NCBI GenBank assembly: GCA_026392845.1
Contig: JAPLBJ010000006.1
Location: forward strand, 1-41,462
Direction of reading: 5' to 3'
Length of the DNA: 41,462 nt
DNA from: Actinomycetota bacterium
GTDB taxonomy: Bacteria; Actinomycetota; Actinomycetes; Nanopelagicales; Nanopelagicaceae
Part shown: positions 1-41,462 of the stretch, piece by piece
Layout: each line of letters starts with the position of its first letter
How positions within the stretch are numbered: the stretch's first letter is position 1
Notes under the pieces: generated by a model
The model's input: the letters and a program-made list of their open reading frames with translations, nothing else
Told to the model about the DNA's origin: nothing
Database searches by the model: none
Made by a program: the position numbers and the translations under genes

Positions 1-1249
1 CTTGGCTGAAAATGCAACTGTTGTAAAAGACAAGGCACAGATTGCAGATGTTGCAACCATTTCAGCGCAAGATCGCGTTATCGGTGACCTCATTGCAGAA
101 GCAATGGATAAGGTCGGCAAAGATGGCGTTATCACTGTTGAAGAGGCATCAACTACTGGTCTTGAACTCGAATTTACCGAGGGTATGCAATTCGATAAGG
201 GTTATATCTCTCCATATTTCGTAACCGATCAAGATCGCATGGAATCAGTACTTGAAGATGCCTACGTTCTTATCTCAGGAAACAAGATTTCAGCGCTCGC
301 TGACCTCTTGCCAATCCTTGAAAAGGTTGCACAGGCATCAAAGCCACTTTTGATTATTGCCGAAGATGTTGAAGGCGAAGCGCTTTCAACGATGGTGGTC
401 AACCGCATGCGTGGAGTATTTACTTCAGCTGCTGTGAAGGCACCAGGCTTTGGAGATCGTCGTAAGGCAATGTTGCAAGATATTGCAGTACTTACTGGCG
501 GTCAGGTTATTTCATCCGATATCGGAATGAAGCTCGACCAAGTAGGACTTGAATCTCTTGGAAAAGCACGCCGCATCGTGATTTCAAAAGATGCAACAAC
601 AATCGTTGATGGAGCAGGAGATAAGGCAGCTGTTGCTGCACGCGTCTCTGAGATCCGCAACGAGATTGCAAATACAGATTCTGATTGGGATCGTGAGAAG
701 CTACAAGAGCGCGTTGCAAAACTCGCTGGTGGTGTCTGCGTTATCAAAGTTGGAGCACACACTGAAGTTGAGTTGAAAGAGAAGAAGCACCGTCTTGAAG
801 ATGCCATCTCTGCAACTCGCGCAGCAGTAGAAGAAGGAATCGTTATCGGTGGAGGCGCTGCACTTGTTCACGCAGCTGATTCACTCGAAGGCGATCTTGG
901 ATTCACTGGCGATAAAGCAGTAGGTGTTCGCCTAGTTCGCAAAGCATGCGATGAACCACTTCGCTGGATTGCAGAAAATGCAGGCCTTGAAGGTTATGTA
1001 GTTGTTGCAAAGGTTCGCGCAATGAAAGCTAACGAAGGCTTCAATGCTGCAACTGATGTCTATGGCGATCTTGCAAAAGATGGCGTCATCGACCCAGTGA
1101 AAGTAACTCGTTCAGCACTTGCTAACGCTGCCTCTATCGCTGCAATGTTTATTACAACAGAAGCTGTTGTTTATGAGCGTCCAGCAGATCAAGAGCCAGA
1201 AGCAGGTGGACATGGACACTCACTCGGACCTGGTGGGCATTCCCACTAA
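1..1249 (+). CDS. groEL: Chaperonin GroEL (Cpn60, GroEL1 type), 3' part only
   Basis: This is the C-terminal 415 or so residues of the 60-kDa chaperonin that folds proteins in an ATP-driven double ring in the cytoplasm. The reading frame is open at the left edge, so about 130 N-terminal residues of the usual ~540 are missing; the TTG at position 2 is an internal codon. Visible family signatures include [14 protein letters not shown], the apical-domain stretch [30 protein letters not shown], and [13 protein letters not shown]. The aspartate of GDKAVG aligns with the ATPase aspartate Asp398 of the E. coli protein. The tail is Gly/His-rich (four His in the last 14 residues), as in actinobacterial GroEL1, rather than the GGM repeat of GroEL2. 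The neighbours whiB, guaB, guaB3 and guaA match the groEL1 region of mycobacteria, which supports the GroEL1 assignment. Confidence 0.95.
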
Positions 1250-1254
1250 GTAGT

Positions 1255-1260
1255 TATTCT
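1255..1260 (+). promoter_or_regulatory. Possible -10 element of the ROK kinase gene (leaderless arrangement)
   Basis: TATTCT lies seven bases before the ATG at 1268, and no Shine-Dalgarno sequence precedes that ATG. The spacing would put the transcription start on or next to the start codon, as in actinobacterial leaderless genes. This rests on the motif and spacing alone; no -35 box is obvious. Confidence 0.3.
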
Positions 1261-1267
1261 TACCTCC

Positions 1268-2026
1268 ATGGAGCAGCTAACACTCTCAGTGGATTGCGGT
1301 GGCTTGGGTATCAAAGCTTCAGTACTCGATAGTGCTGGAACGATGAGAGCCCAGGCCATTCGCATTTCTACGCCCTATCCACTTTCGCCAACTCGTTTGA
1401 TAGAAACGATTGTTGATCTCTCGAAATCATTACCGGCAGCCGATCGAGTCAGTGTTGGCATGCCAGGAATGATGCGCCACGGTGTTGTTGTTTCAACTCC
1501 TCATTACATAAATACTGCAGGACCTCGAACACGAATGGATCCGCAACTAAAAGCTGCCTGGGATGGCTTTGATATGCGCGAGGGTCTAACGCGCGCACTG
1601 GGAAAACCAACACTTGTTCTCAACGATGCAGAAGTTCATGGGGCAGGCGTTGTTGCAGGATCTGGTTTTGAAGTTGTACTAACTTTAGGTACAGGACTTG
1701 GATGCGCAGTATTCGATGGCGGAAAACTAGCGCCACATATCGAACTCTCTCATGCAACGATTCGCCGCAACGAAACTTTTGATAGTTGGATTGGTGAACA
1801 TCAACGTCGCTTACTAGGAGATTCTTTTTGGTCTCGTCGCATCAAAGCAATGGTCGATGAATTGCGCCCAGTCTTTCACTGGGACCGTCTGTATTTGGGT
1901 GGCGGAAATTCACGCAGAATAAAAGATTCAGTGATTCACAAATTGGGCGATGATGTGGTGATTGTTCCAAACGAAGCAGGAATTATTGGGGGAGTTCGAG
2001 CATGGAATTTGCCCGGAGATAATTAG
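1268..2026 (+). CDS. ROK-family sugar kinase, polyphosphate glucokinase-like
   Basis: A 252-residue ROK-fold kinase that probably phosphorylates glucose, using polyphosphate and/or ATP. The phosphate-binding motif DCGGLGIK is at residues 9-16, the catalytic base Asp is in LND (residue 120), and the second glycine-rich loop LTLGTGLG is at 138-145. The length and the spacing of motifs match actinobacterial polyphosphate glucokinases (about 250-270 residues), not the longer ATP-glucokinases. The usual ExGH motif reads ELSH (159-162), so Gly is replaced by Ser. The gene follows groEL by 18 bases and converges with whiB, sharing four bases at the stop codons. Substrate and phosphoryl donor are inferred from family resemblance; another ROK hexokinase activity is possible. 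Confidence 0.75.
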   Translation: MEQLTLSVDCGGLGIKASVLDSAGTMRAQAIRISTPYPLSPTRLIETIVDLSKSLPAADRVSVGMPGMMRHGVVVSTPHYINTAGPRTRMDPQLKAAWDGFDMREGLTRALGKPTLVLNDAEVHGAGVVAGSGFEVVLTLGTGLGCAVFDGGKLAPHIELSHATIRRNETFDSWIGEHQRRLLGDSFWSRRIKAMVDELRPVFHWDRLYLGGGNSRRIKDSVIHKLGDDVVIVPNEAGIIGGVRAWNLPGDN

Positions 2027-2325
2027 GAAGCGCTAGAAATAGCTGCTGGCATACCCGAATCAATAATCGCTAAGCGATCATCTTCAGAAAGACCGCCCCA
2101 TATTCCGTAAGGCTCTTGAACAGCAAGTGCATGCGTGCGGCATGCAAGCATTACTGGGCAGGATGCGCAGACAGCCTTTGCTGCATTTTCACGATTGCGA
2201 CGGCGAGGTCCACGTTCTCCATCTGGATGGAAAAACATCTCTGCCGGCAAATTGCGGCAGGCGCCCTCGTACTGCCAATCCCAATTATCAGTAGTGGGTT
2301 GGGGTAAACGCGAAATTTCAGCCAT
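2023..2325 (-). CDS. WhiB-family iron-sulfur protein, WhiB3-like
   Basis: A 100-residue WhiB-like protein, an actinobacterial transcription factor that carries a [4Fe-4S] cluster, senses redox or NO and binds the primary sigma factor. The four cluster cysteines are at residues 23, 53, 56 and 62 (C-x29-CxxC-x5-C), followed by the turn GIWGG at 74-78. The segments MFFHPDGERG and ACRTHALAVQEPYG closely resemble mycobacterial WhiB3, which also neighbours groEL1. I chose the ATG at 2325 (MAEISRL), because the longer in-frame start at 2367 adds a non-conserved leader. After GIWGGLSEDDR the tail is acidic or neutral and ends PAAISSAS, so the basic DNA-binding tail of most WhiB proteins is absent. 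The cofactor and the role in regulation are inferred from the family. Confidence 0.88.
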   Translation of the reverse strand: MAEISRLPQPTTDNWDWQYEGACRNLPAEMFFHPDGERGPRRRNRENAAKAVCASCPVMLACRTHALAVQEPYGIWGGLSEDDRLAIIDSGMPAAISSAS

Positions 2326-2436
2326 GCGCCCACTATACAACCGCTTCATAGGTTGTTCAAGTAGCAACGGGTCAGAAGTTGTTCATGAGCGTGTTTTGGA
2401 GTGGTGAGTTCTCTCACTTAGCGACACCATAGGCAC

Positions 2437-3312
2437 ATGGAAGAGCTACTCACTGTCGCGGGGGTAGCCAGAAGGCTAGGGATTGCACCAGCCACCTTGA
2501 GAACATGGGATCGCCGTTATGGCCTTGGTCCAACAGATCATGAAGAGGGAAACCATCGAAAGTATGGCCCCCAGGATGTTGCGCGACTCATGGTCATGCG
2601 AAGACTCATAGCTTCAGGAGTCTCCCCATCCGATGCATCAAAACAAGCGCTCGAACACGAGAGCGCAGTTGAAATTCATGCAATGGCAATAGAGTTTCGA
2701 GATCGAAGTGAATTTGTAGATGCAATTTATTCCTCCGCGATGGCACTAGATCGCGACTTTGTCGTAACTTTTCTTATGGAAGATATAAAAAAGAATGGCG
2801 TCATTCGCTCCTGGCAGGAAGTCATTGTTCCAGTGCTTACATTAGTTGGTCAGGATTGGGAAAGAACGGGTCGAGGGATTGAAGTAGAACATCTGCTCAC
2901 TGAAATTCTCAAAACAATCTTCCGTGGAAAGGCAACAAGGAATTTCACACCAAGAAACCCAAGACCAATTGTTTTAGCATCAGTGGGCGAGGAAATGCAC
3001 AGCCTTTCGCTACATGTATTAGCAGCAGCGCTTGCTGAAAAAGAGATCGAGAGTTATCTACTTGGCTCTAGAACTCCGCATGAAGCTCTCTGTGCAGTTG
3101 TAACTCGCTCAGCACCACCGGCGATATTCCTATGGGCCCAATTACCAGCGCATGCAAACCCAAAATTCTTCAACGATCTTCCAGTGGTGCGGCCAGCGCC
3201 TCGCATTGTCCTTGGGGGACCAGGTTGGGATCCAAAAGATTGTTCCGATGTTGCAGTTGTACATGATTTACCGAGTGCATGCCTTGAAATCGAGCGTGCA
3301 GTAGGGCTCTAA
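2437..3312 (+). CDS. MerR-type regulator with CarH-like cobalamin-binding domain (putative light/B12 sensor)
   Basis: A 291-residue transcription factor. Residues 1-72 are a MerR winged helix (TVAGVARRLGIAPATLRTWDRRYGL, then HRKYGPQDV). Residues 75-165 form a helical cap and 175-291 a Rossmann B12-binding domain. The middle domain has Trp141, Glu151 and His152, the W-x9-EH motif that covers adenosylcobalamin in CarH/LitR photoreceptors. His188 in GEEMH sits where CarH has its lower-ligand His (36 residues after the EH His, against 35 in Thermus CarH). Strand motifs LLGSRTP and RIVLGGPGW fit a B12 fold. In CarH, light breaks the Co-C bond, tetramers fall apart and DNA is released. The gene stands alone between divergent whiB and guaB. 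The target genes are unknown; the domain call is firm, the light-sensing role is inference. Confidence 0.8.
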   Translation: MEELLTVAGVARRLGIAPATLRTWDRRYGLGPTDHEEGNHRKYGPQDVARLMVMRRLIASGVSPSDASKQALEHESAVEIHAMAIEFRDRSEFVDAIYSSAMALDRDFVVTFLMEDIKKNGVIRSWQEVIVPVLTLVGQDWERTGRGIEVEHLLTEILKTIFRGKATRNFTPRNPRPIVLASVGEEMHSLSLHVLAAALAEKEIESYLLGSRTPHEALCAVVTRSAPPAIFLWAQLPAHANPKFFNDLPVVRPAPRIVLGGPGWDPKDCSDVAVVHDLPSACLEIERAVGL

Positions 3313-3320
3313 AGCCCCGA

Positions 3321-3326
3321 TAGACT
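3321..3326 (+). promoter_or_regulatory. Possible -10 element of the guaB-guaB3-guaA operon
   Basis: TAGACT lies 32 bases before the guaB ATG, and a GGAGGG ribosome-binding site follows at about 3350. This would give a short 5' leader. No convincing -35 box is seen, so the call rests on the -10 match and its position in the only gap before the operon. Confidence 0.35.
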
Positions 3327-3340
3327 TACGTCTTCATTGA

Positions 3341-4471
<1,131 letters not shown>

Positions 4472-4482
4472 GGGAGCCCGCC

Positions 4483-5595
4483 ATGAGCGATATTGAAATT
4501 GCACCAGGAAAGCGCGCACGTACTGCTTATTCTTTTGACGATATTGCCATCGTGCCAAGTCGTCGTACTCGCGACCCAGAAGATGTTTCAACTGCGTGGC
4601 AGATAGATGCATACAAGTTTGAACTTCCAATGCTTGCAGCGCCAATGGATTCAGTTGTCTCACCGGATACTGCAATCGCTATTGGAAAATTAGGCGGACT
4701 TGGTGTTCTCAACCTTGAGGGCCTTTGGACTCGCTATGAAGATCCACGTATTCCACTTGGTGAAATTGCATCGATGCCAGATAAGCATGCAACAAAGCGC
4801 ATGCAAGAAATTTATAGCGCACCGATTCAACCAACTCTTATCAAAGAACGTATCAAGCAGATTCGCGATGCAGGAATCACTGTTGCGGCTTCGCTTTCAC
4901 CACAGCGCACTGCCCAACTTCATAAAGCGGTAATTGATGCAGGTGTCGATATATTCGTCATCCGCGGAACGACTGTGAGCGCTGAACATGTTGCATCGGA
5001 GACAGAAGCACTCAACCTTAAGAAATTTATTTATGAACTCGATGTCCCAGTAATAGTTGGTGGAGTTGCAACTGCAACAGGTGCGCTTCACCTTATGCGT
5101 GCAGGTGCTGCAGGTGTACTCGTTGGATTCGGTGGCGGTTCTGCGCACACCACTCGTAAAGTTTTAGGTATCGAAGTTCCAATGGCATCTGCAGTTGCAG
5201 AGGTTGCCTCTGCTCGCCGTGAATATCTAGATGAATCTGGTGGTCGTTACGTTCACGTTATTGCCGATGGTTCAGTTGGTCGCAGCGGTGATATCGCAAA
5301 AGCAATTGCTATGGGCGCTGATGCAGTAATGATGGGCTCACCACTTGCAAAAGCTGTAGAAGCACCAGGCCTTGGTTGGCACTGGGGATCAGAGGCTCAT
5401 CACCAAGTTTTGCCACGTGGTGAACGTGTTGCAGTTGGTACATCAGGAACTCTTGAAGAGATTTTGCTTGGACCTTCCCATGCAGCAGATGGCTCCATGA
5501 ATCTCTTTGGCGCATTACGTCGCGCAATGGCTACATGCGGTTATTCCGATGTGAAATCTTTTCAGCGAGTAGAAGTAATTATTCATCGTGCCTAA
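4483..5595 (+). CDS. guaB3: GuaB3-family IMP dehydrogenase-related protein
   Basis: A 370-residue TIM-barrel protein of the GuaB3 family, which sits beside guaB in most actinobacteria. N-terminal [19 protein letters not shown] and [16 protein letters not shown], and C-terminal [19 protein letters not shown], are typical of mycobacterial GuaB3. The region equivalent to the IMPDH catalytic loop reads GGGSAHTTR (217-225), with His222 at the place of the essential Cys, so ordinary IMPDH chemistry is unlikely. The phosphate-binding [11 protein letters not shown] region is kept. It follows guaB after 11 bases with a GGGGAG ribosome site and overlaps guaA by eight bases, so it is translated with guanine-nucleotide genes. 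The true reaction in actinobacteria is uncertain. Confidence 0.9.
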
Positions 5596-7150
5596 AGAAG
5601 TTCCTGAAAGCGGCGCCGTACTTGTCGTCGACTTTGGGGCTCAATATGCACAACTCATTGCACGTCGAGTTCGCGAGGCAAATGTATTTTCCGAAATAGT
5701 CCCCTCAACAATTACTGCTGCTCAAGTAAAAGCTAAATCACCAGCTGCAATTGTTTTATCGGGTGGGCCTTCAAGCGTTTATGCAGAAAATGCTCCTAGT
5801 TTTGATGCAGAGATATTTGCACTAGGTATTCCTATCTTTGGTATTTGTTATGGTTTTCAAAAGATGGCTGCTGCACTCGGTGGCGTAGTTAGTCAGACTG
5901 GAAAATCAGAATTTGGACGTACCGATCTTGTAGCAAAAACATCCACAAAAATATTTACATCGATTCCAGAGAAGCAAAAGGTATGGATGTCACATGGTGA
6001 TGCAGTTTCCCAGGCACCAGCGGGCTTCACGGTTTGCGCATCGACTGCTGATACACCGATTGCAGCATTTGAAAATGGATCAGGAAAGTTAGCTGGCGTT
6101 CAATTCCACCCAGAAGTTCTACATTCTGAATATGGGCAAGCAATTTTGAAGAACTGGTTACTCAATATCGCAGGGTGTACACCAACATGGACAACGGCAA
6201 ATATTGCTGAAAATGAAATCGCAAAAGCTAAAGAGATAATTGGTAGCAAGAGAGTAATTTGCGGTTTGTCAGGTGGAGTCGATTCTGCAGTTGCAGCAGC
6301 AATAATTCAACGCGCAGTAGGTTCACAACTCACATGTGTATTTGTTGATCACGGATTATTACGTAGCGGAGAATCCGAACAAGTTCAACGTGACTTTGTT
6401 GCAGTAACAGGTGTTGATTTGGTCGTTGTTGACGCCGTTTCACAATTCTTAGATGCCCTTGCGGGCGTAATTGATCCTGAAGAAAAGCGCAAAATTATTG
6501 GCCGCGAATTTATTCGATCTTTTGAAAAAGCTGCTCGAGATATTGCTGCAGGTGGAGAAGTTGAATTCCTAGTACAAGGCACTCTCTATCCCGATGTTGT
6601 TGAATCAGGTGGCGGAACAGGAACTGCAAATATAAAGTCACACCATAATGTTGGTGGCCTACCTGATGATTTGAAATTTACTTTAGTCGAACCACTTAGA
6701 ACTTTATTCAAAGATGAAGTTCGTCAGGTGGGAATTGAGTTAGGACTTCCTGAGGAAATAGTTTGGCGTCAGCCATTTCCTGGCCCCGGACTTGGAATTC
6801 GCATTATTGGCGCGGTAAATGAAGAGCGCTTAGAAATATTGCGTCATGCTGATTCCATCGCACGAGCTGAACTAAAATTAGCGGGCTTAGATCGTGATAT
6901 CTGGCAATGCCCCGTTGTTTTATTGGCAGATGTGAGAAGTGTGGGAGTTCAAGGTGATGGTCGTACATATGGTCACCCAATTGTGTTACGTCCCGTATCT
7001 AGTGAAGATGCAATGACTGCAGATTGGTCAAGAGTTCCGTATGATGTCCTTGAAAAGATTTCAACGCGGATCACTAATGAGGTTCGCGAAGTAAATCGAG
7101 TGGTTCTCGACATCACGAGTAAGCCACCAGGAACTATTGAGTGGGAATGA
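5588..7150 (+). CDS. guaA: GMP synthase (glutamine-hydrolysing)
   Basis: Converts XMP, ATP and glutamine to GMP. The class I glutamine amidotransferase domain (about residues 10-195) has the nucleophile Cys87 in GICYGFQ and His174/Glu176 in QFHPEV. The ATP pyrophosphatase domain carries the PP-loop SGGVDS (228-233). The C-terminal dimerisation domain ends with the conserved KPPGTIEWE. The 520-residue length is normal. The start is GTG at 5588, inside the last codons of guaB3 (eight-base overlap), which implies translational coupling. It completes a guaB-guaB3-guaA operon, so IMP-to-GMP conversion is encoded in one transcript. Confidence 0.97.
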
Positions 7151-7151
7151 T

Positions 7152-7832
7152 ATGAAACGCACTTTTGGAATTGCGGTAACAGTTGCACTTTTGGCATCTA
7201 TTTTTTCAACTTCACCAGCGCTAGCTGCTGAACCAAAAGTAAACCCACCTAAGTGCACAAAATCAAAAGCTATTCCTCATGATCCAAAAAAGGTTGTACA
7301 ACCCACAAAGAGCCTCAAATCGCTTCCACGCACAATTATTTTTTCCACAAATTGTGGAGATATTGTTGTTGAAACTGTAGGTAAGAAAGCGCCTGTAACA
7401 ATTACTGCGCTAACAACTCTTGCTAAGGCCGGATATTTTGATCAAAGCATCTGCCACAGACTTACAACACAAGGTCTTTTTGTTCTGCAATGCGGGGATC
7501 CAACAGCTAGTGCAAGCGGTAGCCCAACAGGATGGAAAGGCTACATGGATGAAAATTTGCCAGTTGGCAAAGTAATGACTTATCCCGCTGGCACTGTTGC
7601 AATGGCTAATTCAGGACCAAATACAAATGGAAGCCAAATCTTCTTTGTCTTTGGTGATTCAAGCCTTCAACCAAATTACACAATATGGGGCAAAGTTACT
7701 TCTGGTCTCGATATTTTGAACTCGATTGCTAGCTTGGGCGCTGTTCAGCCTGATGGTAAAGGTCAATATGTTTACGCAGGTGATGGTTTTCCTGTGCAAC
7801 TCGTAGCCATCGAGAAAGTAACTATCAAATAA
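7152..7832 (+). CDS. Secreted cyclophilin-type peptidyl-prolyl isomerase
   Basis: A 226-residue extracytoplasmic cyclophilin that would speed proline isomerisation during folding of exported proteins. A signal peptide is clear: MKR, then a hydrophobic core (FGIAVTVALLASIF) and the signal peptidase I site ALA-A at about residue 25. No lipobox Cys is present. The cyclophilin core begins at TIIFSTNCGDIVVE and includes FDQSICHRL, GTVAMANSGPNTNGSQIFFVF and a WGKV segment. I took the ATG at 7152 rather than 7137 because the earlier codon lies inside guaA and would put five extra residues before the signal peptide. It follows guaA directly and converges with the deacetylase gene, leaving one base between stop codons. 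Confidence 0.88.
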   Translation: MKRTFGIAVTVALLASIFSTSPALAAEPKVNPPKCTKSKAIPHDPKKVVQPTKSLKSLPRTIIFSTNCGDIVVETVGKKAPVTITALTTLAKAGYFDQSICHRLTTQGLFVLQCGDPTASASGSPTGWKGYMDENLPVGKVMTYPAGTVAMANSGPNTNGSQIFFVFGDSSLQPNYTIWGKVTSGLDILNSIASLGAVQPDGKGQYVYAGDGFPVQLVAIEKVTIK

Positions 7833-7833
7833 T

Positions 7834-8559
7834 TTAGTTTGTATTTATTATTTTGAAAGCTTCAGCAATTCTTCCTTCGGCAAAGCCTGCCACGCCAGCA
7901 TTTCGCTGTCCCCATTCTTTGACCATATTTTCAAGTTCTGGGTTATGAGCAGTTTGAGAAACATGAGAATGAAGTGCATTCATCTTTAGATCAAATGTAT
8001 CCGTGATATCTACAAAGTGATCAGGAGTCGCAAAGCCCATCACCCATACTTCTTTGACTTTCCAAGGTTTTAGGCCCTCATCTTTGAGTAAGTCCGTAAA
8101 TGCAAATGGGTTTCTGGCATCTGGATAAACCGCTTGTATTGCTGCTTCACCTGCGGCCAAATGATCTGGATGGCTTGCACCAATTCGATCCCAATTTCGC
8201 TCAGGACTTTGGCAGACCATTCGATCTGGTTGTGAGATTCTAATTTGGCGCACAATATCTTTGCGAAGTTGGATAGTTGCTTCTAAATGTCCATCAACAT
8301 AATTCAAGAAAGTTATATCTGTAACTCCAACAGCAGCACCAGCTGCTCTTTGTTCACGTTGGCGAACAGCGGGCATATCTTCTTTAGCAATTCCAGATTC
8401 TTCGCCACCTTGGTCACCATTGGTGCAAAAGACATAGGAGACTTCAATTCCTTTTTTTACCCACTGAGCGATTGTTCCTGAAGCACCAAAATCGGAGTCA
8501 TCTGGATGGGCATTGATAACTAGGACCTTCTTGATCTCGCTATCGGCTATCGGTTCCAT
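7834..8559 (-). CDS. PIG-L (LmbE-like) zinc-dependent deacetylase
   Basis: A 241-residue enzyme of the LmbE/PIG-L family, which removes acyl groups from N-acetylglucosaminyl or similar amides using zinc. The zinc motif AHPDD is at 17-21 and the second motif SHPDH at 129-133. The fold fits intracellular deacetylases such as MshB or Mca, but the substrate cannot be told from sequence; there is no mycothiol gene beside it. The start is supported by the AAGGAGAG ribosome site just upstream on the minus strand. It is divergent from pcrA and convergent with the cyclophilin gene. Family assignment is firm; the substrate is unknown. Confidence 0.85.
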   Translation of the reverse strand: MEPIADSEIKKVLVINAHPDDSDFGASGTIAQWVKKGIEVSYVFCTNGDQGGEESGIAKEDMPAVRQREQRAAGAAVGVTDITFLNYVDGHLEATIQLRKDIVRQIRISQPDRMVCQSPERNWDRIGASHPDHLAAGEAAIQAVYPDARNPFAFTDLLKDEGLKPWKVKEVWVMGFATPDHFVDITDTFDLKMNALHSHVSQTAHNPELENMVKEWGQRNAGVAGFAEGRIAEAFKIINTN

Positions 8560-8599
8560 GAGTCTCTCCTTTGATAATGACCAATACTAATCTGGGAAT

Positions 8600-8617
8600 G
8601 GCTATTTAAAGATAGCC
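8600..8617. promoter_or_regulatory. Inverted repeat in the promoter region of the helicase gene
   Basis: GGCTAT and ATAGCC form a perfect six-base inverted repeat around TTAAAG, ending ten bases before the helicase ATG. It may be an operator or overlap a -10 element (TAGCCT at 8613). It does not resemble the actinobacterial LexA box. The function is unknown. Confidence 0.3.
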
Positions 8618-8627
8618 TTCCTTCCTT

Positions 8628-10871
8628 ATGAATGAGTCTAACGATCCACTGCTAGCAGGATTGAATCCGCAGCAATCTGCGGCTGTGACTCATGCCGGTG
8701 GTCCATTACTTGTTGTTGCAGGTGCTGGTTCAGGAAAAACTCGCGTACTCACTCGCCGTATTGCATATCTCATGTCACGACGAAATGTTGCCCCTTATCA
8801 AATATTAGCTATTACATTCACAAATAAGGCAGCAGGGGAGATGAAAGAGCGAGTTGCAGATCTCGTTGGCCCTGTTGCAAAATCAATGTGGGTATCTACA
8901 TTTCACTCAGCATGTGTACGACTTTTGAGACAAGAGGCTAATCGCCTTGGATACTCAAATTCCTTTTCCATTTATGACTCAGCAGACTCCTTGCGTCTGA
9001 TCACAATCGTTGCCAAAGAACTCAACTTAGATTCAAAACGTTATCCAGCACGTCAATTCCAGGCAATGATTTCAAATGCTAAAAATGAATTAATGGGGCC
9101 ACATGATTATGTGAATGCCACATCTAATCAATTTGAAGAAGTTGTAGCCGATGTCTACAGCATCTATCAAAAACGCCTTCAGCAGGCCAACGCTATGGAT
9201 TTTGATGATCTAATTCTCAAAACTGTTCAAGTACTTCAGCAATTTCCTGAAGCAAAAGCCCGCTTTAGATCTCGCTTTCGCCATGTATTAGTAGATGAAT
9301 ATCAAGATACTAATCATGCCCAATACATACTCGTAAAGGAACTTGTCGGAAATGAATCTGAAGGACTTCCTGCCGCTGAACTCTGTGTTGTTGGCGATGC
9401 TGACCAGTCAATCTATGGTTTCCGTGGCGCAACGATTCGCAATATCTTGCAATTCGAACTCGATTATCCAAATGCGACAACTGTCCTACTTGAACAAAAC
9501 TACCGATCAACGCAGAATATTCTCAATGCTGCCAATGCCGTTATTACGCAGAATGTAAGTCGTAAAGAAAAGAATCTCTGGTCAGAGGCGGGTGCTGGTG
9601 CACCGTTGACTGGCTATATTGCTGAGAGCGAACATGATGAAGCCCAATTTGTAACAGATGAGATTCGAGAATTACAAAAGAGTGGGTTGTCGCAACCGGG
9701 GGATACAGCAATCTTCTATCGCACGAATGCTCAATCACGTGTCTTTGAAGAAGTTTTTATGAGAAGTGCGATGCCTTACAAAGTCGTTGGTGGACTTCGC
9801 TTTTATGAACGCCGAGAAGTAAAAGATTTACTTGCTTATCTGCGTGTGCTATCAAACCTTGAAGATGAAATTTCGATTCGAAGAGTTATAAATTTACCAA
9901 AGCGCGGAATTGGTGATCGTGCCTTGGAGTGTGTGGAGTTATTTGGAAGCGCTAACGGCTTATCTTTTTGGCAGTCACTCAATCGCGCAAGTGAAGCTCC
10001 AGGAATTCCTAATCGGGCCGCGCAATCCATCAATGAATTTGTTTCCATGCTTATCGCACTCAATGTTTTAGTAGAGGCAAAGACGCGACCATCAGTAATT
10101 GTTGAGGCAGTACTAGAACAATCTGGATTATTAGCTGAGCTTGCAAGTAGCGTGGACCCACAAGATGAAGTCCGTGTTGAGAATATGAAAGAACTTTTAG
10201 CTGTGAGCATGGAATATGAAGAACGCCCTATTGAAGAACTAGGTGAAGACGAAGAGATTTCACTTGCTGGGTTCCTAGAAAAGGTTTCATTGGTCGCCGA
10301 TGCAGATGAGATTCCTGAAGGTGAAGACCATGGCGGCGTAGTAACTCTAATGACTCTACATACCGCTAAAGGTTTAGAATTTCCGACTGTTTTTCTTACA
10401 GGAATGGAAGATGGAATATTTCCACACTCTCGAACTCTTGGCGAGAAAGATGAAATTGAAGAAGAGCGACGACTTGCATACGTTGGTCTCACTCGTGCAC
10501 GTGAGCGTCTTTATATTTCTCGCGCAGAATATCGTTCCTCTTGGGGAGCGCCAACGTATAACCCTGCATCTCGTTTCTTAGATGAAATTCCAGAGAATCT
10601 CATTGAATGGCGCAATGCTTCATCATCGTCACTCTCACCATCACTTGTTAAGAAAACAAGAACAGTTACTACTGCGCCTCCACGAGCAACAGGAAAGAAA
10701 ATAAATTCAATTCAATTAGCGGTGGGTGAGCGTGTGTCACATGACACATTTGGCCTCGGCACAGTTGTGGCAACTGCAGGCGAGGGCGAGAAGGCTGAAG
10801 CGACAATAAATTTTGGAGAGTATGGCGAGAAGCGTTTACTCCTGCGTTATGCACCCGTTGAAAAGCTCTAG
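8628..10871 (+). CDS. pcrA: UvrD/PcrA-type superfamily 1 DNA helicase
   Basis: A 747-residue 3'-5' DNA helicase used in nucleotide excision repair, removal of RecA filaments and resolving replication-transcription conflicts. The Q-motif region LNPQQSAAV and Walker A GAGSGKT (32-38) are followed by FTNKAAGEM, the Walker B VLVDEYQDTN, GDADQSIYGFRGA, LEQNYRS, TLHTAKGLEF and motif VI YVGLTRARERLYIS. A C-terminal segment (about 690-747: VGERVSHDTFGLGTVV) matches the Tudor-like RNA-polymerase-binding domain of PcrA/UvrD. Length and domain order are those of actinobacterial UvrD1. The gene stands alone, divergent from the PIG-L gene and 43 bases before sucC. Confidence 0.95.
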   Translation: MNESNDPLLAGLNPQQSAAVTHAGGPLLVVAGAGSGKTRVLTRRIAYLMSRRNVAPYQILAITFTNKAAGEMKERVADLVGPVAKSMWVSTFHSACVRLLRQEANRLGYSNSFSIYDSADSLRLITIVAKELNLDSKRYPARQFQAMISNAKNELMGPHDYVNATSNQFEEVVADVYSIYQKRLQQANAMDFDDLILKTVQVLQQFPEAKARFRSRFRHVLVDEYQDTNHAQYILVKELVGNESEGLPAAELCVVGDADQSIYGFRGATIRNILQFELDYPNATTVLLEQNYRSTQNILNAANAVITQNVSRKEKNLWSEAGAGAPLTGYIAESEHDEAQFVTDEIRELQKSGLSQPGDTAIFYRTNAQSRVFEEVFMRSAMPYKVVGGLRFYERREVKDLLAYLRVLSNLEDEISIRRVINLPKRGIGDRALECVELFGSANGLSFWQSLNRASEAPGIPNRAAQSINEFVSMLIALNVLVEAKTRPSVIVEAVLEQSGLLAELASSVDPQDEVRVENMKELLAVSMEYEERPIEELGEDEEISLAGFLEKVSLVADADEIPEGEDHGGVVTLMTLHTAKGLEFPTVFLTGMEDGIFPHSRTLGEKDEIEEERRLAYVGLTRARERLYISRAEYRSSWGAPTYNPASRFLDEIPENLIEWRNASSSSLSPSLVKKTRTVTTAPPRATGKKINSIQLAVGERVSHDTFGLGTVVATAGEGEKAEATINFGEYGEKRLLLRYAPVEKL

Positions 10872-10914
10872 GATTAGGCTCTTCGTACATCATTTATTTG
10901 AATTGGAGTGATCC

Positions 10915-12066
10915 GTGGATCTCTTTGAATACCAAGCCCGTGATCTCTTTGAAAAACATGGCGTACCTGTTTTAGCTGCCGCAATTGCACACACTGCAGA
11001 TGAAGCAGAAGCAGCTGCTAAAAAAATTGGTGGCAAAGTAGTTGTCAAAGCACAAGTAAAAGTTGGTGGACGCGGAAAAGCTGGCGGAGTAAAACTCGCA
11101 GAAGACCCTACGGATGCTCGTGCAAAAGCTGGGGCAATCCTAGGAATGGATATCAAAGGTCACACTGTTCGCACAGTAATGATTGCAGCTGCAGCCCCTA
11201 TTGAATCTGAATATTATTTAGCAATTCTTCTTGATCGTTCAAACCGAACCTTCTTAGTCATGGCCTCTGTATCTGGCGGAATGGATATTGAAGAAGTAGC
11301 ACACACCGCTCCTGAAAAATTAGCAAAGATTCCTGTATCTGCAATTGATGGAATCACTCTTTCAAAAGCGCAAGAAATTGTTAGTGCAGCACAGTTTCCG
11401 GCCGATGTTGCCGAACAAGTTGCACAGGTTTTGCTCAAGCTATGGGAAGTCTTTCTATCTGAAGACGCAACCCTTGTTGAAGTCAACCCACTAGTAAAGA
11501 CAAAAGATGGAAAAGTTATTGCACTCGATGGCAAAGTTACTCTTGACGAAAATGCTGGTTTCCGCCACCCTGAACATGAAGCACTCATCGATCATGCTGC
11601 AACTAACGCACTTGAGGCAGCGGCGAAAGAGAAAGATCTCAATTACGTAAAACTTGAAGGTCAAGTAGGAATCATCGGTAATGGTGCAGGTCTTGTTATG
11701 AGCACACTCGATGTTGTCGCATATGCAGGCGAAAAACATGGTGGAGTTCGTCCAGCAAACTTCCTAGATATTGGTGGAGGTGCATCTGCTCAAGTAATGG
11801 CAGATGGACTTTCAATTATCTTGGGTGATAAAGATGTAAAGAGCGTATTCGTAAACGTATTCGGTGGAATAACTGCATGTGATGCGGTTGCGACTGGAAT
11901 TGTTCAAGCACTTGAATTACTAGGTAATAAAGCAACTAAGCCAATCGTGGTGCGCCTCGATGGAAACAATGTTCTAGAAGGTCGCGCAATTCTCAACAAA
12001 GCAGCGCATCCATTGATCGAACAGGCAGAAACTATTGATGGAGCAGCAAATCGCGCTGCAGAATAG
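10915..12066 (+). CDS. sucC: Succinyl-CoA ligase [ADP-forming] beta subunit
   Basis: The nucleotide-binding subunit of succinyl-CoA synthetase (TCA cycle, substrate-level phosphorylation). The 383 residues begin [19 protein letters not shown], the usual N-terminus of the ATP-grasp domain. [19 protein letters not shown] is the nucleotide-binding segment, LVEVNPLV and [12 protein letters not shown] are the metal-binding part, and the CoA-ligase domain has [12 protein letters not shown] and DIGGGAS. The start is GTG at 10915 after a GGAGTG ribosome site. It is followed by sucD in the order found in mycobacteria and streptomycetes. Confidence 0.96.
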
Positions 12067-12077
12067 GCGGCGAAGTA

Positions 12078-12959
12078 AAGTCTATTTTTCTCAACGAATC
12101 CAGCACAGTAATTGTTCAAGGTATGACAGGTTCTGAAGGAACAAAGCACACACGTCGCATGCTTGCCTCTGGTACTAAAGTTGTTGGCGGAGTGACACCA
12201 GGAAAAGGTGGACAGAGCGTTGATATCGATGGACATCAGCTCCCTGTTTTCAATTCGGTTTCCGAGGCGATTGCTGCAACAAAAGCAAATGTTTCTGTCG
12301 TATTTGTTCCTCCTAAGTTTGCAAAGGCAGCAGTAATCGACGCAATCGATGCTGCGATGCCACTCGTGGTTGTTATCACTGAAGGAATTCCAGTTCATGA
12401 TTCTGCAAGTTTTTATGCACATGCACTTGCAAAAGGAACAACACGAATTATCGGGCCTAACTGTCCAGGAATTATTAGCCCTGGTAAATCAAATGTAGGA
12501 ATTATCCCTGCTGATATCACAGGCCCTGGTCCAATTGGTTTAGTTTCAAAATCAGGAACTCTTACATACCAAATGATGTATGAACTTCGAGATATTGGAT
12601 TTAGTACAGCTGTTGGAATCGGTGGAGATCCAGTCATTGGAACCACGCATATTGATTGCCTGCGCGCATTCCAAGATGATCCTGATACGAAAGCAATTGT
12701 GATGATTGGTGAAATTGGTGGCGATGCTGAAGAGCGTGCTGCTGCATTTATTAGTGAATATGTAACAAAGCCAGTTGTTGGATACGTTGCAGGGTTTACG
12801 GCACCAGAAGGAAAGACAATGGGTCATGCTGGCGCAATTGTTTCTGGCTCTTCAGGAACTGCGCAAGGAAAGCAAGATGCATTAGAGGCAGCGGGAGTAA
12901 AAGTTGGTAAGACTCCAAGTGAAACGGCGCGTTTGATGCGCGCCATATTAGAGCGCTAG
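12078..12959 (+). CDS. sucD: Succinyl-CoA ligase alpha subunit with no canonical start codon
   Basis: The CoA-binding, phosphohistidine subunit of succinyl-CoA synthetase. It matches the family from [21 protein letters not shown] onward: [51 protein letters not shown] and GHAGAIVSG, which holds the phosphorylated His. Homology requires translation to begin near 12078, because the Rossmann first strand (TVIVQG) lies before the first in-frame ATG at 12123. Mycobacterial SucD has MSIFL at this point, but here the codon is AAG. A plausible ribosome site AGGCGG lies at 12065-12070. Upstream in-frame codons back to the sucC stop contain no ATG, GTG or TTG; ATA (12063) and ATT (12084) exist. From 12078 the protein is 293 residues, normal for the family. 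The boundary is therefore uncertain: a base error, an unusual start or a truncated protein. Confidence 0.85.
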
Positions 12960-12965
12960 CGCACA

Positions 12966-14057
12966 ATGTTTCAGCGCGTACTTGCCGTTACTTTAGGTCA
13001 AGTAGTGCGCAGTATTGCATTGGTACTTTTGCCAATCTCATTTCTCTCCCTCATTGCGTGGGCAACTGCAGGTAGCGTCAATGGAAATACAACAGATCCA
13101 ATGCGTGGCGCGATGTGGATTTGGTTAGGCGCACACCACTTGCCATTCACACTTTCATTACCACCAGCCGGCACACCCGGATTACTTTCTTATTTGCCAT
13201 TAGGCGCACTTATATTTCCAGTACTTGCCATTCGCAGTGGTTTTGCTCGAAGTATGGAAAAGCTTGATGAGGAAGTCTCGCTAATTTCTTTTGCCAGAAT
13301 CGCTTACGTAATGGAGTACACACTCATAGCGATGCTATTTAGCTATATGAGCAGAACAGATGCTGTCCAACCACAGTGGTATTTAGCACCATTGATTATT
13401 CTCCCAATTGCAATAATGACGACCTTTAGCGTTGGGCGTCGACTAGTTATATCGCAAGCCATTCTTTTTAGCTCACGTGCTATTGCACTTTTATTGGGAG
13501 TAAGTTCAATCATTTTCGGAATAACAATTCTCACAAATCTTTCAATGGTTGAAGATCTAACTCAAGTTCTCCAACCTGGAATTCTCGGTGGAATCCTTCT
13601 TTTGTTTATCAATATTCTCTACATTCCAAATGCAATTATTGCGACACTTTCCTATTTAGCAGGCTCGGGTTTTGCAATCGGTTCAGGAACACTTGTAGCA
13701 CCGTGGAGTCATCGACTATTTGAGATTCCTGCCATTCCACTATTAGGTGCTGTTCCAGCCGAGAAGGCAATGTGGCATCTTTCTTTCATAATTATTATTA
13801 TTGCGATCGGTGCGCTTATGACGACGTGGACCATTCAACTAAGTTCTCGCACATTAGTACAGAGTTATTTCCTTTCTTGTGCAATAATTTTTCTTCTTGC
13901 TTTCTTTAGTAGTGGAGCCCTCATTACAAATATTTTGGATTCTGTTGGTGTTTCACTCTGGAAATTCCCTCTTGTAATCGGAGCAGAACTTGGGCTTGGA
14001 ATATTGTTGACAATATTTATACCCAGAATCTCGTTATCGAATCCATTGAAGCGGTGA
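12966..14057 (+). CDS. PerM-like integral membrane protein (DUF6350)
   Basis: A 363-residue polytopic membrane protein with about nine hydrophobic segments by eye, for example residues 8-34, 62-82, 120-138, 147-165, 176-205, 214-236 and 280-300, and a basic C-terminal end (SNPLKR). It lies between sucD and purN, exactly where mycobacteria encode PerM (Rv0955), a membrane protein linked to cell division and persistence. The N-terminal region with GAMWIWLGAHHLPF and YLPLGALIFPVLAI fits the DUF6350 family. The assignment rests on position and general architecture more than on motifs, and the molecular function is unknown. It starts at ATG seven bases after sucD and ends in a GTGA overlap with purN. 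Confidence 0.72.
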   Translation: MFQRVLAVTLGQVVRSIALVLLPISFLSLIAWATAGSVNGNTTDPMRGAMWIWLGAHHLPFTLSLPPAGTPGLLSYLPLGALIFPVLAIRSGFARSMEKLDEEVSLISFARIAYVMEYTLIAMLFSYMSRTDAVQPQWYLAPLIILPIAIMTTFSVGRRLVISQAILFSSRAIALLLGVSSIIFGITILTNLSMVEDLTQVLQPGILGGILLLFINILYIPNAIIATLSYLAGSGFAIGSGTLVAPWSHRLFEIPAIPLLGAVPAEKAMWHLSFIIIIIAIGALMTTWTIQLSSRTLVQSYFLSCAIIFLLAFFSSGALITNILDSVGVSLWKFPLVIGAELGLGILLTIFIPRISLSNPLKR

Positions 14058-14617
14058 AAAGAGCTGTAATCCTGGCATCAGGAAATGGAAGTTTGGTACA
14101 GGCGATCATTGATGACGCAGAACTTAAGAGCCAGATAGTTGCTGTTATATCCGATCGCGCTGATGCTCTTGTCTTAGAACGTGCACGGCTTAAAGCAATT
14201 CCAACCCATGTCATTGAAATGAAGAGTGATCGAAAGATGTGGGATTACGAAATATTTGATTGCGTGAATAATCTCAAGCCTGATCTTGTTATTAGCGCTG
14301 GCTTTATGCGGATTTTATCGCCAGATTTTGTTCAAACTTTTCCTACAGTCAACAGCCACCCAGCACTTCTTCCACTATTTCCCGGTGCCCATGCGGTTCG
14401 GGACGCGTTAGCAGCCGGAGTATCGGAAACTGGCACCACGATTCATTGGGTTGATCAAGGCATAGATACTGGAGAAATAATTACACAAGCGAGAGTTTCA
14501 ATATTGCCTGGCGATAACGAAGCATCTCTTCATGAGAGAATTAAGGAAGTTGAACGAGGTCTCATTGTTGCGGCCATAAAAGAAGTATTACCTATTCTGG
14601 AGTCACGACATGGCTGA
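14054..14617 (+). CDS. purN: Phosphoribosylglycinamide formyltransferase (GART)
   Basis: Transfers a formyl group from 10-formyl-THF to glycinamide ribonucleotide, the third step of purine synthesis. The N-terminal phosphate loop is ILASGNGS (6-13). The catalytic set is present: the Asn and His of [14 protein letters not shown] and the Asp of [12 protein letters not shown]. Its length of 187 residues is normal. The start is GTG at 14054, overlapping the stop of the PerM-like gene by four bases, and its end overlaps purH by eight bases. It is therefore translated in series with purH. Confidence 0.95.
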
Positions 14618-16148
14618 TCGCAAACCAATCCGCAGAGCGCTCATCAGCGTCTATGACAAAGCCAGACTTGTAGAAATTGGAAAAGTCCTATCTGATGCTG
14701 GAGTAGAGATTCTTTCTACAGGATCTACTGCAAAGAATTTAGCGGATGCAGGGATAGCAGTTACAGAAGTCAGCGCATATACAGGATTTCCAGAGATCAT
14801 GGGCGGACGCGTAAAGACATTACACCCCCGCGTGCATTCCGGAATATTGGCAGATCAAAATAATCCAGAGCATATGCAAGCAATTAAAGATTTAGATATT
14901 GCACCCTTTGATCTAGTAATCATCAATCTATATCCCTTCGCAGCCACAATTGCCTCTGGTGCAAAGTTCGCTGAATGTATTGAACAAATTGATATTGGTG
15001 GCCCATCAATGTTGCGTGGTGCAGCAAAGAATCATGGCTCCGTTGCCGTTCTCAGTAATACATCTCAATATGATCTACTTGTTACCGCAATCAAAGCAGG
15101 TGGTTTTACTGGGCAAGAGCGTCAAGATTTAGCTCGAGATGTATTTAGAACAACAGCAGAGTATGACCTCACTATTGCTAACTGGTTAGGCAAAGACGAA
15201 GAACTTCCGGAATGGTTTGGACGAATCTGGCACCAAGAAAATACTTTGCGCTACGGGGAGAATCCACATCAAAGCGCAGCCATTTATTCAGGTGGCCCAT
15301 CAGGAATTGTTAGCGCAGAGCAACTACATGGCAAAGAGATGTCTTTCAATAATTACACGGATGCAGATGCTGCTTGGCGTGCTGTATTAGATCATCGCGA
15401 TCCTGCAGTTGCGATCATGAAGCATGCTAATCCATGTGGAATTGCAGTCTGCGCACTTGGTGTTGGCATTGCATATAAGCATGCACACGAGTGTGACCCA
15501 GTCTCAGCATTTGGTGGTGTTGTAGCAGCTAACCGAATTGTTACAGTTGAAATGGCAACCCCACTTTCACAAGTTTTTACAGAGGTAATTATTGCTCCAG
15601 GCTATGAACCAGAAGCCCTTGAAATTCTTTCTAAGAAGCCATCAATTCGTATTTTGCAATGCGAAGTTCCTGGAATCAATCCATTAGAAATGCGCCCTGT
15701 TTCCGGTGGAGTGTTATTACAAAATACTGACCTCATAGATGCATCAGGTGATTCACCATCGCAATGGAAACAAGTATCTGGTCAGCCAGTTGATTTACAA
15801 GCAATGAGAGATCTTGAATTTGCGTGGCGCAGTGTTCGAAGCGTCAAAAGCAATGCAATTCTGCTTGCAAAAGATACTGCCTCAGTTGGAATAGGTATGG
15901 GTCAAGTAAATAGAGTTGATTCTGCAAAGCTTGCAGTTGAGCGCGCAGGAGATCGAGTCAAAGGAAGCGTTGCTGCAAGTGATGCATTCTTTCCATTTGC
16001 TGATGGCTTACAGATTCTCATCGATGCAGGAATTACCGCTGTAGTTCAACCAGGTGGAAGCGTGCGCGACGAAGAAGTAATTGCTGCAGCGCAAAGCGCC
16101 GGAATCGCGATGTTTTTCACGGGTACCAGACACTTCTCCCACGCCTAA
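14610..16148 (+). CDS. purH: Bifunctional AICAR transformylase/IMP cyclohydrolase
   Basis: Performs the last two steps of IMP synthesis. The N-terminal IMP cyclohydrolase (MGS-like) domain covers about residues 1-195 with [24 protein letters not shown] and [17 protein letters not shown]. The AICAR transformylase domain follows, with [39 protein letters not shown], and the C-terminal GTRHFSH carrying the family's terminal His. The 512-residue length is normal. It overlaps purN by eight bases; folD, 12 bases downstream, supplies formyl-THF precursors, so formyl-group users and suppliers are grouped. Confidence 0.97.
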
Positions 16149-16160
16149 TAGGATACGAAC

Positions 16161-17000
16161 ATGAGCGCAGTGATTCTGGATGGCAAAGCATTAGCCACTC
16201 AAATAAAACAAGAGCTAGCGCTGCGCGTTGCAGTATTGAAAGAAAAAGGAATCACGCCAGGACTAGGCACAATTCTTGTTGGAGATGATCCTGGTTCCCA
16301 CTCTTACGTTGGTGGCAAACATAGTGATTGCAAAGAAGTAGGAATCACATCAATACGTATTGATCTTCCAGCAAGTGCATCGGAAAGTGATGTTCTCGCC
16401 GCAGTCAAAGATCTCAATTCATCTAAAGAATGCACTGGTTATATTGTGCAATTACCACTTCCAAAGGGAATAAATACTCAGAAAGTTTTAGAAGCAATCG
16501 ATCCTAATAAGGATGCTGATGGCTTGCATCCAATGAATTTAGGACGATTAGTAGCAGGTTATGACGCACCTCTTCCTTGCACACCCCGTGCAATCGTTGC
16601 GCTACTTCGTCATTACAGAATAAATCTTGATGGTGCCGAAATTACTGTTATTGGTCGTGGTCTAACAGTGGGCCGGCCATTAGGTTTATTGCTCACAAGA
16701 CGTGCAGAAAATGCAACAGTTACTCTTACTCATACAGGTACAAAAGATTTAGCAAAGCACACCCGAAATGCTGACATTGTTGTAGCTGCAATTGGCCAGA
16801 CACATTTTCTAAAAGCTGACATGGTCAAGCCCGGTGCAACTCTTATTGATGTTGGAATTAGCCGCGGTGACTCAGGATTGAATGGAGATATTTCTCCAGA
16901 GGCGTATGCAATTGCTAGTTTTGTTTCGCCGATGCCTGGCGGAGTTGGACCAATGACACGTGCAATGTTATTAACAAATGTGGTTGATGCATGCAGCTGA
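16161..17000 (+). CDS. folD: Methylenetetrahydrofolate dehydrogenase/cyclohydrolase
   Basis: Interconverts methylene-, methenyl- and 10-formyl-tetrahydrofolate in the cytoplasm. Visible motifs are [18 protein letters not shown], the catalytic Lys-containing VGGKHSDC region, [23 protein letters not shown], the NADP-binding [13 protein letters not shown] and [13 protein letters not shown] near the end. In the common substrate motif YVxxK the sequence reads YVGGK, so the Lys is kept. The length (279) is standard. It follows purH closely and overlaps the start of a small membrane protein gene by ten bases. Confidence 0.96.
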
Positions 17001-17218
17001 TCTCAAGCACTTTGCGAATCAGTAGCTACTCCCTCATATGTTTGGGAGTACTTATGGGCATCATTGGTTACGTGAGAACTGGGTCACTTCTTATCGGCGG
17101 TGGAACACTCGGTCATGCAATTGCTGCACGAAATTCACGCAGGATTGAGTTCTTTTTGCCTGCAGCCATTGCGGTGGCGCTCTTCGTTCTGGCAATAGCA
17201 CTACCGCATGGACGGTAG
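16991..17218 (+). CDS. Small two-helix membrane protein, DUF3017-like
   Basis: A 75-residue protein with two hydrophobic segments (about residues 13-38 and 53-70) separated by a polar loop with [11 protein letters not shown]. Actinobacteria often encode a DUF3017 membrane protein between folD and mdh, and both the position and the helix-loop-helix pattern with a SRR-type loop agree. The start ATG lies inside the folD 3' end, ten bases from the folD stop. The function is unknown. Confidence 0.6.
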
Positions 17219-17223
17219 AGTTA

Positions 17224-17237
17224 TCTTGACGTCAAGA
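17224..17237. promoter_or_regulatory. Perfect 14-bp palindrome upstream of mdh (probable operator)
   Basis: TCTTGACGTCAAGA is a perfect palindrome 28 bases before the mdh ATG, in the only gap of the folD-mdh region. Its shape resembles operators of MarR-family regulators; in Streptomyces the MarR protein TamR controls TCA-cycle genes through a palindromic site. The link to TamR is inference. It overlaps TTGAC, which could also serve as a -35 box. Confidence 0.5.
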
Positions 17238-17264
17238 GAGTTGTAAACGACAAAGGAGTACGCC

Positions 17265-18215
17265 ATGGGCGGAAAAGTTACAGTTGTAGGTGCAGGATTC
17301 TACGGATCAACAACAGCGCTTCGGTTAGCTGAATACAACATCTTTGACACAGTTGTACTTACCGACATCCTTGAAGGAAAGCCAGAAGGTTTGGCACTCG
17401 ATATGAATCAATCTCGTTCAATCGAAGGATTTGAAACAAAAATTATTGGCGCAACAACAACTCCTGAAGGTGCTGGCTACGAAGCAACTGCGAATTCAGA
17501 TGTAGTTGTCATTACTGCTGGACTTCCTCGCAAGCCAGGAATGAGTCGTATGGATCTCATTGGCGTCAATGCAGGAATCGTTCGTGGGGTTGCTGAAAAT
17601 ATTGCTAAACACTCACCCAAAGCAGTCATAATCGTTGTATCTAATCCACTCGATGAGATGACAGCACTTACTCAGATTGCATCAAATTTCCCAAAGAATC
17701 GCGTAATGGGTCAGGCAGGAATGCTCGATACAGCGCGCTTTACTAACTTTGTTGCTGAAAAATTAGGCGTAAAGGTTGGTTCTGTAAAGACACTGACACT
17801 TGGTTCACACGGAGACACAATGGTTCCAGTTCCAAGTCGTTGCACCGTCGATGGTAAGGCACTCAGTGATCTTCTTTCACAGCCAGAGATTGATGAATTA
17901 GTGGATCGCACACGCAATGGTGGCGCAGAAGTTGTTGCGCTACTAAAAACGGGTTCTGCATATTACGCACCATCTGCAGCGGCTGCTCGTATGGCAAAAG
18001 CAGTAATTGAAGACTCAGGTGCAGTAATGCCAGTGTGCGCATGGGTCGATGGCGAATATGGAATTTCTGGTGTCTATCTTGGTGTTGAAGCTGAGATTGG
18101 TCGCGAAGGAATTAAGAAAGTAGTTGAAAGCAAACTTACTGATTCAGAAGTTAGCGCTTTGAAAGCAGCTGCTGAAGCTGTCCGTGCAAAACAAGCAGAT
18201 GTTCTAACACTCTAA
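17265..18215 (+). CDS. mdh: Malate dehydrogenase (NAD-dependent, LDH-like type)
   Basis: Oxidises malate to oxaloacetate in the TCA cycle. The Rossmann loop VVGAGFYGSTTA is at 7-18 with the NAD-selecting Asp in VLTDI. The mobile loop LPRKPGMSR carries the two arginines expected for malate instead of lactate. The catalytic His is in GSHGDTMVP, and the oxaloacetate-binding Arg is in MLDTARF. The 316-residue length is normal for the LDH-like MDH group. An AAAGGAG ribosome site precedes the ATG. icd follows 15 bases later, so the two TCA genes form an operon below the palindrome at 17224. Confidence 0.96.
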   Translation: MGGKVTVVGAGFYGSTTALRLAEYNIFDTVVLTDILEGKPEGLALDMNQSRSIEGFETKIIGATTTPEGAGYEATANSDVVVITAGLPRKPGMSRMDLIGVNAGIVRGVAENIAKHSPKAVIIVVSNPLDEMTALTQIASNFPKNRVMGQAGMLDTARFTNFVAEKLGVKVGSVKTLTLGSHGDTMVPVPSRCTVDGKALSDLLSQPEIDELVDRTRNGGAEVVALLKTGSAYYAPSAAAARMAKAVIEDSGAVMPVCAWVDGEYGISGVYLGVEAEIGREGIKKVVESKLTDSEVSALKAAAEAVRAKQADVLTL

Positions 18216-18230
18216 GGAGCAAGTACTCAA

Positions 18231-19445
18231 ATGAATAAGATTAAAGTTGCAGGCACGGTTGTTGAACTAGATGGCGATGAGATGACTCGCATTATTTGGC
18301 ACTTCATCAAAGACTCACTCATCTTGCCTTATCTCGATGTCAATCTTGAGTACTACGACTTGGGTATGGAAAATCGCGATGCGACTAACGATCAAGTAAC
18401 TATTGATTCAGCACATGCAATTCAAAAGCATGGCGTTGGCGTCAAGTGCGCAACTATCACTCCAGACGAGGCTCGCGTTGAAGAATTCGGTCTGAAAAAA
18501 ATGTGGAAATCTCCTAATGGAACTGTGCGCAATATTCTTGGTGGAGTTATTTTCCGTGAGCCAATCATTATCAAAAATGTTCCACGTCTAGTTCCACACT
18601 GGACAAAGCCAATCGTTATCGGTCGTCACGCATTTGGTGATCAGTACCGGGCGACAGATTTCCTTGTTCCAAGTGCTGGAAAGCTAACAATGACTTTCGT
18701 TCCAGAAGATGGTTCAAAGCCAATGGAGTTCAACGTCTTTGATTTCCCATCATCAGGTATTGCAATGGGTATGTATAACATCGATGCATCAATTCGCGAT
18801 TTTGCTCGTGCATCTATGAATTACGGACTTATTCGTAAATATCCTGTATTTCTTTCTACAAAGAACACAATTCTCAAAGCCTACGATGGGCGCTTCAAAG
18901 ATATCTTTGAAGATATTTATCAAGCAGAATTCAAGGCAGATTTTGAAAAAGCAGGAATTACATATGAGCACCGCTTGATTGATGACATGGTTGCAACAGC
19001 ACTTCGCTGGGAAGGTGGCTACGTCTGGGCTTGTAAGAATTACGATGGAGATGTTCAATCAGATACCGTCGCACAAGGTTATGGCTCACTCGGTCTAATG
19101 ACATCAGTTCTCATGACACCAGATGGAAAGATTGTTGAATCAGAAGCAGCCCATGGAACAGTGACACGTCACTATCGGGAACACCAAGCTGGCCGTGCAA
19201 CATCAACAAATCCAATTGCTTCAATCTTTGCCTGGACCCAAGGATTAGCACACCGTGCAAAGCTTGATAACAATGCAGCACTCGCAAAGTTCTGCTCAAC
19301 ACTTGAGAGAGTATGTATTGAAACTGTTGAGTCTGGAAAGATGACAAAAGACCTTGCAATCCTTATTTCAAAAGATGCGCCTTGGCAAAATACCCAAGAT
19401 TTCCTCGCCTCTATTGATGAAAATCTTAAGAAAGCAATGGCATAA
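18231..19445 (+). CDS. icd: Isocitrate dehydrogenase (NADP-type, homodimeric, eukaryote-like subfamily)
   Basis: Converts isocitrate to 2-oxoglutarate and CO2. The 404-residue protein starts [23 protein letters not shown], the signature of the type II IDH that includes human IDH1, not the E. coli or monomeric form. Substrate residues are in [12 protein letters not shown] and in [14 protein letters not shown]; the NADP segment is in [15 protein letters not shown], and the metal site in LIDDMVA. An AAGGAGC ribosome site lies before the ATG. It ends 15 bases before a strong terminator hairpin. Confidence 0.96.
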
Positions 19446-19454
19446 ATTCTCAAT

Positions 19455-19490
19455 AAAAAAATCCCCGCCAGTTACCCGGCGGGGATTTTT
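19455..19490. terminator. Bidirectional rho-independent terminator between icd and the ABC ATPase gene
   Basis: ATCCCCGCC (19461-19469) pairs perfectly with GGCGGGGAT (19478-19486) around an eight-base loop. It is flanked by six A on the left and four further T on the right, so it can end transcripts from both converging genes (icd stop at 19445, ATPase stop at 19500). Confidence 0.93.
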
Positions 19491-19499
19491 ATATTCTAA

Positions 19500-20582
19500 T
19501 TACTTAATGCGCTCTCCAGTTGTTGCGTTGAAGAGGTGAATTATTGCTGGGTTTACGCCAACAGTAATTGTTTGTCCTGGCTTTGGTGGGCTCTTTGGAT
19601 CCCAGCGAACAATTACTTGTGCGCCTTCATCAGATGCATTAGCAAACTTAACTGATGTATCAGCAGGCTTTCCGTAAACGAATGCATCAGCACCGAGCTC
19701 TTCAACAACTTCTACGAGAACGTGGAAGCCTGATGTTGCTGGTATGAAGCCTTCTGGACGAATACCAACTGTGACGGTGGCGCCAGCACTTGCAGGAACT
19801 GCAACAGCTAGATCTCCAAGCATTGCTTTTCCGCCACTGACTGGAGCATTGAGCAAGTTCATTGCTGGTGATCCAATAAATCCTGCAACGAATGCATTTA
19901 CTGGATTTTCATAAAGATTACGAGGAGTATCAACTTGCTGAAGAAGTCCATCCTTCAAAACTGCTACGCGATCACCCATGGTCATAGCTTCAACCTGGTC
20001 GTGAGTTACATAAACAGTTGTGATACCGAGGCGGCGTTGTAGCGCTGCAATTTGTGTACGAGTTGCTACGCGCAACTTCGCATCAAGGTTTGATAGTGGT
20101 TCATCCATAAGGAATACCTGTGGTTCGCGAACAATTGCGCGGCCCATAGCAACGCGCTGACGTTGTCCACCTGATAGAGCTTTTGGCTTGCGCTCTAGGT
20201 ATGGCTCAAGGTCAAGCAACTTTGCTGCTTCAAGAACACGACGACTGCGCTCTTCCTTAGGTGTTCCTGCAATTTTGAGAGCGAATCCCATGTTCTCCGC
20301 AACTGTCATATGTGGGTAAAGCGCATATGACTGGAAAACCATTGCAATGTCGCGATCTTTTGGTGCAACATTTGTTACATCACGATCGCCAATCAAGATA
20401 CGTCCGTTATCGATCTCTTCAAGTCCTGCCAACATACGAAGTGATGTTGACTTACCGCAACCTGATGGTCCAACGAGCACAAGAAATTCACCATCATTGA
20501 CAGTGAGGTTGAGCTTGTCGACTGCAGGTGCAGTTGTTCCTGGATAGATGCGTGTAGCGGCTTCGAATACAACTGATGCCAT
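19500..20582 (-). CDS. Sugar ABC transporter ATP-binding protein (MsiK/UgpC/MalK type, CUT1)
   Basis: A 360-residue ATPase that energises carbohydrate-uptake-1 importers. Walker A GPSGCGKST is at 38-46, the signature LSGGQ at 136-140, Walker B with Asp160/Glu161 in FLMDEPLSNLD, and the H-loop in VYVTHDQVEAM. After about residue 235 a C-terminal OB/TOBE-like domain with VGIRPEGF is typical of the MalK/UgpC branch. No permease or sugar-binding protein gene is adjacent, so it may be a shared ATPase like Streptomyces MsiK, serving several importers. It starts with ATG after AAGGAGAT, in a 132-base divergent promoter region with inverted repeats, and ends at the terminator shared with icd. Confidence 0.9.
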   Translation of the reverse strand: MASVVFEAATRIYPGTTAPAVDKLNLTVNDGEFLVLVGPSGCGKSTSLRMLAGLEEIDNGRILIGDRDVTNVAPKDRDIAMVFQSYALYPHMTVAENMGFALKIAGTPKEERSRRVLEAAKLLDLEPYLERKPKALSGGQRQRVAMGRAIVREPQVFLMDEPLSNLDAKLRVATRTQIAALQRRLGITTVYVTHDQVEAMTMGDRVAVLKDGLLQQVDTPRNLYENPVNAFVAGFIGSPAMNLLNAPVSGGKAMLGDLAVAVPASAGATVTVGIRPEGFIPATSGFHVLVEVVEELGADAFVYGKPADTSVKFANASDEGAQVIVRWDPKSPPKPGQTITVGVNPAIIHLFNATTGERIK

Positions 20583-20599
20583 TTTTATATCTCCTTATC

Positions 20600-20617
20600 C
20601 GGGCAGGTACGTGCCCG
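20600..20617 (-). promoter_or_regulatory. Inverted repeat in the ABC ATPase leader
   Basis: CGGGCA and TGCCCG flank GGTACG, 17 bases before the ATPase start codon on the minus strand. A second small inverted repeat, CAAGG-GGTT-CCTTG, lies at 20640-20653. Either could be an operator or an mRNA hairpin near the ribosome site. No factor can be named. Confidence 0.3.
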
Positions 20618-20699
20618 ACGGTCCGAGGATTAAGGCGTCCAAGGGGTTCCTTGAGCGTGAAGGAAGGCTAGGGCATAACACCCATAAAAGGGAAGTGCC

Positions 20700-20705
20700 T
20701 ATACT
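20700..20705 (+). promoter_or_regulatory. Possible -10 element of the CNNM/CorC gene
   Basis: TATACT lies nine bases before the ATG at 20715, and there is no Shine-Dalgarno sequence between them. The mRNA would have almost no leader, as seen with leaderless actinobacterial genes. Confidence 0.35.
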
Positions 20706-20714
20706 TGGCAAATA

Positions 20715-22010
20715 ATGGAGTCACATTCGCTGGGATCACTCGTGGGTGACCTCGCCACGGTTGCAGGGCTAATTCTCCTGGCCTCCCTCTTCGTTGCCGC
20801 TGAAATCGCACTTATCTCACTTCGAGATAGTCAGATTCGCCAACTCTCAACCCGAGGTCGACGCGGGGCACGCGTTGCACTCCTTGCCCAAAACCCAAAT
20901 CGTTTCTTAGCAGCGGCTCAAGTTGGTGTCACAGTCTGTGGTTTCCTATCTGCAGCTCTTGGCGCTGAAAAACTTGGTGGTTACATAATTCCCTGGTTGG
21001 AAGATCGTGGAGTTGGCGAAACATGGAGCACAACTATTTCTTTAGTTGGCGTGACATTAGTGATTGCATATTTCTCACTTGTATTTGGAGAACTTGTACC
21101 AAAGCGACTTGCACTATTTCGCACTGAAGAAATAGCGCTAGCATCCGCTGCAACAATTGACATTATTGCCAAATTATTTCGTCCCATTATTTGGTTACTT
21201 TCAAAATCGACAGACTTTGTTGTGCGCGCATTCGGTGTTGACCCTAAAGAACAAAGAAGTGCGATGTCTGAAGAAGAGCTACTTGATTTAGTTGCAGGAC
21301 ATGCAGCGCTCACTGATGAAGAGCGAGACATTGTTGAAGAAGTATTCAATGCATCAGAGCGCCAAGTACATGAACTTATGGTTCCTCGCACTGAAGTTGA
21401 TTTCATGGATGGCTCACTCACTGTTGCTAAAGCAATTGCGCTCGCAGTCGAGAAAGCACATTCGCGCTATCCCGTTGTGCGTGGTTCCAGTGATGAAGTA
21501 ATTGGTTTTATCCATGTGCGCGATCTACTCGACACATCCCTTGCGAATTCTGGTGGAAAGATTCAAGAACTTGTTCGCAACATCATGTACTTACCTGGAA
21601 CAAAAGGTGTTTTACCTGCGCTTACTGAAATGCGTAATCAACGCCAACATTTAGCAATCGTGCTCGATGAATACGGCGGAACTGATGGAATTGTGACTCT
21701 GGAAGATCTCGTGGAATCTCTAATCGGTGATATTCGTGATGAATATGATGAATATAAAGAGGTATTGCCTACACAATCCCAGACTGAAGATTTTGAGGTA
21801 GATGGTCTTATTTCTGTGGATGATTTGCGTGATGATTCAGGTTTAGAAATTCCTGAGGGACCATATGAAACTGCAAGTGGATTTGTAATGCATTTTCTTG
21901 GTCACATCCCTCGCGAGGGCGATGTCGCAAGTGTGAACGGTATTCGCATCACCGTACTTTCTATGGAAGGTAAGCGGGCAGGGCGTTTATTGATATCGAG
22001 AGTTATATAA
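20715..22010 (+). CDS. CNNM/CorC-family membrane protein (hemolysin-C family)
   Basis: A 431-residue protein with an N-terminal DUF21/CNNM membrane domain (about 10-150, with [20 protein letters not shown] and [13 protein letters not shown]), a CBS pair (about 200-340, including [16 protein letters not shown] and [19 protein letters not shown]) and a C-terminal CorC_HlyC transporter-associated domain (from about 350, [13 protein letters not shown]). Relatives export or regulate magnesium or cobalt; the name hemolysin is historical. The metal and direction of transport are not shown by sequence. It is divergent from the ABC ATPase and followed by trpS after 19 bases. Confidence 0.9.
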
Positions 22011-22029
22011 AGCATGCGAGAATCACTCT

Positions 22030-23037
22030 ATGACCGCTAAAGCCATGAAGAGAGTGCTCTCGGGAATTCAGCCGACTAGCGACTCATTCCATCTTGGAAA
22101 TTACTTAGGTGCGGTCAAGCAATGGGTTGATCTTCAAGATGGCCATGATGCTTTTTATTGCATTGTTGATTTACACGCTCTAACAATTGAGACTGATCCG
22201 GCACACTTTAGAAAACGCACATTGGCTTCAGCAGCGCAGTTATTAGCTCTTGGTATTTCACCTGAAAAATCAACTCTCTTTATTCAATCTCAAGTGCCAC
22301 AGCACAATCAATTAGGTTGGATTATGGAATGCCTCACTGGCTTTGGTGAAGCAAGCCGTATGACACAGTTCAAAGACAAGTCTTCTAAGTCTGGTTCTGA
22401 TCGCGCAGTTGTTGGACTCTTTACATATCCAATGTTGCAAGCAGCCGACATACTTTTGTATCAAGCTGATTACGTGCCAGTCGGCGAAGATCAACGTCAA
22501 CATATCGAACTTACACGCGATTTAGCGCAGCGATTCAATACTAAGTATGGACAAACCTTCCAAATCCCGGATGCTTATATTCTAAAAACTGCAGCGAAGA
22601 TAAATGATTTACAAGATGCAACCTCAAAGATGAGTAAATCTTCTGGTTCTGTTGCCGGTGTTATTGAAATCATGGATACACCAGAATCGAATGCAAAGAA
22701 GATAAAGAGTGCGACTACTGATGCTGGTAGAGAAGTGCGCTTTGATGAAAAAGAGAAGCCAGGAATTAGTAATCTACTCACCATTCATAGTGCGCTCTCT
22801 GGACAATCAATTCAGGCTATTGAAAAGGATTTTGAAGGAAAAGGCTACGGTGATTTCAAATCTGCCGTAGCTGATGTAGTTGTTGAATATTTCAGACCTA
22901 TACGTGCTCGCGCCTTAGAACTCCTTGAAGATGAGGCGAACTTGCTTTCAATTCTTCATGATGGTGCCGACAAAGCCCACGCTGTTGCATCACAAACAGT
23001 CGCGCAGACCTATGCAAATCTTGGAGTAGTGAAGTGA
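22030..23037 (+). CDS. trpS: Tryptophanyl-tRNA synthetase
   Basis: Charges tRNA-Trp. It is a class I synthetase of 335 residues, the normal length. The HIGH-like motif HLGN is at 21-24, [17 protein letters not shown] is the usual N-terminal signature, and KMSKS is at 200-204. [20 protein letters not shown] is the tryptophan/ATP site. Its last codons overlap the GTG start of the next gene by four bases (GTGA), so a periplasmic-type binding protein is translationally coupled to a housekeeping synthetase. Confidence 0.97.
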
Positions 23038-24035
23038 AGAGAGTTGGTCTCCTTTCCCTTCTTCTAGTTTTAGTTTTTCCAACACTTTCACTACCAACTC
23101 AGGCTGCAACGCTAAATCTCATTGGCATCGCTTACGACATTGGTGGACGCGGGGATAGTGGTTTCAATGATGCTGCAGGTTCTGGTGTCGACCGAGCGAT
23201 CAAAGAATTAGGCGCCAAATTTGAATCTACAGTTACTTTAGGTACTCAGGGCGATCGTGAAACACGACTGCTCTCTCTTATTGAAAAGAGTGCGAATCCG
23301 ATAATTGCAATTGGTGGTGACTATGCACCAGCAGTTGAAACACTTTCAGACAGATTTCCTAATACGCAATTCATACTTGTTGATGATGCCTCTGTTGCAC
23401 ACCTGAATGTGACATCGATTATTTTTGCTGAAACTCAAGGCGGGTATCTAGCCGGTGCTGCTGCAGCCCTTGCAAGCAAAAGTGGCAAAGTGGCGATGAT
23501 TGTCAATGAAAAGCAGAGCAAGCTTTTTTGGAATGGCTTCAATGTTGGTGTTAGAAATTCAAAAAAAGCGGTCAAAGCATCAATAGCCTTTGCAAATAAG
23601 AATTATGCCGCAACAGCAAAAGACCTAATTGAATCAGGCGTTGATGTTATTTACTTAGGTGTTCGCGGATCTTCAACAGATGTACTTGATGAAATTACAA
23701 AGTTGAACCTAGCGAAGAATCGTAAAAAAGGTATGCCTATGGCTTATCTCATTAGCGTTACCCCTGATCAATTCTTGCGTGTGACTCCGCAATCAAAAGA
23801 ATTTTTATTGGCCAGAATTGAGAAAAGAGTTGATACCGCAGTATTCAATCTTGCAAGCGCTGCTGTAAATGGTTCTCAGTACTTAGATATCATTGATCAG
23901 AGTGCTGGAATTTATGGCCATATATTTGGGATATCTGATGATGGAATCACTATCGACATTAGAAGTAAATTACTCGACCCTTTTTCCAAGCAAATTGCTC
24001 AAGCTAAGAAACAAGCATTGAAAGTAAAGGATTAG
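23034..24035 (+). CDS. BMP-family ABC substrate-binding protein (nucleoside-type), orphan copy
   Basis: A 333-residue exported binding protein of the basic membrane protein (PnrA-like) family, whose members bind nucleosides. Residues 1-25 are a signal peptide ending TQA-A. The ligand-region motif [10 protein letters not shown] (37-46) is the classic BMP pattern, and the C-terminal part has [17 protein letters not shown]. There is no Cys in the signal-peptide region, so it is not a standard lipoprotein. The start is GTG at 23034, overlapping trpS. No ATPase or permease sits directly with it; the transporter at 27322-31174 is the likely partner, perhaps with a different substrate range from the paralogue at 26166. 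It converges with ribokinase by a four-base overlap. Confidence 0.85.
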
Positions 24036-24997
24036 TTAGTAATTCCTTTGATAATTTCTTGAGCCTCTTCCTTGGAACTATAAGAGGATTGAGTGCCACG
24101 ACGGGTGACGCTCTTAGATGCACATGCACACCCAAGCTTTACTGCTAATTCTTCGCTCAATCCACTAGCTAGCCCAAATGCGAAAGCGCCAACGAACGAA
24201 TCTCCTGCACCAGTTGTATCTATCGCATTTACCTTCGGCGAAGGGATTCGAATAATGTCTCCCGTTGATGTTGTAAAAACCGCACCATGCTCTCCTAAAG
24301 TTACCAATATTCTTTTGCCTAGTTGATGCGCTAAATCTTTAATAGTCTCATCGTTATCAGGGGAGCGCTTTTGTGGATGCATTGCAGCAAATTCATGTTC
24401 GTTAGGTGCAACCCAGTCACTGGCTGCAAGTAGCTCTGCAGATAATGGAGCAAAGGGTGCTGGATTAAGAATTGTTATAATTCCTCGTGCTTGTGCAGCG
24501 CGAAATGCAGCAGCAGTTACTTCCTGTGGAATTTCTAGCTGTCCAATAACAATATCGATATCTTTTATTGATTCAATTGCATGCGTTGCTTGCGCTGGTG
24601 TCATCGCATTATTTGAACCTGGGACGCAGATGATGCGGTTAGAACCATCTTTTTCTACCCATATTGGTGCAACTCCACTCGCTCCAGCAGTGCGTGCAAC
24701 AAAAGTGGTGTTGATTCCTTGATCTTGAAAGTTTTTTAGCGTTGAATCACCAAATACATCATCACCTAAAGTGTTGACCATATATACATTGGCACCCATG
24801 CGAGCGGCCATCACAGATTGATTTGCACCTTTTCCGCCAAAACCTAAAGCAAATGAATCGCCAATAAGAGTTTCCCCACTTTCAGGGACTGTATCTATGT
24901 AGGTAATCATGTCCATCATGGTGCTACCAACTACAACAACTGTTGGGAGTTTTCTGTGCAAACTATCAACCACGACTTTAGCCTCCGAAAGACTCAT
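24032..24997 (-). CDS. rbsK: Ribokinase (PfkB family)
   Basis: Phosphorylates D-ribose to ribose-5-phosphate, using ATP. The protein (about 321 residues) begins at VVVVGSTMMDMITYIDTVPE, with the sugar-binding GFGGKGANQSVMAARMGA, the PfkB substrate strand ILNPAP and the catalytic Asp in DTTGAGDSFVGAFAFGL. The ATG at 24997 follows AAGGAA on the minus strand and is preferred to 25021. It is divergent from the LacI regulator across a LacI-type operator. In this setting it would use ribose freed by the nucleoside hydrolases. Some PfkB relatives phosphorylate nucleosides or deoxyribose, so the exact substrate is an inference. Confidence 0.85.
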   Translation of the reverse strand: MSLSEAKVVVDSLHRKLPTVVVVGSTMMDMITYIDTVPESGETLIGDSFALGFGGKGANQSVMAARMGANVYMVNTLGDDVFGDSTLKNFQDQGINTTFVARTAGASGVAPIWVEKDGSNRIICVPGSNNAMTPAQATHAIESIKDIDIVIGQLEIPQEVTAAAFRAAQARGIITILNPAPFAPLSAELLAASDWVAPNEHEFAAMHPQKRSPDNDETIKDLAHQLGKRILVTLGEHGAVFTTSTGDIIRIPSPKVNAIDTTGAGDSFVGAFAFGLASGLSEELAVKLGCACASKSVTRRGTQSSYSSKEEAQEIIKGITN

Positions 24998-25042
24998 GTG
25001 TTCCTTACGTAGACGAAACACTAGCCCAAGAGATACGCTCTC

Positions 25043-25056
25043 TGCAATCGTTTACA
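25043..25056. promoter_or_regulatory. LacI-family operator between ribokinase and the LacI gene
   Basis: TGCAATCGTTTACA fits the TGNAANCGNTTNCA pattern of LacI/GalR operators, with CG at the centre. It lies between the divergent starts at 24997 and 25091. The identical 14 bases recur at 32684-32697. The LacI protein encoded beside it is the natural ligand, implying autoregulation and control of the transporter/Qng1 operon and ribokinase. Confidence 0.7.
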
Positions 25057-25090
25057 TCAAAAATGTAAAACTCGGAGAGGAGATTCCTAA

Positions 25091-26173
25091 TTGCCTGTAG
25101 TCACAATTACTGACGTGGCAAGCCGAGTTGGCGTATCGGTTGCAACTATCTCCAGATTTCTCAGCGGTGGAAATGTTCGCGAAGAGAAGAAGATTCGTTC
25201 TGTAATTCAAGAATTGAATTATCGTCCCAACATCGCAGCAAGAAATCTAAAATCAGGTCGCAGCGCAACTGTTGCAATCATTGTTCCTGATATTTCAAAT
25301 CCATTTTTCGCAGCCCTTGTGCGTGGTGCCGAAAAAGCATCGGGTGATTCTCTGATGGCAGCAATCGTCAATACTGATTCAAATTCAGAACGAGAAATAA
25401 ATGCCCTTGCCAATCTTTACGGTCGAGTCGATGGAGCAATCTTCGTTCCGACTAAAGAGAGCGATCATAAGAATGGACTTTCCCATTTTGGCCGCCCGAT
25501 TGTCTTCGTGGATCGCTACTTGCAGAAAGAAAAGAAGTACGACACGGTTTTAGCTGACAATGCACGCGGTGCAGAGTTAGCCGTTGAGCACTTCGCCTCA
25601 GAAGGTCACACCAAGATTGCGATTATTTCTGGGCCCCTTGATTCAACACCTGGACGTCAGAGAGAAGAAGGGTTTAGAAAAGCTCTCGATAATTCAAAAA
25701 TTGGAGCAAATCCCAACTACGTAATCGTTTCAGACTTCACGCAAGCAGGTGGGTATGCAGCAATGAACCAATTATTAGATTTAGCAGAGCCACCCACCGC
25801 TGTTTTCTCTTCAAATAACCTCATGACCTATGGCGCACTCAATGCTCTCAAAGATAGAGGGGTGAGAGTTCCGAGTGATATTTCATTCATTGGCTTTGAT
25901 GATTTTGAACTTTCTACTCTCATAAGTCCAAAAATTACCGTAATCAATCGTGATGCCGAAGCTCAGGGAGCTGAAGCGATGCGAGCACTTATGTGGCGCC
26001 TCGAGAATATGGATTCAAAAATCTCGAAACACAGCGTCATCCCCGTAAATTTGATCAAACGCGAGTCAGTCACAATTCCACGCACGTGGGATTTGCAGAA
26101 CTCACATAAGGTCAAAGAACGACAGTCCCAAACGAGTGATCACTCAAATAATAAGGAGAAGGTAAATGAATAA
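25091..26173 (+). CDS. LacI-family transcriptional repressor of the nucleoside-uptake operon
   Basis: A 360-residue repressor with an N-terminal helix-turn-helix (TITDVASRVGVSVATISRFLSG, then LNYRPNIAARNLKSGRS) and a periplasmic-binding-like effector domain (IIVPDISNPFFAALVRGAE, IFVPT, DNARGAELAVEHF, SFIGFDDFELSTLISP). The start is TTG at 25091 after GGAGAGGAG. The last codons run past the effector domain with a hydrophilic tail and overlap the next gene's ATG by eight bases, so repressor and transporter are translated together. The effector is probably ribose, a nucleoside or a breakdown product; sequence does not tell which. Its likely operator is at 25043-25056. Confidence 0.9.
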   Translation: MPVVTITDVASRVGVSVATISRFLSGGNVREEKKIRSVIQELNYRPNIAARNLKSGRSATVAIIVPDISNPFFAALVRGAEKASGDSLMAAIVNTDSNSEREINALANLYGRVDGAIFVPTKESDHKNGLSHFGRPIVFVDRYLQKEKKYDTVLADNARGAELAVEHFASEGHTKIAIISGPLDSTPGRQREEGFRKALDNSKIGANPNYVIVSDFTQAGGYAAMNQLLDLAEPPTAVFSSNNLMTYGALNALKDRGVRVPSDISFIGFDDFELSTLISPKITVINRDAEAQGAEAMRALMWRLENMDSKISKHSVIPVNLIKRESVTIPRTWDLQNSHKVKERQSQTSDHSNNKEKVNE

Positions 26174-27218
26174 CCCAATAACAAAGAAGAAGGGCTTTAT
26201 CGCTGCTGCAGTTGCATCAGTTCTAGCTCTTTCTTTCATGACAGCTGTAGCTCCATCGGCTACTGCTGCAGGAGAGAAAATCACAAAGATCGGTATTGCT
26301 TACGATCTTGGTGGACGCGATATCCCTGGCTTCAACCAGTTGGCATATTTCGGTGCACGTGACTATGTCGCAAAAAATAAGGGCGTAAAGATCCAAGAGC
26401 TACAAGCTGCACTCTCTGATACAGATGCAACTCGCGCTGAGCGTCTACGTCTACTTGCAAGTGCTGGTGCAAACCCAATTATTGCTGTGGGATTCACATA
26501 TGCATCATCAGTAGCAATTGTCGGCAAGGAATTCCCAAAGGTTAAGTTTGGTGTTGTAGATGATTCAACAGTTAAGCTTCCAAACGTACTTGGAATTACA
26601 TTTGCTGAACACGAAGGTTCATACCTAGTGGGAGCAATTGCAGCCATGAAGTCAAAGTCAGGCAAAGTTGGCTTTATTGGTGGAGTTCAAACACCACTTA
26701 TCGTGAAGTTCAACGCTGGCTATGCAGCTGGTGCTAAGAAGATCAATCCAAAGGTTAAGGTTCAATCTGTTTACCTTTCAATCTTCCCTGACTTCTCTGG
26801 CTTCAACGATCCTGCAAAGGGCGAAGAATCAGCAAAGGGTATGTTTGATAACGGAGTAGATGTTGTCTTCTCAGCAGCTGGTGGTTCAGGCGCTGGTGCA
26901 CACAAGGCAGCAATCGCTAAGACAGGCGTATGGTCAATTGGTGTAGATGCTGATGAGTATTACTTCCCATCAAATGCTTCATACAATGAAGTCATCCTTA
27001 CTTCAATGCTCAAGAACGTCAACGTTGGTGTTCTAGACATGATCAATTCAATGGCTAAGGGAACTTTCAAGGCTGGCGAAAAGAACTTCAATCTATCTAA
27101 CGGCGGAATTGGTTACTCAACCGCTGGTGGAAATATTGATGCAAAGACTAAGGCGACAGTTGAGTCACTTATCAAAGATATCAAGGCAGGAAAAATTAAA
27201 GTTCCTACAAAGATGTAA
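26166..27218 (+). CDS. BMP-family ABC substrate-binding protein of the nucleoside transporter
   Basis: A 350-residue exported binding protein, the first gene of the ABC cassette. Residues 1-35 form a signal peptide (KKK, hydrophobic core, ATA-A cleavage) with no lipobox Cys. The start of the mature part is KITKIGIAYDLGGRDIPGFNQ; this differs from the usual RGDxSFN pattern of the paralogue at 23034 (IPGFN in place of DSGFN). Later it has GVDVVFSAAGGSGAGAHKAA and SIGVDADEYYF, typical of BMP ligand clefts. The ATG at 26166 has a strong AAGGAGAAG site. A stable stem-loop downstream (27258-27287) separates it from the ATPase gene and may raise its own expression. Its ligand (nucleosides, perhaps queuosine) is unproven. 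Confidence 0.88.
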   Translation: MNNPITKKKGFIAAAVASVLALSFMTAVAPSATAAGEKITKIGIAYDLGGRDIPGFNQLAYFGARDYVAKNKGVKIQELQAALSDTDATRAERLRLLASAGANPIIAVGFTYASSVAIVGKEFPKVKFGVVDDSTVKLPNVLGITFAEHEGSYLVGAIAAMKSKSGKVGFIGGVQTPLIVKFNAGYAAGAKKINPKVKVQSVYLSIFPDFSGFNDPAKGEESAKGMFDNGVDVVFSAAGGSGAGAHKAAIAKTGVWSIGVDADEYYFPSNASYNEVILTSMLKNVNVGVLDMINSMAKGTFKAGEKNFNLSNGGIGYSTAGGNIDAKTKATVESLIKDIKAGKIKVPTKM

Positions 27219-27257
27219 TTTTTGTAAAAACTTTAGTTAGCTTCAAAGATTCTTGGT

Positions 27258-27287
27258 GGAGTCGTCGATATAGATGTCGACGACTCC
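27258..27287 (+). other. Stem-loop between the binding-protein and ATPase genes
   Basis: GGAGTCGTCGA (27258-27268) pairs perfectly with TCGACGACTCC (27277-27287) around an eight-base loop: 11 base pairs, GC-rich. It lies in a 103-base gap within the operon, and no U-run follows. It may be an mRNA-stabilising or partial attenuating hairpin that gives more binding protein than transporter, a common arrangement in ABC import operons. Confidence 0.65.
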
Positions 27288-27321
27288 GCTAAGGATATTT
27301 AGATCACGAGAAAGGTAAAAA

Positions 27322-28836
27322 ATGGCGAGTGCAGTTGAGATTAAGGGTATTGAGAAGAAATATCCCGGAGTTGTTGCAAACCACAACGTAACTCTCACTG
27401 TCCAAAAAGGGCACATTCATGCGATCATTGGTGAAAACGGTGCCGGTAAGTCCACTCTCATGAAGATTCTCTACGGAATGGTCCGACCTGATAGCGGAAC
27501 CATTTCAATTGATGGAAAAGATGTGGTCTTGAAATCCCCACATGACTCAATAGCTCTTGGCGTTGGCATGGTCCACCAGCATTTTATGCTTGCAGATAAT
27601 GCAACTGTTTTAGAAAATGTAATTTTAGGTAGCGAACCCGTAAGTTTTGGTGGCGTAATTCAACACACTGCAGCTAGAGATAAACTCATTGAAATTACAG
27701 AAAAGTATGGTCTTGATATTGATCCAGATCAAAATGTTGCCGAATTGAGTGTTGGAGAGCGCCAACGTGTTGAAATCTCTAAAGTGCTATTTAGAGGTGC
27801 GCAGATTTTGATTTTAGATGAACCAACAGCTGTTTTAGTTCCACAGGAAGTCGACGAACTTTTCTCGAATCTCAAAGATTTGACTGCCCATGGGCTCACA
27901 ATTATTTTCATTTCACACAAGCTCGATGAAGTTTTAGCGATTGCTGATGCAATCACGGTGATGCGAACAGGAACGACAGTTGCCTCTGTTGACCCAAAGA
28001 GTGCAACAAAGAAACAACTTGCCGAACTTATGGTCGGACGCGAACTTCCAAAGCGTCGCGAAGTTTCAACCCAGCCAAGTAATAAGAAAGTATTAGAAAT
28101 AGAAAATGCTTCTTATTCAGCACCTGATGGTCGCGAAATCCTTCATGAAATTTCACTCGCTATCCATGCTGGAGAAATAGTTGGCCTGGCAGGCGTAGAA
28201 GGAAATGGGCAATCCGAACTTATTGAGTTGATAATGGGATTGGTAAAGACAAGTGGTGGCACTGTCTCAATACTTGATGAAGATATTGCAGAGATGTCAT
28301 CGAGAAAGATTAGAGATTCAGGGGTTGGATACATTCCCCAAGATCGTCAACGTGATGCACTCCTGATGTCGGCTCCATTGTGGGAGAACAGAATTTTGGG
28401 ACATCAATCAACGCAGCCAATGTCTAATGGTCTATGGATTAATAAAGGTAACGCGCAAAAAGATTCAGAGCGCCTTGTCAAAGAATTCGATGTACGTACT
28501 CCAAGTATTAATGTGATGGCTGGAGCACTTTCGGGAGGAAATCAACAAAAGTTTATTGTGGGAAGAGAATTGAGCGGAGATCCGCATCTACTCATTGCCG
28601 CACAACCAACTCGTGGTGTCGATGTTGGCGCACAGGCTCTGATCTGGAATTACCTTATTGAGGCACGCGTTGCGGGTATGGCAATTCTTTTGATTTCAGC
28701 TGACTTAGATGAATTATTCAATCTCTCTGATCGCTTAGCCGTAATTTCTGGTGGCCGAATAGTTGCCATCTTGGATCCAGAAAAGACTACTTCTGAAGAG
28801 CTTGGATTAGCTATGACTGGAGAGAAGATCGCATGA
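27322..28836 (+). CDS. Nucleoside-type ABC transporter ATP-binding protein (two ABC domains)
   Basis: A 504-residue ATPase with tandem ABC domains, as in BMP/simple-sugar importers (YufO-like). Domain 1 (about 5-235) has Walker A GENGAGKST (37-45), the signature LSVGERQRV and Walker B ILILDEPTAVL. Domain 2 (about 250-500) has a degenerate Walker A (GVEGNGQSE), a normal signature LSGGNQQKF and a Walker B ending AAQPTRGVD without the catalytic Glu, a usual asymmetry in this subfamily. The ATG at 27322 lies 103 bases after the binding-protein gene; the end overlaps the first permease (ATGA). It would drive nucleoside import across the single membrane. Confidence 0.93.
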   Translation: MASAVEIKGIEKKYPGVVANHNVTLTVQKGHIHAIIGENGAGKSTLMKILYGMVRPDSGTISIDGKDVVLKSPHDSIALGVGMVHQHFMLADNATVLENVILGSEPVSFGGVIQHTAARDKLIEITEKYGLDIDPDQNVAELSVGERQRVEISKVLFRGAQILILDEPTAVLVPQEVDELFSNLKDLTAHGLTIIFISHKLDEVLAIADAITVMRTGTTVASVDPKSATKKQLAELMVGRELPKRREVSTQPSNKKVLEIENASYSAPDGREILHEISLAIHAGEIVGLAGVEGNGQSELIELIMGLVKTSGGTVSILDEDIAEMSSRKIRDSGVGYIPQDRQRDALLMSAPLWENRILGHQSTQPMSNGLWINKGNAQKDSERLVKEFDVRTPSINVMAGALSGGNQQKFIVGRELSGDPHLLIAAQPTRGVDVGAQALIWNYLIEARVAGMAILLISADLDELFNLSDRLAVISGGRIVAILDPEKTTSEELGLAMTGEKIA

Positions 28837-29939
28837 AACTAAGTAAAGTATTTTGGGGAATAGTCGCACCACTTGCCGCAATTGCTACTTCGCTACTTCT
28901 TGTCAGTGGAATTCTGCTTCTCAAAGGTAATCCTCCATACGAGACCCTCAAGACAATGATTGATTACGGTTTTACGCCTCGAAATATTGTGGCTGAACTC
29001 AATATCGCTTCTAGTTATTACATTGCTGGAGTAGCAGCTGCAATCGGATTCAAAATGCTGCTTTTCAATATAGGTATCGATGGTCAATATCGTATGGCGG
29101 TATTTTTTGCTGCCGTTGTTGGCGGAGCAGTCACCCTTCCACCAATCTTGCATGTAACGCTCATCATCATTGTTGGTGCAGTAGTTGGCGGCCTCTGGGG
29201 AAGTATTGCCGGGTATCTTAAAGTAAAACGAGGAATCTCTGAAGTTATTAGCAATATTATGCTCAATGTTATTGCTGGCGGTTTAGTTGCATTTCTTTTG
29301 CAGCCAGGCCGTCTTGGTGAACAAGCAGATGGTTCTAATAACTTGAATACTCCGATCCTTGCAACATCTGGTTGGATGCCAACCATCAAATTCCTTGATG
29401 GCGAGATTCATAGCTTTCTAATTGTTTCTGTATTTATTGGAATTGGTTATTGGGTGCTACTCAACAAGAGCGTATTTGGTTTCAATTTGCGTTCAACAGG
29501 TATGTCATTCCGAGCAGCACGCGCTGGTGGAGTGAATGCACCGCGAATGATCTTTGTAACAATGGCGCTCTCTGGTGCGATTGCAGGTCTTACCGGCATG
29601 GGAACACTCTTGAGCGAAACACATAGTTACAGCATCTCTTTCCCTTCAGGGTATGCACTAACTGGATTAGCACTTGCATTGCTTGGACGTAACCACCCAG
29701 TGGGTATTGCATTTGCAGCATTTTTCTGGGCTTTCCTAGATCGCTCTGCAGGTGTATTGGATCTCAACGGTGTACCTCGCGAAATCATCACAATTATGCA
29801 AGGAACAATTGTTCTCTCCATTGTTGTTGCTTACGAACTGATTAAGCGAATCAACCAAAAACAAGAGCAACGGTTGGTTGGAAATGCAGGCATTGAACAG
29901 ATATCTGTGCCAAAGGCAGAGAGTGAGAAAAACGCATGA
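28833..29939 (+). CDS. Nucleoside-type ABC transporter permease 1
   Basis: A 368-residue membrane protein of the BPD_transp_2 family (YufP-like), one half of the transport channel. It has about nine to ten hydrophobic stretches, including the first at residues 8-30 and the family segments FKMLLFNIGIDGQYRMA, GGLWGSIAGYLKVKRGISEVISNIMLN and GYALTGLALALLGRNHPVGIAFAAFFWA. The region RSTGMSFRAARAGGVN is the cytoplasmic EAA-like loop that meets the ATPase. It starts and ends with four-base ATGA overlaps with its neighbours, the mark of a tightly coupled operon. Confidence 0.92.
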   Translation: MKLSKVFWGIVAPLAAIATSLLLVSGILLLKGNPPYETLKTMIDYGFTPRNIVAELNIASSYYIAGVAAAIGFKMLLFNIGIDGQYRMAVFFAAVVGGAVTLPPILHVTLIIIVGAVVGGLWGSIAGYLKVKRGISEVISNIMLNVIAGGLVAFLLQPGRLGEQADGSNNLNTPILATSGWMPTIKFLDGEIHSFLIVSVFIGIGYWVLLNKSVFGFNLRSTGMSFRAARAGGVNAPRMIFVTMALSGAIAGLTGMGTLLSETHSYSISFPSGYALTGLALALLGRNHPVGIAFAAFFWAFLDRSAGVLDLNGVPREIITIMQGTIVLSIVVAYELIKRINQKQEQRLVGNAGIEQISVPKAESEKNA

Positions 29940-31174
29940 GTATTCTTACGAAGGAAAAATTAAAGAAAACAGTTACTTCTCCCTCAAGAATTGCAATTAT
30001 TGTTGCTGTAGTTCTCATAGTCGCATCAATCGTGCGCCGAATAACTGGGGCTGATGACATCACATCTGCTGGTGCTACAGGTGCAACTTTGCGCTTCACA
30101 ATCCCACTCCTTATGGCAGGTTTAGGCGGACTTTGGGCGGAGCGCTCTGGTGTAATCAATATTGGTCTTGAAGGAATGATGATTGCAGGAACATGGTTAG
30201 GCGCATGGTTTGGCTTCCTGCACGGTCCATTGGTCGGATTTATCTGCGCCGCAATTGGTGGAGCTCTTATCGGTCTTTTTCACGGATTTCTTGTTGTAAA
30301 GATTGGTATTGATCAGGCAGTATCTGGATTAGCAATAAATCTTTTAGCATTAGGAACAGCACGATACTTATCTAGTATTTACTTTGCGCCTAATGGTGGA
30401 GATATCAGTCTTTCCCCACAAGTAAAACAGCCAGGAGTATTTTCAGTACCAATACTTAGTTCGTTTCTTGCAGATCTCAATGCTAAGAACATTATTGTGA
30501 TTTCAGATGCGGCGGGCATTCTTGGTGGATTTGTAACTGAAGTTTCATATGCAACAGTTCTACTATTTCTACTAGTTCCAATATCGACATGGTTGTTATG
30601 GCGCACACGTTTTGGGCTACGTCTTCGCTTCTGCGGTGAGAATCCAGTTGCAGCAGAATCTCTAGGTGTTAAAGTTTTCCGCACTCGCTATATCGCATTA
30701 GCAATTTCAGGAATGTTCGCATCCCTTGGCGGGGCTTACTTATGTATGGTTTCAGCAAGCGTTTACCGTGAAGGTCAGACTGCGGGCCGAGGATTTATTG
30801 GGCTTGCAACAGTAATCTTCGGCAACTGGAGGCCAACGGGAGTTCTAGCTGGATCATTCCTATTTGGGTTTACTGATGCACTACGTGTTCGCCAGTCGAC
30901 TTCAGTGCATGCAATTCTTCTAGTCATTGTGATCTTGGGGCTCTTATTTGCGATGTGGAAGTTATTCCAACGCAATTACAAGGTCTTTGGAATATCGGCA
31001 CTATCTTCTTTGATAGTGGGAGTGATATTCCTTAAAGTTCCAAAGATCCCAGACGAGTTTGTAACATTCTTTCCAAACTTGGCAACAATCCTCGTTCTTG
31101 TCTTACTGGCGCAGAAACTTCGACCACCTGCAATGCTCGCAGTTCCTTACCGTGAGAGAGAAGAAGGACACTAG
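29936..31174 (+). CDS. Nucleoside-type ABC transporter permease 2
   Basis: A 412-residue membrane protein (YufQ-like), the second channel subunit. Typical stretches are LLMAGLGGLWAERSGVINIGLEGMM, VVKIGIDQAVSGLAINLLALG, the coupling loop RLRFCGENPVAAESLGVKVF and GRGFIGLATVIFGNWRPTGVL. It has about ten hydrophobic segments and a C-terminal extension of two to three further helices (from about 330) compared with shorter homologues. Its TAG stop abuts the ATG of the Qng1 gene with no gap, so transporter and glycosylase are translated in direct succession. Confidence 0.92.
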   Translation: MSILTKEKLKKTVTSPSRIAIIVAVVLIVASIVRRITGADDITSAGATGATLRFTIPLLMAGLGGLWAERSGVINIGLEGMMIAGTWLGAWFGFLHGPLVGFICAAIGGALIGLFHGFLVVKIGIDQAVSGLAINLLALGTARYLSSIYFAPNGGDISLSPQVKQPGVFSVPILSSFLADLNAKNIIVISDAAGILGGFVTEVSYATVLLFLLVPISTWLLWRTRFGLRLRFCGENPVAAESLGVKVFRTRYIALAISGMFASLGGAYLCMVSASVYREGQTAGRGFIGLATVIFGNWRPTGVLAGSFLFGFTDALRVRQSTSVHAILLVIVILGLLFAMWKLFQRNYKVFGISALSSLIVGVIFLKVPKIPDEFVTFFPNLATILVLVLLAQKLRPPAMLAVPYREREEGH

Positions 31175-32170
31175 ATGTCACAATCAGAATTTTGGGACTC
31201 ATCTGTACTCAAAAGCTTGAAACCAGTATTAGAAAAATCAACTCTCGTTCGTGTCAACGAAGAGAAGATAGTTGAAGTTGCAAACTGGATGGCATATGAA
31301 GAATTTGCCAAACCAGATGGTTCAATGCTCTTTGATTTTGGCAATGATTCTGACTTTCTCATGGATTACACATTGGTAGTAAATACTCTGAACTTCGCTT
31401 TTACTGATTTCAAAACTGGCGTGAAATTTGAGACAGATTACATGGGCAAGAGATGGTGTGACAGTGAAGCCATGAATGCATGTCTACACCGCGCCCGAGC
31501 AGCGGGAATTCCTTTTTTCGATGGTGAATACCTTGCGAAAATAACTCGTGAGGAGCTTGCAAAGATATTTAGTGGAACTATTGAGATGCCTATGCTCGAT
31601 GAGCGCGTAACAATTTTGCGCGCTGTTGGAGAGAAACTTGTTGCAGATTACAAAGGAAAATTTCACAACTTTGTTCGCTCATGCACTCCCAAGCTCTATG
31701 CAAATGGTGATGGACTTTTAGAGCGTCTTACGAAGGAATTTCCACGTTTTGAGGATATCTCTACCTACAAGGGCGATCAAGTTCAGATTTATAAACTTGC
31801 TCAACTAGGTATTTGGATGATGCACCTAACGCTTTCACCACGTAAAGCGTGGAAATTAGAAGATGCGCATTTACTGACTGCTTTTGCTGATTACATTGTT
31901 CCAGTCGGTATGCGCGTAATGGGTATCTTTGAATACGCACCCGAACTTGAGAAGCAGATCAATAGTCTGGCAATTGTTGAGCGAGATAGTGATGCTGAAA
32001 TTGAAATTCGCGCAAGCTCGCTGTATGCCATCGCTCGACTCACTGATGAGGTAAATGCTCGCAGAAAGGGCCTAGAGCCTCTACTGATGCCGCAAGTAGA
32101 TTTTCGACTCTGGAAGTCTTATCACGCAACGCATTGGCCACATCACCTCACCGTAACAACGATGTACTAA
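31175..32170 (+). CDS. Queuosine-salvage N-glycosylase (Qng1/DUF2419 family)
   Basis: A 331-residue cytoplasmic enzyme of the queuosine salvage family (human QNG1, formerly C9orf64), which hydrolyses queuosine-5'-phosphate to free queuine for tRNA-guanine transglycosylase. Conserved segments by comparison with the human protein: TLNFAF (71-76), FPRFEDIS (189-196), YKLAQL (206-211), the probable catalytic region FADYIVPVGMRVMG (237-250), DAEIEIRASSLYAI (273-286), DFRLW (309-313) and a final TMY. It is translated from an ATG touching the stop of the preceding permease, with GAAGGA as ribosome site, and is the last gene of the LacI-SBP-ATPase-permease-permease operon. This suggests that queuosine or other nucleosides enter through that transporter. 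No tgt or queuosine synthesis gene is in the window. The family call is strong; the substrate is inferred. Confidence 0.88.
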   Translation: MSQSEFWDSSVLKSLKPVLEKSTLVRVNEEKIVEVANWMAYEEFAKPDGSMLFDFGNDSDFLMDYTLVVNTLNFAFTDFKTGVKFETDYMGKRWCDSEAMNACLHRARAAGIPFFDGEYLAKITREELAKIFSGTIEMPMLDERVTILRAVGEKLVADYKGKFHNFVRSCTPKLYANGDGLLERLTKEFPRFEDISTYKGDQVQIYKLAQLGIWMMHLTLSPRKAWKLEDAHLLTAFADYIVPVGMRVMGIFEYAPELEKQINSLAIVERDSDAEIEIRASSLYAIARLTDEVNARRKGLEPLLMPQVDFRLWKSYHATHWPHHLTVTTMY

Positions 32171-32620
32171 TTACATCTCTGATTGCCATTGCAGGAGTAT
32201 CGCAAAGCCCTTCTCAAAGTTATCTACAACCTCACCAACATCTTCTACGCATCCGCGTACAAAGAGGTTGATTCCTTTTCCATCAATCATGTTGCGATCA
32301 CGAATGACGCGTGTATCTGTTACTAAACCGACTATTCCCTTCTTTGTTGAGTCACTTTGCATCGCGGCCCAGAAAATTCCAATTTCTGATGCAGTTCCAT
32401 CATCAACCATCGGTCCATCAAGGAGTGCAAGCACAGCATCAGCTTTGAGAACTTGCTCTGAATCAATTTTAAAAATAAATTCTGGAGTCACTGGATCTGG
32501 TAATGGAATCTCATGTGGAACAAAAACTTCCATCCCTGCTGCTCGCATTTTTGCTGCGCACTTATCAATAAAGTCTCTTTCATAGGGAGTAAAAAGTGGT
32601 CCTGCAAAATAGATGCGCAT
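32171..32620 (-). CDS. Nucleoside 2-deoxyribosyltransferase-like protein
   Basis: A 149-residue enzyme of the nucleoside 2-deoxyribosyltransferase/DNPH1 fold. The N-terminal motif MRIYFAGPLFTPYERDFID and the active-site segment LLDGPMVDDGTASEIG, with the catalytic Glu after the DDGT turn, fit the family. Members exchange bases between deoxyribonucleosides or hydrolyse deoxynucleotides. It starts at ATG after a TAGGAG site. It converges with the Qng1 gene, stop against stop (32170/32171), and is divergent from the MFS gene across a LacI-type operator. It probably acts on imported deoxynucleosides, but transferase and hydrolase cannot be told apart here. Confidence 0.82.
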   Translation of the reverse strand: MRIYFAGPLFTPYERDFIDKCAAKMRAAGMEVFVPHEIPLPDPVTPEFIFKIDSEQVLKADAVLALLDGPMVDDGTASEIGIFWAAMQSDSTKKGIVGLVTDTRVIRDRNMIDGKGINLFVRGCVEDVGEVVDNFEKGFAILLQWQSEM

Positions 32621-32675
32621 GTAAAAACTCCTAAGAAAGTAATGGTTTACCTAGACAGCAGTATGCCTTGCGACA

Positions 32676-32681
32676 TAGACT
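32676..32681 (+). promoter_or_regulatory. Possible -10 element of the MFS/nucleoside hydrolase operon
   Basis: TAGACT, eight positions upstream of the LacI-type operator start, would place the transcription start around 32688, inside the operator. Repressor binding would then block initiation. There is no convincing -35 box. Confidence 0.3.
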
Positions 32682-32683
32682 TC

Positions 32684-32697
32684 TGCAATCGTTTACA
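32684..32697. promoter_or_regulatory. LacI-family operator between the deoxyribosyltransferase and MFS genes
   Basis: TGCAATCGTTTACA is identical to the element at 25043-25056. A weaker copy, GTAATGGTTTACC, sits at 32640-32652 nearer the divergent gene. The pair would let one LacI repressor control both divergent units. Confidence 0.7.
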
Positions 32698-32716
32698 GTT
32701 GTGAAACCGGGGATTG

Positions 32717-33901
32717 ATGCTCAGTTCGTACGCGCAAATAATGCGCAAACCACATGCACTGGCGACCCTTGGTTACGGAGCTATTGGGCGATTGCCCTTA
32801 GCAATGAATCCAGTTGCAATTGTTCTTCTGATATCTGCGACAACAGATTCTTATGCATATGCAGGTCTTGCATCTGGAAGTTATACATTGGCCAGTGCTC
32901 TTATAGGTCCTCGAATCGGAAGACTTGCAGATCTGCATGGAAGCCGCAAAGTACTTATCCCAATTACTTTAGTTCACATTCTTTCGATGTGCGCACTCAT
33001 AAAATTGAGTTCATCTTCAATAATCTTTATTTTAATTTTCGCTGCTTCCTCTGGTGCATCCTTGGCAAATATTGGAAGCTTTACCCGAACACGTTGGGGT
33101 CGCTCCCTTCCTGATAATAAAGAGCTCAACTCGGCGCTCTCTATTGAATCCGTTCTAGATGAGTTTTCATTTGTTGCCGGGCCGGCATGCGCAGGCTTGC
33201 TATTTGCAAAGTTTGGTCCAAAATTCGCATTGATTGCAGGGCTACTCTTCCTCTTTATTGGCGCATCAGGACTTTCACTAACAAGTGATAAGAATGATTT
33301 CTCGAAGAATCCTGAAGAACATAAACACGGACTTCTAAAGATTGTTTTGGTCAAACCGCTGCTGATCTCACTTATTGCACTCGGTTGCATCTTTGGCGGA
33401 AACACAATTGCCGTTCTTGCAGTGGCTAAAGAGGCAGGTTTTGAAAGCCAAGGTGGTTTACTCATGGCAATCTATTCACTCGGAAGTCTTGTTGCGGGCA
33501 CGCTCTATGGCCTAAAGCATTGGAAAAGTTCAAATTCGCATCGTTATGCCCTTGCGCTCTTCTTCATGACAATTGCAACATTTGGTCCAGCTGTAATTCA
33601 TATATATAGCATTTTACCTTTTCTGCTTATGGTTTCAGGTGTAGCAATTTCTCCAACTCTTATTGCCGCTAACGCGCTTCTCAAAGATATTGTTCCCAAT
33701 GAGCGGCTAAACGAAGCTTTTGCATTCCTTGGTGGAGCGATTTCTATTGGTATTACTCTGGGAAGTGCGATTTCAGGGACCTTTGTTTCTATAACAGGAG
33801 CATGGAATGGCTTCTATTTCGTCTCGGGATGCGCTGTAATTGCCACATGCGTTTCATTCTTCGGCTTAGTCACGCAGAAGAAGGTTCTCATACATGAATA
33901 A
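32717..33901 (+). CDS. MFS transporter, putative nucleoside/base carrier
   Basis: A 394-residue major facilitator superfamily protein with about twelve hydrophobic segments and the loop signature GRLADLHGSRK (about 68-78) between helices 2 and 3, the usual D-x-x-G-x-R-x pattern. It begins the operon with nucleoside hydrolase and the phosphorylases, so it probably moves nucleosides, bases or ribose, in or out. I chose the ATG at 32717 rather than the TTG at 32714, with GGGGAT as a weak ribosome site. It ends in an eight-base overlap with the hydrolase gene. The substrate is unproven. Confidence 0.8.
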   Translation: MLSSYAQIMRKPHALATLGYGAIGRLPLAMNPVAIVLLISATTDSYAYAGLASGSYTLASALIGPRIGRLADLHGSRKVLIPITLVHILSMCALIKLSSSSIIFILIFAASSGASLANIGSFTRTRWGRSLPDNKELNSALSIESVLDEFSFVAGPACAGLLFAKFGPKFALIAGLLFLFIGASGLSLTSDKNDFSKNPEEHKHGLLKIVLVKPLLISLIALGCIFGGNTIAVLAVAKEAGFESQGGLLMAIYSLGSLVAGTLYGLKHWKSSNSHRYALALFFMTIATFGPAVIHIYSILPFLLMVSGVAISPTLIAANALLKDIVPNERLNEAFAFLGGAISIGITLGSAISGTFVSITGAWNGFYFVSGCAVIATCVSFFGLVTQKKVLIHE

Positions 33902-34829
33902 GCGCAGAATTATTCTAGATACTGACCCAGGGATAGATGATGCACTGGCATTTCTATTACTTGCCGCATCTCCTGAAATTTCAATTGAGGCAATAACGGT
34001 TACTCATGGAAATACGACAGTAGATAAGTGCGCAAAAAATGCTCTACAAATTGCAGAGCTTTGTAATTTAGTAAATGTTCCAATTGCACGCGGTGCTTCA
34101 GAACCGTTAGTAAAAACACTGTCAGTAGCCGAAGAAACTCATGGTGATGGTGGACTTGGTTATGCAGTGCTACCTGAGCCAGCACTGAAGCTATCTGCTT
34201 CGCCTGCTGTCGAACTCATCATAAACCTGGTTCATAAGTATCCCGGTGAAATTACTTTGCTATGCATTGGTCCTATGACAAATCTTGCCCTAGCAATTTT
34301 GCGTGATCCATCAATAGTGCCATTAATAAAAGATGTTGTATCTATGGGTGGAACTATTCATGCGCCAGGTAATGCAACTCCATCGTCGGAATATAACGTT
34401 TTCTGTGACCCGCATGCCTTTGATGTTGTGATTCGAGCTGGCATTACTTTTACTTTAGTCCCATTAGATGTTACTTATGAGTGCTTATTTCAGAAAAGAC
34501 ATATGGACCGCATCCAAAGTAAGAACCCAGCAGTTCGAAAATTCATTGATGATTCCACTCGTTTCTATATGGAATTTCATGATGAGTATCAAAGTATTGA
34601 TGGCTGTGCAATAAATGACCCATTAGCTGCCGCACTTTTGATTAAGCCAGATTTAGTTGAATACGTGGATTATCACGTCACCGTCGAACTAAAGGGTGAC
34701 CATAACGTTGCAAAGACTTCGGCGGATCACTTTAAGGCAATGGGTAAAGCCCCAAATAGCAAAGTTGCAATGAAGGTAGATGTTGAAGCATTCATGGATT
34801 TCTTCATAGAAAGAGTAAACACGCTATGA
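33894..34829 (+). CDS. Inosine-uridine-type nucleoside hydrolase (copy 1)
   Basis: A 311-residue calcium-dependent hydrolase that splits ribonucleosides into base and ribose. The N-terminal metal motif is DTDPGIDDALA (9-19), the middle has LLCIGPMTNLALAL-like residues (122-134) and SMGGTIH, and the C-terminal metal Asp is Asp242 in AINDPLAA. The position of the classical catalytic His (His241 in the crithidial enzyme) is Asn241 here, so its acid mechanism or specificity differs from copy 2. Translation overlaps the MFS gene by eight bases, and its own end overlaps the next gene by ATGA. It lies in the operon with two uridine-phosphorylase-like genes. Confidence 0.9.
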   Translation: MNKRRIILDTDPGIDDALAFLLLAASPEISIEAITVTHGNTTVDKCAKNALQIAELCNLVNVPIARGASEPLVKTLSVAEETHGDGGLGYAVLPEPALKLSASPAVELIINLVHKYPGEITLLCIGPMTNLALAILRDPSIVPLIKDVVSMGGTIHAPGNATPSSEYNVFCDPHAFDVVIRAGITFTLVPLDVTYECLFQKRHMDRIQSKNPAVRKFIDDSTRFYMEFHDEYQSIDGCAINDPLAAALLIKPDLVEYVDYHVTVELKGDHNVAKTSADHFKAMGKAPNSKVAMKVDVEAFMDFFIERVNTL

Positions 34830-35575
34830 GCAATTCAGATCTAAAACAACACCACATTCAATTACAAAAAGGTGATGTCGGCCGATATGTATTGCTTCCC
34901 GGAGATCCAGGTAGATCCGAAGTAATTGCTCAGCATTTGGATGGCGCTGTTCACGTAGCAACAAATCGTGAATACGTTACATATACAGGGACACTAGATG
35001 GCGTAAAGGTTTCAGTAACATCGACAGGTATTGGATGTCCGTCATCTGCCATCGCCTTAGAGGAACTTGTACGCGTCGGGGCTGATACTTTTATTCGAGT
35101 AGGCACATCAGGAGCGATTCAACCTGGAACAAAATCGGGAGATTTAGCAATTGTCACCGGTGCAATTCGTGATGAAGGTACCTCGATTCATTACTTACCA
35201 GTTGCATTTCCAGCACTCGCTGATTTAGAAATTGTTGCCGCGCTTCGAACTGCTGCACAAAAAGCGGGTCTGCCACATGCGCTGGGTATTTCTCAATCAA
35301 AGGATTCTTTTTACGGCGAGATTGAGCCAGAACGCTCCGGAGTTACAAGTCGACTTCTAGATCGCTGGCATGCGTGGCAAGTTGGTGGTGCAATTTGTTC
35401 TGAAATGGAAGTTGCAGCACTATTTATTGTTGCCTCAACACTGAAAGTACGAGCCGGGGGAATCATGGCTATGCATGGCGATGGTCCATTTGGTTCACTT
35501 GAGCCATTGATTGAAACTGCAATTTCAGGGGTACGAGAACTTATTAAAGCTGACCAACTAAGCAAGGAGTTATAA
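34826..35575 (+). CDS. Uridine phosphorylase family protein (copy 1)
   Basis: A 249-residue enzyme of the Udp/PNP superfamily that cleaves nucleosides with phosphate to base plus (deoxy)ribose-1-phosphate. The phosphate motif [46 protein letters not shown] and the nucleoside-binding [14 protein letters not shown] parallel E. coli Udp (TGIGGPSTSIAVEEL, IGTTGAIQP, MNYEMES). It has ATGA coupling with the hydrolase and ends directly before a close paralogue. The preferred base is uncertain; uridine is the best guess from the nearest family. Confidence 0.88.
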   Translation: MSNSDLKQHHIQLQKGDVGRYVLLPGDPGRSEVIAQHLDGAVHVATNREYVTYTGTLDGVKVSVTSTGIGCPSSAIALEELVRVGADTFIRVGTSGAIQPGTKSGDLAIVTGAIRDEGTSIHYLPVAFPALADLEIVAALRTAAQKAGLPHALGISQSKDSFYGEIEPERSGVTSRLLDRWHAWQVGGAICSEMEVAALFIVASTLKVRAGGIMAMHGDGPFGSLEPLIETAISGVRELIKADQLSKEL

Positions 35576-36322
35576 ATGGAAGCCAATGGAAAGCAATATC
35601 ACGTTCAACTAGCACCAGGTGATGTCGGTCGATATGTATTACTTCCAGGAGATCCTGGTCGTTGCGAACCAATTGCTGCCCTCTTCGATGATGCAAAATT
35701 GGTTGCATCTAATCGTGAATACGTTACGTATACAGGGTATCTCGATGGCGAAAAAGTATCCGTTACCTCAACAGGAATTGGCTGCCCATCGGCTGCAATC
35801 GCTGTTGAGGAATTAGCAATTGTTGGCGCGGACACATTCATTCGTGTTGGAACTTCTGGTGCAATTCAAAAAGATATTGTTTCGGGTGAATTAGCAATTA
35901 TTTCTGGTGCGATTCGAGATGAAGGAACATCCATTCATTACATGCCTATCGAATTTCCTGCTGTCGCAGACTTGGATCTGACACAAGCGCTACAGCGAGC
36001 AGCCAAGAAGACTGGCGTGAAATTTCGCACCGGAATCACTCAATCTAAAGATTCTTTCTATGGCCAACATGAACCAGAGAGAATGGGCGTTGCGCGCAAT
36101 CTCCAAGATCGCTGGAAAGCGTGGGAAATTGGGGGAGCCATCTGTTCAGAGATGGAAGCCTCAGCAATATTCGTTATCTCGTCCATGTTACGCAAGCGCG
36201 CAGGTGGAATCATGATGATGCATGGCATCGGTCCAGTAATTTCACTTGATCCACTACTCGAGACTGCTATTCAAGGCTTACGAGAGATCATTGCCTTTGA
36301 TAGAAGCGTTGGAAAGATTTAG
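35576..36322 (+). CDS. Uridine phosphorylase family protein (copy 2, tandem duplicate)
   Basis: A 248-residue paralogue of the preceding gene, sharing long blocks such as [52 protein letters not shown] and DEGTSIHY. The substrate-region differences (GIGPVISLD against GDGPFGSLE, and AMH against MMH) suggest a split in specificity, for example uridine/deoxyuridine or thymidine. It starts at ATG one base after the stop of copy 1 (AAGGAGT site upstream) and converges with nucleoside hydrolase 2, overlapping by four bases. It is the last gene of the MFS-led operon. Confidence 0.88.
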
Positions 36323-37257
36323 GACTTTCCTGCAGCCTCTATTGCATCGATCATCAGATCCCAGAATTTTTTAGCATCGAGTTCTAGCGCAACAGTGGCA
36401 TTAGCTGCGCGTTCTTCACGCTTATATATGTCAACGACAGTTGCACCGCGAGTGTATTTTCCATCTAACTCAACTTCGACATTGACGAATCGTGACGATA
36501 CGACGCTTGGGTCGATAAGTACTGCAATAGCTACTGGATCATGCAAAGGTGGATCTGGCATCTCAAAAACATCGTTATAGGTTTGAGCAAAGAATTTGAG
36601 CAAACCAATTATTGTTGTTGAAAGATCTGTCTTTAGCGTTTCAAGACGAGTAAAAACTTCCTTAGTAACGAGTGCTTGATGGGTAACATCGAGCCCACAC
36701 ATCGTCAATTTCAAGCCTGAGTGCAAGACGATATCTGTGGCTTCAGGATCCATCCAGATATTGAATTCAGCATATGGAGTGCGGTTTCCACGTGATGCAC
36801 TACCACCCATGAAAACAATTTCTTTAATTTTGCTTTTCAATTCTGGATAAAGCTTGAGAAGAATCGCAACATTTGTTAGCGGACCAGTTGCAACTATTGT
36901 GATTGGTTCACTTGATTCGCGAACTAATCGAGCCATGAGTTCGATCCCACTTTCCTTCGAAAGTTCGAAGCCCGGCTTTGGAAGTGGCGCGCCATCGAGT
37001 GCGGTCTCACCATGAATATCGGTGGCAGCTTCAGCAGAACCTAAAATCGAAACACCCGAGCCTTGTGCAACAGGAACGCTTATTTTTGCAAGAGTGCAAA
37101 TACTGAGAGCGTTGTATGTAACTTTATCAATCGCACCATTTCCCGAAACTGTAACAATTCCTCGCAAATCAATTTTTGGGTTATACGCAGCCAAAATAAT
37201 TGCAAGCGCATCATCATGACCTGGATCGCAATCCAAAATGATAGGGATTCGGGACAT
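36319..37257 (-). CDS. Nucleoside hydrolase (copy 2, pyrimidine-type RihA/RihB-like)
   Basis: A 312-residue calcium-dependent nucleoside hydrolase with [11 protein letters not shown] (9-19), [15 protein letters not shown] (79-93), VFMGGSA and the catalytic His239-Asp240 in [11 protein letters not shown]. His at this place is the standard group I residue, unlike copies 1 and 3. The HGETALDG stretch resembles the E. coli pyrimidine ribonucleoside hydrolases. I start it at the ATG at 37257, where [13 protein letters not shown] begins and GAGGAG lies upstream; the longer frame to 37326 has no support. It is divergent from deoC and convergent with the phosphorylase operon. Confidence 0.88.
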
Positions 37258-37375
37258 CTGGTAGTTACTCCTCTTTACTTGAAAATGCTGGTCTAAGAGC
37301 GCCAATGCTAACGAAACTAGGCGCAATTACAAGAGTAATTCATAGCAACCCTTCTCACCATAATCATTCTTCAGA

Positions 37376-37381
37376 TATAAT
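37376..37381 (+). promoter_or_regulatory. -10 element of deoC (leaderless transcript)
   Basis: TATAAT is a perfect -10 hexamer. Transcription would start about seven bases downstream at 37388, which is the GTG within frame. No Shine-Dalgarno sequence exists before either in-frame start (TTG 37382 or GTG 37388). This strongly suggests a leaderless mRNA beginning at GTG. Confidence 0.6.
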
Positions 37382-37387
37382 TTGAAG

Positions 37388-38326
37388 GTGCAATTAGTCG
37401 AAGGTACAGATTCGTCAATACGACGTTTTCTAAAGCAACTTCCAGGAGTTGATCAAGTTGGCGCTGAATCACGCGCAGCAATGCTAGGAACACGAAGTAT
37501 TAAAACTGCAAGTAAAAAATGGGCAATTGATTGCGCAATCTCAATGATTGATTTAACAACACTCGAGGGCTCGGATACTGATGGAAAAGTAAAAGCGCTT
37601 TGCACTAAAGCAGTGCATCCTGATCCAACAGATCCCACAGTTCCAAGTGTTGGTGCTATCTGTGTTTACAATGACAAAGTCGCAACTGCCAGAAAACATT
37701 TAGATGCTATTGGTGGTCAATCAATTCCAGTCGCTGCAGTATCAACGGCATTCCCATCGGGGCGCGCAAGTTTAGAAGTGAAGAAACAAGACACCTTGGA
37801 TGCACTCAACAGTGGTGCAACAGAGATTGATATGGTCATTGATAGAGGAGCTTTTCTCTCTGGAGACCTGGTAAAAGTCTTTACTGAAATCGTTTACATC
37901 AAAGAATTATGCGGGGATCGGGCTCATCTCAAAGTCATCCTAGAGACTGGCGAGCTCGTTACTTTGGACAATGTACGTAAAGCCTCGCACCTTGCAATGG
38001 CCGCCGGAGCAGATTTCATCAAGACAAGTACAGGAAAGATATCTCCTGCAGCAACAGCGCCCGTAGTTTTGGTCATGTTGGAGGCAGTAAGAGATTGGTA
38101 TGAAATGACTGGAATTCGAATCGGCGTCAAACCAGCGGGTGGTATTCGCACAACAAAGGATGCAATAAAGCAATTAGTCCTTGTTCGCGAAACTGCAGGA
38201 GAAGAATGGTTGACACCAAAGCTATTTCGAATTGGAGCGAGTGCTCTACTCAATGATCTACTGATGCAAAGAATGAAATTGCGCAACGGTAACTACGCCG
38301 GCCCTAACTACGTGACATTGGATTAG
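37388..38326 (+). CDS. deoC: Deoxyribose-phosphate aldolase
   Basis: Cleaves 2-deoxyribose-5-phosphate to glyceraldehyde-3-phosphate and acetaldehyde. This long form (312 residues from the GTG at 37388, 314 from the TTG at 37382) is of the actinobacterial/eukaryote-like type. Visible residues are IDLTTLEGSD, ICVYNDKVATARKHL, STAFPSG, the Schiff-base Lys in ADFIKTSTGK, and GVKPAGGIRTTKDAI with the second Lys. The start at 37388 is preferred because a perfect TATAAT precedes it at leaderless spacing. Two ALDH-type genes follow at two bases and with an overlap, so acetaldehyde can be oxidised by the same operon. Confidence 0.93.
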   Translation: MQLVEGTDSSIRRFLKQLPGVDQVGAESRAAMLGTRSIKTASKKWAIDCAISMIDLTTLEGSDTDGKVKALCTKAVHPDPTDPTVPSVGAICVYNDKVATARKHLDAIGGQSIPVAAVSTAFPSGRASLEVKKQDTLDALNSGATEIDMVIDRGAFLSGDLVKVFTEIVYIKELCGDRAHLKVILETGELVTLDNVRKASHLAMAAGADFIKTSTGKISPAATAPVVLVMLEAVRDWYEMTGIRIGVKPAGGIRTTKDAIKQLVLVRETAGEEWLTPKLFRIGASALLNDLLMQRMKLRNGNYAGPNYVTLD

Positions 38327-38328
38327 AA

Positions 38329-39771
38329 ATGACATTCGAATACTCTCCAGCACCCGAATCAACTGCCATCGTTGATATTAGCGCGCAGTATGGCTTATTC
38401 ATCAATGGAAAGTTTGTAGCTGCAAAAGGCTCAAAGACATTCAATACAATCAACCCTGCAACTGAAAAAGTCCTTTCAAAAATTGCTTACGCACAAGCAA
38501 GTGATGTAGATAAGGCAGTAGTTGCAGCTCGCAGCGCATATACAAAAGTTTGGTCGAAAATGGCTCCTCAGGAGCGCGGTAAGTATCTATTTAGAATTGC
38601 ACGAATCATGCAAGAGCGTGCACGTGAGTTTGCAGTACTTGAAACAATGGATAATGGAAAACCAATTCGTGAGACTCGAGACATTGATGTTCCACTCGCA
38701 GCTGCACACTTTTTCTATCATGCAGGTTGGGCAGATAAATTAAAGTATGCAGGAGCAGGAGATAATCCTCGCCCTCATGGTGTTGTTGGTCAGATTATCC
38801 CTTGGAATTTTCCACTGCTCATGCTTGCTTGGAAAGTTGCACCAGCACTCGCAACTGGTAATACGGTTGTCCTCAAACCTGCTGAGACAACACCACTTAC
38901 TGCACTTTTATTTGCGGAGGTATGCCAACAAGCTGGCCTTCCTACCGGAGTTGTAAATATTGTTACAGGTGATGGTGCTACTGGATCTGCACTCGTAAAT
39001 CATCCTGACATAGATAAAATTGCATTTACTGGTTCAACAGGTGTTGGAAAAGGAATTGCACGTGCGATTGCTGGTACAGGTAAGAGCGCGACACTTGAAC
39101 TAGGCGGTAAAGGTGCCAATATCGTCTTCGATGATTCACCAATTGATCAAACTGTAGAAGGAATAGTAAGTGGCATTTTCTTCAATCAAGGTCATGTTTG
39201 CTGCGCCGGATCACGACTATTAGTCCAAGAGAATGTCCATGATGAATTAATTGAAAAACTCAAGCGTCGTATTTCTCAAATTCGAGTCGGCGACCCGCTA
39301 GATAAAAACACTGATTTAGGTGCAATTAACTCAGCTGCTCAGTTAGCGCGCATTAAAGAGATTTCTTCAAGTGGAGATGCAGAAGGAGCGCATCGCTGGA
39401 GTCCAGAGTGCACGTTGCCTGAAAAAGGATTCTGGTACCCGCCAACAATATTTACAGGTGTAACACAAGCGAATCGAATCGCACAAGAAGAAATATTTGG
39501 ACCAGTACTTTCAGTCCTAACATTTAGAACGCCTCAAGAAGCTATCGATAAGGCGAATAACACTCCTTATGGTTTATCTGCAGGCGTGTGGACTGAGAAA
39601 GGTTCTCGAATCCTCTGGGCTGCTAAGCAACTCAAAGCAGGCGTTATTTGGGCTAACACATTCAATAAATTTGATCCTGCAAGTCCATTTGGTGGATACA
39701 AAGAATCAGGGTGGGGTCGTGAAGGTGGACGCCATGGCTTAGCGGCATATTTGAAAGGCGGAGAAAAATAA
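38329..39771 (+). CDS. Aldehyde dehydrogenase, catalytic subunit (ALDH16-like, first half)
   Basis: A 480-residue NAD(P)-dependent aldehyde dehydrogenase. The cofactor region is IIPWNFPLLMLAWKVAPAL, KPAETTPL and FTGSTGVGKGIARA. The general base is Glu258 in LELGGKGAN, and the nucleophile Cys291 lies in NQGHVCCAGSR. GPVLSVLTF, NNTPYGLSAGVWT and PFGGYKESGWGREGG complete the fold. It begins two bases after the deoC stop and overlaps the next ALDH-like gene (TAATG). The likely substrate is acetaldehyde from the aldolase. The pairing with a shorter ALDH-like partner recalls ALDH16, whose bacterial forms hold both parts in one chain. Confidence 0.9.
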   Translation: MTFEYSPAPESTAIVDISAQYGLFINGKFVAAKGSKTFNTINPATEKVLSKIAYAQASDVDKAVVAARSAYTKVWSKMAPQERGKYLFRIARIMQERAREFAVLETMDNGKPIRETRDIDVPLAAAHFFYHAGWADKLKYAGAGDNPRPHGVVGQIIPWNFPLLMLAWKVAPALATGNTVVLKPAETTPLTALLFAEVCQQAGLPTGVVNIVTGDGATGSALVNHPDIDKIAFTGSTGVGKGIARAIAGTGKSATLELGGKGANIVFDDSPIDQTVEGIVSGIFFNQGHVCCAGSRLLVQENVHDELIEKLKRRISQIRVGDPLDKNTDLGAINSAAQLARIKEISSSGDAEGAHRWSPECTLPEKGFWYPPTIFTGVTQANRIAQEEIFGPVLSVLTFRTPQEAIDKANNTPYGLSAGVWTEKGSRILWAAKQLKAGVIWANTFNKFDPASPFGGYKESGWGREGGRHGLAAYLKGGEK

Positions 39772-40610
39772 TGAGAATTGATATCCGTAAAACGTACAAA
39801 CTCTATATTGGAGGAGCATTTCCTCGGAGTGAATCTGGACGTACATATGAAGTTACTGATGCGAAATCAAATTTCATAGCTAATCCTGCTCAGGCATCTC
39901 GAAAAGATTTACGCGATGCAGTGACAGCTGCTCGTGGTGCCCTCGGTGGCTGGAGTGGTGCAACTGCTTTCAACCGTTCACAGATTCTTTATCGCATTGC
40001 AGAAATGATGGAAGCGCGTAGTGAAGAGTTCGTTGAAGAGATTGCGCTACTCGAAGGAATTTCACGAGTTGCAGCGAAAAAGCAGGTAGACCAAGCGATA
40101 GACGCATGGGTTTGGTATTCGGGATGGTGTGACAAAATTTCAACAGTTGCAGGATCTACTAATCCAATCTCTGGACCATTTTATAATTTCACAGTTCCTG
40201 AATCAGTTGGCGTCGTTGGTATTTTTCCAGCACAAAAGAGTTCACTTCTAGGCCTAGTTCAAGCGATTGCTCCCGTAGTTGCTGGTGGAAATACTGCAGT
40301 TGTAGTTGCCAGCCAGAAGTTTCCGCTCTGCGCTATAACACTAAGTGAGGCTCTTGCTACAAGTGATTTGCCAGGAGGGGTTGTAAATATCCTTACAGGT
40401 ATTACAAGTGAGCTTGCACCTTGGATGGGCGCTCACATGGATGTCGATGCTATTGATGCAACAGGCTTATCTAAAGAATTAGATAAGGAAGTGCGCATCA
40501 GCGGTGCGGATAATCTGAAGAGAATTCATAAATTCTCAAGTTCGGATACTCCTCAAAGAATGCTTGCATTTATGGAATATAAAACAGTCTGGCACCCAAT
40601 AGGGATTTAG
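39771..40610 (+). CDS. Truncated ALDH-like protein (ALDH16 second domain equivalent, no catalytic Cys)
   Basis: A 279-residue protein that resembles only the N-terminal NAD-binding part of aldehyde dehydrogenases: YIGGAFPRSESGRTYEV, a central VVGIFPAQKSSLLGLVQAIAPVVAGGNTAVVVAS segment (matching IPWNFP...A.P.ALATGNTVVLKPA) and LPGGVVNILTG. It ends in MEYKTVWHPIGI without the Cys/Glu active site, at a natural stop and with ordinary codon use, so it is not obviously a pseudogene. Bacterial ALDH16 proteins carry such a second, truncated ALDH domain after the catalytic one; here it is a separate gene overlapping by one base. A structural or oligomer-bridging role is inferred. Confidence 0.8.
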   Translation: MRIDIRKTYKLYIGGAFPRSESGRTYEVTDAKSNFIANPAQASRKDLRDAVTAARGALGGWSGATAFNRSQILYRIAEMMEARSEEFVEEIALLEGISRVAAKKQVDQAIDAWVWYSGWCDKISTVAGSTNPISGPFYNFTVPESVGVVGIFPAQKSSLLGLVQAIAPVVAGGNTAVVVASQKFPLCAITLSEALATSDLPGGVVNILTGITSELAPWMGAHMDVDAIDATGLSKELDKEVRISGADNLKRIHKFSSSDTPQRMLAFMEYKTVWHPIGI

Positions 40611-41462
40611 TTTCCAGTTATTGTTTTTAGCCACATTTCTTTCATAGCTTTGATATCAATTTCTAGAACTACATCCACTTTTGGTGCATGGGTGTGCGCA
40701 GATTCTGGAGCGATATCGGCGTATGACCTGTGGTCACACACTGTCTGTCCACGATTTGGTCCATGAGTAGTGTCTACAACAACTCTTAGACTTTGCGTAC
40801 GAGCTAATTGAGGCGCAATAGCAGTGGCTACAGCACCATAATCACCAAGTGTTACATCATGTCCCATTTGTTTGATAAATCGGTCAACAAGAGTTCCTGC
40901 AAAAAGTGATGTTGTATCGCCTTTAGAGATAAGGCTTTGTGCATCTTCTTTAGTCATCTGTAGATTAGTAAAGACATCTAAACCATACATAGTTATTGGA
41001 ACACCACTTGTGAACACGATTGCTGCTGCTTCTGGGTCATGCCAAATATTGAATTCTGCAGTTGCGGTTGCATTTCCCACAGATGCTGAACCACCCATGA
41101 GAACAATCCTTTCAAGTTTGCTTGCAGCATCGGGGAATGCTCTTAGAAAAAGTGCAATATTTGTAAGTGGCCCAATTGGAACAAGTGTTACTGGCTCGGA
41201 ACTTGAGTTTATGAGATCTCTTATCAATTCAATTGCAGTGCGCGGATCAACTACGCGCTTGGAATCTTTTGATTGCATCTCAACCATTCCATCAGAGCCA
41301 TGTACAAATTCGGCATAACTTGGAAGCTCCAAGAGTGGTCTTGCAGCACCTCGCGCAACAGGGATATCGCCGGCTCCAGCAGCGTCAAGAACAGTAAGAG
41401 TATTTGCAACAACATTATCCAAATTGGTATTTCCATCAACACATGTAATGCCAATGAGGTTT
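40607..41462 (-). CDS. Nucleoside hydrolase (copy 3), 5' end beyond the window
   Basis: A third nucleoside-hydrolase-family gene, cut by the right edge: the frame continues past 41422 to 41462 with GITCVDGNTNLDNVVANTL, so the N-terminal DxDxGxDD metal motif lies outside the window. Visible motifs: VARGAARPLLE, HGSDGM, VTLVPIGPLTNIALFL, VLMGGSASVGNATATAEFNIWHDPEA and a C-terminal GDYGAVATAIAPQL. The usual His before the metal Asp is Gly here, suggesting altered chemistry or specificity. It converges with the ALDH pair, overlapping by four bases. Substrate unknown. Confidence 0.85.
   Translation of the reverse strand, partial: NLIGITCVDGNTNLDNVVANTLTVLDAAGAGDIPVARGAARPLLELPSYAEFVHGSDGMVEMQSKDSKRVVDPRTAIELIRDLINSSSEPVTLVPIGPLTNIALFLRAFPDAASKLERIVLMGGSASVGNATATAEFNIWHDPEAAAIVFTSGVPITMYGLDVFTNLQMTKEDAQSLISKGDTTSLFAGTLVDRFIKQMGHDVTLGDYGAVATAIAPQLARTQSLRVVVDTTHGPNRGQTVCDHRSYADIAPESAHTHAPKVDVVLEIDIKAMKEMWLKTITGN

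Follow-up and report, generated by a model that had tools for sequence, protein, structure and literature searches.

Is the cobalamin-domain regulator encoded at this locus a CarH photoreceptor, and which gene does it control? Carotenoid genes are the usual targets of the light-sensing B12 regulators described so far. The regulator gene lies in a window of 41,462 nt, which is the whole stretch of DNA analysed (contig JAPLBJ010000006.1 of GCA_026392845.1, Actinomycetota bacterium, Nanopelagicaceae; coordinates are those of the forward strand), from a freshwater actinobacterium. A first-pass annotation had described the product as CarH-like and placed its gene next to guaB, with no carotenoid gene adjacent; indeed, no crt (carotenoid) gene was found anywhere in the window. 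The features discussed below are listed in Table 1.

Table 1. Positions of the regulator gene, its neighbors, and the protein and promoter features.
Feature	Position	Strand	Basis
Regulator ORF	2437..3312	+	MerR-type HTH, four-helix bundle and Rossmann cobalamin-binding domain
W141-x9-E151-H152, adenosyl-face motif	2857..2892	+	Aligns with TtCarH W131/E141/H142; invariant in 64/64
E186-M-H188-S-L-S191; ExH kept, Gly of HxxG replaced	2992..3009	+	H188 invariant in 64/64
W233, where the classic B12 motif has the Ser of SxL	3133..3135	+	W in 64/64
G260-G-P-G-W264, subfamily hallmark	3214..3228	+	Alignments of family and class-wide homologues
whiB, divergent WhiB3/WhiD-type iron-sulfur regulator gene, proposed direct target	2023..2325	-	Solved-structure match
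guaB (IMP dehydrogenase), incidental neighbor	3359..4471	+	Downstream in 56/64 family loci
~25-bp element, pseudo-palindrome ACAACC-N8-GGTTGT plus TTCAAG, proposed operator	2337..2361	.	Conservation; absence without the regulator
whiB -35 hexamer TTGAAC, inside the element	2355..2360	-	TTGA in 77/77, then ~17-bp spacer
whiB -10 hexamer TATAGT	2332..2337	-	Promoter alignment
Likely regulator promoter TGGTGA-N17-CACCAT	2402..2430	+	Inference; conserved in 30 loci of the genus

Domain organization and fold of the regulator

The open reading frame starts with ATG, encodes 291 aa, and ends 46 bp before guaB. Pfam assigned MerR_1 (PF13411, E 2.4e-15) to the N-terminus, which bears out the earlier placement of a MerR DNA-binding domain ahead of the B12 region, B12-binding_2 to residues 95-162 (E 5.8e-6, above the cut-off), and B12-binding to residues 178-269 (E 3.2e-6; 27.4 bits, slightly under the cut-off of 32.1). 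The closest solved structures were Thermus CarH/LitR (3whp, 1.8e-17; 5c8d, 2.2e-17), together with a C. thermophilum MerR protein (8jbs). The AF2 model (pLDDT 81) gave full-length Thermus thermophilus CarH (TtCarH, 5c8d) as its top Foldseek match (E 1.4e-15), and its cobalamin domain matched photocobilin 8j2x with a Z of 19.0 and TtCarH with a Z of 18.2 (rmsd 2.7-3.0 A over 190-200 residues). The NCBIfam CarH model NF052513 spanned the regulator from end to end, with a score of 89.8 bits, below its cut-off of 400. These results establish the family of the regulator and its CarH/photocobilin fold.

Residues of the cobalamin pocket

W141, E151, H152, and H188 align with W131, E141, H142, and H177 of TtCarH, its four AdoCbl residues (the numbering of the PDB sequence is +5 relative to the alignment), and all four were invariant in 64/64 family homologues, which share 42-75% identity with the window protein. 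The match is thus no chance event, and the W-x9-EH motif and H188 stand where the first-pass annotation had read them, with the CarH spacing. Among the 30 whiB-linked homologues from 16 other families, 27 carried all four residues, one had Phe for Trp, and two showed losses. H188 is the presumed lower axial Co ligand, and the alignment to TtCarH would place it in one pocket with the EH pair.

The four residues of the earlier note on the pocket therefore stood, but several other CarH pocket letters that had gone unnoticed there were changed. The position of the HxxG glycine, 191, was A in 52, P in 11, and S in one of the 64 homologues; position 233 was W or Y nearly throughout the class; and the GG of the B12 motif is followed by PGW in the regulator, with the distances between the motif elements equal to those of the published CarH motif. 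The equivalent of TtCarH His132 is Glu142 (mostly E/A/Q in the family). This replacement need not matter, because the position is Arg in CtMerR and Gln or Tyr in the light-responsive photocobilins (PMC11796333).

Because the tail motif is altered (Gly191 to A/P/S and Ser233 to Trp), cobalamin binding is possibly different or absent. If it were lost, or if another ligand such as heme were held as in the AppA SCHIC domain, the protein would be constitutive or driven by a partner like CarA; this would suit the replacement of HxxG and SxL, the Trp in the tail cleft, the match of the AppA SCHIC domain to the AF2 model (Z 17.0), and the existence of two whiB-linked members without the B12 residues. 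We regard such a loss as unlikely, however, since the 64/64 invariance of W141/E151/H152/H188 would be surprising if no cobalamin-Ado ligand were bound. In regards to the two whiB-linked members, L193 has lost all four B12 residues and L184 has lost Glu151 and His188, and both are possibly CarA-like, B12-independent proteins.

Classification of the regulator

The published definition of CarH requires two signature motifs (PMC8156234). The regulator carries the CarH Wx9EH motif (64/64), whereas of the classic motif ExHx2G-x41-SxV/T-x22-27-GG it keeps ExH, GG, and the spacing, with A/P/S in place of Gly and Trp in place of Ser. The regulator is therefore not a strict CarH, since that definition needs both motifs. 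From the signature of light-responsive cobalamin domains (PMC11796333), GxxW (G138-W141), EH (E151-H152), and GxxxP (G210-P214) were present; GxxH was absent, position 185 being Glu in 59/64 homologues.

In the tree, the actinobacterial "GGPGW" branch, which includes the Streptomyces LitR-like proteins, was separate from CarH, from CtMerR, and from the canonical CarH-like protein found in one member of the family; its support was 100/98, and the long branches call for caution. Class-wide homologues show the same hallmarks, and the "GGPGW" group is therefore a stable subfamily. These results indicate that the regulator belongs to the actinobacterial LitR/CarH branch as a distinct "GGPGW" subfamily and is not a CarH in the strict sense. 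The label "CarH-like" accordingly holds for the fold, the Ado-face signature, and the clade with Streptomyces LitR-like proteins, but not for HxxG, SxL, GxxH, or the tandem 11-bp operator. A canonical CarH-like protein (W, EH, HxxG, SxP) is encoded at L206 (4233-5150, minus strand) in genome G263 of the family, which has no whiB-linked regulator; its gene neighbors encode FAS1-type repeats, and no carotenoid genes are among them.

Conserved pairing with a divergent whiB gene

The best solved match of the whiB product was Mycobacterium tuberculosis WhiB3 (1.4e-32; WhiB1, 5e-13). In the family, all the loci that could be read (63/63) have this gene in divergent orientation to the regulator; the 64th locus lies at a contig end, which leaves the pairing unreadable. 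The position next to guaB proved to be incidental, and the conserved neighbor is whiB; the guaB count in Table 1 covers the family loci as far as their sequence extends. As a functional partner guaB was rejected, another gene intervening in some close relatives. The divergent pair also occurred in 30/50 further class loci, from 16 other families, often between groEL and guaB.

The regulator was missing from 22 family genomes; in 15 of these this WhiB was missing too, and three of the genomes without both are single-contig. Five of the losses (L223-L227) are true deletions because groEL abuts guaB on one contig. A MAG contig titled Bifidobacterium breve (L035) carries a 73%-identical copy of the regulator-whiB locus, and this record is probably mislabelled.

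The arrangement of regulator and whiB is thus conserved in much of the actinobacteria and, judging by our searches, apparently undescribed. Literature searches, which covered mostly non-subscription papers, gave nothing that connects WhiB to CarH and light, or WhiB3 to vitamin B12 and a photoreceptor; for WhiB and MerR in combination with cobalamin and divergent orientation they yielded a single, unrelated genome survey. This is no proof of novelty.

Candidate operator in the whiB promoter

The whiB promoter of the window consists of TTGAAC, a 17-bp spacer, and TATAGT, and the element overlies the -35 hexamer and the spacer. In the promoter alignment, the spacer mostly reached 1.3-2 bits, compared with ~0.05 bits for the interior of the -10 hexamer. 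The ATG of the regulator lies ~7 nt after the -10 of its own likely promoter.

The element was found with six or fewer mismatches in 64/64 family loci and with eight or fewer in 13 of the 17 pairs from other parts of the class, where unrelated stretches score 10-14; the remaining four loci had 10-11 mismatches, so the element is not demonstrable in them. It was at chance level (10-14 mismatches) in all six whiB promoters of family genomes that have lost the regulator, and absent (11-12 mismatches) from 8/8 WhiB3-type genes without an adjacent regulator in other families. Fisher p values for the two comparisons were 8e-9 and 5e-4, respectively; phylogeny is ignored in both, and they serve as a guide only. 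The presence of the element therefore depended on the regulator gene.

The first-pass annotation had called for a genome-wide search for binding sites. In 15 genomes, the full element occurred once in each of the 12 that carry the regulator (G099 has a second, weak copy) and in none of the three without it, and the reversed-pattern control gave 0; the element is thus essentially unique in each genome searched, within the whiB promoter. Only the full element was searched in this way because the dyad alone (ACAACC-N8-GGTTGT with one mismatch) matched no more often than its reversed-pattern control and was discarded as a target finder.

The element could instead serve another factor, such as WhiB itself in autoregulation or a global regulator, with its correlation to the regulator a by-product of deletions. 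A single deletion often removes adjacent genes, as where groEL abuts guaB in L223-L227, and in most of the six control loci the regulator deletions could have taken the element along. L150 alone, which keeps whiB and has lost the regulator, has recognizable -35 and -10 hexamers while the core of the element has decayed. Together with its absence from the eight WhiB3-type genes without a regulator neighbor, this argues against another factor, which we consider quite improbable. Given the conservation of the element and its loss without the regulator, whiB is the most likely target of the regulator, with positions 2337-2361 as its site of action. The target, left open in the first-pass annotation, can thus be narrowed to whiB by the comparative data on pairing, element, and absence.

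The operator of CarH consists of three or four tandem 11-bp nAnnTnnACAn repeats (PMC8156234). Between 2326 and 2436 no such tandem array was found, a single match lying at 2353-2363 on the minus strand. As in classical MerR systems, the dyad lies within the spacer of the target promoter; the lengthened spacer of those systems (19-20 bp) was absent, the spacer being 17 bp in the window and ~17-18 bp elsewhere. The pseudo-palindrome suggests that the protein sits on DNA as a MerR-like dimer and not in the tandem-repeat manner of CarH. A second TGAACA half-site lies at 2380-2385 (minus strand), 26 bp from the operator copy, and TGAACAA-like copies occur in several class-wide whiB promoters, with three in L143.

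These data also bear on whether the protein could be a strict CarH orthologue that acts on carotenoid genes and for which whiB and guaB would be mere bystanders. The fold and the Ado-face motif are what such an orthologue would show. Nevertheless, it would fit neither the separate monophyletic branch (support 100/98 on long branches) nor the differing motif letters, nor a candidate operator that is essentially unique per genome and lies in the whiB promoter, nor the lack of crt genes in the window, and we consider it extremely improbable.

Cofactor supply and proposed mechanism

One other clear B12-binding domain was found in the genome, in a 1211-aa frame; by its size and domain alone, this is probably MetH. 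A PduO-type adenosyltransferase was present in the window genome and in 29/29 genomes, and NrdJ, an AdoCbl-using ribonucleotide reductase, in the window genome and in 20/20 genomes; AdoCbl should therefore be present in the cell. As a discriminator, this enzyme content was rejected: genomes without the regulator keep both proteins, so AdoCbl supply is non-discriminating. The argument from actinorhodopsin carries no weight either, since rhodopsin was found in genomes with and without the regulator gene.

We favor, as rather more probable than not, that the regulator is an AdoCbl-dependent, probably light-released controller of whiB that acts through the element at 2337-2361. We infer AdoCbl binding, the light response, the change of oligomeric state, and the sign of regulation. 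AdoCbl would be bound base-off, with His188 below the cobalt and Trp141, Glu151, and His152 around the adenosyl group. In the dark, the cofactor-bound regulator would oligomerize, bind the ~25-bp element and, lying over the -35 hexamer and spacer, would control whiB; the simplest way would be to block RNA polymerase. Cleavage of the Co-C bond by light would release the regulator and change the output of whiB. In CarH, an AdoCbl-bound tetramer forms in the dark and light takes it apart (PMC8156234). Repression is not certain and activation is a live alternative, because litR mutants of Streptomyces coelicolor reportedly lose light induction. The light (or AdoCbl-supply) signal would thereby be passed on to WhiB, a redox-sensitive global regulator, since WhiB3/WhiD-type proteins bind the principal sigma factor.

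The same residue and operator evidence applies to a sensor of AdoCbl supply, in which whiB would follow the cofactor level or the cellular redox state and light would be irrelevant in vivo. MetH and NrdJ make B12 supply physiologically important, and the partner is a redox regulator rather than a set of pigment genes. On the other hand, AdoCbl on a Wx9EH scaffold is intrinsically photolabile, the sister Streptomyces proteins resemble LitR, and the characterized relatives are photoreceptors (PMC11796333, PMC8156234); we give a pure supply sensor a minor but real chance.

Relation to Streptomyces LitR and other known systems

In four loci of branch members assigned to Streptomyces (by family f17 and by their similarity to named records of that genus), the divergent neighbor encodes an ECF sigma factor, and annotated records of S. 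atratus and Streptomyces KN37 place the branch member divergent from a sigma-70-family gene. In S. atratus it is followed by genes for an oxidoreductase, an SDR protein, a lycopene cyclase family protein, and a methyltransferase. This arrangement matches the gene order of the litR/litS carotenoid locus that Takano et al. 2005 reportedly described, and on that basis the proteins are presumably LitR. In S. coelicolor, LitR takes part in light-dependent expression (PMC6739363). Homologues in three other genomes (L176-L178) also lie near carotenoid-type genes. The closest relatives known are thus linked to light.

The window regulator and Streptomyces LitR share a monophyletic branch, W at the SxL position, HxLP, and GGPGW, and in both cases the divergent neighbor encodes a factor of RNA polymerase. 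They differ in the partner, which is an ECF sigma gene in Streptomyces, near carotenoid-type genes in S. atratus, and whiB without crt genes in the window. The Streptomyces proteins also have one extra residue in the W...EH spacing and no obvious whiB-type element in the intergenic region. ECF sigma factors and WhiB both act on the RNA polymerase holoenzyme. In family f15 (L201, L202, and L204), the homologue is followed by a sigma-factor gene on the same strand, ~39% identical to that of S. atratus.

Compared with TtCarH (5c8d, 5c8e, 3whp), its best Foldseek match, the regulator shows the same order of MerR domain, helix bundle, and Rossmann domain at ~25% identity and has the equivalents of W131/E141/H142/H177, but three CarH letters are missing (the Gly of HxxG, the Ser of SxL, and His132), its operator is a pseudo-palindrome instead of tandem 11-bp repeats, and its target differs as well. 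CtMerR (8jbs) and the photocobilins (8j2w, 8j2y) share the cobalamin-domain fold (Z 17.6-19) and respond to light without a bis-His mechanism (PMC11796333); the window regulator, if light-responsive, would likewise have to do without that mechanism. Unlike the regulator, the photocobilins carry a biliverdin-binding domain and CtMerR falls outside the "GGPGW" branch. The whiB product resembles M. tuberculosis WhiB3 and Streptomyces WhiD, with WhiB3 as its best solved match and its gene between groEL and guaB, whereas two genomes of family f4, probably mycobacterial (G298 and G453), have a WhiB3-type gene without an adjacent regulator or element.

We put forward more tentatively, as a proposal that may or may not hold, that the direct gating of a WhiB3/WhiD-type gene by an AdoCbl photoreceptor-type regulator is a widespread and probably early circuit of the Actinomycetia, with a remodelled tail pocket (Trp for Ser) and a single pseudo-palindromic operator, from which the litR-litS carotenoid switch of Streptomyces would be derived. 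Control by sigma-A-bound WhiB would then respond to light or B12 status. Should this branch switch WhiB, such a connection between light or B12 status and a redox-responsive global regulator may exist in many actinobacteria, the abundant freshwater ones among them. The system comes down to one promoter and one protein; it supplies a WhiB3/WhiD-type gene with a candidate input, and the tail pocket of its cobalamin domain is altered.

Other features of the window

An msiK RNA motif (RF01747, 60 bits) was found at 20585-20643 on the minus strand, directly upstream of a gene for an msiK-type ABC ATPase (19500-20582, minus strand). The region 23034-37326 looks like a nucleoside scavenging island, as judged by reading the translations: it holds genes for two BMP-type binding proteins and a sugar/nucleoside ABC transporter (27322-31174), two tandem nucleoside phosphorylase-like genes (34826-36322), and nucleoside hydrolase-like genes at 33894-34829 and 36319-37326.
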